A DNA stretch of 64,000 bases, from contig JACQWO010000048.1 of NCBI GenBank assembly GCA_016209225.1, positions 1-64,000 of the forward strand, given 5' to 3'. Both the position numbers and the translations under genes were made by a program. Each line of letters opens with the position of its first letter. The first letter of the stretch is position 1. Positions 1 through 64,000 of this stretch are shown piece after piece. The notes beneath the pieces were generated by a model that saw nothing but the letters and a program-made list of their open reading frames with translations, searched no databases and was not told the DNA's origin. Origin of the DNA: Desulfobacterales bacterium (lineage in GTDB: Bacteria; Desulfobacterota; UBA8473).

Positions 1-79
1 AAGCTTTATATAACAGCGGGCTTAAGCCTGCTGTTGTAATTACTGAGAACTGAGAACTGAAAACTGTGAACTGTTACGG
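1..79. repeat. AACAGC-palindrome dispersed element, copy 1 (partial)
   Basis: The window opens inside a repeat that recurs five more times. It has the AAGCTTTATAT lead, a near-perfect 24-nt palindrome at 12-35 (AACAGCGGGC and GCCTGCTGTT arms), TAATTAC, then short words of the type GAGAACT and TGTGAACTG that end just before cheR. It is truncated by the window edge. The hairpin could end upstream transcription, but no T-run follows it. Confidence 0.7.
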
Positions 80-95
80 CAACTCTTAGGATAAT

Positions 96-923
96 ATGAT
101 GTCTCTCGATCTTAAGGATAATGATTTTAAAAAGATAGTCCGCTTGGTATACGAGCAGTGCGGAATCAATCTCCATGATGGTAAAAGAGAGCTGGTGAAG
201 GCACGGCTTTCGAAAAGGCTGAGAGAGACAGGGTTCACCTCCTTTGCAGATTATTGTCGTTATGTGGTCTCAGAAAAGGGGGGTTGCGAATTGACCTCCA
301 TGATTGATTCGATCTCCACAAATATGACATATTTTTTCAGAGAGGATGTTCACTTCCAAAAACTACGCACCATCATACCTGCGATGACACAGGAGAAAGG
401 GCATAATGGCCATACCCCGAAATTGCGGATCTGGACAGCGGGTTGTTCGACAGGGGAAGAACCTTACTCACTGGCAATCACCTTAAAAGAACACAGTAGC
501 ACGATTGAAGCGACCATACTAGCTACAGATATATCTTCGAAGGTTCTTAAAACAGCCACAAACGGTATCTACTTAAACCAGAAACTCAAGAATATATTGC
601 CTGGAATTTTGAAGAAATATTTCCAGTACGGTTGTGGTGAATGGGCAGGATATTATCGCGTCAAAGATGAGGTCAGGAGGATGATACAGTTTATGAAGTT
701 TAATCTGATGGACCCTCCGCCCCCTGATTTTCTTTTTGATATCATATTCTGCAGGAATGTCATGATCTATTTTGATAAAACAACCCAGGGGCTCCTGGTA
801 AATAGGTTTTACAACTGCCTAAAAGATGGTGGATATTTTTTCGTGGGTCATGCGGAAAGCCTGTCAGGGATCTCGCATCCCTTCAAATATATAGAACCGA
901 GCATTTACAGGAAACATAGTTAA
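96..923 (+). CDS. cheR: CheR chemotaxis protein methyltransferase
   Basis: Transfers methyl groups from S-adenosylmethionine to glutamates of chemoreceptors for adaptation, in the cytoplasm. At 275 aa it has the usual length. An N-terminal helical domain (about 1-75) is followed by the conserved TYFFRE segment (about 78-83), the SAM-binding motif AGCSTGEEPYS (115-125) and IFCRNVMIYF near 220-230, all family hallmarks. Two consecutive ATGs at 96 and 99 are possible starts. There is no C-terminal TPR extension. The stop overlaps the cheD start (TAATG), so translation is probably coupled. It is the first chemotaxis gene visible; the operon may begin before the window. Confidence 0.96.
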   Translation: MMSLDLKDNDFKKIVRLVYEQCGINLHDGKRELVKARLSKRLRETGFTSFADYCRYVVSEKGGCELTSMIDSISTNMTYFFREDVHFQKLRTIIPAMTQEKGHNGHTPKLRIWTAGCSTGEEPYSLAITLKEHSSTIEATILATDISSKVLKTATNGIYLNQKLKNILPGILKKYFQYGCGEWAGYYRVKDEVRRMIQFMKFNLMDPPPPDFLFDIIFCRNVMIYFDKTTQGLLVNRFYNCLKDGGYFFVGHAESLSGISHPFKYIEPSIYRKHS

Positions 924-1405
924 TGAGCGATATTATCGTTGGTATTTCGGATATGAATGTCAGCAATAATTGCGAAGATGTCCTGATTACCTACGCCCTT
1001 GGTTCATGTATTGCAGTAGCTGTTTATGATCCTAAAATAAAAGTGGGTGGTCTTTTGCACTTCATGCTTCCTGACTCATCAATAGACATAAATAAAGCCG
1101 GCGATAAACCGGCAATGTTTGCCGACACAGGGGTCCCTCTTTTATTTAAGTCCTGCTACAGGTTGGGGGCAATAAAGACGCGCATGCTTGTGAAGGTAAT
1201 CGGCGGGGCAAGCATCCTCGATGATTCAAGCTACTTCCGGATCGGTCAAAGAAACCTCACGGCGCTGCGGAAAATCTTCTGGAAAAATAATGTGATGATA
1301 GATGCAGAAGATACCGGTGAAAACCACAACCGAACCGTTCGTCTCCATATTTCCGACGGCAGATGTTACGTTAAAAATTCCACGGAGGGGATGAAGGAAC
1401 TGTAA
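923..1405 (+). CDS. cheD: CheD chemoreceptor glutamine deamidase
   Basis: Deamidates receptor glutamines and, in other bacteria, binds CheC-type phosphatases. The 160-aa protein keeps the family signature LGSC with the nucleophile Cys29, His46 in GGLLHFMLP and Thr23, which match the C-H-T triad, plus the GGA segment near residue 91. It starts one base after the cheR stop. A CheX-like gene follows two genes downstream, so a CheD/phosphatase partnership is possible but is inference. Confidence 0.95.
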   Translation: MSDIIVGISDMNVSNNCEDVLITYALGSCIAVAVYDPKIKVGGLLHFMLPDSSIDINKAGDKPAMFADTGVPLLFKSCYRLGAIKTRMLVKVIGGASILDDSSYFRIGQRNLTALRKIFWKNNVMIDAEDTGENHNRTVRLHISDGRCYVKNSTEGMKEL

Positions 1406-1415
1406 GGGGGTTGTT

Positions 1416-1847
1416 ATGTCATTCAATATACTCGTCATAGATGATTCAAATTCAATGCGGGCCGTGATTAAGAAGGTTATATCCTTGTCAGGATTTAAGG
1501 TGGACTGCTGTTTTGAAGCAGGTAATGGCAGAGAAGCTCTGGAGGTGCTGGCAAACTATTGGGTGGATGTAATTATATCGGATATTAACATGCCCGAGGT
1601 AAATGGTTTGGAATTATTAAACAAGTTACAGCAAGACATTCTTTATAAGGAAATCCCCGTGGTTATCGTAACCACGGAAGGCAGTAACGAACGGATGGAA
1701 GATGTTTTTAACCTTGGGGCAAAGGGATTTATAAAAAAGCCTTTCTTGCCTGAAGAACTGAGAAGGGTTCTTTACCAGGTCATAGGGGTGGGAGATGATG
1801 GTGGATACGAAGAAGATAAAAAAAATGTTGATGGACTCGACTTTTGA
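1416..1847 (+). CDS. Single-domain response regulator (CheY-like)
   Basis: A 143-aa receiver protein. It has the acidic pair DD (9-10), phospho-acceptor Asp56 in SDINMP, the Thr/Ser position in VTTEGS and Lys in IKKPF, so it should be phosphorylatable. A Gly/Asp-rich tail of about 20 residues lies beyond the domain. AAGGGGG precedes the ATG. The 3' end overlaps the CheX-like gene by about 50 nt in another frame. A second, more canonical CheY lies with cheZ at 8717-9106, so this one may be a phosphate sink or a dedicated partner of the CheX-like protein (inference). Confidence 0.93.
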   Translation: MSFNILVIDDSNSMRAVIKKVISLSGFKVDCCFEAGNGREALEVLANYWVDVIISDINMPEVNGLELLNKLQQDILYKEIPVVIVTTEGSNERMEDVFNLGAKGFIKKPFLPEELRRVLYQVIGVGDDGGYEEDKKNVDGLDF

Positions 1848-2313
1848 GGTCTTTGAAAAGATGTTTTACATCTCTCTTGAAGCTCTCAATGCGGATCATG
1901 AAGGATGCGATATAGCGGTAACCATAGGTTTTGATGGATATGTAAAAGGAGAAGACGATATAGCGGTAACCATAAACTTTGACGGATCTGTAAGGGGAGA
2001 AGGGCAGCTCTCTCTTTCGGGAGGGTTGACAGAGATGATGGCGCAAAATATGCTGAGTCTTGACGCCTATGAAATCACGGAAAAAGACATAGAAGATTGC
2101 TCTAAAGAGGCGGCAAACATGATCTGCGGGAATTTCCTCCGGAAGTTCAATGTTGACGAAGCATTTAACCTGTCCCTCCCCATATTTAGGAGAAATCCAG
2201 GGGCTATTCCATGCCAGGGGCCGGATTTACAGGACTCTATGTTTAGATTGAACTTTGTGTCAAACGGTGAATGCCTGGAGGTAATAATGACGATGGCCGA
2301 TCGCAATAGATAG
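1795..2313 (+). CDS. cheX: CheX/CheC-like CheY-P phosphatase family protein
   Basis: A 172-aa protein of the CheC/CheX/FliY type, likely a phosphatase of a phosphorylated receiver. The family's Asp/Ser-x3-Glu-x2-Asn motif is visible as D101, E105, N108, followed by ICGNFL and a proline at 129. GGGAG precedes the ATG, which lies inside the preceding receiver gene. Residues 39-70 are an exact in-frame duplication product (DIAVTIxFDGxVxGE twice), from two 48-nt units at 1909-1956 and 1957-2004. The TAG stop is the first triplet of an intergenic TAGCCTGTAG repeat. Family assignment is good; CheX versus CheC is less sure. Confidence 0.8.
   Translation: MMVDTKKIKKMLMDSTFEVFEKMFYISLEALNADHEGCDIAVTIGFDGYVKGEDDIAVTINFDGSVRGEGQLSLSGGLTEMMAQNMLSLDAYEITEKDIEDCSKEAANMICGNFLRKFNVDEAFNLSLPIFRRNPGAIPCQGPDLQDSMFRLNFVSNGECLEVIMTMADRNR
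1909..2004 (+). repeat. 48-nt in-frame tandem duplication inside the CheX-like gene
   Basis: Units 1909-1956 and 1957-2004 both begin GATATAGCGGTAACCATA and differ at only a few bases. Each encodes 16 residues of the beta-strand region. The length is a multiple of three, so the frame is kept. Confidence 0.95.
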
Positions 2314-2422
2314 CCTGTAGACTATTAGCCTGTAGATTATTAGGCTGTAGACTGTAGGCTTTTAGACTGTGCGGTTACTAACAGCCTTCAGCCTACAGAC
2401 TATTAGCCTACTACAGCCTAAA
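2311..2422. repeat. TAGCCTGTAG-word repeat spacer
   Basis: Runs of TAGCCTGTAGAC, TAGGCTGTAGAC and their complements (CAGCCTACAG, CAGCCTAAAC) fill the spacer. Left words read TAGCCTGTAG and right words read the complement, so the tract can fold on itself. The first TAG is the stop codon of the CheX-like gene. The same family recurs at 9136-9250, 17580-17634 and 29135-29196. Confidence 0.85.
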
Positions 2423-2440
2423 CACTTGCACTACAGAAAA

Positions 2441-2512
2441 TAGGGTTCGAGGATTCCAGGATTCGAGGGTTCAAGGGATTTAATTTTAACGCCTTTCACT
2501 TGAATCCTTTAG
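2441..2512. repeat. GGATTCAAGG-word repeat spacer before cheB
   Basis: Tandem words GGGTTCGA, GGATTCCA, GGATTCGA and GGGTTCAA are followed by the inverted TTGAATCC, directly adjoining cheB. The family recurs at 14028-14085, 26703-26734, 29716-29806, 39834-39871 and 62034-62069. No promoter could be recognised in this gap. Confidence 0.8.
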
Positions 2513-3612
<1,100 letters not shown>

Positions 3613-3626
3613 GGATGATGTAGTAT

Positions 3627-5849
3627 ATGGAATATACTCTATTAATCAATTTACTGAACGAAATTGCTTCTGAATTCATGATCCTTGGCAAGGGCGATAT
3701 CGATGTCCCATCTGCCGGTAAATTTCTCAACAAGCTCGACAACGTGATAAAGAAGGCAGAAACCCTCAAAATTGGTCAGATCACGGAAGTAGCCAGGGCA
3801 TCGATTCATATTCTGGAGAAGATTATACTTGATGCCATGGATGATAAGGAGGCAGGATTATCTCTATTCGAAAAGGGTATCTCCCTGATGCAGGAAATTA
3901 CCGAGAGATATGAGAACACAGGCACGTATCAGGGGAACGTAAGGGAGTTTATTGAGACAGTTTTTTTCCTTACAGGGGAGGAATTGACGAAAGATACGCC
4001 GGAAACGGTTTCCCCTTATCCACAAGAAGAGGGGGCACCGGAAGAAAAATTTCAGATTGAGGATGAGTCTCTGCTGAAAGATTTTATTACCGAGGGACTG
4101 GAATATATAGAGCAGATCGAAATAAATGTCCTCAATCTAGAGCAAAATTCAGAGGACAAAAATTATATAAATGCCGTCTTCAGACCCTTTCACTCAATAA
4201 AAGGGGTAGCCAGTTTCCTTAATCTGGAGGAAATACGTGATCTATCCCATAATCTGGAGGACCTTCTGGACAAGGTGAGAAGCGATGAATTGCCTGTTAC
4301 TCCCCACCTTATAGATGTTGTCCTGGATGGAGCTGATGCCTTAAAGACAATGATCGGTCAGTTGAAGGACGATCTGGAAGGCAGGGGAGGAGAGCCATTT
4401 AAAGTGGATACTGCCGGCATAGAAAGCCGGATAAAACAAATTGAAGAGTGCCGCTTTGTTGAGGATGCTCCCAATGTAAAAAAGGTGGGAGAAATCCTTA
4501 TGGATGATGGCATCATCACAGAGGATGTCCTTGAAGAGAGCTTGAAGATAGCACAGGGACCCCCTGAGAAAAAGATTGGAGAGACACTGATAAGCGAGGG
4601 TAAGGTTACCCCCAAACAGTTGTCCAAGGCATTGAGAAAACAGGCGGATCGGATTACCGATACAACAACAATCAGGGTGGATATCGGAAAATTAGATGAC
4701 CTGATTGACATGGTTGGTGAACTGGTTATTACCCAGTCCATGATTCAGGAGGCTCTTAAAAAACAATCAAATACAGACAGAAACCTCATGAGAAACATTT
4801 CTCAGTTCTTCCGGATTACATCGGAACTACAGAGGGTATCCACAGGTCTGAGGATGATACCGATCAAACAGATATTTCAGAGGGTATCACGCCTGGTGAG
4901 AGATCTTGCCAAAGACGCCGGAAAGTTGGTTGCCGTCGAGATACAGGGTGAAGAAACGGAGATTGATCGTAACATGGTGGATGAAATTTATAACCCCATT
5001 GTCCATATGATACGGAACTCTGTTGATCACGGCATAGAGATGCCGGGAGAAAGGATAAAACTCGGCAAATCGGAACAGGGTTTGATCCGCTTGAAAGCCT
5101 ACCACAGAGGGGGAAACATCATCATCGAAATATCCGATGACGGAAGGGGATTGGACAAAGAAAAAATCCTGGAAAAGACCATTAAGAACGGCATCATCAA
5201 CAATGCCGACAGTCTTACAGATCAGGATATTTTCCGACTCATTTTCCTGCCCGGTCTTTCGACAGCAAAGGCGGTGACAGATGTCTCAGGACGTGGGGTC
5301 GGCATGGACGTGGTAAAACAAGCAGTAGAAAAACTGCGGGGAAAAATAGATATCGAAAGTCTTTATGGGAATGGCACCACCTTCATAGTAAGTTTCCCTC
5401 TTACCATGGCCATTATTGATGGGATAATTTTAAAGGTGGGCACTGAATATTATATCCTTCCGACAATGGCGATTCGTCAGATGTTACGTCCCTCTCGGGA
5501 CCTATACAACAACATTATCGGCAAAGGAGAGACAATTAACGTGATGGGTCAATTGCTGCCCCTTGTAAGATTGTATGATTTATTCCATATAAAACCTGAA
5601 TGCAGGGACCCCTGGGAAGGTATCGTGGCGGTTGTTGACGGAGATGGCCGATCCAAATGTCTGCTGGTGGATAAGATCATAGGTAAAGCAGAGGTAGTAA
5701 TCAAGAGCCTCGGTGATGGGTTAAAAAATATTAAGGGGGTTTCTGCCGGCGCCATCCTGGGCGATGGTAACATCGGGCTGATTCTGGACCCTGAGGGGTT
5801 ATTTGAATTAAGTGAAGAGAGATCAACGATGAATAGTTATTCCAATTAA
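3627..5849 (+). CDS. cheA: CheA chemotaxis histidine kinase
   Basis: Receptor-coupled kinase that phosphorylates CheY and CheB. Order in the 740-aa protein: a helical region (1-120) like a degenerate Hpt domain; an active Hpt domain with His189 in HSIKG; about 55 residues with two MshEN-like helical hairpins ([20 protein letters not shown] at about 287 and [20 protein letters not shown] at about 317); the dimerisation helices; the ATPase with Asn464 in RNSVDHG, DDGRG (504-508) and GRGVGMDVV (about 555); and a C-terminal CheW-like domain (about 600-735). No separate P2-type CheY-binding domain is obvious. No cheW lies in the window. The MCP gene follows after 13 nt with a good AAGGAGG. Confidence 0.96.
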
Positions 5850-5862
5850 CAAGGAGGTTGTT

Positions 5863-7026
5863 ATGATTAATGAAATCTTATTGACCGCAGGAATCTGCGC
5901 AGCGGGGGGAATGACAGTGCTATTGGCATTATATCTGATTTTTAAATGGACGCTTACCACCAGGCTATGGGGACAGCTCCTGCCGGGGGTCTATATGCTG
6001 GCGATGGCTCTATTTATCTGGGGCAAATTTGGCATATACAATATCATGGTCACTATTATCGCGCCCTCCTTAGGGATTGCCTTAATGCTGGGAACCTTGA
6101 TTTTTGTCGCGCGGAAGCTATCAGTTCCATTAGAAAAAATTGCCTCCGGTATGATCGAGGTATCCGACCAGGTTACCTCTGCCTCCTCTCAGATAGCTTC
6201 TGCCGGCCAGTCATTTGCAGAGAATGCCTCGGAGCAGGCGGCGGGGTTGGAGGAGACTTCCTCTTCGATTGAAGAGATGTCGTCGATGACGAGGCAGAAT
6301 GCGGACAACGCCAATCAGGCCAATAATATGATGGCGGATACAAGCAAGGTTGTGGAGGAGGCGAACCGTTCGATGGCCGAATTGAATGAGTCGATGAAAG
6401 AGATTTCTCATGCCAGCGAGGAGACGGCCAAGATCGTCAAAACGATTGATGAGATTGCCTTTCAAACCAATCTCCTGGCTTTGAATGCGGCAGTAGAGGC
6501 GGCGCGCGCTGGAGAGGCAGGGGCTGGATTTGCTGTAGTTGCCGATGAGGTTAGAAACTTAGCCATGAGGGCAGCTGATGCTGCGAAGAATACGGCGAAC
6601 CTGATTGAAGGGACGGTCAAGAAGATCAAGAACGGTTCGGATACTGTATCGAAGACAAACGAGGCCTTTGCGAAGGTCGCATCAGGTGCCCAGAAAGTGG
6701 GTGAACTGGTAGGGGAGATCTCGGCAGCCTCTAATGAGCAGGCTCAGGGGATAGGGCAAATAAGCAATGCCGTAGCTGAGATGGACAAGGTGGTGCAGAA
6801 GAATGCATCTGGTGCGGAGGAGTCGGCCTCAGCAGCAGAAGAGATGAATGCTCAGTCGGAGCAGATGAAGTGTTTAGTGGGAGAGTTAGTAGCATTGATC
6901 GGGGGTCGGAATGGAAATGGAGCGGTTTCTGCAAAAGCACTAAAACATATTGGGGCACACAGTAAAAATAAACTTGTCATCACCCAACCACTTAACCATG
7001 GATTCCGGGAGACCATTCCAATGTAA
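5863..7026 (+). CDS. Methyl-accepting chemotaxis protein lacking a periplasmic sensor domain
   Basis: A 387-aa chemoreceptor. Three hydrophobic segments (about 11-28, 40-56, 62-84) are joined by very short loops, so there is no periplasmic ligand-binding domain. The coiled-coil signalling domain follows almost at once, with the conserved tip [20 protein letters not shown] at about 199-218 and [13 protein letters not shown]. Gln/Glu-rich stretches ([28 protein letters not shown]) look like methylation helices. AAGGAGG precedes the ATG. Input may be membrane state or another protein (inference). It is the last gene of the che operon. Confidence 0.93.
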
Positions 7027-7030
7027 GTAT

Positions 7031-7168
7031 CCGTTCACAGTTCACGGTTTGCAGTTAACAGTTGGCAAAAATGCTTCAAGCTTTATATAATAACAGCAAG
7101 CTTAAGCTTGCTGTTGTGATGCCTGCTGTTATAATTACCGTAAACTGTAAACTGAGAACCGTGAACGG
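7031..7168. repeat. AACAGC-palindrome dispersed element, copy 2
   Basis: Ends are CCGTTCAC and GTGAACGG, forming an inverted repeat. Inside are GGTTTGCAGTTAACAGTTGGC, AAAAATGCTTCAAGCTTTATATAA, a perfect 24-nt palindrome at 7092-7115 (AACAGCAAGCTT/AAGCTTGCTGTT), TAATTACCG and GTAAACTG words. It lies between the convergent MCP and coiled-coil genes and could terminate both, although no T-run is present. Confidence 0.85.
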
Positions 7169-7195
7169 TCATGATAGACTAAAGGTGAAAGACTG

Positions 7196-7726
7196 TTAGG
7201 ACACTTCAGCCCAAACACCTGAGCAGTTATCATTAAAAAATCTCTCTAGATAAAGATTCAGGATGAGTTCTACCTCGCCCACAGGGATGTCAAGGATATT
7301 CACTATCTCGTCAATTTTCAGACCTCTTTGCTTAAGGGCAACAATCTTCTGTTGTCGGTGCGACTCGACTTCGAGGCTGTTTATGCTTTCCGGATAGGGG
7401 CCGACAGATATGTCGGTTTTATTAAACTTCTCGAAGGTTGCTATCTTTTCGTCCACAGAGGCTTCTATTGCCTTTAATGCCCCGATCTTTTTTTCCAGTC
7501 TTTCAAATATGATGTCTGCAATCTCTTTAACCTCCACAAGCTCACGAGTTAGAAGGTCATTGTCTTCCCCCTTTCTTCTGAAAATTCTCTTAAACATTCT
7601 AATCTTTTTCCCCAGTCTTTCAAATATGATGTCTGCAGTCTCTTTAACCTCTGCAAGCTCACGGGTTAGAAGGTCATTGCCCTCCCCTTTTCTTCTGAAA
7701 ATTCTCTTAAACATTTTAAACTTCAA
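7196..7726 (-). CDS. Coiled-coil protein with internal 39-aa duplication and C-terminal HTH-like segment
   Basis: A 176-aa protein of unknown function. A 39-residue unit beginning MFKRIFRRKGE and ending FERLxKKI is present twice (117-nt units 7598-7714 and 7481-7597), followed by a charged helix. The C-terminal segment HRQQKIVALKQRGLKIDEIV resembles the short helix-turn-helix tail found in some motility-locus membrane or coiled-coil proteins. The start is a TTG with GGGGAGG seven bases upstream; an ATG four codons later is an alternative. The last 12 residues (NDNCSGVWAEVS) are encoded by a repeat end (GATAACTGCTCAGGTGTTT), suggesting the original stop was replaced. It lies downstream of cheZ, probably co-transcribed. 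Confidence 0.7.
   Translation of the reverse strand: MKFKMFKRIFRRKGEGNDLLTRELAEVKETADIIFERLGKKIRMFKRIFRRKGEDNDLLTRELVEVKEIADIIFERLEKKIGALKAIEASVDEKIATFEKFNKTDISVGPYPESINSLEVESHRQQKIVALKQRGLKIDEIVNILDIPVGEVELILNLYLERFFNDNCSGVWAEVS
7481..7714 (-). repeat. 117-nt in-frame tandem duplication
   Basis: Two adjacent units, 7598-7714 and 7481-7597, encode nearly the same 39 residues. The period was measured from the repeated TTTCAAATATGATG at 7501 and 7618. It is recent enough that most bases are shared. Confidence 0.95.
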
Positions 7727-7874
7727 TATCTATCCTCCCCTTTTCTTCCTTTTCTTCCTTTTCTTCCTTTTCTTCCTTTTGGGAAGATTTCGGTATTTTC
7801 CGCTGTGATGGTCCCTTATTCTCTTCTCTTTTCATCGGGGTCTCGTAAATCTTTTTTGTTGGTCCCACAGACAT
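7716..7874 (-). CDS. Small Lys/Glu-rich protein (doubtful)
   Basis: An open frame of 52 codons from an ATG at 7874 with GGAG six bases upstream. An in-frame ATG exists at 7886, and the frame stays open to 7955 through a repeat element. The C-terminal part is low complexity (KEE repeated four times) from a tandem TTCTTCCTTT tract on the plus strand. It ends over the TTG start of the coiled-coil gene, so its purine-rich end also supplies that gene's ribosome-binding site. I do not recognise it; it may only be a translated leader. Confidence 0.3.
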   Translation of the reverse strand: MSVGPTKKIYETPMKREENKGPSQRKIPKSSQKEEKEEKEEKEEKGRIDIEV

Positions 7875-7899
7875 TTGTCGCTCCATATCAGTAATGTCC

Positions 7900-7943
7900 G
7901 GTAACTGCTCAGGTGGATAGCCTGAACAACCTGAGCAGTTACC
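7900..7943. repeat. Minimal 44-nt element with perfect 15-nt terminal inverted repeats
   Basis: GGTAACTGCTCAGGT (7900-7914) and its exact complement ACCTGAGCAGTTACC (7929-7943) enclose 14 nt (GGATAGCCTGAACA). It begins two bases after the cheZ stop. This is the shortest complete member of the GGTAACTRCTCAGG family, so it defines its ends. Confidence 0.9.
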
Positions 7944-7944
7944 A

Positions 7945-8682
7945 TTAGAACCCAAACTCCTTCAAAAGGTCATCCACACCCGACTGGGAAATCAATTCGC
8001 CTTCTGTCCTTTCTGTCTTCACACCTTGTTCTATCTTCAGGCCAAATGTTGTTATCAACCTTACAAGTTCTTCCTCGATGTCTCCCACAAGTTTAATGAC
8101 TTTTTTTATTATCTGACCTGTAATGTCCTGAAAGGATTGTGCCATGAGTATCCCGGTCAAATCGTTTTCAAGCTTATTCTTAAACTCCTTCAGATAATCC
8201 ACTGAACTTTCCGGCCCTTCTAGATTTCTTATATGTGAGGCAAGGTCATCCATGTTTAATATATATTTTTCTACCGTCTCCATTGTCTTATTGGCAGCTT
8301 CTTCTGTCTTATCAATAACAAGTTGGAGCTTGTCAATGACATTTGGCATATCAACCGTGGCTATCTCTTTGAATCTCGGGTCAATTGCCTCTTTAAATCC
8401 ATTAATAGCAGTATGTATTTTTCTTGTAATCTTGCCGACCTCCTTAAAGAGGTCATCCTGTCCTTTTTTCATCATGCTATGTACAGCATTATTCGCTTTT
8501 TCATAATCCTGACCTACAAGGGCATCCGTGAAGCTGATTATCTCCTCCAATATCCCATGCCTCTGGTCTTGAGAATCCATCCCCATCTTTTCAAAAAATT
8601 CCTTGAGGTTATGCAGATCATTCATCTTCACCTCTCCTGCCATAGTGTCAACAGTCTTAATAAGCTCTAATTTATTCTTCAC
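7945..8682 (-). CDS. cheZ: CheZ CheY-P phosphatase
   Basis: Accelerates CheY dephosphorylation. The 245-aa mostly helical protein carries the catalytic motif QSFQDITGQ with Asp186 and Gln190 (equivalent to Asp143 and Gln147 of the enteric enzyme). Its C-terminal peptide SQSGVDDLLKEFGF (232-245) matches the CheY-tethering helix. It is slightly longer than the enteric protein at the N-terminus. It lies 34 nt downstream of cheY, so it is likely co-transcribed. Together with the CheX-like protein at 1795-2313 it gives the locus two unrelated phosphatase types. Confidence 0.94.
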   Translation of the reverse strand: MKNKLELIKTVDTMAGEVKMNDLHNLKEFFEKMGMDSQDQRHGILEEIISFTDALVGQDYEKANNAVHSMMKKGQDDLFKEVGKITRKIHTAINGFKEAIDPRFKEIATVDMPNVIDKLQLVIDKTEEAANKTMETVEKYILNMDDLASHIRNLEGPESSVDYLKEFKNKLENDLTGILMAQSFQDITGQIIKKVIKLVGDIEEELVRLITTFGLKIEQGVKTERTEGELISQSGVDDLLKEFGF

Positions 8683-8716
8683 CTTCTCTTATCCTTTCCA
8701 GTATATCCCCGGAGTG

Positions 8717-9106
8717 TCACTTCCTAAGGTTTTCAAATATTTTATCCATCTTCTCCTTCAATAACTCTGCTGTAAATGGTTTAACGATATAATTATTGAC
8801 GCCTGCCTTTATAGCCTCTACAACCTTATGTTTTTCTGCCTCGGCTGTAATCATAAGGAATGGCATATCTTTTAATTCAGGGTCGTTTCTAATTTTCTTC
8901 AGGAGTTGAAGGCCATCCATATTGGGCATATTCCAATCACACACAACGAATCCGAACCTCCCACTTTTTAATTTTGCATATGCATTAACGCCGTCTTCTG
9001 CCTCTTCGATTTCCTCATAACCCAGTTGTTTGAGTATGTTTTTTACAATCCGTCTCATTGTTGAAAAATCATCAACAACCAGGAACTTCATTTTATAATC
9101 AGGCAT
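8717..9106 (-). CDS. cheY: CheY chemotaxis response regulator
   Basis: A 129-aa receiver with the same numbering as the enteric CheY: Asp57 in CDWNMP, Thr87 in MITAEAE and Lys109 in IVKPF, plus the acidic pair VDD. Phospho-CheY should bind the FliM N-terminal peptide and CheZ, whose genes lie in the same gene block. AAAGGGGGGATCAC precedes the start. It is the best candidate for the motor-binding CheY of the window. Confidence 0.96.
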
Positions 9107-9135
9107 CAGTGATCCCCCCTTTCATAAATATATAG

Positions 9136-9250
9136 AACTACACAGGTGTTTAGGCTGCAGGCTATAGTAGCCTAATAGTCTGTAGGCTGTAGGCTGAAGT
9201 AGGCTAATAGTCTACAGGCTAATAGTCTATAGCCTAAACTACAGTCTATC
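9136..9250. repeat. TAGGCTGTAGGC-word repeat spacer between cheY and fliA
   Basis: A degenerate end AACTACACAGGTGTTTAGG is followed by many TAGGCTGTAGGCTG and TAGCCTAATAGTC words. The tract runs into fliA: the fliA stop codon TAG lies inside it (complement of ctacagtctat). Confidence 0.8.
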
Positions 9251-9985
9251 TGCCTGTTTTTCCTTACTGCTCAGTTTTCCCTTAAGTCTTATCAATGTCT
9301 GGCTATGGACCTGACATACCCTGCCTTCTGTCAGGTTCAGTACATTGCCTATCTCCTTCATTGTCATCTCATCCCAGTAATAAAGGGAAAAAATAAGTTT
9401 TTCTTTTTCCGGAAGTTCATCAATAAGGCATGCGAGCAACTCTTTCCTGTTCTTTTCTTCGAATATCTCAAGAGGGTTACCGGCATTCGGATCAGGAATA
9501 CATTCGGCAAGGTTTACCTCATCTTCTCCATTCTTACCATTGAAATTCTCAAACCTCAGTGACGCTGTAACATTTGCATTCTGGAGTATACTGTAGTACT
9601 CATCCAGACTTATTTTAAGACTCTCTGCGACCTCCTCATCCTCTGGCTGGCGCCCGAGTTCTCTCTCAAGCTTAAGATGTGCCTTTTTAATTAAACCGAT
9701 CTTCTTTTTTATGGATATAGGCATCCATTCCATTGCCCGCAGTTCATCAAGCATCGCTCCTTTTATCCTGAACTTCACAAAGGTATTAAGCTTTACCCTT
9801 CCTTGTTCAAACCTCTGAAGGGCATCTAAAAGGCCTACTATCCCGACGCTTATAAGATCCTCTACAGTAAGCTGTGGAGTCAATCTCCACGCTAATCTGT
9901 AGGCAGTATATTTTATGAATGGGAGAGAGTCCTTGATTATTTTTTCTTTTTCTTCCTCGGTTAATCCCATTTTATATCCAGACAT
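9239..9985 (-). CDS. fliA: FliA, flagellar sigma-28 factor
   Basis: RNA polymerase sigma factor for late flagellar and chemotaxis promoters. The 248-aa protein has region 2 (YTAYRLAWRL to DLISVGIVGLLDALQRFE, about 27-63), region 3 (WMPISIKKKIGLIKKAH onward) and region 4 with the helix-turn-helix TMKEIGNVLNLTEGRVCQVH (about 210-229). It is held by FlgM, encoded at 59672-59962. It sits 55 nt downstream of flhG. Its C-terminus and stop run into the TAGGCTG repeat. Confidence 0.96.
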   Translation of the reverse strand: MSGYKMGLTEEEKEKIIKDSLPFIKYTAYRLAWRLTPQLTVEDLISVGIVGLLDALQRFEQGRVKLNTFVKFRIKGAMLDELRAMEWMPISIKKKIGLIKKAHLKLERELGRQPEDEEVAESLKISLDEYYSILQNANVTASLRFENFNGKNGEDEVNLAECIPDPNAGNPLEIFEEKNRKELLACLIDELPEKEKLIFSLYYWDEMTMKEIGNVLNLTEGRVCQVHSQTLIRLKGKLSSKEKQADRL

Positions 9986-10005
9986 AGCTTTTCCCCTAAA
10001 ACACC

Positions 10006-10024
10006 CGTAACTACTCAGGTGTTT
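10006..10024. repeat. Solo GTAACTACTCAGGTGTTTA end
   Basis: An isolated left end of the GGTAACTRCTCAGG family, in the short gap between flhG and fliA. No matching right end or repeat words are visible, so it looks like a remnant. Confidence 0.7.
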
Positions 10025-10040
10025 AAGCGTTCATTCTTCC

Positions 10041-10889
10041 TTATTTCGAGGTGTTGACTGAAGCAGACAGCAAATTTCCGATAAAAAACTGCAATGTCCC
10101 CTTGACATTGCAGTTTGAGTCTAAAATTCTAGATGCGATCTCAAAAATCTGTCTTGAGGCAAGACTCTTTGGATATATATCCACAAATGCCTTCTGTAAA
10201 CTTACCGCCTTCTGCACAGAGTCATCAAAAGGGATATGGCCGAGATAATCAAGGGATATATTCAGGAATCTTTCGGTTACCATGGAGAGCTTTTTGAAGA
10301 CTTCAAAACCTTCTTCAGGACTCTTTACCGAATTAACAATAACGTGGAATTCCTTTTCCTGATACCTGGTAAAAAGAACCTTAATAAGGGCATAGGCATC
10401 TGTAATGGCTGTGGGTTCCGGTGACGTTACTACCACAATTTCCTGTGCTGCGATACAAAAAAAGGCTACATTTCCTGATATGCCGGCAGCGGTATCTATA
10501 AGGAGGACATCAGCAACAGCAGTAGCATTATCATAAGCGTCAAATTCCTCCAGAAGCTTCAACCTCTGGAATTCATCAAGCGCCGTTAACTCCTGCACAC
10601 CAGAGCTGGCAGGTATTATCTTTATCCCATGGGGACCATCAACCACAATATCTTTGAGTGTCATTTCACTACTTACTACATGCTGTATGTTATAGCGCGG
10701 AGACAGATTAAGAAGGATATCTATATTGCTGAGTCCAAGGTCAGCATCTAAAATCATCACATCTTTGTCCTGTTTTTTCATTGCTATAGCGAGATTTGCC
10801 ACAACATTGGTCTTACCAACTCCCCCCTTACCACTGGCCACAGCTATTGTCTTCACATGTTTTCTCTCCTTTTGTCTTTCCTTCAGCAT
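10041..10889 (-). CDS. flhG: FlhG (FleN/MinD-like) flagellar number ATPase
   Basis: ParA/MinD-family ATPase that limits flagellar number and stimulates FlhF. The 282-aa protein has the deviant Walker A GKGGVGKTN (20-28), DADLGLSNIDILL (about 50-62) and LLIDTAAGI (about 130-138). It overlaps flhF by 7 nt. The N-terminus is basic (MLKERQKERKH) and lacks a clear DQAxxLR FlhF-activating peptide, a small departure from the better known FlhG proteins. Confidence 0.93.
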   Translation of the reverse strand: MLKERQKERKHVKTIAVASGKGGVGKTNVVANLAIAMKKQDKDVMILDADLGLSNIDILLNLSPRYNIQHVVSSEMTLKDIVVDGPHGIKIIPASSGVQELTALDEFQRLKLLEEFDAYDNATAVADVLLIDTAAGISGNVAFFCIAAQEIVVVTSPEPTAITDAYALIKVLFTRYQEKEFHVIVNSVKSPEEGFEVFKKLSMVTERFLNISLDYLGHIPFDDSVQKAVSLQKAFVDIYPKSLASRQIFEIASRILDSNCNVKGTLQFFIGNLLSASVNTSK

Positions 10890-11977
10890 TTATAACACCC
10901 CTTCTCTAATATGAGATTTACAAGCTTATCCACTGTAGCAAATTCGATGTCTCCGGGCACATTCTGTCCTGTTGTTATATATGCGACAGGCTTGCGGTAT
11001 GTGAGTAGAAAATTGTATAAGGAACCAAATCTCACGGCCTCATCAACCTTTGTGAGGGCTACATAATCAATGGGCAATTTCGTGTAAAATTTATAAGCCT
11101 CTATCATGAACTCATTATCGCAGTTTGCACTCATAAGGAGATGAAGCTCCAAAGGTATATCTGTTTTACATATCTCGGTGATGTAATTGATATATGACTC
11201 ATCACTTGGATTCCTCCCTGTGGTATCTATAAAAATAATATCTCTGTCCTCAGCAAACTTCGAGAAACTATTCTTTAATTCATTGGCGTTCGAGACAATA
11301 GACAACGGTATGCCCATAATCCTGGAATATATTCTCATCTGTTCAAGCGCTCCTATTCTATAGCTGTCAAGATTAATAATCCCAACTCTCTTGCTATCCT
11401 TTATTGCAAGGGCTGAAAGTTTAGCTATAGTTGTAGTCTTTCCTACACCTGTCGGTCCAATGAGCATAACAGCCTTTTTACACCCATCGTTTGAGATGCC
11501 GGATTCCTTTACCTTTATATCAGCCGATATTAACGGTGGTATGTCATTTAAATCATTAGCTTTTCCACAGAGACTTAAGGCAAACTCCTCCCGTACCGAC
11601 CTTTCTCTGAGAAAAGACAATATCATCCTCTTATTTGGCGGCAATGATATTTCATAGCCATTATTTCTCATGTTTTCTATGGTCTCGCGTAGGATCTCGA
11701 TCTCACCTTTAATCTCTTCAATGGACGAGTTGTTAGTCGTAAGCCGTGAGTCTTGAGTCTCGAATATCTTATTTTCTATTCCTGACTCCTGACTCCCGAC
11801 TCCCGACTCCTGACTTTTATATTCCATGTCATAGTCTACCGCCGCGGTCACCTCAACAAAAGGCCGGGCGCCTTTTTTTTCCTCTGTAGACAGTATTATT
11901 GCGTCTTCGCTAAGTTCTTTCTTCACCAATTCGAGAGCCTCAGCAAAATTTCTTGCTTTAAATTTTTTAATCTTCAT
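10883..11977 (-). CDS. flhF: FlhF SRP-type GTPase for flagellar placement
   Basis: Signal-recognition-particle-like GTPase recruiting early flagellar parts to the pole. The 364-aa protein has the B domain (KIKKFKARNFAEALELVKKE, DAIILSTEEK), a linker, then NG domains with P-loop GPTGVGKTTT (174-183), LDSYRIGALEQMR and FIDTTGRNPSD. Linker residues about 54-83 (SQESGVGSQESG ... FETQDSRLTT) are encoded by a GACTCCT-word repeat at 11736-11814 that keeps the frame. It overlaps flhA by 11 nt and flhG by 7 nt. Confidence 0.95.
   Translation of the reverse strand: MKIKKFKARNFAEALELVKKELSEDAIILSTEEKKGARPFVEVTAAVDYDMEYKSQESGVGSQESGIENKIFETQDSRLTTNNSSIEEIKGEIEILRETIENMRNNGYEISLPPNKRMILSFLRERSVREEFALSLCGKANDLNDIPPLISADIKVKESGISNDGCKKAVMLIGPTGVGKTTTIAKLSALAIKDSKRVGIINLDSYRIGALEQMRIYSRIMGIPLSIVSNANELKNSFSKFAEDRDIIFIDTTGRNPSDESYINYITEICKTDIPLELHLLMSANCDNEFMIEAYKFYTKLPIDYVALTKVDEAVRFGSLYNFLLTYRKPVAYITTGQNVPGDIEFATVDKLVNLILEKGCYKC
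11736..11814. repeat. GACTCCT-word inverted repeat inside flhF
   Basis: Five 7-nt words (CCTGACTCCTGACTCCCGAC...) at 11781-11814 face a partly complementary GTGAGTCTTGAGTCTCG at 11749-11762. The tract is read in frame as part of the FlhF linker. Relatives are at 19166-19194 and 27624-27652. Confidence 0.85.
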
Positions 11978-14036
11978 ATCTCAACACCCCCGTGGTAGAT
12001 AGTTTTACTGATGGAGATATCTCTGCATTGGAAAGAATGACCAGCGATGGAAGAAATCTCTCTATGATTTTTCTAAGGAATCTCCTCACCTGCGTGGAGC
12101 AAAGAATAATTGGCTGGGGGCCTTTAAACCTGCCTTCTGTGATGGCGGTCTCTATTGCCCTCATCAATCTATTTACAACTTCAGGACTTATTGCACCTCC
12201 GGCTTCCATGGCCTGAGAAATCACTCTTTCAAACTCCGGATCCAGGGTTGTAACATAGATATTCCCATCAGGAGAGATATACTGTTTGGTTATGTACCTC
12301 GAAAGGGACTGCCTCACATATTCTGTGAGCAACTCCGTATCCTTAGTGGAAGGCGCCCAATCAATAAGGGTCTCAAGTATGGCAACAAGGTCATTTATCG
12401 GCACCCTTTCCCTCAAAAGATTCTGAAGTACCCTTTGAACACTCCCTAATGTTAAAAGAGAAGGGATAAGCTCATCAACAATTTTTGGATAGTTTTTCAA
12501 GAGATTGTCCAATAAACTTTGGACTTCTGTCCTTGTGAGAAGCTCCCACGCATGAGTTTTTATTAGTTCAGTCAGATGTGTAGTAATCACTGTTGGAGGG
12601 TCAATAACCATATAGCCCTTTGTTTGAACCTTATCCATATCTTTATCACTGATCCAGAAGGCTGGAAGTCCAAATGCCGGTTCCTTTGTGGGTATCCCCT
12701 CTATTTCTTCCGCTTCTCCTGATGCAACAGCAAGGCAGTGACCGATCATAACCTCACCCCTTGCAATCTCAATACCCCGTATGAGCAAACTATATTCATG
12801 CGGCCTGATTTGAAGGTTATCCTTTATATGTATTGAAGGCGCAACAAAACCAAGCTCAGAGGCAAGTTGTCTCCTCATTGCCTTTATCTTATTAAGAAGG
12901 TCTACCTTCCCGCCCTCTACAAGGGGGATTAAGCCATAGCCTATCTCAAAGGTAAGCGGTTCTATCTCTATGACAGTATCTATAGCGGGTTCTTGGGCCA
13001 TTGGCTTGATTTTCCGTTCTTTTTCGACCTCAACTGCAGCCCTCGAAAGGACATATGCCAGGGCTCCTGATATAGTCGCAAGAAGTAAGAAAGAAATGTG
13101 TGGAAGCCCAGGTACAAGGCCGAGGACAACCATTACCCCCGATGTAGTACCCAGTGCTTTGGGATTTGTTAATAGCTGTCTGGCTATATCTTTCCCAATA
13201 TCTGTATCTGTTCCGGCACGGCTAACAACAATACCCGCAGCAGTAGAAATGAGCAGCGCCGGGATTTGTGAAACAAGACCATCACCAATGGTCAATATGG
13301 TATAAGTCTTTGCAGCTTCTAAAAGGGGCATACCCTCCTGCAGCGTACCTATCACGAAACCACCGATAATATTTATACCCGTTATTATTAACCCTGCGAT
13401 GGCATCACCTCTGACAAATTTACTGGCCCCATCCATTGCCCCATAGAAATCAGCCTCTTGAGAAACAAGTGTCCTCCTTCTCCTTGCCTCTGATTCATCA
13501 AGGAGCCCGGCATTAAGGTCTGCATCTATAGCCATCTGCTTACCCGGCATTGCATCAAGAGTGAATCTTGCAGCAACTTCCGCTATCCTGCCTGATCCCT
13601 TTGTTATGACCACAAAATTTACAATCACCAGGATCAGAAAGACTACAAAACCAACCGCATAGTTTCCACCTACAACGAAATTCCCGAATGACTTTATCAC
13701 TTCCCCTGCAGCATCCATACCTTCATTCCCTCTGAGCAGTATCAACCTGGTGGATGCAATATTCAATGCGAGCCTGTAAAGTGTTGTTATGAGAAGCATT
13801 GAAGGAAATACAGATAAATCCAGAGGCTTTTTAATATATATGCCGGTTACGAGTATAATTATTGACAGGGATATAGAGAATGACAGAAGGATATCCAGTA
13901 CAAAAGGGGGGATAGGCAGTATCATCACGCCTAAAATAGAGACTACGCCTATGGCAACAAAGACGCCCCCTCTTTTTTGTATCAGTTCGAGAAAGTTCAT
14001 ACCTGTCCACCTATTAAGAGCAAAAAAAGGATTCAA
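11967..14036 (-). CDS. flhA: FlhA flagellar export gate protein
   Basis: Central membrane protein of the flagellar type III export gate. The 689-aa protein has about eight N-terminal membrane segments (to about 330), the conserved cytoplasmic loop with ARFTLDAMPGKQMAIDADLN (about 170-190) and a large C-terminal cytoplasmic domain that binds chaperone-substrate complexes. It starts at ATG 14036; an in-frame internal ATG (MNFLELIQKR, residue 13) is an alternative. The short gap to flhB holds GGATTCAAGG repeats. Confidence 0.96.
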   Translation of the reverse strand: MNPFFALNRWTGMNFLELIQKRGGVFVAIGVVSILGVMILPIPPFVLDILLSFSISLSIIILVTGIYIKKPLDLSVFPSMLLITTLYRLALNIASTRLILLRGNEGMDAAGEVIKSFGNFVVGGNYAVGFVVFLILVIVNFVVITKGSGRIAEVAARFTLDAMPGKQMAIDADLNAGLLDESEARRRRTLVSQEADFYGAMDGASKFVRGDAIAGLIITGINIIGGFVIGTLQEGMPLLEAAKTYTILTIGDGLVSQIPALLISTAAGIVVSRAGTDTDIGKDIARQLLTNPKALGTTSGVMVVLGLVPGLPHISFLLLATISGALAYVLSRAAVEVEKERKIKPMAQEPAIDTVIEIEPLTFEIGYGLIPLVEGGKVDLLNKIKAMRRQLASELGFVAPSIHIKDNLQIRPHEYSLLIRGIEIARGEVMIGHCLAVASGEAEEIEGIPTKEPAFGLPAFWISDKDMDKVQTKGYMVIDPPTVITTHLTELIKTHAWELLTRTEVQSLLDNLLKNYPKIVDELIPSLLTLGSVQRVLQNLLRERVPINDLVAILETLIDWAPSTKDTELLTEYVRQSLSRYITKQYISPDGNIYVTTLDPEFERVISQAMEAGGAISPEVVNRLMRAIETAITEGRFKGPQPIILCSTQVRRFLRKIIERFLPSLVILSNAEISPSVKLSTTGVLRYED

Positions 14037-14085
14037 GGATTCAAGGGGTCAAGGGTTCAACCTTGACCCCTCGAATCCTTTTTCC
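14028..14085. repeat. GGATTCAAGG-word inverted repeat between flhA and flhB
   Basis: Four 8-nt words (AGGATTCA, AGGATTCA, AGGGGTCA, AGGGTTCA) are followed by CCTTGACCCCTCGAATCC, a near-perfect complement, so a long hairpin is possible. The flhB stop codon and its last ten codons (KGFEGSRLNP) lie inside this tract. Confidence 0.9.
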
Positions 14086-15104
14086 TGAGCATATATATAT
14101 GCCAGTATCCTGGCCACGGCTCTGTAAAGTTCATCGGGTATATATGAGTTAATTTTAAGCTTGTAGAGAGCCCTGGCCAATAGTTTGTCCTCAACAACAG
14201 GAATATAGTGTTTTCTTGCAATATCTTTGATCTTCTCAGCTATGAATCCTGCGCCTTTTGCAATAACCTCAGGCGCTGACATCTCGTCTCTCTTATATCT
14301 CAGGGCAACAACAATATGTGTTGGGTTTGTTATGACCACCGTTGCCTTTGGAACTTCCTGCATCATTCGTTTCCTTGCCATCTCCCTCTGAAGGCTCTTT
14401 ATCCTCGATTTGATTAACGGCTCACCCTCTGACTCCTTATACTCTTCCTTTATCTCCTGTTTGGTCATTCTTATGGAACGCTCAAATCTCCATCTTTCAT
14501 AGAGATAATCCATAATTGCAAGGATAAAAAAAATGACTAACGCAGATAACACAGCTTTAGATATAAGCCTGCCTGATATTTCCTGAAGACCATTGATATC
14601 CATGTCCGCTGTGAAGGGAAGGATAGATATAAGCTTCTTAATGATGTAGTAGAACATGAATCCGCCCACAACAAACTTTAAAAAGCTCTTGAGGAAATTC
14701 ACAAGACCAGATATGGAAAACAACTGCTTAAGTCCGTTTAGGGGGTTTAGCTTTTCAATCTCGAACTTCAAAGGTTTGAAAATGATCCCTCCCTGCAATA
14801 CCCCTGCAATTATAGCGAATATTGCCGTGGTTCCTAAAAATGGCATTAATGTCCAGAGCATTTTGTATGAAGCTGCTTTCATAACAGTAATCGGGTCTTG
14901 CCCGTATTGGAGTCCCAGAAGTTTCCCTGTTTCTAGCGTAATATTTTTTAGGAAACTATCCCCTGCAAAATAAAACATGAGCAGGATTCCTGCCGTACCG
15001 GCTATTGATGTGAGTTCACGGCTCCTGGCGACCTGACCTTTTTCCTTGGCCTTCTGTCGCTTTCGTGGCGTTGCCTTCTCTATTTTTTCATGTTCTTCAG
15101 GCAT
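14049..15104 (-). CDS. flhB: FlhB flagellar export switch protein
   Basis: Type III export gate component whose self-cleavage switches substrate class from hook to filament. The 351-aa protein has four N-terminal membrane helices and a cytoplasmic domain with the autocleavage site NPTH (in VVITNPTHIVVAL) followed by the conserved VALRYKRDEMSAPEV. Its last ten residues are encoded by the repeat at 14028-14085 and are probably not functionally conserved. FliK, the expected length signal, is at 31800-32975. Confidence 0.96.
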   Translation of the reverse strand: MPEEHEKIEKATPRKRQKAKEKGQVARSRELTSIAGTAGILLMFYFAGDSFLKNITLETGKLLGLQYGQDPITVMKAASYKMLWTLMPFLGTTAIFAIIAGVLQGGIIFKPLKFEIEKLNPLNGLKQLFSISGLVNFLKSFLKFVVGGFMFYYIIKKLISILPFTADMDINGLQEISGRLISKAVLSALVIFFILAIMDYLYERWRFERSIRMTKQEIKEEYKESEGEPLIKSRIKSLQREMARKRMMQEVPKATVVITNPTHIVVALRYKRDEMSAPEVIAKGAGFIAEKIKDIARKHYIPVVEDKLLARALYKLKINSYIPDELYRAVARILAYIYAQEKGFEGSRLNP

Positions 15105-15131
15105 CTCAATCCCTCAAACAGCACAAATCCC

Positions 15132-15884
15132 TCAACCCCTTGCTATAACAAGAACCCTAACCATATCATCTTTTATAATATTGAAATACGTGCCGATCAG
15201 AGGCACAAACACAGAAATACTAAATAGCATCACGATAAAACCCACAAAAATGTACACAGGGTATCCTACAAAGAAGATATTCATCTGCGGGGCTGCCTTA
15301 GATATAAATCCGAGCAATAGATTTGAGATGACCATGGCTATAACTACAGGGGCGCTTATCTTCAGTGCAATGATAAGCATCTTTGCGCCTAACGAGGTCA
15401 TATAAACAGCAAGATTTTTTATATCTATATGTCCTGATGGAAGCCATTCATAACTCTTTACAAAAACATATACAAGGTCGTGATGGATATCCATAGCAAG
15501 AAAAATAAGCATAGCGATAACACCATATATCTGTGCTACCTCTGTTGACTGCCCCAGTTCGGGGTTAAATACAGTAGCAATGGACAGACCCATTACATTG
15601 CTCATCATCTGGCCTGCCATATCCACAGCAAAAAAAATAGACCTGGCTGTAAGGGCGAAGGTAATGCCTAACATAACCTCACGCAGAACTAAAATAGGTA
15701 TCTCTGTCTGTGAGATCTTAAATTCCACAACAGGCGTAAGGATAAAGGCTATAGCAACAACAAAACCTATCTTGAACCGTGCCGGGACATTCTTGCTGCC
15801 CAAAAATGGAAGCAGGCTAACGACAACCCCTGCCCTCAGGAGGATTAATAGAAAGTTTGGGATATATTTTGCGAAGATATCCAT
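15132..15884 (-). CDS. fliR: FliR flagellar export gate protein
   Basis: Membrane component of the FliPQR export channel. The 250-aa, strongly hydrophobic protein has about six membrane segments. Family landmarks include SLLPFLGSKNVPARFKIG (about 23-40) and the later MSNVMGLSIATVFNPELGQS (about 93-112). A 27-nt gap separates it from flhB. The upstream gap to fliQ is filled by a repeat element (15907-16022). Confidence 0.93.
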   Translation of the reverse strand: MDIFAKYIPNFLLILLRAGVVVSLLPFLGSKNVPARFKIGFVVAIAFILTPVVEFKISQTEIPILVLREVMLGITFALTARSIFFAVDMAGQMMSNVMGLSIATVFNPELGQSTEVAQIYGVIAMLIFLAMDIHHDLVYVFVKSYEWLPSGHIDIKNLAVYMTSLGAKMLIIALKISAPVVIAMVISNLLLGFISKAAPQMNIFFVGYPVYIFVGFIVMLFSISVFVPLIGTYFNIIKDDMVRVLVIARG

Positions 15885-15906
15885 TTTAACCTATGAAGAA
15901 AAATTT

Positions 15907-16022
15907 GTAACTACTCAGGTTGTCAGGTTCACGGTTCACAGTTGGTTGCCTTATCTTCATGCTGGTCTAGTTCATCGTTTTCTAACCTTGAACCTTGGAA
16001 CTTTGAACCCGAGTAGTCACCG
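15907..16022. repeat. GTAACTACTCAGG...CGAGTAGTCAC bounded repeat element
   Basis: The left end GTAACTACTCAGGT (15907-15920) and the right end CGAGTAGTCACCG (16010-16022) are complementary with slight decay. Inside, GGTTCACGGTTCACAG words face AACCTTGAACCTTGGAACTTTGAACC. It lies between fliQ and fliR, within the operon, so it is presumably read through. Confidence 0.88.
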
Positions 16023-16024
16023 TT

Positions 16025-16294
16025 TCATCTTATATATACCGGTATCTTTTCTATGATATTAATTGTAAAAGCTATCAATGTCTTGACCATCCATGGAAAG
16101 AATATAAAAAGAGATACAAACACAGCAACCATCTTTGGCACAAATGTTAAGGTAAACTCTTGTATCTGTGTTACTGCCTGGAAAAGACTCACACCCAGTC
16201 CTACAAGCAGACTTACAAGAAGTATAGGTCCTGACACAAGCAATATTGTCTTGAATACCTCTCCTAAAAGTTCTTTGACTAAATCCACGCTCAT
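16025..16294 (-). CDS. fliQ: FliQ flagellar export channel protein
   Basis: An 89-aa, two-helix membrane protein of the FliPQR export channel. The frame is open further upstream, but the ATG at 16294 ([10 protein letters not shown]) has GGAG seven bases before it, overlaps the fliP stop (ATGA) and gives the usual family length. Hydrophobic segments lie at about 17-37 and 53-75, and the typical VKTLIAF sequence is present near the C-terminus. Confidence 0.95.
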
Positions 16295-16923
16295 TGGAAA
16301 CTCCTTACAATAGAACCCACAACAAGGTTCCACCCATCAATAAGGACAAAAAGCAGTAGTTTGAATGGAAGAGATATTAATACAGGGGGAAGCATCATCA
16401 TGCCCATAGAGAGTAGTATGCTGGACACAACCATGTCCAGCACCAAGAACGGAAGATATATGAGGAAGCCTATTTCAAAAGCGGTCTTAAGTTCGCTTAT
16501 GGCAAATGCAGGCACAACAATCTTTAACGAAAGTTTTCCGGAATCAGAAGGCACCTTTTCCTTTGCTATGTTCAAAAATAAAGCGATATCCTTTTCTCTT
16601 GTCTGCTTCAACATAAAGGTCTTGATAGGAGACTCAGACCTTTTGAAAGCCTCTTGCATTGTTATCTGTTTATTCATATAGGGACTTATTGCATCCCTGT
16701 TAATTACATCTATTGTTGGAGACATGATAAATAGTGTTAGGAATAGTGCGAGGCCTATTATCACAGGTGTTGGAGGTATCTGCTGACCGCCGATAGCCTG
16801 GCGCAAAAATGAAAGCACTACCACAATCCTTGTGAATGACGTAAACATTATTAGTATCGGCGGCAGAATGGATAAGAAGCTTATTAGCAGAAATACTTCG
16901 ATGATTTTGTCATTTATATTCAC
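16291..16923 (-). CDS. fliP: FliP flagellar export channel protein
   Basis: Pore-forming subunit of the flagellar export gate. The 210-aa protein has four membrane segments, with family motifs [18 protein letters not shown] (28-45) and [20 protein letters not shown] near the C-terminus. It is shorter than the enteric protein, which carries a signal peptide; here the first helix begins at once. It overlaps both fliO and fliQ. Confidence 0.96.
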
Positions 16924-17230
16924 TCAAATGCTCCTTGATATTTCTCAGCCGATTCAGTCTATAGGTAATATCACTGCCTATTTCCGTATCTAATTCATTT
17001 TCAGCAAATGTCTTTAGCAACTTGAATTCTGTTGATGTGATGCCAAGGAGGAGTATCTCTTTCCCAATCTTAAGCGCCGCTACCCCTTTTCTCGGTCCAA
17101 ATGACTGATAAGCAAGAATGCTCATTAAACCCGTCTTACCCTGCTTCTTTCTGATAAAAAAACCCATGAGAAATATTAGTCCAATTACCGCTGCAAGAGC
17201 TATTATCATCTGGATGTATGCCCCTGTCAT
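16910..17230 (-). CDS. fliO: FliO flagellar assembly protein
   Basis: A 106-aa small membrane protein that helps assemble FliP. One N-terminal membrane helix (about 7-27), a basic stretch RKKQGK, then a small domain with [20 protein letters not shown], typical of FliO. It overlaps fliN (4 nt) and fliP (14 nt). Sequence conservation in the family is low, so the call rests partly on position. Confidence 0.88.
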
Positions 17231-17565
17231 TTTAGCTGTTTTATCCTTTCTGTAGGACTTATAATATCTGTCAGTCTTACACCGAACTTTTCATTGACCA
17301 CAACCACCTCGCCTCTTGCCACAAGCTTATTGTTAACCAGTATCTCCATCGGTTCCCCTGCAATCTTTTCCAACTCGACAACCGAGCCCTGACCGAGCTG
17401 CAAGAGGTCGTTTATAAGCATCTTTGTCCTGCCCAGTTCCACCGTTACCTGAAGCGGTATATCGAGGAGAAAATCCATATCCTTCGTACCCAAAAGTTTC
17501 TTATCTTCAGTCTTCAACTCTTCAAAGTCTACCTCATCAGGCAGCTGTTCTATCTTCTCTTCCAT
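17227..17565 (-). CDS. fliN: FliN C-ring switch protein
   Basis: Lower C-ring component. The 112-aa protein has an acidic N-terminal stretch and a C-terminal SpoA domain from about residue 30 (LLDIPLQVTVELGRTKM, DLLQLGQGSVVEL, LVARGEVVVVNEKFGVRL). AAGGAG precedes the start. A TAGGCTG repeat fills the 77-nt gap from fliM. Confidence 0.95.
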   Translation of the reverse strand: MEEKIEQLPDEVDFEELKTEDKKLLGTKDMDFLLDIPLQVTVELGRTKMLINDLLQLGQGSVVELEKIAGEPMEILVNNKLVARGEVVVVNEKFGVRLTDIISPTERIKQLK

Positions 17566-17579
17566 TGCAAACTCCTTTT

Positions 17580-17634
17580 GTTTAGGCTGTAGGCTGTAGC
17601 CTAACAGCCTAAAGCCTACAGTCTATCTACCTGT
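17580..17634. repeat. TAGGCTGTAGGC-word repeat between fliM and fliN
   Basis: TAGGCTGTAGGCTG faces CAGCCTAAAGCCTACAG within 55 nt, so the tract can form a hairpin. It is inside the fliLMNOPQR operon. Confidence 0.85.
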
Positions 17635-17642
17635 ATTTAAGA

Positions 17643-18614
17643 TTACACAAGCCCCCCTGTTATTTTTATAGCCTGGCTCCCCCTGCTATATCCAGGAACC
17701 CCGCTAAACTTCGGGATATCCTCTACTCTGATGACAAACTCATCCGTTATGGATTTGCCGAGAGTAATCACACTGCCTACATCAAGATTCATCATCTCCC
17801 CAAAAGGAATTTCCACCCTGCCCACTTCCGCCACAAGCTCAACATGAGAATCCATAAGCATTGTCCTCAACCTCTCAATCCATCTATGGTCAATCTCAAA
17901 TTTATCGCTCTGGATGCCTGAATAGAGCTTTTCCTTAACAGGTTCTATCACAGAATAGGGAATACAGAAGAAAACCTTCCCTGTGAAGTCTTCAATCTCT
18001 AAATCAATTTCTACTTTTATTACTATCTCACTGGGAGTAACGATCGTCACGAATTGTGGGTTCATCTCAGAGCCAATATGTTTTGGGGCAATCGGCGCAA
18101 TAGCATTCCATGCGAGTGACATATCCTTTAAAGCAATTGCCGTAACCTTCTTGATAATCCTCTGTTCTATAGCTGTGAATGCCCTTCCCTCAGACTTAAC
18201 ATTCTGTGCGCTGGCGCCACCAAAAAAGAACTCTACGAATGCAAAAACCAGGGGGGCCTCGATTACAAAAAGCGAGTAGCCTTTGAGCGGCTCCATCTTA
18301 AATATATTAATACTTGATGGGAAAGGGATTCTCTTCATAAATTCCCCAAACTTTACAATTTCTATATTATTTACGCTTATATCAACAAATCTCATGATGA
18401 GGTTTGAGACTGAGTTTCTGAAAAACCCTGAAAACCTATCATTGATGATTTCGAATCCCGACATTCGCCCACGAACTATCCGCTCCTGATTAGTAAGATC
18501 ATAGGGCCTGACACCTAAAAGTATCTTATCCCTTGCCGTTTCTGTGTCTATTTCTCCCGACTGTACCCCCTTAAGGAGCGCATCCACTTCTTCCTGTGAT
18601 AATATGTCGTTCAT
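17643..18614 (-). CDS. fliM: FliM flagellar switch protein
   Basis: C-ring protein that binds phospho-CheY. The 323-aa protein has the N-terminal CheY-binding peptide LSQEEVDALL (4-13), a CheC-like middle domain (about 40-225) and a C-terminal SpoA domain (about 245-320). It overlaps fliL by 4 nt. Strong match in length and order of parts. Confidence 0.97.
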   Translation of the reverse strand: MNDILSQEEVDALLKGVQSGEIDTETARDKILLGVRPYDLTNQERIVRGRMSGFEIINDRFSGFFRNSVSNLIMRFVDISVNNIEIVKFGEFMKRIPFPSSINIFKMEPLKGYSLFVIEAPLVFAFVEFFFGGASAQNVKSEGRAFTAIEQRIIKKVTAIALKDMSLAWNAIAPIAPKHIGSEMNPQFVTIVTPSEIVIKVEIDLEIEDFTGKVFFCIPYSVIEPVKEKLYSGIQSDKFEIDHRWIERLRTMLMDSHVELVAEVGRVEIPFGEMMNLDVGSVITLGKSITDEFVIRVEDIPKFSGVPGYSRGSQAIKITGGLV

Positions 18615-19108
18615 TGCATTACAAACTCCGTGAAATAGAGATTCTTAAAAACACCCTCCCCTATTATCTGATTAGCCCTGAGAAGAAGCTCATCCTTTAA
18701 TTGAAACTTACCTTCAGGGCTTGATATGGATTCGCTATCCTTGCTGCTTATAAGGATAATAATAGCATCCCTTAGCTTAGGGGTTTTATCCAAGACCATT
18801 GGTTGATAAGACTTATCAGTAAGTTCGAATTGCATGCTTAATTTCAAAAACCTTCCCTGTTCTGCGAGATTCATTACAAAAGGGTCAAGGGAGACAAACA
18901 CCTCTTTCCCCAAACTTTCTTCTTTCTTATGCGCTGCAGTGCCTGCTTTCTCCTTCTCACCATAGAGCATTATATAGGCAAGGAAACCAGTTACTAACAA
19001 AAGTAGAATTGCACCAGCGATTATTATCAGCTTATTATTGCCCTTGCCGGGTTGTTCCTGTTGAGGCTCTTCGGCTCGGATATCAAGCGTTTCTTCTGTT
19101 CTATCCAT
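18611..19108 (-). CDS. fliL: FliL stator-associated basal-body protein
   Basis: A 165-aa inner-membrane protein near the stator. It has a cytoplasmic N-terminus rich in Glu/Gln, one membrane helix (about 27-50) and a periplasmic SPFH-like domain with FVSLDPFVMNLAEQGRFLKL (about 91-110). It is the first gene of the block running to fliA. GGAGG lies upstream of the ATG. A possible vegetative promoter is at 19264-19292. Confidence 0.93.
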   Translation of the reverse strand: MDRTEETLDIRAEEPQQEQPGKGNNKLIIIAGAILLLLVTGFLAYIMLYGEKEKAGTAAHKKEESLGKEVFVSLDPFVMNLAEQGRFLKLSMQFELTDKSYQPMVLDKTPKLRDAIIILISSKDSESISSPEGKFQLKDELLLRANQIIGEGVFKNLYFTEFVMQ

Positions 19109-19263
19109 TTATATCCTCCTCAAATCAAAGATTTCTGGGTCTCCTAATCCTTTTTAGTCTTTTTCATTCTGACTCCTGGCTCCTGAGTAGTCACTTGCAA
19201 TCTATCTTATGTGTATATCAAAAACTATGCCCAATGGAAACATACTGGAAATAAAGTGTTTTT

Positions 19264-19292
19264 TTAATAATCCCTGATTAAATATGTGTCAA
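19264..19292 (-). promoter_or_regulatory. Possible vegetative promoter for the fliL operon
   Basis: On the minus strand TTGACA (19287-19292) is followed after 17 nt by TATTAA (19264-19269). The -35 box is perfect and the -10 box matches four of six consensus positions. It lies about 155 nt before fliL. Confidence 0.4.
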
Positions 19293-19328
19293 AGAAATGA
19301 CTGGGGGATAGATTTTTGATATCCTGAC

Positions 19329-19355
19329 TAAAGTTTTTTAAACATATCCCGATAG
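19329..19355 (+). promoter_or_regulatory. Sigma-28 (FliA) promoter of the regulator/stator block
   Basis: TAAA (19329-19332), 15 nt, then CCCGATAG (19348-19355); the -35 box continues as TAAAGTTT. This matches the flagellar sigma-28 pattern (TAAA, 15-nt spacer, GCCGATAA) with minimal change. It points at the small gene at 19614 with a leader of about 250 nt. Confidence 0.8.
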
Positions 19356-19486
19356 ATGTAGTGAGGGGCGGGGGTTTTTCTTCCCTGTCTTGATATAAAA
19401 TCGTATAGGAATTTCCTTTTTGGACCTAGGTGAATAGAGTTGTTTTACTGGTTTCATTAGTTTGATTGGTTTGATGTTGAACATAT

Positions 19487-19510
19487 AACAGCGGGCTTGA
19501 GCCCGCTGTT
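19487..19510. repeat. Solo AACAGCGGGC palindrome
   Basis: AACAGCGGGCTT/GAGCCCGCTGTT, an almost perfect 24-nt palindrome, followed by a second half-copy GCCCGCTGTTG. It is the core of the six-copy element without its outer arms. It lies in the leader of the 19614 gene. Confidence 0.8.
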
Positions 19511-19613
19511 ATGCCCGCTGTTGTTTGGAAGTCAGTAAGGGAGGACGTCAATAAACGTTAATCAGAACTAACTGAACCAATAGAACTAACTTAACTGTTT
19601 TTATGTTCCTAAG

Positions 19614-19820
19614 GTGAATAACATGACAATATTTCCCTTTCAGATTAATGAGGCAATGCATGCTTATAACAGGGTATTAAAACTTAAACCCTCCGTCCTT
19701 CTTGAGAAAGAGCAGGTAGAACCACATGATATTATAAATATATCAGCAGAGGCAAAAAAGAAGCAAATTATCGGACAGGCTAAAACCGAGGTGTTGGAAA
19801 GGATAAGAGGAACAAAATAA
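19614..19820 (+). CDS. Small protein of unknown function
   Basis: A 68-aa charged protein. The N-terminal half is mixed (FPFQINEAMHAYNRVLKLKP) and the C-terminal half is a likely helix ending ISAEAKKKQIIGQAKTEVLE. It is the first gene after a strong sigma-28 promoter and ends two bases before a response regulator, so it belongs to the motility regulon. The start at 19614 has only a weak AAGGTG upstream; an ATG at 19623 (MTIFPF) is an alternative. I do not recognise a family. Confidence 0.6.
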   Translation: MNNMTIFPFQINEAMHAYNRVLKLKPSVLLEKEQVEPHDIINISAEAKKKQIIGQAKTEVLERIRGTK

Positions 19821-19821
19821 G

Positions 19822-20439
19822 ATGGATACAAAAAATTTTAGGATATTAGTGGCAGATGATGATGAGATACCACGAGATATTGTCAGCAGCATTCTCTGCA
19901 AAGAGGGGTATTCTGTTGTGTCGGCAACAAATGGTATCGAGGCTATAAATATTCTCAGACTTGAGGATATAAACCTCGTTATAACTGATCTCAGAATGCC
20001 CGGGGCTGATGGGCTTGATGTTCTTAAGCACGCTCTGAGAATCAATCCTGAAGCCTCCGTTGTTATACTCACTGCTTATGGAACGCTGGATACCGCACTT
20101 GAGGCAATAAAAGGAGGGGCATATGATTACCTGACAAAACCGTTCAAGGTTCAGGAGATACTCATTATTGCGGAAAGAGTATATAAAAGGGTGGAATTAA
20201 TAAATGAAAACAGGGAATTAATGAAACATATCAGGGATACTTATCGTGACATCGAGGTAATAAAGACAGTTTCGGGGAGTAATAATCCCCAAATTATAAC
20301 GGACTGGATAGAGAGGATAGAAAAATTAAAGGAGATGAATGTCCTTTCAGTACAGGAATCGAAAAAATTAAAGAAAAGGTTGATTAGGGGGAATGGAAAT
20401 GGAAATGAAAAAGGAGAGGGGGAGGGTATTAATAGTTGA
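19822..20439 (+). CDS. Receiver-domain response regulator with helical tail
   Basis: A 205-aa protein: receiver (about 6-120) with ADDDE (11-15), phospho-acceptor Asp56 in ITDLRMP, LTAYG and Lys in LTKPF, then a coiled tail of about 80 residues. It has no DNA-binding or enzymatic domain. Its 3' end overlaps the HD-GYP gene by 47 nt, so the two are translationally linked, and both likely act in the same pathway. Confidence 0.9.
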   Translation: MDTKNFRILVADDDEIPRDIVSSILCKEGYSVVSATNGIEAINILRLEDINLVITDLRMPGADGLDVLKHALRINPEASVVILTAYGTLDTALEAIKGGAYDYLTKPFKVQEILIIAERVYKRVELINENRELMKHIRDTYRDIEVIKTVSGSNNPQIITDWIERIEKLKEMNVLSVQESKKLKKRLIRGNGNGNEKGEGEGINS

Positions 20440-21904
20440 TGATGACCCTCTCATGAGAGGTCTCCTCTCGGACATGCTTTATAATGTTGGCAGCTATAAA
20501 ACCGATGTTGCCGTAGATGGTTTTGACGGAATAGGAAAGATCAAAAATAACGAATACGATATTGTTTTTGCAGACATGTCAATGCCAAGATTGAATGGTA
20601 TGGATTTTCTGAAAGAGATAAAAAAGATTAACTCCTCTATGCCTGTGGTTATAATTACGGGCATTTCCTCTGTAGACATGGCGGTAAATGCCATGAAAGA
20701 AGGTGCACAGGATTTCATAACAAAACCATTCAGGATTGATACGGTAATATCTATTGCAGACAGGATAACCGGTGAAAGAAAACTTTTAAATTTAAACAAA
20801 ATTGCAGTAAAAGATGATTACGAGGCATCCGTCGGGAAGCTGAAAGCGGAGCTTTCTAAGAAACTTCAGGAGATAGGCATCTTCCAATCCATAAGCACTG
20901 AGCTTGATGGCCTGTGTGATAATAAAGAGATATTCGAAAGTATTGTAGCGATGGCATCAAAGCTCTTTGCGGTAAAAGAGGCATCCTTTGGCGCTATTGA
21001 AAATGGGCACCTGAAAATAAAGGGAACCATAGGGACAATGGCAAAAGATATTTCCATTGCGAACAGTATTTTTGAGAATGTGATAAAGAAAAAAACCTTT
21101 TGCCTTGCCTCATTGGGGGAGATTAGTCCCCACAATGGCAGTCTTCTTACCTCCCCTTTTCTTTCTGTTCCCCTTACCATAAATAATGAGGTCTTTGGGA
21201 TCCTGAACCTCTCAAACAAGGCAGATGGGACTACATTCACAGACGATGAGATACGTCTTGCGCTTACCTTTGCAGAGAAGGCAGCCATGAGAATAGAGAA
21301 CAACGCCCTTTATGAAGTCTTTTATGCTAATCTCATGAATACATTGAAATCACTGGTCATCAGTATCGAGGCCAGAGATCCCTATACAAAGCATCATTCA
21401 GAAAGGGTTAGTTTATATTCCCTTCAGATTGCAGATGTAATGAATCTCGGTGCTGAAGATAAGGATGCTATAAGGTTTGGCGGCTATCTCCATGACATAG
21501 GAAAGATAGGTGTCAGGGACACCGTTCTAGTGAAGCCAGGAATGCTTACACCCGAAGAAACAACAGAAATCAGGTTGCATCCCGTTATAGGGTATAATAT
21601 ATTAGAACCTTTAAAGTTTTTCCCTGACGAGATGGATATTGTTCGATATCATCATGAGAAGTTCGATGGCAGTGGTTATCCAGATGGTCTTGCAGGCGAT
21701 GATATCCCCCTTATCGCGCGAATCGCTGCCGTTGCCGATACCTATGACGCTATGACATCCTCGAGGCCGTATAGAAATTCAATTGGTCATGATATTGCAA
21801 TAAAAGAGCTAAAAACAGGTTCATCTTCTCAGTTTGAAGGTGAGATTGTTCTTGCATTTTTGCAAACACCGGTAGGGAAAGGGGAGGAGAGGTTATTACT
21901 ATAG
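20393..21904 (+). CDS. Response regulator c-di-GMP phosphodiesterase (REC-GAF-HD-GYP)
   Basis: A 503-aa protein predicted to hydrolyse cyclic di-GMP when regulated by phosphorylation. Receiver about 10-125 with Asp61 in FADMSMP and Lys in ITKPF; GAF-like domain about 165-305; HD-GYP domain about 315-490 with HDIGKIGV (His367-Asp368) and HHEKFDGSGYPDGL, so the catalytic residues are present. It starts with a run of ATGGAA codons inside the preceding gene, after AGGGGG. Lower c-di-GMP normally favours motility, fitting its place in a motility operon. Confidence 0.95.
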   Translation: MEMEMKKERGRVLIVDDDPLMRGLLSDMLYNVGSYKTDVAVDGFDGIGKIKNNEYDIVFADMSMPRLNGMDFLKEIKKINSSMPVVIITGISSVDMAVNAMKEGAQDFITKPFRIDTVISIADRITGERKLLNLNKIAVKDDYEASVGKLKAELSKKLQEIGIFQSISTELDGLCDNKEIFESIVAMASKLFAVKEASFGAIENGHLKIKGTIGTMAKDISIANSIFENVIKKKTFCLASLGEISPHNGSLLTSPFLSVPLTINNEVFGILNLSNKADGTTFTDDEIRLALTFAEKAAMRIENNALYEVFYANLMNTLKSLVISIEARDPYTKHHSERVSLYSLQIADVMNLGAEDKDAIRFGGYLHDIGKIGVRDTVLVKPGMLTPEETTEIRLHPVIGYNILEPLKFFPDEMDIVRYHHEKFDGSGYPDGLAGDDIPLIARIAAVADTYDAMTSSRPYRNSIGHDIAIKELKTGSSSQFEGEIVLAFLQTPVGKGEERLLL

Positions 21905-21921
21905 AGGACAACACATTAAGA

Positions 21922-22479
21922 TTGAAACAGAAGGAACTGGAACGGAAGGAACTGGAAGCACGTGGATATTTCCGGGTGGATGATGTTTTTCCCGTGATCT
22001 CAAGGAAGGTGACAGAAGATTCTCCATATATGAAATCGAAGGTCTTTCCAGGATATAGTATGGAAATTTCCGATATGGATGTATCTGATGGGACAATAAA
22101 TCCACAACTATGGAAGATGCTGGTTAATATTAACACAAAGCTGGGACTGATACTTGAGCACCTGCAACTGGAGAGCGAGGGACTTATAAAGGCTGAAAAC
22201 ATGCCGGTTAATATTAGCGCATCGGGCGTAAGATTCAAAATGAAGGAAAAGGTTGGTATAGGTGACGTAATTGAGATAAAAATGCTTCTGCCTACATATC
22301 CTCCTGTGGGAATACTTGCCTATGGAAATATAGTACAGGTAAATGATCTTGGAAGCGGCGAATATGAAGTCGCTTTATATTTTTCTGATATGGATGATGA
22401 GGTAAGGGACGAGATAATCCAATATACTCTCAAGCGCCAGAGAGAGATTCTAAGGAAACATAAACAACAAACGGTTTAG
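21922..22479 (+). CDS. PilZ-like c-di-GMP effector candidate
   Basis: A 185-aa protein. An N-terminal segment with YFRVDD (16-21) and a helical stretch (60-90) precede a PilZ-type beta domain beginning MPVNISASGVRF (94-105); NISASG matches the D/NxSxxG half of the c-di-GMP motif. The RxxxR half is not clear, so ligand binding is uncertain. The start is a TTG at 21922; no strong Shine-Dalgarno is visible. It follows the HD-GYP gene by 17 nt. The stop TAG is inside a GGTTTAGGGTTCAGGG repeat. Confidence 0.75.
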   Translation: MKQKELERKELEARGYFRVDDVFPVISRKVTEDSPYMKSKVFPGYSMEISDMDVSDGTINPQLWKMLVNINTKLGLILEHLQLESEGLIKAENMPVNISASGVRFKMKEKVGIGDVIEIKMLLPTYPPVGILAYGNIVQVNDLGSGEYEVALYFSDMDDEVRDEIIQYTLKRQREILRKHKQQTV

Positions 22480-22682
22480 GGTTCAGGGTTTAGGGTTCAG
22501 GGTGCAAGGTTCAGGGTTCAACCTTGAACCTTTGTAACTTCAGCCACAGATTCACACAGATGAACGCAGATAGGTTTAAATAATATTGAGGTTGGCTTAT
22601 TATTGAATTTTGGCAGAAAACCAGAATTCAAGAGATTTGTATATGATAATAAAAGAAAAAAAATCAGCGGTAATCAGCGTGG
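22478..22682. repeat. Composite repeat spacer before motA (GGTTCAGG words and CCACAGATTCACACAG element)
   Basis: GGGTTCAGGG, GGTTTAGG and GGTGCAAGG words (22478-22519) face AACCTTGAACC (22520-22530). Then GTAACTTCAGCCACAGATTC begins a second element with words ACACAGATGAACGCAGAT, closed by AATCAGCGGTAATCAGCGTGG at 22661-22682. The second element has closer copies at 54314-54426 and 63874-63922. Confidence 0.8.
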
Positions 22683-22695
22683 GGAATGATGTTTG

Positions 22696-23445
22696 ATGGA
22701 CCGTGCAAGCGTTATGGGAATTATTTTCGGAATAACTGCAATTGTTGGCGGGAATCTGTTCGAGGGGGGAAGTCTCCATTCTATCATGCAGTTAACTGCT
22801 GCGGTGATTGTATTTGGTGGAACATTTGGCGCGGTACTGTTGAGTTTTCCGCTAAGGGATATCCTAAAAGCCATTTCCTCTCTCAGAGATATTTTTGTGG
22901 ATGGAAAGACAAATCCTGAAACTTCTATAAAGAGCATTATCCAATATTCAAATATAGTGAGAAGAAATGGTTTAATTGCCCTGGAACCGGAGATATCTAA
23001 AATCAATGACTCCTTTCTCAGAAAGGCGCTGAGACTTGCAGTTGATGGTATGGGGCCAAAAATACTGAAAGAGGCAATGGAGCAGGAGAATATTACCTAT
23101 GAGGAGGAAAGAAGACGGATAGCAAGAGTTTTTGAGACTGCGGGGGGATTTGCGCCTACCATAGGAATCTTGGGGGCGGTTTTAGGACTTATACAAGTGA
23201 TGGAGAATCTCTCCGATCCCTCAAAACTAGGTTCCGGCATTGCTGTAGCCTTTGTGGCAACCATATATGGCGTTGGTTCAGCGAATCTGATACTGCTGCC
23301 AATATCAAAAAAACTATTAAATAGATTGAACCATGAACTGTCTGTAAGAGAGATAGTGCTGGAGGGGGTTGTGGGAATACAATCAGGAATAAATCCGTAC
23401 TACCTTGAGGAGAGACTCAGGGTTTTTATAGAGGGGATAGAATAA
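22696..23445 (+). CDS. motA: MotA/PomA-type stator protein, pair 1
   Basis: Ion-channel subunit of the flagellar stator. The start ATG at 22696 is preferred over a TTG one codon upstream, giving 249 aa. There are four membrane segments: two near the N-terminus and two in the region around 150-205 with the conserved FAPTIGILGAVLGLIQVM. The short cytoplasmic loop and length resemble the PomA-like branch. It pairs with the MotB gene 10 nt downstream. Ion specificity cannot be read from the sequence alone. Confidence 0.93.
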   Translation: MDRASVMGIIFGITAIVGGNLFEGGSLHSIMQLTAAVIVFGGTFGAVLLSFPLRDILKAISSLRDIFVDGKTNPETSIKSIIQYSNIVRRNGLIALEPEISKINDSFLRKALRLAVDGMGPKILKEAMEQENITYEEERRRIARVFETAGGFAPTIGILGAVLGLIQVMENLSDPSKLGSGIAVAFVATIYGVGSANLILLPISKKLLNRLNHELSVREIVLEGVVGIQSGINPYYLEERLRVFIEGIE

Positions 23446-23455
23446 GGATTCCCAA

Positions 23456-24148
23456 ATGAGAAAGAGACGGAAGATGGAGGAGCATGACAATCCAGATAGG
23501 TGGGTTATATCATACGCGGACTTCATTACCCTTCTTTTTGCATTTTTCACAACCCTGTATGCCATCAGTAATGTGGATTCAAGCAAGCTCAAGATGTTTG
23601 CAGGATCGATGAAGTCTGCCCTTAAGGCAACGGGGACGAATAGTTCTGCCGGCACCACCATTATAGAAGGCATCAAACCTATAAGTTATGCAGATGTTAA
23701 GCTTGAAAAAGACATCAGGAAAACATTTGAAAAATTTGGTAAGCTGGAGGGAATTAGCATCTCAAGAGATCAAAGGGGCGTCTTAATATCCTTTGGAGAT
23801 TCTGTTCTTTTTGATACAGGTTCAGCAGTGATTAAGGATGAAGCAGAACCGTTGCTCTCGTCAGTAATATCTGTTATAAAGAGGGCACAAAACAATATAA
23901 TAGTTGAGGGACACACAGATAATATACCTATAAAGTCTAAATACCTTTCAAACTGGGAATTATCTACAGCAAGGGCTGCCGGCGTCCTTATGTATATTCT
24001 GAAAGAAAATAATAACATGAGCCCGGAAAGATTTTCCACCTCAGGATATGCGGAATATCGTCCGGTTACATCCAATGTGACCCCTGAAGGAAGGGCAAAA
24101 AACAGGAGGGTAGATATAGTATTTGTCAGTAACAGATACGGTAGCTAA
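23456..24148 (+). CDS. motB: MotB-type stator protein, pair 1
   Basis: A 230-aa stator subunit. One membrane helix (about 17-36) carries the channel aspartate Asp22 in SYADFITLLF. A linker and a C-terminal OmpA-like peptidoglycan-binding domain follow, with VEGHTDNIPI and NRRVDIVF. It overlaps the following kinase gene by 26 nt. The pair with the upstream MotA is clear. Confidence 0.94.
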   Translation: MRKRRKMEEHDNPDRWVISYADFITLLFAFFTTLYAISNVDSSKLKMFAGSMKSALKATGTNSSAGTTIIEGIKPISYADVKLEKDIRKTFEKFGKLEGISISRDQRGVLISFGDSVLFDTGSAVIKDEAEPLLSSVISVIKRAQNNIIVEGHTDNIPIKSKYLSNWELSTARAAGVLMYILKENNNMSPERFSTSGYAEYRPVTSNVTPEGRAKNRRVDIVFVSNRYGS

Positions 24149-25592
24149 GATACTCTTTATTGATGGCAGTTCCTTTGGCCATGATCTGATAAAGACGTCC
24201 TTCAGTAGGTATCTGACAGGATATCATCTGGAATTCGTATCTACTGCGGAGCAAGGATTAGAAGTCATTAAAAGGGACCATGTAAAAGCTGTTTTTGTCA
24301 GTCAGGAACTCCCGGACATGGATGGATTTGAATTGTTGAGAGAGGTTAAAGAGCTGAAGATTCAGTCGCCGGTAATTATGATGGCAACAGATGGGGCAAA
24401 AAGGGTAGCTATTAAGGCGTTGAAGAAAGGCGCAGAGGATTGCGTTACCAAGAGCCTAAAAACCTTCGATGCTTTTCCTCTCATCCTTGAGCGTGCCATT
24501 TTCAGGTATGAACTAAACAGAGAGATGGCCAAGAGAGATAAGTTAATAATCCAGAGTCAAAAACGCTGGAGGGCAATTTTCGATGCCATAGTAGACTTTA
24601 TTTTTGTGATAGATGACGATTACAGGTTAATTAAGGTGAATAATACACTCGCAAAAGTCTTAGGTATGCATCCGAAGGAACTTATAGGCAAGAGATGCAA
24701 CGAATTGAATAATACCATAGATGTACCTGATGAACGCTGTCTAAAAGATGTTATAAAGGATGGTGCTCCATATATTTATGAAAAAAACATAGGTGACGAT
24801 ACATATCAGATAAGTATATTCCCTCTGTACGACGATGATAAGCCCATGACAATTCATGTAATGAAAAACATCACCGAAATGAGGAGATTAAAGGAACAAT
24901 TATACCATTCCGAAAAACTCGCATCCCTGGGTCTTCTGGTCTCAGGGGTTGCCCATGAGATTAACAACCCGCTAACAGGAATAATAGCCTATACAGAGCT
25001 TCTCGGGATGAGTGTCGTAGATGAAGAGACTAGTAAGAAATTAGGAAAAATACTATATAGCGCTGAGCGGTGTAAGAAGATTGTTGAAAACTTGCTTACA
25101 TTCTCGAGACAGAAAAACCCATCAAAGAGCCTTGAATCAATAAATGATATTATTGATAGGGTCGTAGATTTCAGGGCGTACTGGCTTGGGGTAAATAACA
25201 TCGAGATCGAGAAGGATTATGATGAACTTTCTACTGTCCTCGTTGACTCACAGCAGATTCAGCAGGCAATCCTCAATATCCTCCTCAATGCCGAGCAGGC
25301 GATGGTTGACTCTAATGTAGATAATAGGAGAATTAAATTTACCACAAGGTATGATCGGGATAATCGTAAGATAATAATAAAGATTTCTGACAATGGTCCC
25401 GGAATCCCACAAAATATAATATCCAGCATATTCGATCCATTCTTCACCACAAAGCCTGCCGGCAGCGGAACAGGATTGGGCCTTTCCATATCCCACGGTA
25501 TAATTGTTGAACATGAAGGCAACATAATGGTTAAAAGTCCTAAAGGAAAAGGCGCTACCTTCTTTATAGAGCTTCCTTTAGCTAAGAAATAG
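24123..25592 (+). CDS. Sensor kinase with pseudo-receiver and PAS domain
   Basis: A 489-aa soluble protein: receiver-like domain (about 8-125), PAS (about 148-255), HisKA with His278 in GVAHEINNPL and an ATPase domain with NxxxN, DNGPGIP and GTGLGLS. In the receiver the phospho-acceptor position is Ser60 (VSQELPDMDG in place of D-x-x-x-P) and the acidic pair is reduced to one Asp, so it probably cannot be phosphorylated. The start is a TTG at 24123 inside motB. A repeat element begins directly after the stop. Its partner regulator is unknown. Confidence 0.9.
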   Translation: MSVTDTVAKILFIDGSSFGHDLIKTSFSRYLTGYHLEFVSTAEQGLEVIKRDHVKAVFVSQELPDMDGFELLREVKELKIQSPVIMMATDGAKRVAIKALKKGAEDCVTKSLKTFDAFPLILERAIFRYELNREMAKRDKLIIQSQKRWRAIFDAIVDFIFVIDDDYRLIKVNNTLAKVLGMHPKELIGKRCNELNNTIDVPDERCLKDVIKDGAPYIYEKNIGDDTYQISIFPLYDDDKPMTIHVMKNITEMRRLKEQLYHSEKLASLGLLVSGVAHEINNPLTGIIAYTELLGMSVVDEETSKKLGKILYSAERCKKIVENLLTFSRQKNPSKSLESINDIIDRVVDFRAYWLGVNNIEIEKDYDELSTVLVDSQQIQQAILNILLNAEQAMVDSNVDNRRIKFTTRYDRDNRKIIIKISDNGPGIPQNIISSIFDPFFTTKPAGSGTGLGLSISHGIIVEHEGNIMVKSPKGKGATFFIELPLAKK

Positions 25593-25780
25593 CGTAAACC
25601 GCTCACGGTTCTCAGTTTGCAGTTTACGGTAATTACAACAGCAGGCATCACAACAGCAAGCTTAAGCTTGCTGTTATATAAAGCTTGAAGCATTTTTGAT
25701 ATTGCTTTCAACTCCTGAATGAGTTCTTTTGCATCTTAGATTTAAGTTTTTGCCAACTGTTAACTGCAAACTGTGAACGG
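25593..25780. repeat. AACAGC-palindrome dispersed element, copy 3 (inverted, with insertion)
   Basis: It starts at the base after the kinase stop: GTAAACCGCTCACGG..., TAATTACAACAGCAGGCATCAC, the 24-nt palindrome at 25652-25675, TATATAAAGCTTGAAGCATTTTTG, then about 50 nt absent from other copies, then TTTTGCCAACTGTTAACTGCAAACTGTGAACGG. It is inverted relative to copies 2 and 4. Confidence 0.85.
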
Positions 25781-25843
25781 AGAACAAATAGCCTGGAGGA
25801 GTAAATGTGGGAAAGTAATTGAAGATGGGGTGGGATATTTATA

Positions 25844-26695
25844 ATGTTCGTCATTATAGGCATACTTACAGTTCTAGGTTCTATCATCGGTGGTTTCTTG
25901 ATGGAGGGAGGCAACCTCCATGTACTTTTTCAGCCTGCTGAGCTGGTTATCATATTTGGTGCTGCAATAGGTGGTTTCCTCATAGCCTCTCCCTCGAGGG
26001 TTGTGAAGCTTGTTGTCAAACATATTACCTCGATAATGAGTTCTAAAGAGCAGAGCAAGGAAAAATATCTGGAAATTCTCTCTCTCCTGTATCAACTATT
26101 CTCAAAGATAAGAAAGGAGGGACTCATATCAATAGAATCTGACGTCGAGGCGCCTGATAAGAGTGCAATCTTCAACAAGTACAAAAGTGTCATGACAAAT
26201 CTCAATATCATTGACTTTCTATGCGATAATGTGAAGGTAATTATAACGACAAATGTCCCTCCACATGAGCTCGAAAACTTAATGGAACTCGAGATAGAAA
26301 CCCATCACCACGAGGCTATGGTTCCATCCCGTAGTCTTGCTAAGATAGCAGATGCTCTGCCTGGGCTTGGTATTGTTGCTGCGGTTTTGGGCGTTGTTCT
26401 CACTATGGGTAAAATTGACCAGCCCCCTTCAGTGCTTGGGCATAGCGTAGGCGCTGCTCTGGTGGGAACACTTCTTGGGGTGTTAATGTGCTATGGCTTC
26501 GTCGGCCCAATGGCGACAAATCTTGAATATAAGGCAAAAGAAGACATTGTATATTTTCAGATTATAAAAGTAGCGCTGGTAGCATTTGTTGGAGGTTCAC
26601 CGCCACAGATGGCGGTAGAATTTGGCAGAAGGGCGATAGCGGGCAAGGAGAAACCAACCTTTGATGAACTGGAAAAGGGAATAAGGGGTGGATAG
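25844..26695 (+). CDS. motA: MotA-type stator protein, pair 2
   Basis: A 283-aa stator subunit, longer than pair 1 and closer to the enteric MotA in length. N-terminal helices (IGILTVLGSIIGGFLMEGG) are followed by a cytoplasmic loop with ETHHHEAMVPSRSLAKIADALPGLG and two C-terminal helices (about 170-225). A repeat-filled gap separates it from the kinase. It forms a run with MotB-2, the VWA protein and the coiled-coil protein. Confidence 0.94.
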   Translation: MFVIIGILTVLGSIIGGFLMEGGNLHVLFQPAELVIIFGAAIGGFLIASPSRVVKLVVKHITSIMSSKEQSKEKYLEILSLLYQLFSKIRKEGLISIESDVEAPDKSAIFNKYKSVMTNLNIIDFLCDNVKVIITTNVPPHELENLMELEIETHHHEAMVPSRSLAKIADALPGLGIVAAVLGVVLTMGKIDQPPSVLGHSVGAALVGTLLGVLMCYGFVGPMATNLEYKAKEDIVYFQIIKVALVAFVGGSPPQMAVEFGRRAIAGKEKPTFDELEKGIRGG

Positions 26696-26702
26696 ATAAA
26701 AA

Positions 26703-26841
26703 AAGGATTCAAGGGGTCAATAGTTCAAGGATTCGAGCGACACGATCCTGCTCTGCTTTGTGCCTTTGCCTGCCCTGTTAAATTTCCCAAAAGGAACCCT
26801 ATTTAACAGGGTGAACCTTTGCCACTTTGTGCCTGACTGGA
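26703..26841. repeat. Composite repeat spacer between motA-2 and motB-2
   Basis: GGATTCAAGGGGTCAA words (26703-26734) are followed by CTTTGTGCCTTTGCC words, an 11-nt perfect inverted repeat CCCTGTTAAAT/ATTTAACAGGG (26773-26783 and 26801-26811, 17-nt loop) and TTTGCCACTTTGTGCCTGACTGG. The CACAAAG words recur at 41369-41544, 46866-46886 and 59399-59560. Confidence 0.82.
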
Positions 26842-26855
26842 AGGGATACTTTCGG

Positions 26856-27653
26856 ATGAAGGATAAAAATATCATCATCATCAAGAAGGTAAAGAAGCAG
26901 GGGGAAGAGGGTGAGCACGGGGGGCAATGGAAGGTTGCATACGCGGATTTTGTTACTGCCTTAATGGCATTCTTTCTGCTGATGTGGCTTTTAGCCATGG
27001 TAGCCCCTGAAAAAAAGGAGAGGCTTGCTTCATATTTTAAGGAATTCGAGATATTCAACGAGAGCGGTCAATCCTTCATGGGAAAATCCAGCGAGGTCAT
27101 TAATAATGCGGGTAAAGCTCGAAAGGTTCCGCGTGAATTACAGGGGACATCCAATATGAAACCTGAGGAATTTAAAGAAGTAATAAAGAGAGCTATCGAA
27201 GAAAAACTCGGAGACATTAAAGACCAGATAATAGTAGATATATTTGAGGGTGGAGTTCGTGTTCAGTTAATGGACAAAGAAGGGAGGCCAATGTTTGACC
27301 TCGGTTCAACAAAGCCCACGTCCCTTGCGGTAAGGATATTACGGGTAATCGGAGACAACATAAAATTCCTGCCGAATTCTGTCGCTGTAGAGGGTCATAC
27401 CGATTCATTAGCATATAGCTCTACAGGTTACGGCAACTGGGATCTCTCTACAGAACGTGCATTGGCAGCAAAAAAGGAACTGGAAAAAAATGGGCTTGAA
27501 TCTAAACGCCTTATCAGGGTCGCAGGCTACTCAGATACAGTGCCCCTTGTAAAAGAAGACCCGAGGGACCCAAGGAATAGAAGGATAAGCATACTGCTCA
27601 TGTTCCCTGATAAATCAGAGAATCCAGGAGTCAGGAGTCAGGAGTCAGAATGA
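26856..27653 (+). CDS. motB: MotB-type stator protein, pair 2
   Basis: A 265-aa stator subunit starting at ATG 26856 (MKDKNIIIIKK), preceded by AAGGG. The frame is open upstream only through repeat DNA. The membrane helix (about 25-46) has the channel aspartate Asp31 in AYADFVTALM. An OmpA-like domain with VEGHTDSLAY and NRRISILL follows. The last residues (ENPGVRSQESE) are encoded by a GGAGTCA repeat, and its stop overlaps the start of the VWA gene. Confidence 0.94.
   Translation: MKDKNIIIIKKVKKQGEEGEHGGQWKVAYADFVTALMAFFLLMWLLAMVAPEKKERLASYFKEFEIFNESGQSFMGKSSEVINNAGKARKVPRELQGTSNMKPEEFKEVIKRAIEEKLGDIKDQIIVDIFEGGVRVQLMDKEGRPMFDLGSTKPTSLAVRILRVIGDNIKFLPNSVAVEGHTDSLAYSSTGYGNWDLSTERALAAKKELEKNGLESKRLIRVAGYSDTVPLVKEDPRDPRNRRISILLMFPDKSENPGVRSQESE
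27624..27652 (+). repeat. GGAGTCA-word repeat forming a translation start
   Basis: Three and a half 7-nt words (CCAGGAGTCAGGAGTCAGGAGTCAG) end in AATGA. AGGAG six bases before ATG is a good Shine-Dalgarno, so the repeat supplies the ribosome-binding site of the VWA gene. A complementary copy at 19158-19176 also reads GGAGTCAGAATGAAAA, so the ATG is part of the repeat consensus. Confidence 0.8.
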
Positions 27654-29137
27654 AAAGATTACTGACATTATCAGTAGTTCTTACCTTACTCTTATTCTTA
27701 CCTGCACGATTGGCTGCTGATGATGTTTTACCCGGCAAGCAGGGAGCTCAAAAAGGTCAGAGGGCATCCGATAATAATTCGCCAGATCGTGAAGGGGCTG
27801 ATATTATTATATTAATGGATAGTTCAGGCAGCATGAAAAAGACCGATCCCCAAGACTATAGACAGCCGGCGGCAAAGCTCTTTGTATCCCTCCTTGGGGA
27901 AAGTGATCGTATAGGAATTATGAGTTTTGGGGATTCAGCCAGGGTTTTGGCATCTCTTACAGATGCCACCAAGAAAAATCGCGAGGTACTATTTAATGCC
28001 ATCAACAAAATATCTTCAAAGGAATCTTCTACAAATATCTATGATGCCGTAAAAAAGGGGTTTGATGAGCTTAAATCCTGTCAGAAGAAAAGCAGGATTA
28101 TTATTCTGATGTCTGATGGCAAGCTCGCATTGGGTTCAAAGAAAAAAGACGATGCGGCATTTGCAGAACTATCCAGAATTCTACCCGAGTTGACAAAGTC
28201 CAATATCAAGCTTTACACCGTAGCCTTTACGGAAATATCTGACGTGAAACTTCTCGAGGACATGGCAAAGGAAACAGGGGGAGTCTTTAAGTTTGCTAAA
28301 AATGATAAGGATATCCATCTAATATTTGCATCAATCTTTGAGAAGATTAAATCTCCGAATACCATTCCTTTTGAAGGTGAGACCTTCGAGATAGACAAGG
28401 ATATAAATGAAGCGATATTGCTTATTAGTAAGACACCCGTAACATCCACCGAACTCATAGACCCATTAAGAGGGAAACATACCTCCGTGAAATATGGAAA
28501 AAACATAGAATGGTATAAGTCAAACATCTTTGATATGATTACCATCAAGGAACCTGCCGTGGGAAAATGGAAGGTGAAACTAAGCGCCAGAGAAGGGAAT
28601 AAGATATATGTGATAACAAATCTTAGTCTTAAAAGTTCCTTTGACAAAAGCTTTGTTTTTAAAGGAGATAAAATAAAGATTGACGTTTGGCTCGAAAGAG
28701 ATGGCAAAATATTAACAGAAAAGGATGTTCTTAGACAGGTATCCTTCTCTTCTGAAATAGTTACTCCCGGTAGAAAAAGTATGAGATTGGATCTCCTGGA
28801 CGATGGAAAACATGGAGATGATAAGCCTGATGATGGGATATCCTCCCGTGAGCTCGTGGTTAACGAAGGAGGAGAATATGCCATTAAGGCAGTCGCAAAA
28901 AGCATAACATTCAATAGAGAAAAAGTTATTCAGTTTAAGGCTATTTCAAAACCTGTACCGTTGGCAAAACAGATAACACTTTCTAAACCCCCATTGAAGA
29001 AAAAGACCCTGTCTGGGACAGATGTTTCATGGAAATCAGTTCTCATTAAATTTGGCATTATAAACCTGTTATTACTATTTATAGTTACAATTATATATCT
29101 ATACAAAAAAGACAAAAAGGATGGTTTTAAAAAATAG
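27650..29137 (+). CDS. Secreted, membrane-anchored VWA-domain protein next to stator genes
   Basis: A 495-aa protein: N-terminal signal peptide (about 1-23), von Willebrand factor A domain (about 50-235) with an intact metal site DSSGS (57-61), the STNIYDA threonine and ILMSDGK, a beta-rich region (about 240-440, with DDGKHGDDKPDDG that could bind calcium) and a C-terminal membrane helix (about 463-485) with a basic tail. The bulk is therefore periplasmic. It overlaps motB-2 and precedes a membrane coiled-coil protein. I do not know a described function; a role in stator anchoring or adhesion is inference. The TAG stop lies in a TAGGCTG repeat. Confidence 0.85.
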   Translation: MKRLLTLSVVLTLLLFLPARLAADDVLPGKQGAQKGQRASDNNSPDREGADIIILMDSSGSMKKTDPQDYRQPAAKLFVSLLGESDRIGIMSFGDSARVLASLTDATKKNREVLFNAINKISSKESSTNIYDAVKKGFDELKSCQKKSRIIILMSDGKLALGSKKKDDAAFAELSRILPELTKSNIKLYTVAFTEISDVKLLEDMAKETGGVFKFAKNDKDIHLIFASIFEKIKSPNTIPFEGETFEIDKDINEAILLISKTPVTSTELIDPLRGKHTSVKYGKNIEWYKSNIFDMITIKEPAVGKWKVKLSAREGNKIYVITNLSLKSSFDKSFVFKGDKIKIDVWLERDGKILTEKDVLRQVSFSSEIVTPGRKSMRLDLLDDGKHGDDKPDDGISSRELVVNEGGEYAIKAVAKSITFNREKVIQFKAISKPVPLAKQITLSKPPLKKKTLSGTDVSWKSVLIKFGIINLLLLFIVTIIYLYKKDKKDGFKK

Positions 29138-29196
29138 GCTGTATACTGTTAGTCTATAGGCCGTAGCCTACAGCCTAAACAACCTGAGTAGTTACC
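29135..29196. repeat. TAGGCTG-word repeat closed by CCTGAGTAGTTACC
   Basis: TAGGCTGTATACTGTTAG and GTAGCCTACAGCCTAAAC words end in AACCTGAGTAGTTACC (29181-29196), the right end of the GGTAACTRCTCAGG family. The initial TAG is the stop of the VWA gene. Confidence 0.85.
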
Positions 29197-29213
29197 TTTA
29201 TGGGATACTGGTA

Positions 29214-29690
29214 ATGATGATAAAGATTGATGCCCTTTATTTTCTGCTGCTTATTCAGTTTTCAGTGATACTGCTGGTATCGGCAGTATACCTTTTTTTG
29301 AAGAATAGGATGTATAGAGCGCTAAATCTGAAGCCCTTAAAAGAACTTGCAGAGGCAAAGAATACTATAAAGGAATCGGAAATGTTAAAAACAGAGGAAC
29401 ATAAACAGAGACTGGAAGCAGAGGAAGTGCAGGAAGTAAAAGCCACTGAAGAGTTGCCGGTTCCTCAGGGGATGGGCGAAGCTGTTGATGAAGACAGGTA
29501 TATTGAAATATTAAGAGATAGGGATGAATTAATGACAAAGGTGAAGAAATTTGAGGATAAATTACAGGAAAAAACCAAACTATTGGATGAAATACAGGAA
29601 AAGTATGAGGGGAAAGAAGAGGAATATGCAAATCTGGAAAAAGAATATTTGATCTTGTACAAACGGCATCAAGAACAAGGGTTGTCTTAA
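29214..29690 (+). CDS. Membrane-anchored coiled-coil protein
   Basis: A 158-aa protein with one N-terminal membrane helix (about 6-27) and then a long charged, helical, probably coiled-coil cytoplasmic region (about 45-155). I recognise no enzymatic motif. It is the last gene of the MotA-MotB-VWA block and may scaffold or tether (inference). Its start could be the ATG at 29214 or the next ATG at 29217. Confidence 0.7.
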   Translation: MMIKIDALYFLLLIQFSVILLVSAVYLFLKNRMYRALNLKPLKELAEAKNTIKESEMLKTEEHKQRLEAEEVQEVKATEELPVPQGMGEAVDEDRYIEILRDRDELMTKVKKFEDKLQEKTKLLDEIQEKYEGKEEEYANLEKEYLILYKRHQEQGLS

Positions 29691-29715
29691 CTGCAACTCA
29701 AATATTCCCATTTAA

Positions 29716-29806
29716 AGGATTCAAGGATCAGGGGATTCAAGGGGTCAAGTGAAAACCTATTTTCTCTTCTCTTCTTGAACCCTAGAATCCTTGAACCCTC
29801 GAATAC
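29716..29806. repeat. GGATTCAAGG-word inverted repeat between convergent genes
   Basis: AAAGGATTCAAGGATCAGGGGATTCAAGGGG is followed by a 30-nt loop and CTTGAACCCTAGAATCCTTGAACCC. The arms are complementary. It lies between the convergent coiled-coil gene and flgE and may stop transcription both ways; no clear T-run is present. Confidence 0.85.
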
Positions 29807-29813
29807 TAAATAA

Positions 29814-31112
29814 TTATCTCTTCAGATTCACAAGTTCCTGCATCAGTTCATCAGTTGTAGTTATTACCCTCGAATTTGCCTGAAATCCCCTTTGTGCAGA
29901 AATCATCTTCACAAATTCTTCTGCAAGGTCAACATTGCTGAGTTCAAGGGTATTCGAAAGAACTCTGCCAAGACCTGAGGTGCCTGCTATATCAACAATT
30001 GGTATACCTGAATCAAAGGACTCTGCATAAAGGTTTCTCCCGAGCTTTGTCAAGCTTGCCGGTGCAACAAATCTTGCAAGTGCAATCTGTCCTATTTCCC
30101 TTGTCTGTCCATTGGTGAAAACCCCTGTTATTAACCCATTCTCTGAAATAGCCATGTTCTTAAAAGACCCTGATGAATAGCCATCCTGACCTATGTTCAT
30201 AACGGCAAAATCCGATGCAAACTGTGTTATGCCATCAAATCCGTTACCGGCCGGAGTTTCACCCGTACCTGTTCCGTAGTTGAACGTTATAGTCTGCGGA
30301 GTGGTTACGGAAGCTCCAAAATTGAAACTTATTGCTGTCCCGCTGTTATCGTCAATAAGCGCGCCATCTGTAGCAAATGTCAGCGATTGGGTGCCGGCAT
30401 CAACAAGCAATGAAGAATCAGCAGGGTCCTGATGAACATAATGGACATCCCACGCGTTAGCGGCGGTCTTCACAAAATATAATGTTACCTGATGAGCCCC
30501 CCCCTGAGAGTCGTATACGGAAATAGTTGTAGAAGAGTTATAATTAGCAGGATCGTCATCGACTAAATCTCCATTTCCATCCAATGTGAAAGCAGCAGAT
30601 GGAACAGCAGCAGATGCGTTTAAATTTACTGCGATGTCTGCACTGCTTGTTATATTGGCCGGGCTTTGCCTGTTTGTTATCTGCAAATTGCCTATGGTTC
30701 CAGCTATATTTCCAGATGCATCGGCAAGATACCCCTGAAGGACCAAACCATCGGGATTTACAATCTTTCCGTCTTTGTTGATGGAAAACTGGCCGGCTCG
30801 CGTATAATACTTTCCACCGCTGTCATTAACAGTAAAGAACCCATCTCCATCAATAGCAAGGTCAAGGGCGTTTGCCGTAGTCTCCAATGATCCCTGTGTA
30901 AAGAGAGGTGATATACCGCTTATAAACACTCCACGGCCTATCTGTGACGAGCCTACAACACCTGTAAGGGTCTGACTCAACACATCCCCAAAAGTTGCCC
31001 TGCTTGCCTTAAATCCTGCAGTATTCATGTTCGCAATATTGTCTCCGATAACGGAAAGGGATGTACCATTTGCATTCATACCGCTTATTGCCGCAAAAAG
31101 TGATGTTAACAT
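29814..31112 (-). CDS. flgE: FlgE flagellar hook protein
   Basis: Builds the hook. The 432-aa protein has the rod/hook family N-terminal signature GDNIANMNTAGFKASRA (about 22-38), a long variable middle and the conserved C-terminus SNVDLAEEFVKMISAQRG with helices that pack in the core. Length is usual for a hook protein. CAAAGGAGG-like sequence lies before the ATG. A MITE-like element separates it from flgD. Confidence 0.95.
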   Translation of the reverse strand: MLTSLFAAISGMNANGTSLSVIGDNIANMNTAGFKASRATFGDVLSQTLTGVVGSSQIGRGVFISGISPLFTQGSLETTANALDLAIDGDGFFTVNDSGGKYYTRAGQFSINKDGKIVNPDGLVLQGYLADASGNIAGTIGNLQITNRQSPANITSSADIAVNLNASAAVPSAAFTLDGNGDLVDDDPANYNSSTTISVYDSQGGAHQVTLYFVKTAANAWDVHYVHQDPADSSLLVDAGTQSLTFATDGALIDDNSGTAISFNFGASVTTPQTITFNYGTGTGETPAGNGFDGITQFASDFAVMNIGQDGYSSGSFKNMAISENGLITGVFTNGQTREIGQIALARFVAPASLTKLGRNLYAESFDSGIPIVDIAGTSGLGRVLSNTLELSNVDLAEEFVKMISAQRGFQANSRVITTTDELMQELVNLKR

Positions 31113-31132
31113 CTGCTGCCTCCTTTCAAATA

Positions 31133-31287
31133 TGATGGCTTCGTAAAAAGTCCATCTGCTGCGTTGTGCTGCATCCTTAGTCGTTGCGGCGTACCCCTAA
31201 GTACGCCTCACTCCTCAGGATTTGCGCGCCTTGCATCTGGAGCTTTTTACTTTGCCATCCCAATTGTGACTTTTTACAAATCCATCA
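31133..31287. mobile_element. MITE-like 155-nt element with 20-nt terminal inverted repeats
   Basis: The ends TGATGGCTTCGTAAAAAGTC (31133-31152) and GACTTTTTACAAATCCATCA (31268-31287) are complementary with few mismatches; the interior has no gene. The right end contains the flgD stop codon (TGA of TGATGG read on the minus strand). A solo end (ACTTTTTACGAAGCCATCA) is at 44599-44617. Similar ends occur in many environmental genomes by my recollection. No transposase is in the window. Confidence 0.8.
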
Positions 31288-31653
31288 AATATTTCCGTAT
31301 AGTTCTTTAATTTCCCCAAGGGGGAACTTCTTGTCATTGTCTAATACAAGATAGGTAATGCCATTTTCAAAATTAACCCCGGTAACCTTTCCTGTACTGC
31401 CATCTTGTGTCGTAACATTCCTTCCCATGAGATTTATGGCCATGCTGTTGTTAAGTGAGCTTTGATATGTAAGCAGTTCTTCAATCTTTTTATTCATGTT
31501 GAATAACTGCTCGAGTGAACTGAACTGTGCAAGTTGTGCTGTAAATTCCGCACCTTCCACAGGGTTAAGTGGATCCTGGTACCTTAGTTGAGAGGTAAAA
31601 AGCTTTAGAAAATCATCCTTTCCTAATGTCTTTCCAACAGTTGAAATGTCCAT
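31285..31653 (-). CDS. flgD: FlgD hook-capping protein
   Basis: Scaffold for hook assembly. Starting at ATG 31653 (MDISTVGKTLGKDDFL), with GGAGGGAAG upstream, it has 122 aa; the longer open frame to 31698 runs through repeat words. The N-terminal signature LGKDDFLKLFTSQLRYQDPL (about 10-29) and EFTAQLAQFSSLEQL are diagnostic. It is short for the family, lacking much of the C-terminal Ig-like region. Its stop lies in the end of the MITE-like element, so truncation by insertion is possible. Confidence 0.9.
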   Translation of the reverse strand: MDISTVGKTLGKDDFLKLFTSQLRYQDPLNPVEGAEFTAQLAQFSSLEQLFNMNKKIEELLTYQSSLNNSMAINLMGRNVTTQDGSTGKVTGVNFENGITYLVLDNDKKFPLGEIKELYGNI

Positions 31654-31666
31654 ATCTTCCCTCCTT

Positions 31667-31783
31667 TTCTGACCCAGGTTCAAAGTTCCGGGGTTCACGG
31701 TTCAACGGTTTAAGATAATTATTAAGCATTTCACTCAAACCTCTGAACCCGTTAACCTTGAACCCTAAACCTGAATAGTTACG
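31667..31783. repeat. GGTTCAAAG-word element closed by CCTGAATAGTTAC
   Basis: GGTTCAAAGTTCCGGGGTTCACGGTTCAACGG faces CTGAACCCGTTAACCTTGAACCCTAAACC. The right end CCTGAATAGTTACG (31770-31783) is a variant of the common CCTGAGTAGTTAC end. It lies between fliK and flgD. Confidence 0.82.
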
Positions 31784-31799
31784 AATTTTCTAACGGGAT

Positions 31800-32975
31800 T
31801 TAAATAAAAATACTTACCCCCCTCATATCCCAATAAGAAATCGGTAATTGCATTTCTTTCCTTGATTGTGGTGCTTCTGTATCTTCTTCCCCAACATTAT
31901 CCTCTGCTTCATTTCTTTTATCTTTAAGGGACACCGAAAAACTTCCTACGTTGAGTCCTTCATTATTAAGTGTATTCAGGATATTATGGAGATTATTGAC
32001 AATCAATTCCTTTCCGATGGTATCTGATACATTTATATGCGCATTGATCATACCTTTGTCCAGGGTTAACTCGATATGGAGCTTTCCCAGGCTCTTGGTT
32101 CCAAGGAAAACATCTATCGAGGCATCATCTTTTCTTGTTACAATGAACGCATTCCCAGGAATGTAAGTAGATTCCGGCGATTCTTTTATAGGTTGAGCAA
32201 ATTTGACATTATTCGAGTTAGCAGCGTTATCAAAATTTGGGAATATGCTCCCCGGTTTTATAGCGATCTCGGCCGTATGTGAGCCGGCATCCTTCCCTTT
32301 GCCTGCTGCCGGCTGTTCAAGCGCTGTGAATTTGTTTAATTCAGATAAGACCTCGCTTATAGATGATTTTGTTGAAGCGTTACCTAAAGGGGATTGGGGT
32401 TCAGTGGCTCTAATCTCTGAGAGCATTGTAACTGGCTTCTGTAATAGCTTTCCCTCGGAACTATTTGATGAGGCAGAGGTTGTATAAAGAATATCTATCG
32501 AGGCGTCATCTTTTTTCGTTATAACGACAGTATTTCCAGGTATCTGGATAACTTCCGGTGATTCTTTTATAGGTTGAGCAAATTTGACATTATTCGAGTT
32601 AGCAGCGTTATCAAAATTTGGGAATATGTTCCACGGTTTTATGCCTATCTCTGCTGTATGTGAGCCGGCATCCTTCCCGTTGCCTGCTGCCTGCTGTCCT
32701 GTTGCTTCAGACAGACTGCTGCCCTCCGCTGATATATCCTGATCCCCTGACTGTAACGTTGAGATGGATAAAATAGATGGATTGCCCTGTAGTATGTTTA
32801 ATATGGCGGCTATCAGGTAATCAAAAGACTCCTTATCAGATTTTAAGGATTCGGGATCAGACCCGTAGCAATATAACCCAAATGTCGGGTCATCAGCCCC
32901 CAAATCCTTACTTCGAACTTCTAATGGCTTCACACCACCGGTCATTTTAGACTCTATTGGCATTGACATATCCAT
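31800..32975 (-). CDS. fliK: FliK hook-length control protein
   Basis: Measures hook length and switches FlhB. The start at ATG 32975 (MDMSMPIESK) is preferred to a TTG 20 codons upstream; this gives 391 aa. The N-terminal part is low-complexity. The C-terminal domain (from about 300) has LGKLHIELTLDKGMINAHIN and the helix after it, as in the FliK core. A block of about 68 residues (GxGKDAGSHTAEI ... TxKDDASID) occurs twice, with a 381-nt period (32111-32315 and 32492-32696). The variable, repetitive middle is typical of the ruler part. Confidence 0.85.
   Translation of the reverse strand: MDMSMPIESKMTGGVKPLEVRSKDLGADDPTFGLYCYGSDPESLKSDKESFDYLIAAILNILQGNPSILSISTLQSGDQDISAEGSSLSEATGQQAAGNGKDAGSHTAEIGIKPWNIFPNFDNAANSNNVKFAQPIKESPEVIQIPGNTVVITKKDDASIDILYTTSASSNSSEGKLLQKPVTMLSEIRATEPQSPLGNASTKSSISEVLSELNKFTALEQPAAGKGKDAGSHTAEIAIKPGSIFPNFDNAANSNNVKFAQPIKESPESTYIPGNAFIVTRKDDASIDVFLGTKSLGKLHIELTLDKGMINAHINVSDTIGKELIVNNLHNILNTLNNEGLNVGSFSVSLKDKRNEAEDNVGEEDTEAPQSRKEMQLPISYWDMRGVSIFI
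32111..32696 (-). repeat. 381-nt-period in-frame duplication in fliK
   Basis: Two blocks of about 205 nt (32111-32315 and 32492-32696) share most bases. Period measured from three landmarks: gagccggcat at 32281/32662, gcagcgttat at 32221/32602 and atctatcgaggc at 32112/32493. 381 is 3 x 127, so the frame is kept. Confidence 0.92.
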
Positions 32976-32988
32976 ATTGGGAATTACC

Positions 32989-33004
32989 TTCAATAAGTAT
33001 GCCA
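32989..33004 (-). promoter_or_regulatory. Weak sigma-54-like promoter before fliK
   Basis: On the minus strand TGGCATACTTATTGAA fits the -24 box and spacing but has GA instead of GC at -12. The same variant precedes flgB (39806-39821). The implied leader before ATG 32975 would be only a few bases, which weakens the call. Confidence 0.35.
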
Positions 33005-33058
33005 GGTAATGTACTAATAACCAAATTCCCAGCAACGATAATCAAGCAGTCTTCGTAT

Positions 33059-33196
33059 CCGTTTACAGTTCACGGTTTGCAGTTAACAGTTGGCAAAAAT
33101 GCTTCAAGCTTTATATAATAACAGCAAGCTTAAGCTTGCTGTTGTAATGCCTGCTGTTGTAATTACCGTAAACTGTAAACTGAGAACTGTTAACGG
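33059..33196. repeat. AACAGC-palindrome dispersed element, copy 4
   Basis: Same orientation as copy 2: CCGTTTACAGTTCACGGTTTGC ... AAGCTTTATATAAT, 24-nt perfect palindrome at 33120-33143, GCCTGCTGTTGTAATTACCG ... GTTAACGG. The remaining gap to motE (33197-33301) holds no recognised signal. Confidence 0.87.
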
Positions 33197-33301
33197 TTAC
33201 CAGTCTTCTTAATTAGCTATTATTGCGGGGGACAAAGTTCCGAAAGGTTCTTGCATGTTTACAAGAGGGGATTTTAAAAGGTATTTACAGGTGAAAATAT
33301 T

Positions 33302-33826
33302 TCATTCGGTAGGAAATTTTTTCTCAAAATTTATCATACCCTCGGTTACAGATACGACCTTTTTTCTATCCATATATGCCATCACGGCGCCAACCTTTTT
33401 GGGCTTCATCTTGAGGATAATCTTTACTGCCATAGGTTGATTAATAGCAGAGAGTGCTGCCGCCGCCTCTTCCGGCGGCATTGATTCATATGATTTAACC
33501 AAACGGTCAAGTTTTTCGTTACTAATTTGCTCTATCTTTCTAAGTACATCTTCGAACTGTTCTAAAAGCTTCGTATATTTCTGTATCCTCTCATCAACAT
33601 CCTTTCTAATGGCGTTAAGTCTTTCTTCCTCCTTTTTAAGGGTTCCCTCTTTCTCTTTAATCTCTTTGTGCCTTTTATTTATGGACTTTATCATGTCGTC
33701 CTGGGCATGAACAAAACCAGTGAAAAGCGAGTAGTGTATGGTGAGCAATAAAAAGACAATGAGAAACAAAAAAAATTTCTTATTAACCGTGAACCGTGAA
33801 CCGTGAACCGTGAACCGTTTTTTCAT
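33302..33826 (-). CDS. motE: MotE-like flagellar protein (MgtE N-terminal-type domain)
   Basis: A 174-aa periplasmic protein: signal peptide (about 1-41), coiled coil (about 45-110) and a C-terminal domain with YESMPPEEAAAALSAINQP and MKPKKVGAVMAYMD, as in the MotE/MgtE-N family that stabilises other motor components. Start ATG overlaps the fliJ stop (ATGA). The first residues RFTVHGSRFTVN are encoded by tandem GGTTCAC words (33785-33819), so the N-terminus looks newly acquired. Confidence 0.88.
   Translation of the reverse strand: MKKRFTVHGSRFTVNKKFFLFLIVFLLLTIHYSLFTGFVHAQDDMIKSINKRHKEIKEKEGTLKKEEERLNAIRKDVDERIQKYTKLLEQFEDVLRKIEQISNEKLDRLVKSYESMPPEEAAAALSAINQPMAVKIILKMKPKKVGAVMAYMDRKKVVSVTEGMINFEKKFPTE
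33785..33819. repeat. GTGAACC 7-nt tandem repeat at the motE 5' end
   Basis: Four to five copies of the word CGTGAAC in a row (ACCGTGAACCGTGAACCGTG...). It is read on the minus strand as the beginning of MotE. The same word array is at 54144-54218. Confidence 0.9.
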
Positions 33827-34263
33827 TTCCTCGATTTCCTCGAAAGAAAGTTAAAATCTATCTCTTTCTGTTCTCCAAGTGATGCCTCCCTTGTTTCCTT
33901 GTGAAGAATCTTATCATTGAGTATTTCAAAGAGTCGGGTTTCTTTATGTGCCTCCAACATAGCCTCTTGTTTCGCTTCAAGCTCTGAGAGTTGTCTAAGA
34001 ACAATCTTTCTTTGATCTTCTATCTGTTTGCCTATATACGAAAAATAGTTGTAGAAAAACTCCATTTCTCGAATATTTGAGGATCCATTAACCTGCATGC
34101 TGTTAAACTCCGCAACAGTCTTTTTAAATATACCTTCGAGAGAATCGAGCCTTGACTTCTCTACGCCAAGTTTATCTCTGGTTTTCCTTACCTCAACCTC
34201 GATTTGATCTTTTGTAAACCCCTTTAATTCCAATATTTTTGATACCATCATTTGTCGGGTCAT
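33823..34263 (-). CDS. fliJ: FliJ flagellar export chaperone/coiled-coil protein
   Basis: A 146-aa helical coiled-coil protein, of the usual FliJ length, which links the FliI ATPase to the FlhA gate. It contains long charged heptads with FNSMQVNGSSNIREMEFFYNY near the middle. Sequence is weakly conserved, but the position immediately after fliI (4-nt overlap) and size support the call. Confidence 0.87.
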   Translation of the reverse strand: MTRQMMVSKILELKGFTKDQIEVEVRKTRDKLGVEKSRLDSLEGIFKKTVAEFNSMQVNGSSNIREMEFFYNYFSYIGKQIEDQRKIVLRQLSELEAKQEAMLEAHKETRLFEILNDKILHKETREASLGEQKEIDFNFLSRKSRK

Positions 34264-35597
34264 TTCTCAGTTCCCATCTCATCAAATATAAGATACAGTG
34301 CATGAAGACTATCCGTGATGTCCCGCCTTTCATTCATGTCCTGTCTAAGATACACCTTAAGTCTATCAATCATCCCGAGGGCATAATCCACTTTTGGGTT
34401 CGACCCCTCTTTGTAAGCGCCGAGATTAATCATATCCTCAAATTTTTTATATATGGCGAGGATCTCAATAAATTTAGATGAATACTCTCTGTGTCTTGAA
34501 TCCACTATATCCGGCATCACCCTGCTTATACTCCTTAAGATATCTATCGAGGGGTAATGATTTTCCATTGCCAGTTCTCTGGACAAAACAATATGTCCAT
34601 CAAGGACAGCAATCGCAGCATCTGCCACAGGGTCTGACAGGTCGTCTCCCTCTACAAGGACTGTGTATATGCCTGTAATGCTCCCGCTGCCCTCCGATGT
34701 GCCAACCCGTTCGAGCAACTTTGGTAAGAGTGCAAAAACGGATGGTGTATATCCTTTAGATGTTGGAGGCTCTCCTACAGCAAGCCCTATCTCACGCTGT
34801 GCTTGAGCAACGCGGGTAAGGGAATCCATCAGTAGAAGTACATTCTCTCCTCTGTTTCTGAAATACTCTGCAATAGCTGTTGCAGCTAAGGCACCCCTTA
34901 TCTTTGCGAGGGGCGGTTGGTCTGAGGTTGATACAATAACAACGGATTTTCCCATCCCCTCCTCTCCGAGGTCTTTTTCTATGAATTCCCTGACCTCCCT
35001 TCCTCTTTCACCTATCAGTGCAATGACATTCACCGATGCCTCTGTGTATCTTGCCATCATCCCAAGCAGGACGCTCTTACCCACACCCGCTCCGGACATA
35101 ATACCTAGCCTCTGTCCCTTCCCGCATGTGAGAAGTCCATTAATCGCCCTTATGCCAAGGTCTATGGGCTCTGATATCCTGTGTCTTCTCAAAGGATTAG
35201 GTGTTGAGGAAAACAGAGAATGGTTAACCCCCCCCAGAGGTCCCTTTCCATCTATAGGCTCACCCCTGTCATTAATGACCCTCCCCATCAGGGATGGCGA
35301 AACCTTCACAAAGATATTATTGCCAATAGGGATAACCCTGCTTCCTGGTCCTATACCTGTGAGGTCGCCAACAGCCATAAGCAGCACCTTCTCATCCCCG
35401 AAACCTACGACCTCTGCATCTATAGGACAATCAGTTCCTGACAATATCTTGCATGATTCACCTATGCTCGTTTTAATACCTGCTGCCTTGATAATGATAC
35501 CCGTAACCTCCACCACTCTGCCGTATACTTTTAAGGGTTCTGTTTCCAGGGCTGCTTTTATATAAGGGGATAAATTAATCGCTGCTCTATGAGTCAT
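34260..35597 (-). CDS. fliI: FliI flagellar export ATPase
   Basis: Energises flagellar export together with FliH. The 445-aa F1-beta-like ATPase has Walker A SGAGVGKSVLL (about 166-176), GERGREVREFIE and Walker B VLLLMDSLTRVAQAQREIGLA, plus PPTSKGYTPSVF, all export-ATPase hallmarks. It overlaps fliH by 4 nt and fliJ by 4 nt. Confidence 0.97.
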   Translation of the reverse strand: MTHRAAINLSPYIKAALETEPLKVYGRVVEVTGIIIKAAGIKTSIGESCKILSGTDCPIDAEVVGFGDEKVLLMAVGDLTGIGPGSRVIPIGNNIFVKVSPSLMGRVINDRGEPIDGKGPLGGVNHSLFSSTPNPLRRHRISEPIDLGIRAINGLLTCGKGQRLGIMSGAGVGKSVLLGMMARYTEASVNVIALIGERGREVREFIEKDLGEEGMGKSVVIVSTSDQPPLAKIRGALAATAIAEYFRNRGENVLLLMDSLTRVAQAQREIGLAVGEPPTSKGYTPSVFALLPKLLERVGTSEGSGSITGIYTVLVEGDDLSDPVADAAIAVLDGHIVLSRELAMENHYPSIDILRSISRVMPDIVDSRHREYSSKFIEILAIYKKFEDMINLGAYKEGSNPKVDYALGMIDRLKVYLRQDMNERRDITDSLHALYLIFDEMGTEK

Positions 35598-36232
35598 TGA
35601 CCAAGCCTGTCCCCCATCTCCTTGATTAAATTTTTCAATTGCTCATCCACATCGGTCACTACATCTTCTACATGACCCCTTACCACAGATCCATAGAGAG
35701 AGGCGGTAGTATCTACATCAAAGACAATGTCAGGATGGAGACTGAGGATTTCAGGTTTATGCTTCATAAAAAGATCATAGAGAGAGGGATTTATCTTTAT
35801 GGTAATCTGTCCTGTCCTTTCCATTCTCGTTATCGCCTCTTTTGTTATCTCCACAATCTCATCAGGATTCATTGTCAACTCTTTTAAGATAATCTTCCTT
35901 GCCATGGTGACAGCAAGCTCCACGAATTGCGGCTCAAGCTCCTTTATCAACGTTTCCCTGAGTGTTGTTAACTCTTTAATTATTGCTTCTACCTTTTCTA
36001 CTAAAACCATGGCCTTTTGTTCACCCATGGCAAATCCTGAGTTCTCTCCTGCTTCAAACCCCTTCTCATATGCCTCCCTCTCTATGTTCTCAGTATTCTG
36101 AGCAAGAGGCAGGTGTTCCTCCTCTGACCTTCTGATAATCTTATTCAGTAAAGGCATCTCAAAGGGGATAATGTCCTTAGCTTGCACAAACCGATTCTTA
36201 TGCCACAATTCCTTCATCGCCTCTCCCTGCAA
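35594..36232 (-). CDS. fliH: FliH flagellar export ATPase regulator
   Basis: A 212-aa protein with a variable N-terminus, an AxxxGxxxG-like stretch (YEKGFEAGENSGFAMGEQKA) and a C-terminal domain like V/F-ATPase peripheral stalks (VELAVTMARKIILKEL ...). It inhibits and tethers FliI. It overlaps fliG by 35 nt. A later ATG (MKELWHKN, residue 5) is another start. Confidence 0.92.
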   Translation of the reverse strand: MQGEAMKELWHKNRFVQAKDIIPFEMPLLNKIIRRSEEEHLPLAQNTENIEREAYEKGFEAGENSGFAMGEQKAMVLVEKVEAIIKELTTLRETLIKELEPQFVELAVTMARKIILKELTMNPDEIVEITKEAITRMERTGQITIKINPSLYDLFMKHKPEILSLHPDIVFDVDTTASLYGSVVRGHVEDVVTDVDEQLKNLIKEMGDRLGQ

Positions 36233-37181
36233 GAATAACCTTGCCTTCTGCCTCTAGCTTCCTTGCAAATTTAACGATATCCTGCTGTGCCTTCTCTACC
36301 TCAGATACCCTGACCGGCCCCCTCACTTGAATCTCTTCTTTGAGTATCTGCGCTGCTCTTTGAGACATATTCTTGAATATCTTTTCCTTCAATGCCTCAG
36401 AGGCTGTCTTCAGCGCCAGGGAAAGTTTTTCTGTGTTTACCTCCTTCAGTATCATCTGAATTCCCCTGTCGTCCACCTTAGCAATGTCATCAAATACAAA
36501 CATGAATTGTCTGATGGAGTCTGCAAGAGGCCCGTCTTTCTCTTCAATATCCCCAAGAACTTTGTTTTCTGTTGTCCTATCACAGTGATTCAGTATCTCA
36601 GCAATCATTTTTGTGCCACCGAGTTTCTTACCCCTGCCCTTACTGATATCCAGCTGTCCCTTGAGGACATCATTGAGCTCTTCGAGCGCGCTTTCAGGGA
36701 TCCTTTCGCTTGTGGCTATCCTTATGGCTACGTCAGCCTTTAACTTCTCAGGGAGGGAAGATAACACCTCGGCTGCATGTCCTGGTTCAAGCAGAGAGAC
36801 AATAAGTGCAATGGTCTGGGGATGCTCTGATAAAAGAAAGTTCGATAGCGTCTTAGAATCGACCCACTTGAGTGAATCTAAAAGATCCTCCTTTGATGTC
36901 ATCTCCAGTATCTTTGCTGCCGCATCTTCTCCAAGCCCCATTGAAAGGATCTTCTTTACAAATTCCTCTCCGCCTATATGTAAGTCACCTCTGCCAATCA
37001 TATCTGAAGCCTCTTTCATCACATTATCAATTGTGGTCGTGTTGACGGTCTTCAGTCTCGCCATGTGCATAGTGATCTTACCTATATCTCTGACATTAAG
37101 GTTCTTCAACGCCTCTGCTGCGGCTTCTTCGCCTACGCAGCTAAGAAATATAGCTGCCTTTTCATATCCATTCAAAGGCAT
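36198..37181 (-). CDS. fliG: FliG rotor/switch protein
   Basis: C-ring protein that contacts the stator. The 327-aa protein has N, middle and C domains: LNGYEKAAIFLSCVGEEAAA at the start, the EHPQTIALIVSLLEPGHAAE motif (about 119-138) and the C-terminal torque helix with KNMSQRAAQILKEEIQVRG. It is adjacent to fliF with no gap. Confidence 0.97.
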   Translation of the reverse strand: MPLNGYEKAAIFLSCVGEEAAAEALKNLNVRDIGKITMHMARLKTVNTTTIDNVMKEASDMIGRGDLHIGGEEFVKKILSMGLGEDAAAKILEMTSKEDLLDSLKWVDSKTLSNFLLSEHPQTIALIVSLLEPGHAAEVLSSLPEKLKADVAIRIATSERIPESALEELNDVLKGQLDISKGRGKKLGGTKMIAEILNHCDRTTENKVLGDIEEKDGPLADSIRQFMFVFDDIAKVDDRGIQMILKEVNTEKLSLALKTASEALKEKIFKNMSQRAAQILKEEIQVRGPVRVSEVEKAQQDIVKFARKLEAEGKVILAGRGDEGIVA

Positions 37182-38714
37182 TTATTCCTCCTCTATCCAG
37201 TTTTTTATCAGATTAGTAGCATCTTTTGGATTTTTCTTTGCCCATTCAATTACATGGGTCTTTGCAGGCTTTGCCTGTACCTCCAATCTCTTCTCTATTT
37301 CTGCTGTTGTCTGGGGCAGTTGCAAGGAGGGTTGTTGAGCAAGAGGTGAACCGGTGAGTGCCTTTACCAGTGGTCTAACTACAAAGAGAAACAACAAAAC
37401 CACTGCTAAAAGTGGGACAATGTATTTTACGACAGTAATGATAATAGGTATAATCTCAGTTTTAGGTTCAGGCAAGTCCTCCTGAGGGGCAACCTCAAAG
37501 GGCATATTTACCACCCTTACCTCGTCACCTCTGTCTGGCATAAAACCAACCGACTTCTTCACCATCTCCTCAAACTGTTTAATATCTTCTTCGGAACGAG
37601 GAGTATATTTCTTTTCCTTTGCACCCTGTTGGGGAGCATAGATGCCATCAATAAGAACGATTACCGAAAGCCTTTTTATCTCTCCTGAAGAGTTTATGAC
37701 ACGGCTTGTTACCTTGCTTATCTCATAATTTATGGCCTCGTTTTTCTTCTCCATCTGTCCCTGTTGTGATGCCATTTGTGGCGCCGTCTTTCCCGGAAGG
37801 TTCGATGAAACACCAGGGACACCGCCGATAATCCCAGTTATTGACTTTTCAACATTTTTCTGCTCGCTTCTTACAACCTGACTATCAGGATCAAACTTCT
37901 CTTCTGTTTTCTCGATCTTTGTAAAGTCAATAGCAGCAGTAACCTTTGCCTTTACGTGACCCTTGCCTACAACAGGTTGGAGGATACCCGTGATCCTGTT
38001 TTCCATATCCTTTTCATAATTACGCTGGTAATCCAACTGATCATTTGTCATTCCGATGGTTTCACCTGTACCGGATGTAAGCATCTCGCCACGGTTGTCA
38101 ACTATTGCTACATCCTTTGGATTCAGACCATTAACACTGCTTGACACAAGATGCACCATTCCCTGGACCTGACTCTGAGAGAGCCTCCTCCCCTGTCTCA
38201 ACTTTACAAGAACAGATGCCTTTGGCATTTCCTCCGACTGCGTAAATAAAGATTTTTCAGGAATAGCAAGATGCACTCTGCACTGTTCCACCTCCGAAAG
38301 TGATCTTATGGTTCTTGAAAGCTCACCCTGGAGCGCCCTTTTGTAATTTAATTTTTGAACAAATTCCGTCATCGTCAAGTTTGTTTTATCAAAAACCTCA
38401 AAACCGACACCTCCCCCCTGAGGAAGTCCCTGACTCGCAAGTTGGATCCTTAGCTCATACACCCTATTGGATGGGACCATTATTCCACCCCCGGATATTT
38501 TATAAGGGGTCTTTTGCTCATTCAGCTTCTGGATAATCAGGCCTGCATCTTCCTCACCCAGATTAGAATAAAGAAGTTGATAATCCTCCTTCTGTATCCA
38601 TGCAAATAAAAGGATGACAGAGGCTATAACCAGCGCAAGGACGGTTAGCAGTATCACCTTATTTTTTGTAGGTATAGCCTTTATCTGCTCGGTTATGTCA
38701 GCAATGTTGGCCAT
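37182..38714 (-). CDS. fliF: FliF MS-ring protein
   Basis: Forms the MS ring in the inner membrane. The 510-aa protein has two membrane helices (about 19-38 and 423-446), with a periplasmic part of ring-building motifs in between (LLYSNLGEEDAGLIIQKL, YELRIQLASQGLPQGG, NYEKDMENRI) and a C-terminal FliG-binding tail. It starts one base before the fliE stop (TAATG). Confidence 0.97.
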   Translation of the reverse strand: MANIADITEQIKAIPTKNKVILLTVLALVIASVILLFAWIQKEDYQLLYSNLGEEDAGLIIQKLNEQKTPYKISGGGIMVPSNRVYELRIQLASQGLPQGGGVGFEVFDKTNLTMTEFVQKLNYKRALQGELSRTIRSLSEVEQCRVHLAIPEKSLFTQSEEMPKASVLVKLRQGRRLSQSQVQGMVHLVSSSVNGLNPKDVAIVDNRGEMLTSGTGETIGMTNDQLDYQRNYEKDMENRITGILQPVVGKGHVKAKVTAAIDFTKIEKTEEKFDPDSQVVRSEQKNVEKSITGIIGGVPGVSSNLPGKTAPQMASQQGQMEKKNEAINYEISKVTSRVINSSGEIKRLSVIVLIDGIYAPQQGAKEKKYTPRSEEDIKQFEEMVKKSVGFMPDRGDEVRVVNMPFEVAPQEDLPEPKTEIIPIIITVVKYIVPLLAVVLLFLFVVRPLVKALTGSPLAQQPSLQLPQTTAEIEKRLEVQAKPAKTHVIEWAKKNPKDATNLIKNWIEEE

Positions 38715-39007
38715 TACACTTGCATCCTCATAATCTCTTCATAGGCGCTCAATAATTTATTTCTTATCTCTACCATTAACTGAAAAGACATTTCCGCCTT
38801 CTCCATGGTGATAATCGCCTGCGCGACATCTCCGCCTGAAGCGAGCTCTTTCACCGCATTATCGGCATCATTCTGTATTTGAGAAATCTTTCCGATAGCA
38901 TCTTGCATTACCTCGTCAAAACCTTTGCCGGAATCCTTACTGTTAGCCGTAACCTTTGAAAACTCCTGACCTGTCTTTATTCCTGTAATCGTAAGATCAG
39001 ACATCAT
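38714..39007 (-). CDS. fliE: FliE basal-body/MS-ring junction protein
   Basis: A 97-aa helical protein joining the MS ring to the rod. The C-terminal family motif AEMSFQLMVEIRNKLLSAYE is present. It overlaps flgC by 4 nt and fliF by one base. The start has two successive Met codons. Confidence 0.94.
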   Translation of the reverse strand: MMSDLTITGIKTGQEFSKVTANSKDSGKGFDEVMQDAIGKISQIQNDADNAVKELASGGDVAQAIITMEKAEMSFQLMVEIRNKLLSAYEEIMRMQV

Positions 39008-39417
39008 AACCTCCCCAGTTCAAGTGTCTTCATAAACATTGCCTTTGACATATTAAAGGTTGACACCGATGCCTCATATGCCCTGGATGCCATCATCATA
39101 TTTACCATCTCTTCTATAATGTTTATATTCGGCATTGCCACCTGTCCATCCTTATCCGCATCAGGATGCCCCGGATCATAAACTGTTTTGAAAGGTGTGT
39201 TGTCTGCAACTATATCAACAACCTTGACACCTTTAAATTCTCCAGGGTAGGAGTCCAATACCACCGAAGAAAAAACCACATCCTTTCTCCTATATGGGCC
39301 ACCTTCTTGCGTCCTTGTAGAATGGGCATTTGCCATATTGGATGCGATTACATTAATCCTTTGCCCCTGTGCACCAAGGGCTGACGCACTAATCTCAAAC
39401 ACAATGAAAGAACTCAT
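39004..39417 (-). CDS. flgC: FlgC proximal rod protein
   Basis: A 137-aa rod protein. It has the N-terminal rod signature QRINVIASNMANAHSTRT (about 18-35), then PYRRKDVVFSS and the C-terminal motif NIIEEMVNMMMASRAYEASV. It starts one base after the flgB stop. Confidence 0.95.
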   Translation of the reverse strand: MSSFIVFEISASALGAQGQRINVIASNMANAHSTRTQEGGPYRRKDVVFSSVVLDSYPGEFKGVKVVDIVADNTPFKTVYDPGHPDADKDGQVAMPNINIIEEMVNMMMASRAYEASVSTFNMSKAMFMKTLELGRL

Positions 39418-39418
39418 A

Positions 39419-39781
39419 TTACCTCCTCAATGCATTCTTAAACATTCTTATCTTTATAGAAAGCATAGAAATCCCTGCCTGGTATAACATTGCATTCTCT
39501 GTCATCTTCGCTACCTCTGTATCAAGATTTACATTATTTTTATCAGTCCCCTCTTGTGTTGTCTTTGTTACTATTTCCCCTGATGAATCTTGATAGCTGT
39601 TTTTTAAATGTTTCGGGTTTGTCGTTTTAAGTTCCATTCTTTCACCGAGAATCTGTTCAAATTTTACATCTCTGGCCTTATAGTCAGGTGTATCAACATT
39701 CGCGATATTAGAGGCTATAACACCATGCCTCATATTGGTCAAATGTATCAGATTTTCTAATATCTTAAATCCGTCACTCAT
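39419..39781 (-). CDS. flgB: FlgB proximal rod protein
   Basis: A 120-aa rod protein starting at ATG 39781 (MSDGFKILEN), with GGGAGAG upstream; a TTG six codons earlier is less likely. The rod signature GVIASNIANVDTPDYKARD (about 20-38) and the C-terminal NAMLYQAGISMLSIKIRM are diagnostic. It is the first gene of the flgBC-fliEFGHIJ operon; a near-consensus sigma-54 box lies just upstream. Confidence 0.95.
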   Translation of the reverse strand: MSDGFKILENLIHLTNMRHGVIASNIANVDTPDYKARDVKFEQILGERMELKTTNPKHLKNSYQDSSGEIVTKTTQEGTDKNNVNLDTEVAKMTENAMLYQAGISMLSIKIRMFKNALRR

Positions 39782-39805
39782 AAACACTCTCCCTGTCAAT
39801 TACCA

Positions 39806-39821
39806 TTCAATTACCATGCCA
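39806..39821 (-). promoter_or_regulatory. Near-consensus sigma-54 promoter before flgB
   Basis: On the minus strand TGGCATGGTAATTGAA: perfect -24 box, correct spacing, but GA instead of GC at -12. The predicted start of transcription is about 14 nt before the ATG, leaving room for GGGAGAG. The neighbouring NtrC-type activator (40049-41347) could act here. Confidence 0.5.
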
Positions 39822-39833
39822 AAACATTTAAAA

Positions 39834-39871
39834 AAAGGATTCGAGGATTCCAGGGTTCAAGGGTTCAAGTG
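39834..39871. repeat. GGATTCGAGG-word repeat upstream of flgB
   Basis: AAAAGGATTCGAGGATTCCAGGGTTCAAGGGTTCAAG, four 8-nt words. It is followed directly by AACAGC element copy 5. No inverted partner is visible here. Confidence 0.8.
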
Positions 39872-39876
39872 AATAT

Positions 39877-40018
39877 GTAACCGTTTACGGTTGTCGGTTC
39901 ACAGTTCACAGTAATTACAACAGCAGGCATCACAACAGCAAGCTTAAGCTTGCTGTTATTATATAAAGCTTGAAACATTTTTGCCAACTGTTAACTGCAA
40001 ACCGTAAACTGTGAATGG
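39877..40018. repeat. AACAGC-palindrome dispersed element, copy 5
   Basis: Inverted orientation (as copies 3 and 6): GTAACCGTTTACGG ... TAATTACAACAGCAGGCATCAC, palindrome at 39934-39957, TTATTATATAAAGCTTGAAACATTTTTGCCAACTGTTAACTG ... GTGAATGG. It lies between the sigma-54 activator gene and the flgB promoter. Confidence 0.87.
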
Positions 40019-40048
40019 ATACGTTATTTGGTTATCACCCTGCATTTT

Positions 40049-41347
40049 TCACCTCATAGGAAAATTTTGCCCATATTCGTTCAGTTTGTTCCTTATGGTT
40101 CTCACACTTACACCCAGTATCTTTGCAGCCTTCGTCTTATTGCCGTTTACCTCCTTTAATGTCTTTAATATTGCCTCTTTTTCCATATCTTTTATCCTGC
40201 CATTAAAGATATGCGTATCATTATCATCGAACATAAGGTCATTTATAGATACAATCTCACCATTAGAGAGGAACACCGCTCTTTGTGCCACATTTTCCAG
40301 TTCCCTGACATTACCGCGCCACTGCCTCTTTTTAACTAAATCCATTGCATCTTCTGTAAATCCTTTAGTCTTCTTTCCAAACATAGCCGAAAACTTCTCC
40401 ACAAAATGCCCGGCAAGCAAAGGTATATCTTCATGCCTATCTCTCAGGGGCGGCACCTTTATAGGAAATACGTTGAGTCTGTAGTAAAGGTCTTCCCTGA
40501 AACGCCCCTCGATACACTCCTTATTCAGATCCCTGTTGGTAGTGGTTATTACCCTTACATCCACTTGTACAGGTTCCTTTCCACCAACCCTATCTACCTC
40601 CCTTTCCTGTAAAACCCTGAGTAGTTTTGTCTGCAGGGTCATGGGCATTTCCCCTATCTCGTCAAGGAGTATAGTTCCACCACTGGCGAGTTCAAATTTC
40701 CCCTTTCTTCTTTCTGTCGCGCCTGTGAATGCCCCCTTTTCATGACCGAATAACTCGGATTCGAGGAGATTATCCGGTATTGCAGCACAATTCACAGCAA
40801 CAAAAGGCCCTTCCCCCCTTCTACTTGCCCTGTGTATGAATCTTGCGAGGAGCTCTTTACCTGTTCCGCTTTCACCGCATATAAGTACAGTTATGTCATT
40901 AGCAGCGAGATTACCGGCAAGGTTTATAATCTTTTGCATCTCGGGATTTTCGGTCAGGATTTCCTTCTTGAGCGTAACCCGTGCCATAATGGAATCAATG
41001 GCATTTTTAAGAGTATCAAAAGAGAAGGGCTTTATAAGATAATCCATAGCGCCTTCTTTCATGGTCTCCACTGCATTCTCAATAGTCCCAAAACCTGTGA
41101 TTACAAGAACCGGCAGGTTGGCCATCCGATGTCTGACCTCCCTGAGAAACATAAGACCATCCATTCTTGGCATCTTCATATCCGTTACCACTAATGCATA
41201 GCTTGATTGGTGGAGTCTTCCCAGCGCTTCCTCACCACTCTCACATACAACTGCTTTATGGCCAAGCCTCTGTATGGCCTCCTTAAGGGATCCCCTCATG
41301 TGGGGGTCATCATCAATAACAAGTATGGGTTTCTCTGCTAATTTCAT
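40049..41347 (-). CDS. Sigma-54-dependent activator, NtrC family (FlgR/FleR-like)
   Basis: A 432-aa transcription factor: receiver (about 7-120, Asp56 in VTDMKMP), AAA+ ATPase (about 140-365) with GESGTGKELLA, GAFTGA (sigma-54 contact loop) and a Fis-type HTH (NKTKAAKILGVSVRTIRNKL). It is downstream of, and probably phosphorylated by, the cytosolic kinase at 41478. Its likely targets are the sigma-54 boxes before flgF, flgB and the glycosylation operon. The exact ortholog name is not certain. Confidence 0.93.
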   Translation of the reverse strand: MKLAEKPILVIDDDPHMRGSLKEAIQRLGHKAVVCESGEEALGRLHQSSYALVVTDMKMPRMDGLMFLREVRHRMANLPVLVITGFGTIENAVETMKEGAMDYLIKPFSFDTLKNAIDSIMARVTLKKEILTENPEMQKIINLAGNLAANDITVLICGESGTGKELLARFIHRASRRGEGPFVAVNCAAIPDNLLESELFGHEKGAFTGATERRKGKFELASGGTILLDEIGEMPMTLQTKLLRVLQEREVDRVGGKEPVQVDVRVITTTNRDLNKECIEGRFREDLYYRLNVFPIKVPPLRDRHEDIPLLAGHFVEKFSAMFGKKTKGFTEDAMDLVKKRQWRGNVRELENVAQRAVFLSNGEIVSINDLMFDDNDTHIFNGRIKDMEKEAILKTLKEVNGNKTKAAKILGVSVRTIRNKLNEYGQNFPMR

Positions 41348-41368
41348 CTGACTCCTTATTGCTCATTT

Positions 41369-41544
41369 GTAACTACTCAGGCACAAAGTGGCAAAGGCAC
41401 AAAGGCACAAAGTTGTTTTGCCTATTGACTGCTCAATTTCCCTGTTAAACAGCTAATCATTCGTTCTATCTCTCGGCTTAATTCGTTTCATGCTTCTTTG
41501 TGCCTCTGTCACTCTGTGCCTCTGTGCCTGACTGAGTAGTTACG
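41369..41544. repeat. GTAACTACTCAGG...CTGAGTAGTTACG bounded CACAAAG-word element
   Basis: The left end GTAACTACTCAGG (41369) is followed by GGCACAAAG words and CCCTGTTAAACAGC. The right part has complementary TTTGTGCCTCTGTGCCTG words and ends CTGAGTAGTTACG (41532-41544). The right arm also encodes the C-terminal tail of the kinase gene at 41478 (SVTTQSGTEAQSDRGTKKHE). Confidence 0.88.
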
Positions 41545-42683
41545 CTCATTTTAGGGAAATAGAGGGTGAATGTACTTCCCTTTCCTTCCTCACTCCATGC
41601 CTTGATATAACCACCATGGGTCTGGATTATCTTAGACGCAATGGCAAGACCAAGGCCTGTACCTGTATCCTTTGTGCTGAAGAAAGGATCAAATATTTTT
41701 TCCACATACTCATGTTTTATACCTTTGCCATTATCCCTTACATCCACCATAACAAATCTGCCATTTTTCTTCATGGTTACATTTATATCTCCACCATCAT
41801 GCATGGACTGAATCGCGTTAATGATTATATTCATAAAGAGCTGTTTGAGAAGTTCTGCATCACCCAAAATTTCACAGTCAAAAAATGACCCGTTCAACTT
41901 CACCTTCCTCGATTCCATCAACAGCATAAATATCTGTATGGTCTCCTCTATGACCCTGTCCAGCCTTATGCTCTTCATTACAGGTTTATTGGGTTTTGCA
42001 AAGAATAACATGTTTGTTAGAATGTTATTGAGATTACTTATACCTGTTGAAATCCCTCCGGCAAGCTCCTTATGTGCCAGGTCTTCAAGCTCCCTCTCAA
42101 GCATGCTGGAATACAACTCTATACTGCAAAGCGGATTTCTTATTTCATGAACTATCTTTACCGCCATCTCACCCATGGCTATCAGCCTTTGATTCCTTTC
42201 GTGCTGAATCTCCAGTTCCCTAAGTCTTGTGATGTCATTGATGAGTATCACGCTCCCCCATAAACACCCTTCAGAGTCAACCACTGGCGAACGTGAGAGA
42301 ATAACGTTGTGTTTTCCCCCTTTAACAAATAAGAGGGTTTCAGAACCCTCACTCGTTATTGAGAAATCAAGATTTGCAAATGTCTTTCCTATAACATCGG
42401 ACAAATAAATACCAAAAAGCTTCGCCGCCGACTTGTTGATCATCGTTACCTTATCATCAGGGTCAACGACGATAATTGCCTCTTCAAGATTGTATAGGAT
42501 TGCATTTAAATAGTCTTTGTTCCTTTCTGCATCAGCAAGTGCCATCTTAAGCTCTTTGTTCTTCTTCTCAAGCTCTGTAGTAAGATAAGCGACCCTTTCC
42601 TGAAGCAGCCCGTAGTATGCCTCAAGGCTTTTGGAAGCCATTGTGAAATTATGAAATGCCTCATTTAAAAGTTCAACGCCCAT
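41478..42683 (-). CDS. Cytosolic sensor histidine kinase (FlgS/FleS-like)
   Basis: A 401-aa kinase without membrane helices: N-terminal coiled coil (about 15-58), PAS (about 60-155), HisKA with His179 in KIVHEIRNP and an ATPase domain with INAIQSM, DNGKGI and GTGLGLAIASK. It likely phosphorylates the adjacent NtrC-type activator, as in flagellar FlgS/FlgR and FleS/FleR systems. The last about 22 residues (from SVTTQSGT) come from a repeat element, so the functional end is just before. It overlaps the TPR gene by one base. Confidence 0.92.
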   Translation of the reverse strand: MGVELLNEAFHNFTMASKSLEAYYGLLQERVAYLTTELEKKNKELKMALADAERNKDYLNAILYNLEEAIIVVDPDDKVTMINKSAAKLFGIYLSDVIGKTFANLDFSITSEGSETLLFVKGGKHNVILSRSPVVDSEGCLWGSVILINDITRLRELEIQHERNQRLIAMGEMAVKIVHEIRNPLCSIELYSSMLERELEDLAHKELAGGISTGISNLNNILTNMLFFAKPNKPVMKSIRLDRVIEETIQIFMLLMESRKVKLNGSFFDCEILGDAELLKQLFMNIIINAIQSMHDGGDINVTMKKNGRFVMVDVRDNGKGIKHEYVEKIFDPFFSTKDTGTGLGLAIASKIIQTHGGYIKAWSEEGKGSTFTLYFPKMSVTTQSGTEAQSDRGTKKHETN

Positions 42684-44551
42684 TAAAATATCCTGCCCAT
42701 TCTTTCCGACAGGTCGGATTCCTTCAATCGCACCGAAGAAAAACGACTGAGTATGTCATTACCCTTCTGAATCCTTTTTAGCGCATCCACGGATTCTTTA
42801 CCCTGTGAAAGCATCGAAATTCTATAAAGTGCCCACTTGATGTCATCATCTGCAATTCCCGGGGCTGTTGGCCGTATCGAAATAAGGGTCCGATAATATT
42901 TAAGGGCATCTGATTTTCTTCCCATCTCGTAAAGGGTATCAGCCAACCTTATATATATCCTTGACGGCCCCCCTAACCTGTTCAATGCCTTTTCATAAAA
43001 ATCCACTGCCTTTCGGGTATTATTTGTTGAACCCAATAAATCTGAAAGCAAAACGATATCTTCCTGTTTTACATCTTTAATGGAAAGAATTGATTCAGCA
43101 GCTTTTTGATATTTGGTATCTACAAAGTATATCTTAGCCTTGATACGGAGGACATCGTCATTATTGCCCTTTATCCCGTGTCGGAGCAACTCGATTCCGA
43201 GAAGGTATCTTGATGCACTTGCTGCATCTCCAATATCTGCGTAAAACTCTGCAAGAGATAGCCGGCTCTGTGCCTTTACATCATCTGAACCATATTTTGA
43301 AAGCCATATACAGACATCAAGAAATGGTTTTCCCGAATGCCTTAATCCCTTCGCTATCTTTAAAAGGGATTGAGACCGCGATGGTTCCAGCAGCCAGTAT
43401 CCAACAGACCTCCAGAGTTTCAAAAAACCTTCTGCATCTCTGTCTTTTGCCTCCAGGATAATAGCCTCAAACTCATCAAGGGCGCTTCTATCCGGAGAGC
43501 GTCTTAAGACTAATTCCTTCAATAACGAGATAGCCTGATTAACCTTACCTCCCTTTCTATAGAGTTGGGACAGCATTAATATAGCTGCATCATAGTCTTT
43601 ACCATAGGGATACTCATTCCTTATCACTAAGAGCCTGGATTGTGCCAGATACTGCCTTCCTGATTTCGCATATGCAGATGCGAGGTAAAGAAGCGCCCTG
43701 CGCCGTAATTGCCTATCGGGTGACTGTAATGCTAAATTAAAGCATTTAATGGCAACATCAATTCTTGCATCTTCCATAGCAATTAGACCAAGACTTATAT
43801 CTGCCCTGTGTTTGAAGGAGGGGGTTTTTATGGAATTAAGATGGCCCTTTGCATCAGAGAATTTGCCTACCTGGCGGAGATTTTCACCAATATTATACAA
43901 TGTATCCTCAGAAGACTTTAAATATCCGCTATCTCTTCCTATCATGGACATATAGATATCATATGCCTCCTTTATCCTTCCCATGGACTGGAGGGCATTT
44001 GCCTTTCCATACAATGCCGGAGATGAATCGCCTGCTTTTTCATAAGGCACTATTGCCTCATTAAAAAAACCAAGTTTACAAAAAGAATCTCCAAGGCCAA
44101 GATATGCCCTTGGAACATAACGAGAATCGGGGAAGTTTTTCAAAAACACCCTGAAACTCATTATTGCCTCAGAATAGTACATCATTTTCAGATAAGCCTC
44201 TGCCCTCTCAAGCAAAATAAGCTCCTTCATTTCACCCTGTTGAGAGTAAATATATGCCAGTCTGAAATGCTCTATGGAATCATGTTGCTTATCTGACAGT
44301 TCATTAGCCTTTGCATAAGCGTAGTGGTACAAAGAAAGCTCGCCGGTTGATGGTTTATACCCTGAAAGTATCCGCATCGCCTCTGCAGGTCTATTTGAGC
44401 TTATAAACTCCATCGCCTTTTTGATATGCAATGATTTATCGGTATCGACTCGTACCGGGAAGATATTTTCAACGGGTTCTACATGGGTAGGAATAAGCAG
44501 TAAAATGGTAAATACCAATGTCTTTATCACCATTCTATCCCGATTAGGCAA
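42683..44551 (-). CDS. Secreted TPR-repeat protein beside the flagellar two-component system
   Basis: A 622-aa protein with an N-terminal hydrophobic signal (VIKTLVFTILLLIP) and many TPR-like helical pairs over nearly the whole length (for example YYSEAIMSFRVFLKNFPDSRY, KSDALKYYRTLISIRP). It is predicted to be periplasmic. The start is TTG 44551 (GGAGGGGG upstream) or ATG 44533 (GGGAT upstream). It overlaps the kinase gene by one base, so the three genes TPR-kinase-activator form an operon. I do not recognise a named family; it may sense or scaffold an envelope signal (inference). Confidence 0.8.
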   Translation of the reverse strand: MPNRDRMVIKTLVFTILLLIPTHVEPVENIFPVRVDTDKSLHIKKAMEFISSNRPAEAMRILSGYKPSTGELSLYHYAYAKANELSDKQHDSIEHFRLAYIYSQQGEMKELILLERAEAYLKMMYYSEAIMSFRVFLKNFPDSRYVPRAYLGLGDSFCKLGFFNEAIVPYEKAGDSSPALYGKANALQSMGRIKEAYDIYMSMIGRDSGYLKSSEDTLYNIGENLRQVGKFSDAKGHLNSIKTPSFKHRADISLGLIAMEDARIDVAIKCFNLALQSPDRQLRRRALLYLASAYAKSGRQYLAQSRLLVIRNEYPYGKDYDAAILMLSQLYRKGGKVNQAISLLKELVLRRSPDRSALDEFEAIILEAKDRDAEGFLKLWRSVGYWLLEPSRSQSLLKIAKGLRHSGKPFLDVCIWLSKYGSDDVKAQSRLSLAEFYADIGDAASASRYLLGIELLRHGIKGNNDDVLRIKAKIYFVDTKYQKAAESILSIKDVKQEDIVLLSDLLGSTNNTRKAVDFYEKALNRLGGPSRIYIRLADTLYEMGRKSDALKYYRTLISIRPTAPGIADDDIKWALYRISMLSQGKESVDALKRIQKGNDILSRFSSVRLKESDLSERMGRIF

Positions 44552-44598
44552 AGATCCCCCTCCCTTTTATTCCCTCCCACCAGGGGAGGGAATGGCTA

Positions 44599-44617
44599 CT
44601 TTTTACGAAGCCATCAC
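44599..44617. repeat. Solo end of the MITE-like element
   Basis: ACTTTTTACGAAGCCATCA matches the ends of the 31133-31287 element (GACTTTTTAC..ATCCATCA). Only one end is present. The adjacent CCCTCCC...GGGAGGG inverted repeat (about 44570-44592) and the rest of the gap (44552-44768) contain no recognised gene. Confidence 0.6.
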
Positions 44618-44768
44618 ATAAAAACTGAATTGCTAACGTAACTCTAGGTTAAGCAACAACTATGCCTAAGATAAGATACTGAATTTAAACGATTATTGCG
44701 GGGATTTGAATGTCAGATAATTGACGTATGCTAAGAGTTCGGCAGGTCGGTATGACTCGATTCCGAGT

Positions 44769-46187
44769 TCATAATTTTTGAAACTCTATCTCCTTTTTCT
44801 TCATCTTTTCAATGAGAGTTGTTCGGTTCAGACCTAAAAGTTTTGCGGCCTTATTTTTTACCCCCCCGGTCTTCTCAAGGGTTTTGAGAATCAAATTCTT
44901 TTCTATGTTTTCCATTATTGTATTAAGGTCAATACCGTTGTCAGGGATATCGATACGCTGACCGCCATGATCAGACAACTTAAATGTTTCAAAAATATCA
45001 TCCATCTTGGGGGCCGTGACCTTATCAAACTTCTCAGGCAGATCTGAAACCATGACAGTATCGCCGCTTACAAGTATTGTCAGCCTTTCTATTAAATTTG
45101 TCAGTTCCCTAACGTTTCCAGGCCATCTATACTTCAAAAGACATTCCATAGCTTCATGGGAAAACCTTAGTGGCTTTCTCTTTTTCTTCTTTGCCAACTC
45201 ATGGACAAAGTGGTCTATCAAAAGAGGCATATCTTCCCCCCTTCTTCTAAGGGAAGGGATATGGAGGGGTATCACATTCAGTCTGTAAAACAAATCTTCT
45301 CTAAACGCCCCCTCTTTAACTGCCTTTTCTATATCCTTATTCGTTGCCGCAATTATCCTAGCATTTGTCTTGATTGTCTTGGCGCCTCCAACCCTCTCAA
45401 ACTCCTTTTCCTGCAATACTCTTAACAATTTACCCTGCAAGGATGGAGCTAATTCAACTATTTCATCGAGGAAAAGGGTGCCATTATGGGCGAGCTCAAA
45501 ACGACCTATCCTTGTATTAAGAGCGCCGGTAAATGCGCCCTTTTCATGGCCAAAGAGTTCAGACTCCAGAAGGTCCTTCGGAATTGCAGCACAATTCAGG
45601 GGCACAAACGGCCCTTGAGAGTATGAGTTGTTATAATGGATAGTCTTTGCAACAAGCTCCTTTCCTGTCCCACTTTCGCCTGTAATCAGAACGGTGCTGT
45701 CAGTATCCGCTATCTTTCCAATCATTTCATATACCTTCTGCATAGGTGGCGAGTTGCCGATTATTCCCTTGAAGTCGTACTTTCTTTTAAGCTGCATCTT
45801 CAGAAGGAGATTCTCTTGCTGTAATCTTGACACACCTATAGCCCTGTTTACGACCAGCATTAACTCATCGAGCACAAAAGGTTTTGTGATATAGTCAAAG
45901 GCTCCCGTCCTCATGGCCTCAACAGCAGTTTGAACAGTTCCATAGGCAGTTATTACAATAGCGGGGGTTGTTATATGCAGGGCAGACGCCTCTCTTACTA
46001 CCTCCAGTCCACCCATGCCCGGCATAACGAGATCGACTAAGAATATAGTGAACTTTTCTTCTTTAAGTAAATCAATGCCTGCCTGACCATTAGAGGCTAA
46101 AGTTACCTTAAAGTCATTTTTTTTGAAAAAATCCTCTAATCCATCCCTGACAGACTCATCGTCATCAATAATTAAGATATGATTCAT
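44769..46187 (-). CDS. Sigma-54-dependent activator, NtrC family (second)
   Basis: A 472-aa transcription factor: receiver (about 3-118, Asp52 in LVDLVMP), AAA+ domain (about 140-370) with GESGTGKELVA and GAFTGA, and a C-terminal Fis-type HTH (NKAAKLLGLNRTTLIEKM). It is longer than the other activator. It may be the master regulator of the sigma-54 flagellar class, but the sequence does not show which promoters it uses. No kinase gene is adjacent. Confidence 0.92.
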   Translation of the reverse strand: MNHILIIDDDESVRDGLEDFFKKNDFKVTLASNGQAGIDLLKEEKFTIFLVDLVMPGMGGLEVVREASALHITTPAIVITAYGTVQTAVEAMRTGAFDYITKPFVLDELMLVVNRAIGVSRLQQENLLLKMQLKRKYDFKGIIGNSPPMQKVYEMIGKIADTDSTVLITGESGTGKELVAKTIHYNNSYSQGPFVPLNCAAIPKDLLESELFGHEKGAFTGALNTRIGRFELAHNGTLFLDEIVELAPSLQGKLLRVLQEKEFERVGGAKTIKTNARIIAATNKDIEKAVKEGAFREDLFYRLNVIPLHIPSLRRRGEDMPLLIDHFVHELAKKKKRKPLRFSHEAMECLLKYRWPGNVRELTNLIERLTILVSGDTVMVSDLPEKFDKVTAPKMDDIFETFKLSDHGGQRIDIPDNGIDLNTIMENIEKNLILKTLEKTGGVKNKAAKLLGLNRTTLIEKMKKKEIEFQKL

Positions 46188-46284
46188 AGGAAACTATGAA
46201 ATAACCTCCTTTTCCCTTATGTCAAGGATTTGATTCTACCATAACAAAAAAAGGATGGCAAGGTAACTTTTTTAAACTATCCCT

Positions 46285-46701
46285 CTACAAAATTTCATTC
46301 AACTCGGATAAACCTTTTTCTCCCTCTACAAGGAAAGGATGTAGCTCATACTGGATGAGGTCAGACAGTGTTATCCAGTCCTTACTCTCAAACGCGGGCA
46401 GCATATCCTCAAATATCTTAAGCGACCCATCCCAGGAGGATAGAAAGGGCTCCACCTGACTATAATCTTTAAGGGTTTCCATACCCCTTTTCAATTCCTT
46501 GATAAAATCTACCAGGTCGCTGAGATTATTTATTCCCCCTAACAGGGCATTAAAAACCTCTTCCGAATGTTCAACCCTGAGGAGACAGGAACAATCCAAC
46601 AGCCTATCCCCTATCTCTTTAGTAATACCTATAGCTTCAGTGATACCGTTCTTCATGGCATTTACCAGTTCTATTTCCTTTCCCTCGCATGCGATTCTCA
46701 T
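46285..46701 (-). CDS. Small protein of unknown function in the motility regulatory block
   Basis: A 138-aa acidic, largely helical protein without recognised motifs. It contains ACEGKEIELVNAMKNGITEA at the N-terminus and WDGSLKIFEDMLPAFESKDW (about 90-109). It is separated from the downstream activator by 97 nt and lies upstream of the glycosylation genes' 3' end. Export-chaperone-like roles (FliS/FliT type) are conceivable by size and composition but not supported by motif. Confidence 0.6.
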   Translation of the reverse strand: MRIACEGKEIELVNAMKNGITEAIGITKEIGDRLLDCSCLLRVEHSEEVFNALLGGINNLSDLVDFIKELKRGMETLKDYSQVEPFLSSWDGSLKIFEDMLPAFESKDWITLSDLIQYELHPFLVEGEKGLSELNEIL

Positions 46702-46737
46702 TGTTCTTCTCCTTTCTAAACTTTATATTTGTAGTAA

Positions 46738-46862
46738 CCGTTCACGGTAATTACAACAGCAGGCATCACAACAGCAAGCATTACAACAGCAAGCTTAAGC
46801 TTGCTGTTATTATATAAAGCCTGGAGCATTTTTGCCAACTGTTAACTGTAAACCGTGAACGG
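46738..46862. repeat. AACAGC-palindrome dispersed element, copy 6
   Basis: Inverted orientation: CCGTTCACGG, TAATTACAACAGCAGGCATCACAACAGCAAGCATTAC, palindrome at 46785-46808, TTATTATATAAAGCCTGGAGCATTTTTGCCAACTG, GTGAACGG. An extra AACAGCAAGC half-unit distinguishes it from other copies. GTGCCTTTGTGCCTC words (46866-46886) follow and abut the glycosyltransferase stop. Confidence 0.87.
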
Positions 46863-46890
46863 TCATAACATGACTTTGTGCCTTTGTGCC

Positions 46891-48564
46891 TCAAGCTTTG
46901 GCCTGCACCAGCCGTTCAATAAACCATATCATCATTGAGGCATGGTTCCTCAGGTCATTATAAAGGTTACACGTCTCTTCGGCTAAAACAGAAAGGTTTT
47001 CTCCCTCGAGGCCTTCCTTTCCGTATTTAAACAGCAGAGTCATGGGATGTAGAGGTGGCCGGGTGTGACCGATCTTCTCTATCTCCTGGTCAATAAAAGG
47101 AACCCCCTCCCATCTTTCCTTTATATATTCAATATTCGGGGTGGCGTTTCTAGCCTCCTCGGTTATGAGGTTCATTTTATTAAGACCGTCTTCAGATAGT
47201 TCCTTAAGTCTCACAAAGGCAGCAAGTGTGTTCTTAAGGGGATCAAAAATATGCTTTAAAGACCCTGAGCTATACCAACTGTTTATTTTACCGGCAATAT
47301 TCAAATATGCTCCCTCAATATTGTAATCATTCACACCATCGAGAACCCACTGCCATGTATGTCTGTAGTTATGTGACCAAAAATCATTTTCCTTAATGCA
47401 GCGCTTCAGAAGGGGGCGGTATTCCAGAAGACCGTCTTCAGAAAAATAAGAATAATAAACCTGAAGTTTTTCCCATACAGGTGAATCTTCTATGTCTCTT
47501 CCATTTATCGTCGCTTTTGCCAATTCAAAGAGATGGGTTACAGTTATTAAATCCTTGCAGAACATCTCTTTGCAGTCCACCTGGAATCCGCAGGGACTGC
47601 ACGGGATAGCGGCCTCAATAACATAGTGTCCGTCTCCATAAGGTCCTGTCTCTCTGAAATGGGCGGTGGCCAGAAAGATGCCGATAACCTTCGTCCCAAC
47701 CGCCGTCGAGATATGAAGAGGGCCGGTGTCATTGCTTATGAGGAGATTGCACCTTTTAAGTAGGGCAGCCAGTTCATTTAGATTTGTCTTGCCTATAAAA
47801 TTGATGGGCTTCATTTTGGCAAGTCTTTCAAATTCCTCACCCAGTTTTCCCTCGGAATTTCCCCCAATGAGGACGAACTTTGCGCCGAGAGTCTCAGTTA
47901 GCATATCTGACAACCTGGCGAAGGATGAAACCGGCCATCTCCTGTTGTCCTGGCTTGCCCCAAGCTGAAAGCCTATCAGGAGGTCTTCATCGCTAATCCC
48001 ATTTTCCCCTAAAACCGAACGCACCCATTCCCCTGCTTCCTCAGAGACATTAAGGTGAAGTCCTTTGTTTTCGGGCATAACACCCCCTGCTTTTATATAC
48101 AGATCGCAAAGATGGAATGGATTGTAGTTTCTGCTGGGAACTACATTAAAAAAGTACCTTATCCACGGATGTCTTATAAGGCCATGTCCTTCGTCATCTA
48201 TCGAGAATCCTCTCAATTCTTTCGTTTTAATCAGGGAGGTCAGCACAGCGCTGGCAGTCGAGTGAGTAAAATTTATAGTGAGGTCATACTCTGTTTCATT
48301 AATCTCCCTGAGTAGCCTTTCCATATATCTGAAATTATCTACAAGACTCGGCCCGCCATCGCTGACCATCTTCTCAAAGCAGGCCGTATTGAAGATAAAA
48401 AGCCTGTCTATATATGGGATATAGCTGCATATTTCAACAAAAACAGAGCTCACGAGCAGGTTGATCCTTACCCCCGGATACCTCTCTTTCAGACCTGCCA
48501 TCACCGGGGTGGTCTGCACAAGGTCTCCCATGCGGGTAAGGTTAATGATAAGAACATCTCTCAT
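46891..48564 (-). CDS. Family 9 glycosyltransferase (heptosyltransferase-like)
   Basis: A 557-aa protein: the first about 350 residues match ADP-heptose-type GT9 enzymes (IINLTRMGDLVQTTPVMAGL at 5-24; SNDTGPLHISTAVGTKVIGI at about 280), then a C-terminal extension of about 200 residues I do not recognise. GT9 enzymes usually act on LPS core, but here the gene is in an operon with other transferases next to flagellar genes, so flagellin or surface glycan modification is possible (inference). It follows the next gene upstream by two bases. Confidence 0.85.
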   Translation of the reverse strand: MRDVLIINLTRMGDLVQTTPVMAGLKERYPGVRINLLVSSVFVEICSYIPYIDRLFIFNTACFEKMVSDGGPSLVDNFRYMERLLREINETEYDLTINFTHSTASAVLTSLIKTKELRGFSIDDEGHGLIRHPWIRYFFNVVPSRNYNPFHLCDLYIKAGGVMPENKGLHLNVSEEAGEWVRSVLGENGISDEDLLIGFQLGASQDNRRWPVSSFARLSDMLTETLGAKFVLIGGNSEGKLGEEFERLAKMKPINFIGKTNLNELAALLKRCNLLISNDTGPLHISTAVGTKVIGIFLATAHFRETGPYGDGHYVIEAAIPCSPCGFQVDCKEMFCKDLITVTHLFELAKATINGRDIEDSPVWEKLQVYYSYFSEDGLLEYRPLLKRCIKENDFWSHNYRHTWQWVLDGVNDYNIEGAYLNIAGKINSWYSSGSLKHIFDPLKNTLAAFVRLKELSEDGLNKMNLITEEARNATPNIEYIKERWEGVPFIDQEIEKIGHTRPPLHPMTLLFKYGKEGLEGENLSVLAEETCNLYNDLRNHASMMIWFIERLVQAKA

Positions 48565-48566
48565 GC

Positions 48567-50390
48567 TTACGTTTTCATAGGGGCAAATTGCCCCTTGAAC
48601 TCCTTTATCAGCATAAATATCCTTTCTATATCCGAAAGTTCTCCCTTTCCCCCTATTATCTCTTCCGTGATATCCGAAACGGTTATTCTGGTTTTGCCGG
48701 AAAAGCGAGACATATACCTGCCAAGCTCTGTATCTCTTCCCGCCTCATCAATCAGCATTTCCACATCCTCTCTTTCGGTCTTCCACCGGGGAGGTTCGTA
48801 TCCTCTTTCTACTATGAAGGTCAGCATATCCTCCATCCGATGTTCGTAGGTATGATCCCTGAGAACACGCTCCCTCGCCTTCTGAGCGATCTCTTCTCTC
48901 TCCCCCGGATTGGAAAGGTAATAGTTTATCTTTTTCCTCAAGTCATTCAGGTCATGAAAGCAGATTATCTCTTCGCCGACTTTGAAAAGTTCCGGCAGCT
49001 CCGACCGATAATCCACAAGCTGGAATGCCCCACAAGCTGCTATTTCAAAGGTTCTAGGGTTTACAAAGTCGCCATAGGGGTTAATCCCCTCGTAGTATGT
49101 AGCGGAATGGAGGTTTATGTTTACCTTTGCTGCGTTGAATATCTTCACCGTCTCTTCTGTATCTATCCTTTCACCAGACCTCTGAATATGCTTCCCGAGT
49201 GGTGAATACATCTCCCACTCGGTCCCCCATATCTTGAGATCATAGTCAAGCAGACCCTTGAAAAAATTTTTCCTGTTGTAATATCCGGCTCCGACAAAGG
49301 AGACATCGCTGCCATATGTGGTTAACTCCTCTTCGGTGATGTCCAGTCTTTTATGGACATCCGGAAATGCCGCCAGGGGAAGATAGGAAAAGTTTTTTAG
49401 ACCCATCTCTTTTAACTTATCAAAGAATTTATCCCTCTGGATGGTAAAGAAATAGTCATAAAGGGGGGCAACCCCCTGCCAGTAGTCCATAAGCCCGAAG
49501 TCCTCCACAAACCAGAAGGCAGTGGGGATATTATTAGCTCTGAATCTCAAGAGACAACTCTCTCCGAGAGGCGCCTGGGCAAGGACAAAGATCAGGTCGG
49601 GTTTTGTCTCGGCGCAATGGGCCATAACAGCCTCAGAGACAAAGGAGGTAAATAACGCCTGGAGCTGATCCTGATGAGCCTTCTCTCCGGATATGGTTTT
49701 AATGGAAAAGTAGGTATCTCTGTAACGGCTGTTATCCATAAAGTCCACATCATGCCCCATATTCCTCAATGCATTCGCACAATACCCGGCAATGGGAAGG
49801 GAACCGCCGAAGATTGGCCCCACAACCATTATCTTTAAACCGTTTTTAACAGCTTTAATGACCTTTAGTTTCGGTCTGATCCGTTCAAGATAGGCAAGAT
49901 TCAAAGTCGCAGAAGGTTTATGTTCCAGGATTGTAAAACCCTTAGAGATAGGAGGGCATTCATCGCCTGTAACAATCTTGACCCTTGAAAGGACATACCT
50001 AAGGTCTGCCAGCTCTAATGCTGTCCTGAGGATATCCAGCCTTGGTTCAAAGACAATCACATCCATATCCGAAATCCTGCAGAGCTCCAGATTGCAAAGC
50101 TCCATAACGTGATACCCCAATCCAAAGCCAAGTACAATAACTGCCGATGCCTTTTCTATCTCTTCTCTATGGTACCCTACCCACCCCTCTGCCTCCTCTT
50201 TGGGGTCATACAGGCTGTGAAGGGTGATGTTTCCTGCCTTAATGGAAGGCATACCGTTTCTTGCAGTAAGTATCTGCAAATCATCACCCCTGGGAGCTCT
50301 CAGAATGGCCTCTGCAAGTTCAGGGTTTAGAGTTTTGAGAACTTCTATATTTTTTTCAAAAAACACTCTATTTAGCGTCCTTTTTTGCAA
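48567..50390 (-). CDS. Glycosyltransferase with Maf-like N-terminus and CgeB-like C-terminus
   Basis: A 607-aa protein. N-terminal about 1-185 resembles the N-terminal part of motility accessory factor (Maf) flagellin-glycosylation proteins, with VIVLGFGLGYHVMEL (84-98) and IVFEPRLDILRTAL. From about 190 on it resembles CgeB/DUF3880-type glycosyltransferases, with NPRTFEIAACGAFQLVDYRS and the C-terminal helix. The fusion is unusual to me. It overlaps its upstream neighbour by 23 nt. Confidence 0.75.
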   Translation of the reverse strand: MQKRTLNRVFFEKNIEVLKTLNPELAEAILRAPRGDDLQILTARNGMPSIKAGNITLHSLYDPKEEAEGWVGYHREEIEKASAVIVLGFGLGYHVMELCNLELCRISDMDVIVFEPRLDILRTALELADLRYVLSRVKIVTGDECPPISKGFTILEHKPSATLNLAYLERIRPKLKVIKAVKNGLKIMVVGPIFGGSLPIAGYCANALRNMGHDVDFMDNSRYRDTYFSIKTISGEKAHQDQLQALFTSFVSEAVMAHCAETKPDLIFVLAQAPLGESCLLRFRANNIPTAFWFVEDFGLMDYWQGVAPLYDYFFTIQRDKFFDKLKEMGLKNFSYLPLAAFPDVHKRLDITEEELTTYGSDVSFVGAGYYNRKNFFKGLLDYDLKIWGTEWEMYSPLGKHIQRSGERIDTEETVKIFNAAKVNINLHSATYYEGINPYGDFVNPRTFEIAACGAFQLVDYRSELPELFKVGEEIICFHDLNDLRKKINYYLSNPGEREEIAQKARERVLRDHTYEHRMEDMLTFIVERGYEPPRWKTEREDVEMLIDEAGRDTELGRYMSRFSGKTRITVSDITEEIIGGKGELSDIERIFMLIKEFKGQFAPMKT

Positions 50391-51198
50391 CTATCTCTCT
50401 AAGTGTCTCAAGGTAATGTCTGACTGACATCTCTTCTGGAAAGACATCCACAACCCCCTTTAACCTCTCAATAGCATTTTTTATCCGTAGCTCTTTTAAA
50501 AGGAAATCCACTAATACATATTCGCTTTTTAAATCAGGAGCAATTTCATATAAAGAAGCAATCATATAAGATATTGCCTCTTCTGCTCTTCCTTCTGAAT
50601 ATAGGGCATCTGCCCGCTCCCTTATACGGTAATGGATATAATCATCTTTTTTAATGAGTAAGCACCCATAATCACCAATGCCGGGAAAGCAAAAAAGTTC
50701 CTTCTCAATAATAAAAGATTTAAATTCTTCATGGTCCCAAAAGGAAATATGCTCTTCACATGGATTCCCATAGACGGCCGGCTGAGTCCATTTCTCTCCT
50801 AACGGTATATTAAGGATTAGATAACTGTTACAATGTGCTGCACATTTATCCAGAAATTGCCATGCCTTTTCTTTTTTTAAGTGCTCAAGGACATCACCTA
50901 AGATAATTAGATCATAATCTGCCAATCTATCTATAACCTCGAAGGCATCCCCTATGTAAATGTCATCATAGATAGCCCTTTGATGCTCCTGAATATAGTC
51001 TGGAAATACTTCTATCCCATCTATCCGTACTTGCCAGTCTTCCTTTCTATGCCTCTCGCCAAGCATTACATCAAGGAAGTCTCTGGCAATAAAACCCATT
51101 TTACCGTTTCCAAGCCCGATATCGAGTATAGATGAAGGCATAACTATTTGCAGGAATCGAACCACGGTAGGTATATGACTATAAGTACTTGTTGGCAT
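50368..51198 (-). CDS. SAM-dependent methyltransferase with helical C-terminus
   Basis: A 276-aa protein: class I methyltransferase fold with SAM motif ILDIGLGNGKMGF (24-36), acidic IDGIEVF and LIILGDVLEHLKKE, then about 85 C-terminal residues resembling TPR helices (RADALYSEGRAEEAISYM). It probably methylates a sugar or surface component in this operon (inference). It overlaps both neighbours (20 and 23 nt). Confidence 0.8.
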   Translation of the reverse strand: MPTSTYSHIPTVVRFLQIVMPSSILDIGLGNGKMGFIARDFLDVMLGERHRKEDWQVRIDGIEVFPDYIQEHQRAIYDDIYIGDAFEVIDRLADYDLIILGDVLEHLKKEKAWQFLDKCAAHCNSYLILNIPLGEKWTQPAVYGNPCEEHISFWDHEEFKSFIIEKELFCFPGIGDYGCLLIKKDDYIHYRIRERADALYSEGRAEEAISYMIASLYEIAPDLKSEYVLVDFLLKELRIKNAIERLKGVVDVFPEEMSVRHYLETLREIVAKKDAK

Positions 51199-54061
51199 TA
51201 ACTTCCTCTGTAATCTTTCTCCTTAACTTCAGGGCATCATTTCTTTCAGGTTCAAAGATAAGGAGCCTTTCAAGGCTTTCCATTGCCTTGTCCGAAAGAC
51301 CAAGTTTGCAGCACACATCTGCATGTCCATAAAGGATATCTGTATCGGCGGGATGAGACTCTAAATATTCTTCAAGCGCCCTATTTGCTTCCTCAAGATT
51401 GCCCGCTTCAACAGCAAACTTCACAGTGTCATGCACCTTTTGAATCTCATGCCCGGCTTTCTGCGCCTTTATCAGATATTGGACAACAAAAAGATCCTTT
51501 AACTCCTCAGGCGAAAGACCCTTCAGAGAAACCCTGCCAAAGGATATCTCTCCTGAAAGTGGATCATTAAGATTGTAATATGCAGGATTCATATTCTCAG
51601 TTATTCCAATAATCTCAAGACCTGCCTCATTGAATAGAGACTCAATCTCCTTTTTAGTAAAGAATCTCAGATGGGTTTTATCAAGAATACCGCAGTCTTC
51701 ATACTTCCAACGTCCCTCTACCACCATATCTAATACGCCGTAATATCTGACATTCGGGATGCTTGCGACAACCGTCCCCGAAGGTGAAAGATAGCTCTTA
51801 AGTTTTTTAAGGGCCAGTAGCGGATTTCTTAAATGTTCCAGTACATCGGCAAAAATTATACAATCAAAAGATTTTTCATCAAAAGAAAGTTCCATCTCCT
51901 CTATATCACCGCATATAACACCTGAGAGATTCCTGACAGCCCTTTTACATATCTCTGGATTAATCTCTATCCCGATTACCTCTTTTGCTCCTTTCTTCAA
52001 AAGCCTCTTCCCAAGTATGCCTTCTCCGCAACCAACCTCTAAAATCCTCATTGTATCTTCAGGTATAAGAGCCTCTATATCTTTTCGTTCCTGAGAGAAG
52101 TAATCTCTGTCCTTTGCATCCATAGATGGAAGAGAAAAAATCATGGACAGCATTTCAGATATCCTGTGTTTATAGGTATGTCTATTTAATACCTCTTCCA
52201 TCCCTTCAGAAGCTATTTTTTCTCTTCCATCTATGTTTTCGAGATAATACTCAGCAAGCCTGAGTAGTTCTTTTTCATCCCTGTATATTACAAGGTGCTT
52301 TCTATCTTGGAAGAATTCCGTTAATCCGCTTCCCTTTGCCTCATCCGTGAGAAGCAAACTGCCTGATGCCATTGCCTCAAACACCCTCATATTAAGATCA
52401 TCTTTTATTGAATTATTAAATACAATCTTAGACTGGGAAAATACCTCCGTCATCCTTTCAAGGAAACACCTCTCGCAGTGTAGATTAAACCTGCTGCCGA
52501 GCTTATTCAGCATGTCAACCCGCTTAGGATCCGTAAGGCTTCCTACAAAACCGATGTCATACAACTTTTTTTCTGTCTTCCTCCCATGTGTCTCGGGGTC
52601 ACAGGCCAGGGGTAGCCAAAATACCCTTTCAATTCCAACATCTCTAAACCTCGGGATATACGACCTCTGGGCAAGAAACACATGGTCAAAGTCCCTTGCA
52701 ATCCCGATATGCCTGTCGAGGTTTAAGTGAGTATCAATAAGATAGCAGGCCGATGGACAAGGGAGACTTTCAATAGCCTCCATAGGGTAAGATATCCCGC
52801 TTTCAACCCAGAGGAAAAGATCAGGAGACCATTCCTTCGGAAGCCTCTGGAGCACCTCTCTCAAATCCGCAGTAAAGTAAGGGATGTCATGCTCCCTCAC
52901 CCTATCTTTTATACTTTCCATATTCCATTCTTTGAGGATTTTATCATCTATCCTGGGACCAAAGGTTATCACATCATGGGACTTCCGCAGTGCCTTTTCC
53001 ATATATGCGGCCGTGGTCTGAGGATTTGATGTATAACTCATCAAAATTTTCAGTTTTTTACTTTCTGTTACAGTCGTTTGTTCTGGGAATGACAGAAAAC
53101 CTGAATCTCCTATAACCCTCTTCCAGTCTCTGATAAATCTCTCCATAGGGAATCTGTCCATTACCGTTTCCCTTGCCCTTTGTCCCAGCGTTTCTGCCAA
53201 TGATAAATCTTTCAAGAGTTCCTCTGTCCTCTTTCTCAAATACCCTTCGTCTGCAGATAGAAAGCCATTAATGCCGTCCTCGATTGGGGAAGATAAATTG
53301 GCAATGGAGACAACAGGCATACCGGTTGTCATTGCCTCAAGCATAGCAAGATTATAACCATCCTCGTAAGGCGCTACAGTAGTGTTTAAATATGCCCTAT
53401 AGCTTCTCATAAATTCTCTGAATTCATCCCAGCTCTGTGGAATATATGAATCAGCTATGGTTGGATTAAGACCAATAATTGATGACGGCAAACCATTGAG
53501 AATCTTTTCCTGCATTGAATAGCCTAGCATTATATCCCGCTCCTTAAGTCCATTTCCTACCCTCAGTACCTTCTCTACATCTCCTGCATAACCATTGTAT
53601 TCGGAAGGGTCAATGCCAGGAAGTATTATCTCCCCGTCCAATCCCCAATCATCCCTCTTTGCCTTAGAGATGAAGACCAATGAGAGGTTTTTGGTCGTGT
53701 CAAAAAGTTGACGAAGATATCCCAGATATTCATTTTTATCCACACTATTCCCACCGAGAGCTATCTCTGTGGAGAGTTTATTGTGAAAGATTAAAACCTT
53801 TGGTGTCAGCCATTCTTTGACAAAGAGAAGGTCGTTAATATTGTGAGCTAAAATCCTATCATACCTTCCTGATTTAAGCCCCTCCCTTGCCTCATCTTCA
53901 GATATCAGGCGACAGTTAGAAGGCACCGGCCTGAACTCCTTCATCCAGCCATATCTGCCTCCCTTCCATCTTTCAACCACATCAAATTCATAACCTGTCT
54001 TAGCCAAAAGGTGGATATATGACTCATGCCAATTAAATGTAAGGATATATGGTAGTTTCAT
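51179..54061 (-). CDS. Giant fusion: two glycosyltransferases, methyltransferase and TPR
   Basis: A 960-aa protein. Order: GT-B transferase (about 1-325, with NTTVAPYEDGYNLAMLEAMT and GMPVVS), CgeB-like transferase (about 335-640, with NMRVFEAMASGSLLLTDEAK), class I methyltransferase (about 655-815, ILEVGCGEGILGKRLL) and TPR-type repeats (about 865-955). It is the first gene of the glycosylation operon. A good sigma-54 box at 54074-54089 would give a nearly leaderless mRNA, and no Shine-Dalgarno is seen before the ATG. Target is unknown; flagellin is a plausible substrate. Confidence 0.8.
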   Translation of the reverse strand: MKLPYILTFNWHESYIHLLAKTGYEFDVVERWKGGRYGWMKEFRPVPSNCRLISEDEAREGLKSGRYDRILAHNINDLLFVKEWLTPKVLIFHNKLSTEIALGGNSVDKNEYLGYLRQLFDTTKNLSLVFISKAKRDDWGLDGEIILPGIDPSEYNGYAGDVEKVLRVGNGLKERDIMLGYSMQEKILNGLPSSIIGLNPTIADSYIPQSWDEFREFMRSYRAYLNTTVAPYEDGYNLAMLEAMTTGMPVVSIANLSSPIEDGINGFLSADEGYLRKRTEELLKDLSLAETLGQRARETVMDRFPMERFIRDWKRVIGDSGFLSFPEQTTVTESKKLKILMSYTSNPQTTAAYMEKALRKSHDVITFGPRIDDKILKEWNMESIKDRVREHDIPYFTADLREVLQRLPKEWSPDLFLWVESGISYPMEAIESLPCPSACYLIDTHLNLDRHIGIARDFDHVFLAQRSYIPRFRDVGIERVFWLPLACDPETHGRKTEKKLYDIGFVGSLTDPKRVDMLNKLGSRFNLHCERCFLERMTEVFSQSKIVFNNSIKDDLNMRVFEAMASGSLLLTDEAKGSGLTEFFQDRKHLVIYRDEKELLRLAEYYLENIDGREKIASEGMEEVLNRHTYKHRISEMLSMIFSLPSMDAKDRDYFSQERKDIEALIPEDTMRILEVGCGEGILGKRLLKKGAKEVIGIEINPEICKRAVRNLSGVICGDIEEMELSFDEKSFDCIIFADVLEHLRNPLLALKKLKSYLSPSGTVVASIPNVRYYGVLDMVVEGRWKYEDCGILDKTHLRFFTKKEIESLFNEAGLEIIGITENMNPAYYNLNDPLSGEISFGRVSLKGLSPEELKDLFVVQYLIKAQKAGHEIQKVHDTVKFAVEAGNLEEANRALEEYLESHPADTDILYGHADVCCKLGLSDKAMESLERLLIFEPERNDALKLRRKITEEVNANKYL

Positions 54062-54073
54062 ATTTAAATATTA

Positions 54074-54089
54074 AGCAAATATCTTGCCA
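54074..54089 (-). promoter_or_regulatory. Sigma-54 promoter of the glycosylation operon
   Basis: On the minus strand TGGCAAGATATTTGCT: GG and GC are 10 nt apart, TTGCT at -12, five of five in the -24 TGGCA core. It lies about 13 nt from the ATG, so the leader would be very short. It is divergent from the flgF sigma-54 box. Confidence 0.65.
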
Positions 54090-54143
54090 ATAATAGATTA
54101 TGTGGTAATTTTTGCCAGGAAGGGAAATTTTTTCCAACCACAA

Positions 54144-54218
54144 AACCGTGAACCGTGAACCGTGAACCGTGAACCGTGAACTGTGAACCGTGAACTGTGA
54201 ACCGTGAATCGTGAATGG
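54144..54218. repeat. GTGAACC 7-nt word array
   Basis: At least nine copies of the word GTGAACC or a variant (CGTGAACTGTGAACCGTGAATCG) in a row, with no stop in some frames. The reverse frame reads FTVHGSRFTVHG and is not a gene. Confidence 0.92.
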
Positions 54219-54270
54219 GTGTTACTCTATTTACGATTCCCGACTTTCGATTCCCGGCCATTTTGGATTC

Positions 54271-54286
54271 TGGCATTACCATTGCA
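54271..54286 (+). promoter_or_regulatory. Sigma-54 promoter of flgF operon
   Basis: TGGCATTACCATTGCA: perfect -24 box, 10-nt spacing and perfect TTGCA at -12. The predicted transcription start is near 54298, with a leader of about 165 nt to flgF. Best sigma-54 site in the window. Confidence 0.8.
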
Positions 54287-54313
54287 TGTCAATCTGGCAT
54301 GGATAAAGAAATC

Positions 54314-54426
54314 GTAACTATTCAGCCACAGATTCACACAGATGAACGCAGATAGATTTAAATACAAAGAAATAACTAGATATAATATCAGTGATGATCA
54401 GCGTAGATCGGTGGCTGAGTAGTTAC
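54314..54426. repeat. GTAACTATTCAG...CTGAGTAGTTAC bounded CCACAGATTC element
   Basis: Left end GTAACTATTCAGCCACAGATTCACACAGATGAACGCAGAT and right end ATCAGCGTAGATCGGTGGCTGAGTAGTTAC are largely complementary over about 35 nt, with an AT-rich middle. It lies in the flgF leader. A second copy begins at 63874. Confidence 0.9.
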
Positions 54427-54430
54427 AAGA

Positions 54431-54507
54431 AATCTATACAGCATTATCAGGAGCAGTCTTAAAATGTATAAAGGAATCTATATAGCCCTATCAGGGGCAG
54501 TCTTGAA
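54431..54507 (+). repeat. flgF 5' coding sequence duplicated into its leader (44-nt period)
   Basis: 54431-54463 (AATCTATACAGCATTATCAGG...) matches 54475-54507 within flgF (AATCTATATAGCCCTATCAGG...) at about 28 of 33 bases. The offset is 44 nt, so the copy is out of frame with flgF. The copy's AGGAG serves as the Shine-Dalgarno for flgF. Confidence 0.85.
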
Positions 54508-55171
54508 AGATACGCAGATGGAAGTAATTACACAAAACCTTGCAAATGCAGCTACTGTTGGTTATAAGAAGGACAATATCGCATTCAAAGATTATATTAT
54601 TCCGCAAAATATGGTCAATTCTCAGCCTGATGGAAGTGCTATGAGCTGTATCTCAGGATTAAAGACTGATTTTTCAAACGGCAATCTCATTAAGACAGGA
54701 AACCCTCTTGATATAGCTATTGATGGTGATGGATTTATAGCCTTAGAGGGCAAGCGTTATACAAAGAGAGGTGACCTAAAGAAAGATGGTGAAGGCTATC
54801 TTACATCTTACAACGGGATAAAGGTCCTCGGGGATAACGGGCCTATCAGATTGCCTGATGGAATAGTTCAGATAGACGACAAGGGCAATGTCTCTGTAAA
54901 TGGGACACAGATAGGTTCCATAAAAATCATAAATTTTCAGGACAAAGAAGACCTTAAAAAAAGGGGGGACTCCATATTCGTTACCAATAATGAGGGGATC
55001 AAATCAAATACCATACTGAAACAGGGATATGTTGAAACATCGAATGTGGACGTAGTAAAGGAGATGGTTCATATGATCACCGCATTAAGGGAGTTTGAAG
55101 CCTATCAGAAAGCTATACAAACCCTTGAAGATGCGGTATCAAAGATAAATAACGAAATAGGGAGGATTTAA
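54464..55171 (+). CDS. flgF: FlgF proximal rod protein
   Basis: A 235-aa rod protein, the first gene of the long flg operon. It has the rod N-terminal motif ITQNLANAATVGYKKDN (about 22-38) and the C-terminal signature VDVVKEMVHMITALREFEAY. The sigma-54 box at 54271 and the duplicated leader give it its start. It ends directly at the flgG start. Confidence 0.94.
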   Translation: MYKGIYIALSGAVLKDTQMEVITQNLANAATVGYKKDNIAFKDYIIPQNMVNSQPDGSAMSCISGLKTDFSNGNLIKTGNPLDIAIDGDGFIALEGKRYTKRGDLKKDGEGYLTSYNGIKVLGDNGPIRLPDGIVQIDDKGNVSVNGTQIGSIKIINFQDKEDLKKRGDSIFVTNNEGIKSNTILKQGYVETSNVDVVKEMVHMITALREFEAYQKAIQTLEDAVSKINNEIGRI

Positions 55172-55960
55172 ATGCTAAGATCATTATATACAGCAGCAAC
55201 CGGCATGGAAGCGCAGAAATTAAATATTGATGTGATTGCCAATAATCTTGCTAATGTCAATACGGCCGGATTCAAAAAGAGCAGGGCTGATTTTCAGGAG
55301 CTAATTTATCAGGACTTAAGGACGGCTGGTGCAATGTCTGCAGAAGGCGCTCAGGTGCCATCCGGCATTCAGGTTGGGTTAGGCGTCAAGCCTGTTGCTG
55401 TCCAGAAGATATTTCTGCAGGGGGACTTTATTCAGACAGGCAACAACCTTGACCTCGTTATAGAGGGGGATGGACTCTTCCAGATACGGATGCCTGACGG
55501 AACAACTGGGTATACCAGGTCGGGAGCATTCAAACTTGATAGCGAAGGCCGGATTGTTAATTCAGATGGCTATCCTCTGGAGCCTGGCATAACCGTTCCA
55601 GCAAATATATTGAGTTTAAATATCGGCTCAGATGGAAAGGTCTCTGTTCTTCAGCCAGGCAGTAACACCCCGATAGAAATAGGTCAGATAGAACTCGCCC
55701 GATTCATAAACCCTGGCGGTCTTAAGGCGATAGGTAAAAATCTTTATCTTACAACTGCTTCATCCGGCGAAGCAACAACCGGTAAGCCATCTGCAGAGGG
55801 GTTAGGCACTATTGCACAGGGATTTTTAGAGATGAGTAATGTAAATGTAGTGGAAGAAATGGTGAATATGATAGTGAGTCAAAGGGCATACGAGGTTGTC
55901 TCAAAAGCGGTGCAGGCATCTGATGAGATGCTCCAGGCAACAAATAACATGAAGAGATAA
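55172..55960 (+). CDS. flgG: FlgG distal rod protein
   Basis: A 262-aa distal rod protein, the usual length. N-terminal [20 protein letters not shown] and [17 protein letters not shown] and the C-terminal [20 protein letters not shown] are clear family hallmarks. AGGGAGG precedes the ATG. Confidence 0.97.
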
Positions 55961-55964
55961 TATG

Positions 55965-56050
55965 ATGTCAGAAGTCAGAACACAGAAGTCAGAACACAGA
56001 AGTCAGAAGTCAGTTCCCCCACCCATCCCTCCGCCTGGAGGGGGGAGGGC
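55965..56050. repeat. GAAGTCA/GAACACA 7-nt words and CCTCC inverted repeat before flgA
   Basis: Alternating words GAAGTCAGAACACA (55969-56012) are followed by CCCCCACCCATCCCTCCGCC and TGGAGGGGGGAGGG, an inverted repeat. Translated, the first words give SEVRTQKSEHRSQKS. Confidence 0.85.
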
Positions 56051-56054
56051 AAGG

Positions 56055-56717
56055 GTGAAAGTCTTTGCTCTATTCTCTATTCTCTTTGCTTTGTTCTTAA
56101 TGCCTTCGGCAATAGCTGCATCACGGAATATAGAGGATACCCTTAAGACATATCTTAAAAATAACTTCCCGTGGGCAAAAATTGAGATAAAGAACTTGAT
56201 ATTGGGAGCCGAAATTCCTGAGGGGCCACCCGAAAAAATTTTTGCGGAAAAAGGACCTCCCGGCAGAACAGTTTTCTGGCTCGAATTCAAGAACGGTAAG
56301 AAAATAACGGTAACTGCCAATGTCAAGGCCTTCGATTGGATTGTGGTGAGCAGAAGGGCATTCCGAAAAGGCTACTGTCTTGAAAGGGATGATGTGTATG
56401 TAACGCTGATGGATGTTACCCGGATACCGGGCAATGTCATAAATGATGCGGCAAAAGTTACTGGAAGAGTATTGACCCGCTCAATCATCGCCAATATGCC
56501 CATAGTGGATAATATGATTATGATGGAGACACCCATGGTAAAAAGGGGACAACCCGTAGTTATTTTAGCGGAATCTCCTGTTTTTAACATCACTACAAAG
56601 GGTGAGATAAAAGAAAGCAGCTATGTGGGAGGTTTTGTAAAGGTCATTAACCTCACATCAAAAAGGTTGATAACAGGATTGCTTATAGACGAAAACACTG
56701 TAAAGGTGGAGTTCTGA
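56055..56717 (+). CDS. flgA: FlgA P-ring assembly chaperone
   Basis: Periplasmic chaperone for P-ring formation. The start is set at GTG 56055 (VKVFALFSILFALFLMPSAIA is a typical signal peptide), with GGAGGG upstream; an ATG frame back to 55962 runs through a repeat and is less likely. The SAF-type domain is visible (SRRAFRKGYCLERDDVYVTL; GRVLTRSIIANMPIVDNMI; VKRGQPVVILAESPVFNITT). It sits between flgG and flgH. Confidence 0.9.
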   Translation: MKVFALFSILFALFLMPSAIAASRNIEDTLKTYLKNNFPWAKIEIKNLILGAEIPEGPPEKIFAEKGPPGRTVFWLEFKNGKKITVTANVKAFDWIVVSRRAFRKGYCLERDDVYVTLMDVTRIPGNVINDAAKVTGRVLTRSIIANMPIVDNMIMMETPMVKRGQPVVILAESPVFNITTKGEIKESSYVGGFVKVINLTSKRLITGLLIDENTVKVEF

Positions 56718-57460
56718 TGAAAACAGTTATGAATTATGAGCTACAAGTTACAAGCTTTAGAAAACATTCACTTTTCACTTTTCACTTTTCACTTTTCACT
56801 TTTCTTTTAGTGTGCTCTGCCTGCGCCACCGCACCAAAGCTTCCACCATCACCCCCCAAATATGTGCATGAAGAAAAAGTGGGGCAGTCTTTATCTAAAT
56901 CTAACTCGTTATGGCATGATACGGCAAGTCTGTACGAGGATATAAAGGCAAGAAGACTGAATGACCTTGTGACGATAAATGTCGTAGAGAGTATAGCAGG
57001 GTCTGGAAAGGCTGATACTGCTGCCGGCAGGGATTCCACCCTTAGTGCAGGTATCGACAGGTTATTTGGTGTGCCTCTCGATCTTAATATAAAAAATCTT
57101 TATGGTAGCGGTAACGCTTTCTCGCCCACCGTAAAGGGTTCCATGAAGAATGACTTTAAAGGCACCGGTGAAACCACGAGGGAAGGAAGCCTCATCGGCA
57201 CCATAACAGCAAAGGTTGTGGAGGTAATGCCCAATAACAATCTTGTTCTGGAATCGAGAAAAGAGATAACTATTAATAATGAGAAACAGATACTTGTTCT
57301 CAGAGGGATAATAAGACCTGACGACATTTCCATAGGCAATACCGTATTGAGCAACAGGGTAACAGATGCCGAGATCTATTTTGTTGGAGATGGAATACTC
57401 CAGGACAAACAACGCCAGGGCTGGCTCGGAAGAATTCTGGATAAAATATGGCCATTTTAA
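56717..57460 (+). CDS. flgH: FlgH L-ring lipoprotein
   Basis: Outer-membrane L-ring protein. The 247-aa protein has a lipoprotein signal ending LLVCSAC, followed by the conserved YEDIKARRLNDLVTINVVES and FKGTGETTREGSL. The signal segment (SLFTFHFSLFTFLLVC) is encoded by tandem TTTTCAC words at 56768-56803. The start overlaps the flgA stop (TGATGA). It overlaps flgI by 13 nt. Confidence 0.95.
   Translation: MKTVMNYELQVTSFRKHSLFTFHFSLFTFLLVCSACATAPKLPPSPPKYVHEEKVGQSLSKSNSLWHDTASLYEDIKARRLNDLVTINVVESIAGSGKADTAAGRDSTLSAGIDRLFGVPLDLNIKNLYGSGNAFSPTVKGSMKNDFKGTGETTREGSLIGTITAKVVEVMPNNNLVLESRKEITINNEKQILVLRGIIRPDDISIGNTVLSNRVTDAEIYFVGDGILQDKQRQGWLGRILDKIWPF
56768..56803 (+). repeat. TTTTCAC 7-nt tandem repeat encoding the FlgH signal peptide
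   Basis: Five copies of the word CTTTTCA in a row. Reading frames give FHFSLFTF, which is hydrophobic, so the array can serve as the signal-peptide core. A second array at 57533-57562 does the same for FlgI. Confidence 0.9.
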
Positions 57461-58608
57461 TGACAGTTAAAAGTTTAGAGTTAAAAGTTAAAAATTTAAA
57501 TTCAAGAAAAGCTGTCTTATTTATACTCATTTTTTCACTTTTCACTTTTCACTTTTCACTTTCAACTTTAAGTTATGCCGACCGAATTAAGGACATAGCC
57601 AATTTCGAAGGTGTAAGGGATAATCAGCTTATCGGATACGGGCTTGTTGTGGGTCTTAATGGCACTGGAGATAAGGGTATTGCTACCATGCAGAGCGTAG
57701 CCAATATGCTCCAGAGGATGGGATTAACCGTAAAACCAAATGATATAAAGGCAAAAAATGCCGCTGCTGTTATTGTTACCTCTACACTTCCCCCTTTCCC
57801 CAAATTCGGCACCAAGATTGATGCCCTGGTATCTACCATCGGAGATGCAACGAGCCTCCAGGGGGGAACCCTCCTCCTTTCCCCTCTGAAGGGCCCTGAT
57901 AACAAGGTTTATGCCCTTGCTCAGGGGCCCCTCTCCATTGGCGGGTTTATAGGAGGTGGAGGCGGCACAACGGTTCAAAAGAATCATCCTACAACAGGAA
58001 AGGTTCCCGAAGGTGTCATCGTGGAAAAGGAGATACCTTTTATTCTCGGTAATGGAAGCGAGATAAAAATATTCTTGCGCAGGCCTGATTTTACAACCGT
58101 AACCGAAATGGCTAAAAAAATAAACGAGGCGCTAAATTTTGAGTATGCCTCACCGATAGATCCTTCATCAATAAGATTAAAGATACCACCGGATTATCAG
58201 AATAAGGAGGTCGAACTAATAACCTTTATAGAAGGGCTCGATGTGCCTGTTGATCTTCCTGCACGGGTAGTGATAAATGAGAGGACAGGCACGGTCGTAA
58301 TAGGCGATAAGGTCAGGATCTCGCCTGTTGCCATTGCCCATGGCAGTCTTACTATAGAGATTAAGACAGAGTTTGAAGTCTCTCAACCACCCTCCTTTGC
58401 ACCTGAAAGCGCAAAGACTGTCGTGACCCCAAAAACCGCTGTTGATGTTAAGGAGCAGAAGGCGTCCCTTAAGGAGGTCTCTGGTATTACCCTTGGTGAA
58501 ATCGTGAGAGCTTTAAACGCCCTTGGCACAACCCCGAGAGACTTAATTTCTATCTTACAGGCGTTAAAAGCAGCAGGCGCTTTAAGGGCTGAACTGGAGA
58601 TTATATAA
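57448..58608 (+). CDS. flgI: FlgI P-ring protein
   Basis: Periplasmic P-ring protein, 386 aa. Family motifs DRIKDIANFEGVRDNQLIGY and GLVVGLNGTGDKG are clear, and the C-terminus ALNALGTTPRDLISILQALK is typical. Its N-terminal signal region contains a TTTTCAC repeat (57533-57562). A second ATG at 57460 overlapping the flgH stop (TAATG) is an alternative start. Confidence 0.96.
   Translation: MAILMTVKSLELKVKNLNSRKAVLFILIFSLFTFHFSLSTLSYADRIKDIANFEGVRDNQLIGYGLVVGLNGTGDKGIATMQSVANMLQRMGLTVKPNDIKAKNAAAVIVTSTLPPFPKFGTKIDALVSTIGDATSLQGGTLLLSPLKGPDNKVYALAQGPLSIGGFIGGGGGTTVQKNHPTTGKVPEGVIVEKEIPFILGNGSEIKIFLRRPDFTTVTEMAKKINEALNFEYASPIDPSSIRLKIPPDYQNKEVELITFIEGLDVPVDLPARVVINERTGTVVIGDKVRISPVAIAHGSLTIEIKTEFEVSQPPSFAPESAKTVVTPKTAVDVKEQKASLKEVSGITLGEIVRALNALGTTPRDLISILQALKAAGALRAELEII
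57533..57562 (+). repeat. TTTTCAC 7-nt tandem repeat encoding the FlgI signal peptide
   Basis: Four copies of TTTTCACT-type words followed by TTCAACTTTAAG. Translated in frame as FSLFTFHFSLSTL, the hydrophobic core of the signal. The upstream stretch (57464-57505) also has AAAGTT/AAAATT words. Confidence 0.88.
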
Positions 58609-58657
58609 GGGTTCACGGGTTCACGGTTCAAAGTTCAAAGTTAGAGGTTAGAGAACT
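58609..58657. repeat. GGTTCACGG-word repeat before flgJ
   Basis: GGGTTCACGGGTTCACGGTTCAAAGTTCAAAGTTAGAGG fills the 49-nt gap. No inverted partner. It presumably contributes the AGAGGTTAGAG purine stretch before the ATG. Confidence 0.8.
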
Positions 58658-59446
58658 ATGAAGATTCAAGATAACATTTACACCTCCTATCGGCATAATA
58701 TTGAGGAATATAAAGGGAGAACCGACCCTGGGGCAGTAAAGGCCGTGGCAAAGGAAATGGAGGCGCTTTTCGCATATGAGTTGATTAAAGCGATGCGAGC
58801 CACAACCACTGCAACATCTAATGATAGTCTTGGAAAAGATGTGTACATGAGTATGTTCGATATGGAACTTGCAAGGCTCTTTGCTGAAAGGGGACTTGGG
58901 CTTCGGGATATGTTGTTTAAGGAATTAAACAGAGGAGTCCAAAACACAGAGCATGGAACAAATGGCGAAGATCAAAGAAATTCCAAACTCAATAACCATG
59001 ATTCCCGAACGTCTTCCTTGCCTGTTGATGGTATAATCAGTTCTAACTTCGGTATCCGCAAACACCCCATATATGGGATTGATAGTTTCCACCATGGCAC
59101 AGATATCGCGGCGCCGGATGGCACATCCATATATCCATTTAGAAACGGGAAGGTTATATTCAGCGGTGAGCAGGCAGGTTTTGGGAATGTTGTTATAGTT
59201 GACCATGGGGATGGTTTTACAAGTAAATATGCCCACAATAAGATAAATCTCGTAAAAGAGGGAGATTCTGTGGATACAAATTCTGTGATAGCCCTGGTTG
59301 GAAACACAGGAAGATCAACAGGATCTCACCTGCATTTTGAGGTAAGATATAAGGATGAAAGCATTAACCCCATTTTAGCGCTAAATACGGATGATGCAGG
59401 CACAAAGCCGCAAAGGCACAAAGCAGTTATCGGCTTCAGCCGATAG
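58658..59446 (+). CDS. flgJ: FlgJ-type rod-binding protein fused to an M23 peptidase
   Basis: A 262-aa protein. The N-terminal about 1-95 is the FlgJ rod-binding domain (KAVAKEMEALFAYELIKAMR; DVYMSMFDMELARLFAERGL). The C-terminal about 120-245 is an M23/LytM metallopeptidase with HxGxD (His145, Asp149) and HLHFE (His224, His226), predicted to cut peptidoglycan for rod passage. Enteric FlgJ instead carries a glucosaminidase. The tail beyond NPILALN is encoded by CACAAAG repeat words and ends with a palindrome (TTATCGGCTTCAGCCGATAG). Confidence 0.92.
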   Translation: MKIQDNIYTSYRHNIEEYKGRTDPGAVKAVAKEMEALFAYELIKAMRATTTATSNDSLGKDVYMSMFDMELARLFAERGLGLRDMLFKELNRGVQNTEHGTNGEDQRNSKLNNHDSRTSSLPVDGIISSNFGIRKHPIYGIDSFHHGTDIAAPDGTSIYPFRNGKVIFSGEQAGFGNVVIVDHGDGFTSKYAHNKINLVKEGDSVDTNSVIALVGNTGRSTGSHLHFEVRYKDESINPILALNTDDAGTKPQRHKAVIGFSR

Positions 59447-59560
59447 TAGTTGACTTTGTTTAATGAGATGAGATTAAAGAATTTCAGAAAAATTCCGATA
59501 GAGAAGGTATGTAAAAAGGGTAACTACTCAGGTCGCCACCAAGGCACAAAGACACAAAGG
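59399..59560. repeat. CACAAAG-word repeats around the flgJ 3' end
   Basis: GGCACAAAGCCGCAAAGGCACAAAGC (59399-59424) is coding in flgJ. After the sigma-28 box, GGTAACTACTCAGGTCGCCACCAAGGCACAAAGACACAAAGG (59519-59560) is a left end with the same words. Confidence 0.85.
59475..59501 (+). promoter_or_regulatory. Sigma-28 (FliA) promoter of flgM operon
   Basis: TAAA (59475-59478), exactly 15 nt, then TCCGATAG (59494-59501). It lies about 170 nt before flgM and fits the sigma-28 consensus, so FlgM may be made under its own target sigma factor. Confidence 0.75.
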
Positions 59561-59593
59561 TTATTTATAAATTTCAGCTCACTATCTGACAAA

Positions 59594-59627
59594 CTCACAA
59601 CAGCGGGCTTAAGCCTGCTGTTGTGAG
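59594..59627. repeat. Solo AACAGCGGGC palindrome in flgM leader
   Basis: CTCACAACAGCGGGCTTAAG and CCTGCTGTTGTGAG arms form a 34-nt, nearly perfect palindrome. It is inside the predicted sigma-28 transcript and would make a stable hairpin just before flgM; no T-run follows. Confidence 0.8.
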
Positions 59628-59671
59628 CAAAGATAGTTTGAGGGGCAAAGTTCCTCAAAGAGGAGGTAGGA

Positions 59672-59962
59672 ATGAAAATTTATGGGAATAAGCCGCCGGA
59701 AAGTCAGGACATAAATCTTAACACTCAGAAGGTTATCGGTTCAGGGCCAAAAGATAAAACTACAGCCACTGAAAAGGTGAGATTAACCGACAGGGTCGAA
59801 TTTTCGGACAGGTCTAAAGAAGTGGCGGAATTAATGAGTGCCATCAATCAACTGCCTGAAGTCAGAACGGATAAAGTGAGGGCTATGAAAGAGGCTATAG
59901 AGTCAGGCAATTATAATATTGACACATTAAAGATAGCTGAAAAGCTCCTGAGTGAACTATGA
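59672..59962 (+). CDS. flgM: FlgM anti-sigma-28 factor
   Basis: Binds FliA until the hook is finished, then is exported. The 96-aa protein has a typical unstructured N-terminus and the sigma-binding C-terminal half (DRVEFSDRSKEVAELMSAIN and RTDKVRAMKEAIESGNYNID), which matches FlgM well. GAGGAGG lies before the ATG. It overlaps flgN by 4 nt. Confidence 0.94.
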   Translation: MKIYGNKPPESQDINLNTQKVIGSGPKDKTTATEKVRLTDRVEFSDRSKEVAELMSAINQLPEVRTDKVRAMKEAIESGNYNIDTLKIAEKLLSEL

Positions 59963-60408
59963 AGACTGTTGACAGCGTAAAAAGTATTCTTATTGAGTTA
60001 ATTAGCAGCTATCGCATGTTGCTCTATGTTCTTCACAAGGAGAGGGAATGCCTGATAAATCTCAATGCTGCCGGGATAGAGAACCTTTCAAAGGAGAAGG
60101 ATACGATTATTCTGAGGCTCCAACTCTTCGAAGAAGAAAGGGGCAGGCTTATAGCCAAATTCATTGCGGACAATAATATTACAGGCAATATGAGTCTACA
60201 GAGGATTTATGAGTTAACAGGTGATAATTCATTTCAGGTATTGGAGTCACAATTGCTTAAGGTACTACAGAGCATAGAAGATATGAATGAATTTAACAGG
60301 ATATTGATGGAGCGTTCCATCAACTTTGTAAAAAATGCCGCTAATTTCCTGAACTCCTTTGCTTTTAATACAAAAAATAGAGGGGTGGTCCTTTCCAAGG
60401 AGGCTTGA
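59959..60408 (+). CDS. flgN: FlgN-type export chaperone
   Basis: A 149-aa helical protein, predicted chaperone for FlgK and FlgL, whose genes follow. Position between flgM and flgK, length and an all-helical profile (LYVLHKERECLINLNAAGIE; LSKEKDTIILRLQLFEEERG) match FlgN. Motif evidence is modest because this family is divergent. Confidence 0.85.
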   Translation: MKTVDSVKSILIELISSYRMLLYVLHKERECLINLNAAGIENLSKEKDTIILRLQLFEEERGRLIAKFIADNNITGNMSLQRIYELTGDNSFQVLESQLLKVLQSIEDMNEFNRILMERSINFVKNAANFLNSFAFNTKNRGVVLSKEA

Positions 60409-62028
60409 TTGTCTTTATTAGCCCTGTTCAATATCGGCAAATCAACGTTATTTGCCAGTCAGACAGCACTCAGTGTAACGAGCAATAATATCGCCAATGT
60501 AAATACCCCCGGATTCAACAGACAGGAAGTTATACTCGATGTGGCTAGCTCCGTTAATATCGGCAATGGCTACGTGGGGAGAGGTGTGACCGTTTCCGGC
60601 ATAAGAAGACATTATGACAGTTTCATTCAGTCTCAATTAATTGACCAGCACCAAAAGTACGGGAGGTCATCTGCCCTGAACAATGCATTAAGTCAGATCG
60701 AGCAGGTATTTAATGAAGCAAAGGACATGGGGCTCTCAATGTCATTGATGGATTATTTCAATGCATGGCACGATGTTGCTACAAACCCGGAGGGTCAACC
60801 ACAGAGGACAGTATTGCTTCAGAGAGCCGATGCATTAGTCCTCACGGCAGAGCAGATGGAGCGCGGAATTCTTGACACTCTGAAACAGACTAATAAAGAG
60901 ATAGACGATACCGTCAATCGCATAAATTCTATCGCATCTGATGTTGCCGTATTAAACGGCAAGATAGTCCAGATAGAGGCAGGACTTGGTTCTGAGAAGG
61001 CAAATGACCTCAGAGACCAGCGCGACAACCTTCTGAATGAACTTTCAAACCTTGTGGAATTTACCTCATATGAGGATAAAAACGGTTCCCTGACTGTTAT
61101 GGTGGGAAATAGAAATCTGACATATCAAGAAGCGACGAATCCTCTCTCCACAAAGATAAATGAAGATGGATACAAAGACCTTTATCTCGGTGGCATAAAT
61201 ATTACGGCTAATATAAATAATGGCCGGTTGGGGGGGGTCATCTCCGTCAGGGATGACATTGAAACAAAACCGCTAACGGGCATTAGAAGACTCATTGCAT
61301 CCCTGACCAAGGAGATAAACGCCCTTCACAGGTTAGGCTACGGCCTTGATGCATCTACAGGGAATGACTTCTTCAACCCCCTTCAGCTTTCCACCAAGGA
61401 TTATTCTTCCGGAGCAGACATAACGGCAACAATAACAGACCCTTCTCAATTGACCCTTGATGAATACAACATAAGCTTTGATGCAGGTAATAACTATTAT
61501 GTATACAACAAACAAACAGGCGCTCTTGCTGCATCAGGGGTGTACAGCTCCGGAGGCACGATAGCATTTGACGGTATAGAAATGGTTATCACAGGCACGA
61601 TCACCGCCACGGACAGGTTCTTTGTCAGCCCTTTGACCGATGCCATTAAAAATTTTGGGGTATCTATCTCAGAACCGACGAAGGTCGCTGCTGCTTCCTC
61701 AAACACGGGGCTGCCGGGAGACAATACCAAAGCCCTACTGATCGCACAATTATCTGATAGTTCCATGACAAACCTCGGCAACTCTACATTTATGAACTAT
61801 TACAGCGGACTTGTCTCCAGTGTCGGCACCATGAGCAGGGGAGCTTCAGACGGTCTCAAGTTTGATGAGAACCTGCTTTCTAAACTCAATAACATGCGTG
61901 AGTCTGTTTCGGGTGTTTCCCTGGATGAGGAGGCGGTAAATCTCATAAGATTTCAACGTTCTTTCGAGGCAGGGGCGAAGATGATTAAGGTAACAGACGA
62001 ACTACTGCAGAGCATACTTAACCTATGA
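60409..62028 (+). CDS. flgK: FlgK hook-filament junction protein 1
   Basis: A 539-aa hook-associated protein. N-terminal FNIGKSTLFASQTALSVTSN and NNIANVNTPGFNRQEVI are family signatures, and the C-terminal VSLDEEAVNLIRFQRSFEAG closes the domain. The start is TTG 60409 with AAGGAGG five bases upstream and adjoining the flgN stop. The middle variable domain is of usual length. Confidence 0.96.
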   Translation: MSLLALFNIGKSTLFASQTALSVTSNNIANVNTPGFNRQEVILDVASSVNIGNGYVGRGVTVSGIRRHYDSFIQSQLIDQHQKYGRSSALNNALSQIEQVFNEAKDMGLSMSLMDYFNAWHDVATNPEGQPQRTVLLQRADALVLTAEQMERGILDTLKQTNKEIDDTVNRINSIASDVAVLNGKIVQIEAGLGSEKANDLRDQRDNLLNELSNLVEFTSYEDKNGSLTVMVGNRNLTYQEATNPLSTKINEDGYKDLYLGGINITANINNGRLGGVISVRDDIETKPLTGIRRLIASLTKEINALHRLGYGLDASTGNDFFNPLQLSTKDYSSGADITATITDPSQLTLDEYNISFDAGNNYYVYNKQTGALAASGVYSSGGTIAFDGIEMVITGTITATDRFFVSPLTDAIKNFGVSISEPTKVAAASSNTGLPGDNTKALLIAQLSDSSMTNLGNSTFMNYYSGLVSSVGTMSRGASDGLKFDENLLSKLNNMRESVSGVSLDEEAVNLIRFQRSFEAGAKMIKVTDELLQSILNL

Positions 62029-62033
62029 TGAAT

Positions 62034-62069
62034 AAGGATTCAAGGGGTCAAGGATTCAAGGGGTCAAGC
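62034..62069. repeat. GGATTCAAGG-word repeat between flgK and flgL
   Basis: AAGGATTCAAGGGGTCAAGGATTCAAGGGGTCAAG: four 8-nt words without an inverted partner, in the 100-nt gap. Confidence 0.85.
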
Positions 62070-62128
62070 GAAATGCTTGAAAATTACAAAGAATTAAAGG
62101 TTTGGCAAAAGTAGGAAAAGAACCAGCT

Positions 62129-63136
62129 ATGAGAATAACTTCATTCATGCTATTTGATCAGATGAGAAAGTCTTTCCAGAATAATCTCGGTGAGATGTCT
62201 GAAATGTATAATAAATTGTCCTCAGGCAAGAAAATAGATAAGCCTTCAGACGATGTAATTGGTATGATGAGGGCAATGGATCACAAATTGAGTATAAACT
62301 ACAATGAACAATACAAAAGAACTATAGATGATGTTATTGCCCATATTAACTTTACGGAGACTATTACATCATCTGTCTCGAACGCATTGGTAAGGGCAAA
62401 GGAGCTTGCGCTTAGCGGCGCTACAGGAACAGTGTCTGCTGAATCCAGGGCCTCTATTTCAAAGGAAGTAGCTCAACTTAGAGACCAAATTCTTAGCCTG
62501 TCAAACAGCAAGTTAGGAGACAGGTATGTGTTTTCCGGACTCATGACCGATATACAACCATTCAATTCTACTACCTTTAATTACCAGGGCGACTCAGGGG
62601 CAATTAATGTAATAATAGACAAAGAAGCAGTGATGCCAATAAATGTTCCAGGCAGTGATACATTCAGTTACACCTTGAGCGCAGAAGATGTGATTCAACT
62701 CAGCGATGGGAAGTATATACACTACATCCCTGGGGCCGGAACCACTGTAAATGTGGAGGTCAGGGATACAGATGATACAACAGTCCTTGATAGTTTCAGT
62801 TTTTCCAATTTCATCCAGATGACAGATGTCCTGAACTCCGCGCTGAAAGATAACAATCTCCTTAGAATAGTGGCGCTGCTTAAACCGCTTGATAACGCCC
62901 ATAACCAGGTTATAAATATTCAGGCAGATACCGGTGCGAGGCTTAACCGTCTGGATGACCAGAAGACAAGGCTTTATGAGGGCAACCTAAACCTGAAGAC
63001 TGCCCTGTCTAACACAGAAGATGCGGATCTGGCTGAAATTGCAACTGAGCTTGCAAAGACAGATGCCGCCATGCAGGCGCTGAGGCAATCATCAGCAAGG
63101 CTGCTATCCCAGTCATTGCTGGATTTCTTAAGATAA
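62129..63136 (+). CDS. flgL: FlgL hook-filament junction protein 3
   Basis: A 335-aa protein starting at ATG 62129 (MRITSFMLFDQM), the usual FlgL beginning; a TTG nine codons upstream is another start. N-terminal flagellin-like helix with YNKLSSGKKIDKPSDDVIGM (about 31-50) and C-terminal EDADLAEIATELAKTDAAMQ are diagnostic. No flagellin gene follows in this window. Confidence 0.95.
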   Translation: MRITSFMLFDQMRKSFQNNLGEMSEMYNKLSSGKKIDKPSDDVIGMMRAMDHKLSINYNEQYKRTIDDVIAHINFTETITSSVSNALVRAKELALSGATGTVSAESRASISKEVAQLRDQILSLSNSKLGDRYVFSGLMTDIQPFNSTTFNYQGDSGAINVIIDKEAVMPINVPGSDTFSYTLSAEDVIQLSDGKYIHYIPGAGTTVNVEVRDTDDTTVLDSFSFSNFIQMTDVLNSALKDNNLLRIVALLKPLDNAHNQVINIQADTGARLNRLDDQKTRLYEGNLNLKTALSNTEDADLAEIATELAKTDAAMQALRQSSARLLSQSLLDFLR

Positions 63137-63139
63137 CCA

Positions 63140-63250
63140 TGTAACTAACTCAGGTTCAAAGTTCCAAGGTTCACGGTTCAAGGTTAGAAAACGATGAAGA
63201 ACGTAAGACAGGAAACCCCTGAACCTTGAACTCTGAACCCTGAACCGTTA
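63140..63250. repeat. GGTTCAAAG-word inverted repeat before csrA
   Basis: GTAACTAACTCAGGTTCAAAGTTCCAAGGTTCACGGTTCAAGG faces CCTGAACCTTGAACTCTGAACCCTGAACCG. The left end is a GTAACTRCTCAGG variant with one extra base. Right end absent. Confidence 0.85.
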
Positions 63251-63260
63251 GGAGACAAAG

Positions 63261-63485
63261 ATGCTGGTTCTGACAAGGAGGTCGGAAGAGGCAATAAAGC
63301 TTGGCGATGATATAACTATTACCGTAATAGAGGTAAGAGGCAATCAAGTCAGGCTGGGCATTGAAGCTCCTACAGGTATAAGGGTTTACAGAAAAGAACT
63401 ATACGAAAAGATAAAGTCAGAAAATATCATATCATCAGGCTTATCTGTTAATGAATTTACAAAGATAAAAAAGGTTTTGAAATAA
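63261..63485 (+). CDS. csrA: CsrA post-transcriptional regulator
   Basis: A 74-aa RNA-binding dimer that blocks ribosome binding on target mRNAs, often flagellin in lineages with FliW. Family signature MLVLTRRSEEAIKLGDDITI and VRLGIEAP are exact hallmarks. GGAGAC lies before the ATG. It is 2 nt upstream of fliW, whose product releases it. Confidence 0.97.
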   Translation: MLVLTRRSEEAIKLGDDITITVIEVRGNQVRLGIEAPTGIRVYRKELYEKIKSENIISSGLSVNEFTKIKKVLK

Positions 63486-63487
63486 AG

Positions 63488-63877
63488 ATGGTACGGTTTG
63501 AGACACCAAGATTTGGAATCTTAGAGGTTGGTGAAGAAAAGATCATAACCTTCCCAGAGGGCCTTCTGGGATTTCCTGATATTAGACATTATATCTTAAT
63601 GGACTACAAGGATACCCCCCTTAAATGGCTTCAGGCAGTGGATAACCCTGATGTGGCATTTATAGTGGCGGGGTCATCCATGCTTTCTCTTGACTATTCA
63701 AGAGAGCTTAATGCTGCCACAAGACAATGCCTTCAGCTCGAAAATGATGAGGACCTTGCAATACTCGTTATTTTAAGGGTGGAAGGCGAGAAGGTGATAG
63801 CCAACTCTCAAGGTCCTATCCTACTGAATGCCAGCCGCATGAGGGGTATGCAGGTCGTTTTGGAAGAAATCAAGTAA
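63488..63877 (+). CDS. fliW: FliW CsrA antagonist / flagellin assembly factor
   Basis: A 129-aa protein that titrates CsrA and is released from flagellin. It has the FliW motif ITFPEGLLGFPDIRHYILMD (about 19-38) and C-terminal SQGPILLNASRMRGMQVVLE. The stop TAA lies in the GTAACTACTCAG end of another repeat element. Its target flagellin should lie outside this window. Confidence 0.96.
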   Translation: MVRFETPRFGILEVGEEKIITFPEGLLGFPDIRHYILMDYKDTPLKWLQAVDNPDVAFIVAGSSMLSLDYSRELNAATRQCLQLENDEDLAILVILRVEGEKVIANSQGPILLNASRMRGMQVVLEEIK

Positions 63878-63922
63878 CTACTCAGCCACCGATCTACGCT
63901 GATCATCACTGATATTTTTACT
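63874..63922. repeat. GTAACTACTCAG-bounded CCACCGATC element, left part
   Basis: GTAACTACTCAGCCACCGATCTACGCTGATCATCACTGATA is the reverse complement of the right arm at about 54386-54426. The element continues beyond, to an unseen right end. The fliW stop is in its first five bases. Confidence 0.85.
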
Positions 63923-63954
63923 TTACCTCGAAAAAATACAGATTTTCCTCCTTT

Positions 63955-63977
63955 GGTTCAATCTGCAAGATTGAACC
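63955..63977. repeat. 23-nt hairpin near the window end
   Basis: GGTTCAATCT and AGATTGAACC are perfect 10-nt arms around GCA. A terminator is conceivable after fliW, but no T-run follows; it could also belong to a repeat element. Confidence 0.45.
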
Positions 63978-64000
63978 AGCCCCAGATATCCATCACCAAG

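Follow-up and report, generated by a model that had tools for sequence, protein, structure and literature searches.

Repeat hairpins at the gene ends of a chemotaxis-flagellar cluster are probably derivatives of S23p-encoding elements

The repeat tracts that close many genes of the chemotaxis-flagellar cluster analysed here are very probably (we give this about 0.8) the arms or internally deleted derivatives of S23p hairpin elements, whose insertion would be nearly indifferent to stop codons and which selection would leave in place at gene ends. The cluster occupies the window, i.e. the whole stretch of 64,000 nucleotides under study (G000:C6:1-64000). Its source genome, G000, amounts to 3.1 Mb in 95 contigs, and the closest named relatives of its FlhA are Thermodesulfovibrionia/Nitrospirota MAGs. 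A full element consists of an S23p gene (PF05635, for the intervening-sequence protein of 23S rRNA, an Avd-like four-helix bundle) placed between inverted arrays of 7- or 8-bp units. Several families have short inverted repeats at their ends and were apparently inserted with duplication of 8 bp of the target. In the scenario that we favour, the short hairpins scattered through the genome are the paired arms that stay behind when the ORF is lost. Selection would remove the insertions in coding cores and ribosome-binding regions, so that in tightly packed operons chiefly the vicinity of the stop codon would be left. When a hairpin enters just upstream of a gene's end, the protein acquires another tail and another stop, the latter met at the ordinary density because 7- and 8-mers rotate the frame, and a GTAA-type end entering in the right frame gives an immediate TAA.

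A preliminary description of this DNA had claimed that a series of stop codons and C-terminal tails come from repeat DNA. We checked them codon by codon and each was within or directly beside a repeat. Repeat tracts supply the stops of the CheX-like, cheB, fliA, PilZ-like, VWA, flhB and fliW genes, and repeat units are contained in the tails of FlhB, the kinase at 41478, MotB-2, a 176-aa protein and an FlgJ-M23 protein. Most were also compared with G002 (contig C1) and G001 (C72), two syntenic sister species within the genus, both at ~93% nucleotide identity. This revealed that the ends of flhB, the PilZ-like gene, cheB, the VWA gene and the 41478 kinase differ between species due to repeat insertion. 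The clearest case is flhB, whose 3' end is spanned by a GGATTCAAG-type hairpin (14023..14085, reverse strand) with a predicted RNA fold of -41.4 kcal/mol (z -8.7). A 7/8-mer palindrome has the TGA at 14049-14051 (reverse strand) in its centre, and its arm encodes the tail KGFEGSRLNP. Conservation of FlhB extends as far as ...ARILAYIY. The residues between there and the stop are AQEKGFEGSRLNP in the window's protein, KLKAESSKLSPLSFISRGQV in that of G002 and RLKAVGCSLQANSLQPKQGGQV in that of G001. One slot is filled by unrelated palindromes: GGATTC, AGCTTTGAG and TAGGCTG, respectively. In both sisters the gene reads through the palindrome until its TGA and the start of flhA overlap as ATGA. The palindrome-centre TGA replaces this stop in the window, where the ATGA is kept only as the flhA start.

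Other stops have a similar origin. The TAG of the CheX-like gene is the opening of a TAGCCTGTAG array (TAGCCTG/TAGGCTG; 2311..2413, forward strand), in a gap where G002 carries a different element, of the GTAACTACTCAGG-GGTTCAAAG type. The same gap, between this gene and cheB, holds a GGATTC-type tract (2437..2491, forward). The TAA of cheB is given by an element of the GGTTCA type (3553..3612, forward), whose left terminal repeat is GTAACTGCTCAGG; the element is flanked by AGGATGGT and AGGATGAT, and the empty site in G002 reads AGGATGGTG-TAG. The TAA of fliW comes from a GTAACTACTCAGC element (CACCGATCTACG-type, PDDEXK_3-linked; 63874..63924, forward). Both of these TAA codons belong to the 'GTAA' of the 13-bp terminal repeat GTAACT(A/G)CTCAG(G/C). 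The final residues and TAG of fliA are provided by TAGGCTG-type arrays (9135..9252, reverse; 47 bp longer than in G002), its ADRL and stop deriving from GCAGATAGACTGTAG. The PilZ-like gene ends in TV and a TAG derived from GGTTTAGGG, within GGTTCAGG-type hairpin arms (22470..22530, forward) that are absent from G001 and almost entirely so from G002. The stop of the VWA gene is the TAG of TAGGCTG, in an element with right terminal repeat CCTGAGTAGTTAC (29135..29195, forward), as seen at the codon level and by comparison with the sisters.

Among the tails, that of the 176-aa protein (DNCSG...) and its stop are the terminal repeat ATAACTGCTCAGG, in frame, of a TAGGCTG-type element (7173..7230, reverse); the full DNCSGVWAEVS is the terminal repeat translated in another frame. 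A CACAAAG-type element (41366..41543, reverse) encodes the tail SVTTQSGTEAQSDRGTKKHETN and the stop of the 41478 kinase, which in G002 ends in FPKSPY. AGTCAGG heptamers (27625..27648, forward) encode the MotB-2 tail GVRSQESE and are common to all three species, which would make this insertion an older one. The tail of FlgJ-M23 contains CACAAAG units (59398..59446, forward); its stop lies ~23 nt beyond the last unit, the loosest case of those listed. Some tracts lie elsewhere. A minimal 42-bp hairpin, GTAACTGCTCAGG...CCTGAGCAGTTAC (7901..7942, strand undefined), has the same ends in G002 around a different core, CACAAAG. An element with the GTAACTACTCAGG terminal repeat occupies the fliR/fliQ gap (15907..16020, strand undefined), where G001 has a different repeat. 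An AGTCAGG-type array lies within the flhF reading frame (11780..11815, reverse); it is in frame and differs among the three species, with 69 bp more and a longer FlhF in G002.

The connection to S23p comes from elements elsewhere in the genome. The ORF at locus L217 encodes S23p (PF05635, E=3.7e-40); it is also bAvd-like and has a PDB 2gsc relative at E=3e-23. Full elements carry such ORFs, and the window's derivatives do not. G000 has 11 PF05635 matches, and eight of the nine that we inspected adjoin or lie between arms like those of the window. The arm families beside S23p are those found at the window's gene ends: GGATTCAAG (L217-L219), GGTTCAAAG (L221) and TAGGCTG with GTAACTACTCAGG ends (L220, L223, L306). 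CACAAAG (L303) and AGTCAGG (L297) flank S23p genes in G003, and no S23p-bearing copy of either was seen in G000. A blind test, with a threshold of ≥30 for the local inverted-repeat score, compared S23p genes with control genes. Inverted short-tandem arms flanked 28 of 37 S23p genes in Nitrospirota (vs 2 of 330 controls) and 18 of 25 in other lineages, e.g. Desulfobacterota MAGs, Gallionella and Cloacimonadota (vs 3 of 324), mostly with period 7 or 8. Across 59 genomes, the counts of the heptamer GTTCAAGG correlate with those of S23p (Spearman 0.56, p=3e-6). The RNA of a full S23p element folds with z -4.9 and paired ends. Most computable pairs of S23p copies have a dN/dS of 0.05-0.3, which denotes purifying selection; one truncated pair has ~0.65 and one short pair ~1. 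All inspected copies adjoin protein genes and none is within an rRNA gene.

Locus C23 occurs in the genus in three states. G000 has the full S23p element with an 8-bp duplication, AAATTAAT; G003 has the same ends and duplication with the ORF deleted; and G001, G002 and G004 are empty. This ties the short hairpins directly to S23p elements for one family only, and the other families are probably linked to S23p through their shared arms. Another S23p copy (C33) has the duplication ATATTTTT. Among the GGATTC-type S23p elements, two have an exact 8-bp duplication. Terminal inverted repeats also occur as GGTTC(A/T)TCTCCC ends. The 13-bp end GTAACTACTCAGG has 100 exact copies in G000 (reversed control: 0); most of the genus has it in abundance, as does one further genus of the family (G006), and elsewhere it is rare. 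Paired GTAACTACTCAGG ends were terminal inverted repeats in 20 of 20 selected loci, delimiting hairpins of 79-346 bp; seven of these 20 GTAA-type elements had exact 8-bp flanking duplications and one such paired element enclosed part of an S23p gene. The cores between shared ends vary (TAGGCTG, GGTTCAAAG, CACAAAG and others). It is important to highlight that a strict search for terminal inverted repeats plus 8-bp duplications around 62 S23p genes gave one match (L217), with L219 as a looser version, vs one in 330 controls; most arms thus have no demonstrable transposon ends. The GGATTC copies of the window do not have the GGTTCATCTCCC outer ends found on full elements, and some S23p genes, e.g. 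L224 and L254, have no clear arms. A long palindromic family (e.g. 7027-7169) matches no S23p arm, hence the reading does not explain every tract. Matching the window's tracts to a library of arms was uninformative, since ordinary gene flanks also carry derivatives.

We quantified the proximity to stops in 735 kb of G000 (the window and 671 kb of other stretches, about half of the stretches being from long or repeat-bearing contigs, so that the sample is not strictly random) and in 444 kb of G002. The 695 genes of the G000 sample were called with a purpose-written dicodon caller. The 176 tracts were defined by self-BLAST depth, tandem matches of period 7-9 and the terminal-repeat motif, and random expectations were obtained from 500 circular shifts. 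Tracts contain 35 of 684 stops, vs an expected 15.5±3.9 (maximum 30), and are depleted in starts (7 of 686 vs 15.6); few lie fully within genes. The association with stops reported in the preliminary description is therefore genuine. Its further claim, that insertion at or next to the stop is favoured, is not supported by our analysis of distances. For 31 tracts in same-direction gaps, the beginning lies at most 6 nt to either side of the stop, and uniform placement in the gap would give 18.7 (p=0.0005). However, when the final 12-18 nt before the start are forbidden, the expectation becomes 28.7-34.4 and the excess vanishes (p=0.3-0.9). The excess also depends on how much coding end is usable: it is not significant with 0 to ~15 nt and becomes significant when at least 30 nt are uniformly tolerated. 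The median length of the DNA left over in same-direction gaps is 9 nt towards the stop and 35 nt towards the start. Tract density in G000 per kb of non-repeat DNA is 1.7 in divergent, 2.2 in same-direction and 2.4 in convergent gaps. The G002 sample shows a similar pattern, except that its 18 divergent gaps hold a single tract. The repeats are not themselves enriched in stop codons (55 per kb vs 57 in ordinary intergenic DNA), which rules out that they act as stop-rich cassettes.

These data bear on the strongest alternative, that stop codons or 3' ends are active targets of insertion, recognised e.g. through terminator structure or a target motif. This would account for the 35 stops within tracts vs 15.5 expected, for an insertion rate per available bp that peaks in G000 at 0-5 nt past stops (6.2 per kb vs 1.1-1.6 beyond 30 nt), for the excess found when at least 30 nt of coding end are freely usable, and for the C23 insertion being only a few nt from a stop. 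We nevertheless consider it unlikely. The excess is gone once the pre-start region is protected and little coding end is usable, the insertion rate is also high 16-60 nt upstream of starts, terminal repeats are equally frequent near starts and near stops, and the 8-bp duplications have no obvious common motif. Moreover, the divergent gaps of G000 hold no stop yet carry tracts; together with a near-stop count that is as expected, this implies that active targeting is not needed. We infer that selection is the cause of the proximity to stops, which would be mainly passive, insertion there doing least harm, with perhaps some weak targeting.

Slightly less probable still is that the repeats are regulatory hairpins held at gene ends by selection, acting in termination, mRNA 3' protection or translational coupling, in the manner of E. 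coli REP sequences. They fold strongly (z<-3 in 48% of tracts vs 4% of controls), they are located downstream of genes, and the heptamers of Xanthomonas and Nostoc have the same positional bias (PMC4692102). Yet both the family and its presence at a given gap differ between sisters, empty sites included, many tracts are within the coding end, and no sequence is conserved at any given gene. Finally, it is highly implausible that the tracts formed in situ, through slippage of tandem repeats and correction of palindromes, with no mobile element. Sisters do differ by one to several units (by 21 bp at 33785, for example, and by 7 bp at 17583), but slippage accounts for length variation only and such an origin is contradicted by identical units and terminal repeats at >100 dispersed sites, by 8-bp duplications and empty sites with duplications (C23), and by the linkage to S23p.

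Returning to the derivation from S23p elements, the 8-bp duplications hint at insertion in trans by an enzyme of the DDE type. A search of two families in the 95-contig assembly of G000 (13 Y1-transposase matches and one IS66 gene) found no transposase gene with matching ends. The GTAA ends and 8-bp duplications fit IS66; the sole IS66 gene in G000 has no such ends nearby. A RAYT/REP origin was rejected, as the tested families are not directly beside any of the 13 Y1 matches, save a GTAAAAAGTC MITE in L185, and so was an autonomous transposon between distant terminal repeats, as the intervals in C44, C63 and C62 contain ordinary host genes. S23p itself may be part of the mobility machinery. 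One could speculate further, although we find it doubtful, that S23p mobilises a widespread class of hairpin transposons that has so far gone unrecognised, in which an Avd-like four-helix bundle copies or inserts heptamer-armed hairpins without a recognised transposase. ORF-less derivatives would then seed genomes and rewrite gene ends, and the intervening sequences of 23S rRNA would be a special case.

The intervening sequences (IVSs) of rRNA are the closest known system. In Coxiella burnetii, the IVS of 23S rRNA has tandem heptamers (GACAGAT) directly upstream of the S23p ORF, in numbers that differ between strains (PMC4990558). As in our elements, complementary ends around the ORF form a long stem (PMC4990558). 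The elements described here differ in being between or within the ends of protein genes, in their many 7/8-mer families and numerous ORF-less derivatives, and in having, in a few cases, 8-bp target duplications. Since the copies are beside protein genes and not in rRNA, they are related to IVSs rather than being IVSs. Excision by RNase III is established for rRNA IVSs (PMC4990558), and by analogy a similar processing of these hairpins would make them tolerable in mRNAs. The MITEs RU-1 (PMC2759123) and QMITE1/2 of Coxiella (PMC5896051) are also non-autonomous inverted-repeat elements that replace stops and add C-terminal tails. In contrast to them, the arms here are tandem 7/8-mers, the cores vary under common ends, and the apparent parent encodes S23p instead of a recognised transposase. 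The elements work like a hybrid of IVS and MITE. The Xanthomonas and Nostoc heptamers are tandem, located in gaps at ≤50 bp from stops or overlapping them, and scarce in coding DNA and divergent gaps; that study treats one G-rich unit as a quadruplex, and the part of it available reports no link to S23p or mobile elements (PMC4692102). In our case, most copies of units such as TAGGCTG and GGATTCAA have no runs of at least three G. The heptanucleotides of Geobacter metallireducens are similarly multicopy and tandem, within and between genes, with some folded-back pairs, but that study interprets them as regulator-binding sites, with no link to S23p in its accessible portion (PMC2700814). The BrickBuilt MITE of Porphyromonas gingivalis encloses a tandem repeat; its unit is of 23 bp, always intergenic, and no S23p parent is described in the abstract (PMC4596501). 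Repeat-derived C-termini and stops (PMC2759123, PMC5896051), heptamers near stops in Xanthomonas and Nostoc (PMC4692102) and S23p with heptamers in the Coxiella rRNA IVS (PMC4990558) were already known. In the open-access literature, to which our search was confined, we met no description of such repeats as originating from S23p elements that are dispersed and armed with heptamers.

Dispersed heptamer repeats occur in Xanthomonas, Nostoc, Geobacter and relatives of Beggiatoa, and their origin is not agreed upon. S23p was labelled functionally uncharacterised as late as 2024 (PMC11270868). Linking the two would give the repeats a parent element and S23p a genomic setting outside rRNA, both of which become testable. 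Repeat insertion also explains lineage-specific tails and shifting stops in conserved genes such as flhB, and makes repeat-derived ends a trap for annotation and for the comparison of C-termini.

We made some additional observations. Elements with GTAACTACTCAGC ends and CACAGATGAACGCAGATG / CACCGATCTACGCTGATC arms are found at 54311-54426, at 63874-63924 and at L263 (G000 C11:45871-46125). The latter encloses a PF13366 / PDDEXK_3 (GxxExxY) gene fragment, which indicates that such ends serve a second protein family, and is flanked by the 12-bp direct repeat TATAAAAGGATA. The separate 140-bp palindromic family, which matches no S23p arm, has a AACAGCAAGCTTAAGCTTGCTGTT core and GTTCACGG/GTTAACAG arms, with copies at 7027-7169, 25597-25784, 33055-33200, 39879-40022, 46730-46863 and 1-77. 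Several occur at the corresponding position of G002, where there is a length variant of 15 bp. A MITE at 31121-31290, with ends near GATGGCTTCGTAAAAAGTC and the 8-bp duplication TCAAATAT, is not in G002, where its relatives sit inside other repeats. The G002 locus has no counterpart of the methyl-accepting chemotaxis gene (5829-7026) that separates cheA from the 176-aa gene. Finally, TTTTCAC heptamers near the starts of the flgH-like and flgI-like genes (56767-56804 and 57532-57569) encode HFSLFTF, which in both products is the hydrophobic core of an apparent signal peptide.

Follow-up and report, generated by a model that had tools for sequence, protein, structure and literature searches.

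An operon of four genes embedded among flagellar genes is best read, with a probability of about 0.75, as a cytoplasmic system for the O-glycosylation of flagellin. In this system, a constant core of two proteins, namely a Maf-type N-domain fused to a CgeB-type transferase (MafN-CgeB) and a GT9 protein with a C-terminal tail, is accompanied by variable elaborating enzymes. The reading draws on computed observations, which comprise the domain make-up of the proteins, the conservation of the core pair, its co-occurrence and clustering with flagellin genes, and the fusions found among relatives.

Organization and genomic neighborhood of the operon

The window, i.e., the whole stretch analysed, covers positions 1-64,000 of a contig of 124,191 bases. 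A check of its open reading frames confirmed four genes on the minus strand between positions 46891 and 54061, which, in the order of transcription, encode a 960-aa protein combining GT4, CgeB, methyltransferase and TPR domains (51179..54061), a 276-aa class I-like methyltransferase (50368..51198), the 607-aa MafN-CgeB (48567..50390) and the 557-aa tailed GT9 (46891..48564). They are followed by the gene of a 138-aa accessory protein, here called H138 (46285..46701, minus strand), and by that of an NtrC-type regulator; two regulators of this type were found near the operon by Pfam. The first-pass annotation had described four overlapping genes, which is nearly right: two neighboring pairs share 20 and 23 bases, but the third is separated by a gap of 2 bases. 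Because all four genes have relatives or fused counterparts elsewhere, the operon is more than a chance assembly.

Flagellar genes lie on either side of the operon, with fliF, flgC and flgB at 37182-39799 and flgF at 54464, and flgG, flgA, flgH and flgI are located further out (labels read off the ORF translations). Strictly, the remark that the window encodes no flagellin holds, but a Flagellin_N match (E 1.4e-43, in an ORF of 281 aa) begins at contig position 64338, which is 338 bases beyond the window end. This flagellin is preceded by FlgK, FlgL and FliW and followed by FlaG, FliD and FliS, as read from translations and gene order. After fliS lies a second island, which encodes a radical SAM protein, a UDP-glucose dehydrogenase type enzyme, a methyltransferase, GT2 proteins with TPRs and a second MafN-CgeB of 593 aa (L023:17941-19722), whose Maf_flag10_N match stays below the cut-off. 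Together with its relatives, this copy represents a second type of MafN-CgeB, with an insertion of ~80 residues and no D-x7-E pair. Beside the intact copy of the UDP-glucose dehydrogenase-like gene, a second one is distributed over three short ORFs and seemingly broken (L023:11589-12546, contig C6 71588-72545).

Upstream of the 960-aa gene, a candidate sigma-54 promoter, TGGCAAGATATTTGCT (54074..54089, minus strand), constitutes the sole match with one mismatch in the window, and similar sites with two mismatches lie at 54271, facing flgF, and at 39806, before flgB. Sites with at most two mismatches number 8 in the window, as compared to 5.7 expected; the site at 54074 is therefore weak on its own, and only the locations of these sites are suggestive. 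From the site at 54074, transcription would be predicted to start ~2 bases ahead of the ATG (counted by hand), which argues either against this site or for a leaderless message. Sigma-28 sites number 4 as compared to 0.6 expected, and none was found upstream of the operon. A tandem repeat of 7 bases in 10 copies (AACCGTG) is located between the operon and flgF, at 54144-54215.

A Maf-type N-domain joined to a CgeB-type transferase

The 607-aa protein consists of a Maf-type N-domain (residues ~1-180), a CgeB-type GT-B domain (~184-533) and a short helical C-terminus. In Pfam, Maf_flag10_N (PF20157) scores 32.9 bits over a cut-off of 23.5, DUF3880 scores 55.5 bits and Glyco_trans_1_2 142.3 bits, the latter two being the CgeB pair; the fusion of a Maf-like N-domain to a CgeB-like transferase, proposed from the sequence at first pass, is thus borne out. 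Among 61 aligned members (alignment A4, which, drawn like A5 and A6 from length-filtered lists, holds the window protein and 60 of its 63 MafN-CgeB relatives, without L075, L078 and L098), Glyco_trans_1_2 and DUF3880 are matched in 61/61 and Maf_flag10_N in 49.

Pfam covers just 60 residues of the N-domain. An N-domain HMM built from 61 relatives gave full-length or nearly full-length matches (E 1e-16 to 3e-29) to eight Maf proteins, each from a site with a PF01973 match and picked for matching the N-domain, so that they do not represent a random sample of Mafs, and hhalign assigned a probability of 99.92% to the comparison of the N-domain with Maf. Residues N14, P63, G88, G90, G92, Y93 and E115 are common to all eight Mafs and to at least 54 of the 61 MafN-CgeB proteins. 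Judged by these profile comparisons, the resemblance of the N-domain to Maf is genuine and extends from end to end. The Maf catalytic domain PF01973 has no Pfam match in the 607-aa protein and none over the cut-off in the whole genome, in which the lone match, below the cut-off, lies on contig C14 in a 586-aa protein (L119:5428-7188) made up of an HMGL-like aldolase domain and a weak MptE/Maf-like domain (20 bits, with a cut-off of 34.6). The genes of a NeuB protein and of a fusion of cytidylyltransferase and phosphatase are ~6 kb away, in what seems to be a surface-sugar locus.

The structure model of MafN-CgeB (pLDDT 93.5) predicts a GT4-like GT-B fold for residues 179-533, with Z scores of 26.0 to 2jjm, 25.9 to 3mbo and 25.4 to 6tvp. 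Structure searches with this model and with that of the GT9 were dominated by matches to the catalytic domains, so that the folds of N-domain and tail were barely probed; 5mu5, the Maf structure, matched the family profile only at E 0.014. D441 is invariant and E449 at least 90% conserved among the 61 type-1 sequences, and we take this D441-x7-E449 pair to be the counterpart of the E-x7-E motif of GT4 enzymes. The second copy on the same contig carries Q-x7-D at this place (as read by eye), which would suit an inactive MafN-CgeB that serves as a scaffold or regulator, with the GT9 or the 960-aa protein doing the linking. Given the conserved acidic pair of type 1 and its predicted intact GT4-like fold, however, we consider such a role of the type-1 protein unlikely.

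The tailed GT9 and the accompanying proteins

The 557-aa protein has a GT9 domain at residues 82-325 (Pfam PF01075, 110.6 bits) and no Pfam match thereafter, in agreement with its earlier description as a GT9 with a tail of ~200 residues of no known family. Its AlphaFold model (pLDDT 94.3) predicts a heptosyltransferase GT-B fold from residue 1 to ~358 and, at ~365-557, a C-terminal part of ~190 residues composed of two strands and a subsequent helical domain, and the structure search gave Z scores of 34.9 to 3tov, 30.6 to WaaF (1psw) and 20 to 4rb4. The tail is absent from the five other GT9s of the genome (345-391 aa). For alignment A5, the window protein was combined with 63 of 70 GT9s, seven being omitted, and a PHROGs search of the GT9 and of H138 yielded no convincing match. 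A four-cysteine motif (C322-x2-C325-x5-C331-x4-C336), considered as a mark of protein heptosylation after the iron finger of TibC, was rejected: it is absent from E. coli WaaF, WaaC and WaaQ, but is found in all six GT9s of the genome, including the WaaF-type enzyme, and is therefore uninformative on a protein target.

The GT9 family is that of the LPS heptosyltransferases, the predicted fold of the window protein is WaaF/WaaC-like, and CgeB-type and GT4 domains are also found in polysaccharide clusters, all of which would be in line with an operon that makes lipopolysaccharide or another surface polysaccharide and adjoins flagellar genes by chance. We nevertheless regard this as very unlikely. 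The window GT9 passed none of the NCBIfam equivalogs for LPS heptosyltransferases I, II and III (101.4, 83.3 and 87.5, with cut-offs of 185.3, 134.6 and 170.2, respectively), staying far below them. LPS-type heptosyltransferases are encoded elsewhere in the genome, which weakens the alternative further: a WaaF-type enzyme on contig C88 (258.9 over a cut-off of 134.6), one of type III on C46 (219.6 over 170.2) and a WaaC-like protein just under its cut-off (180.8, cut-off 185.3). Neither a Maf N-domain nor a tight link to flagellin would be expected of an LPS operon, and the NeuB/CMP-sugar locus lies separately on C14.

In the 276-aa protein, Methyltransf_23/12 remain below their cut-offs (23.4 bits, cut-off 27), which makes the methyltransferase assignment a weak one; the protein contains ILDIGLGNGK, which we take to be SAM motif I, and 201 of its residues match a counterpart within the fusion protein L087:3636-9995 (E 3e-90). 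The TPR-like tail that had been ascribed to it was not recovered, as there is no TPR match at E <= 0.1. Among the four proteins, TPR is matched over the cut-off solely at the C-terminal end of the 960-aa protein, in which Pfam matched GT4, DUF3880/Glyco_trans_1_2, a methyltransferase and TPR_19, i.e., all four domain types previously listed for it, and whose domain order is repeated in L036 and L060.

H138 shares with its relatives a nearly invariant stretch of the consensus DWIxLSDLIEYEL (alignment A6, with 23 of 24 relatives, L096 being left out, and the window protein). No consistent Pfam match was obtained for H138, and no Pfam family describes this stretch. The relatives occur in a short form and in a long form with ~70-100 extra N-terminal residues. 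In hhalign comparisons of six pairs, the GT9 tail, H138 and the C-terminus of MafN-CgeB remained below a probability of 5% with the Maf C-terminal bundle and with each other. As no homology is detectable between the tail, H138 and the C-terminal domain of Maf, a shared flagellin-binding role would be a guess.

A conserved core pair with varying partners

A profile scan of 84,980 species genomes provided the best 80 loci for analysis, which were chosen by similarity to the MafN-CgeB alignment and by one peptide pattern, so that their taxonomic spread is a lower bound. According to the genome titles, these best 80 loci include Nitrospirota, Nitrospinota, groups of Desulfobacterota, Calditrichota, Zixibacteria, Latescibacterota, Cloacimonadota, Electryonea and others. 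The GT9 directly follows MafN-CgeB on the same strand in 76/80 loci by script and in 78/80 on re-reading, which added L049 and L103; as to the exceptions, the contig of L098 stops 37 bases beyond MafN-CgeB, which leaves L112 as the one genuine miss. A tailed GT9 is present in 76 of the best 80 loci. Of the 58 loci with sufficient room, 40 have a relative of H138, as judged by HMM matches, no more than 2.5 kb downstream of their last tailed GT9, and 14 of the 18 misses concern genomes titled Nitrospina, Nitrospinaceae, Nitrospinia or Nitrospinota.

Several members of the operon are found joined within single proteins. The GT9-tail is fused to a second-type MafN-CgeB in L053 and to a CgeB without a detected N-domain in L057, L079 and L103, and the 960-aa type is fused to H138 in L092. 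MafN-CgeB itself is joined to the GT4 domain of the 960-aa type in L044, L046 (judged by eye) and L054, to GT4 and GT17 in L052 and L055, and to two GT2 domains in L051. A chain of 2119 aa, L087:3636-9995, joins the 960-aa type to the 276-aa methyltransferase and thereby unites CgeB, a methyltransferase, a methyltransferase of the 276-aa type, GT4 and TPR. Every type of gene in the operon thus occurs fused to another member in some relative, and we take these cross-fusions as evidence that the enzymes probably work jointly. Of the "unusual fusions" noted at first pass, the larger ones indeed differ between species, whereas the architectures of MafN-CgeB and GT9-tail are conserved. With MafN-CgeB and GT9-tail constant and the other transferases changing, the pattern would fit a constant protein-linked core and a variable outer chain.

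Association with flagellin genes

Co-occurrence with flagellin genes, which the first-pass annotation had named as a check, was found across genomes. The Flagellin_N model, which also scores the flagellin paralogue FlgL, matched over its cut-off in 50/50 and 29/30 genomes of the best 80 loci (79/80), the genome of L086 having the cassette and no flagellin match; at E <= 1e-25, flagellin was found in 50/50 and 27/30, with G212, G222 and G225 staying below. In a phylum sample of 158 genomes, flagellin at E <= 1e-25 is present in 27 of 29 genomes with a CgeB family match as compared to 38 of 129 without. The full-length MafN-CgeB, a hand-selected set in which the proteins of G001 and G008 are split over contigs, occurs in 17 of the 158 genomes, and flagellin at this threshold accompanies it in 16/17, as compared to 49/141 genomes without the protein (Fisher p 2e-6, uncorrected for kinship among the genomes). 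The one departure, G144, has weaker Flagellin_N matches only (best 1.6e-18), and G128 has a CgeB-family match without N-domain and no flagellin. In 12 of the 29 genomes with a CgeB family match, this match comes without the N-domain, which is hence not a general feature of the wider family.

Canonical Maf (PF01973) is accompanied by flagellin in 21 of 27 genomes of the same sample, so the link of MafN-CgeB to flagellin is no weaker than that of Maf. The congeners G003 and G004 have neither flagellin nor MafN-CgeB, and G002 (73% complete) is without flagellin and without type-1 MafN-CgeB, the second type being present. Mutual exclusion of Maf and MafN-CgeB was considered but not supported: among the 65 flagellin-positive genomes, PF01973 is present in 3/16 with full-length MafN-CgeB as compared to 18/49 others (p 0.23).

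Filament or hook-associated genes are located in the flanks of 23 of the best 80 loci and were absent from the flanks in 57, many of the contigs being short; random placement would give ~1-2% of loci, an estimate based on ~20 kb out of ~3 Mb. In 9 of the 80, the cassette lies between flgL and fliC/fliD/fliS or, in L090, beside flgK-flgL at a contig end. Together with the co-occurrence and with the flagellin at 64338 beside FliW, FlaG, FliD and FliS, this clustering upholds the earlier suggestion of flagellin as the presumed target of the operon, which we consider well supported. That all nine loci are beside flgK-flgL, eight of them with fliC on the other side, and that flagellin and FlgL are paralogous might instead point to another flagellar protein, such as the hook-associated proteins, the hook or FlgL, but we give such a target a slim chance, as several Nitrospinota-type cassette genomes have 5-9 flagellin-family matches and as Maf and FlmG enzymes act on flagellin according to the respective reports (PMC11339370, PMC7591256).

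Proposed mode of action and relation to known systems

In the proposed flagellin glycosylation system, MafN-CgeB and the tailed GT9 would make a protein-linked glycan core on flagellin before its export, and the 960-aa protein and the 276-aa methyltransferase would extend and methylate this glycan, possibly into a methylated multi-sugar chain. Recognition of flagellin, or the holding together of the enzymes, may fall to the Maf-type N-domain and perhaps also to the helical tail, H138 and the TPR parts, and the second island, with its UDP-sugar dehydrogenase, GT2s and second MafN-CgeB, may add to the same glycan or build a second one. The order of transfer, the sugars, the role of the N-domain and the physical complex in this scheme are what we infer.

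Within what is known of flagellin glycosylation, the cassette represents a conserved variant. Beyond this, we tentatively suggest that MafN-CgeB and the tailed GT9 might represent a further class of flagellin O-glycosyltransferases beside Maf and FlmG, in which the Maf N-domain would be a portable module for flagellin recognition or for the sugar donor, used on two unrelated catalytic domains, and in which neighboring transferases would be shuffled to give a species-specific flagellar glycan. The literature on Maf describes its N-domain as a degenerate Rossmann-like fold of unclear function and calls the roles of the non-catalytic domains unclear (PMC11339370). Because the present family retains the Maf N-domain next to a different catalytic domain, it sets the N-domain apart and makes its role testable, and, given the cassette, glycosylated flagellins would be predicted for Nitrospirota, Nitrospinota, Desulfobacterota, Calditrichota and other phyla. 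Among the titles of the open-licence literature, no report of flagellin glycosylation in Nitrospirae was found, and none that connects CgeB with flagellin or the flagellum, GT9 with the glycosylation of flagellin, or DUF3880 with Maf or flagella could be recognised as describing this architecture.

Known systems resemble the operon in different parts. The clusters PA1088-PA1091 of Pseudomonas aeruginosa and Type A of Clostridioides difficile likewise provide a multifunctional GT and a separate methyltransferase for flagellin, but they are GT2-based and involve methylated threonine from a CDP-activated donor, and no Maf N-domain, CgeB or GT9 is described in the available part of the report (PMC11833859). 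TibC and the bacterial autotransporter heptosyltransferases share the GT9-type fold (Z 20 to 4rb4) and the four-cysteine motif, whereas the helical tail of the window GT9 is without a counterpart in the accessible description of TibC (PMC4358343). The catalytic domain of the window GT9 starts at residue 1, so there is no N-terminal beta-barrel of the TibC type.

Caulobacter FlmG, a flagellin O-glycosyltransferase of TPR and GT-B, is reported to bind flagellin through its TPRs (PMC7591256). By analogy, the proposed flagellin-binding region of MafN-CgeB would also be separate from the GT-B domain, and the 960-aa protein likewise joins GT and TPR, although its TPR is C-terminal and the FlmG layout of N-terminal TPR and C-terminal GT-B was not found. 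Unlike in FlmG as described there (PMC7591256), the candidate recognition module is a Maf N-domain, and several transferases occur together.

With Maf proteins (PF20157 and PF01973), MafN-CgeB shares a homologous full-length N-domain, the same GxGxGY...E signature and the link to flagellin genes. With regard to nonulosonic acid transfer by Maf, the genome encodes a NeuB-family protein, but its gene is located on contig C14 rather than near the flagellar genes. MafN-CgeB is without a sequence match to the Maf C-terminal bundle and, in place of PF01973, carries a CgeB-type GT-B domain with a predicted GT4-like fold, whereas the catalytic domain of Maf is described as sialyltransferase-like (PMC11339370).
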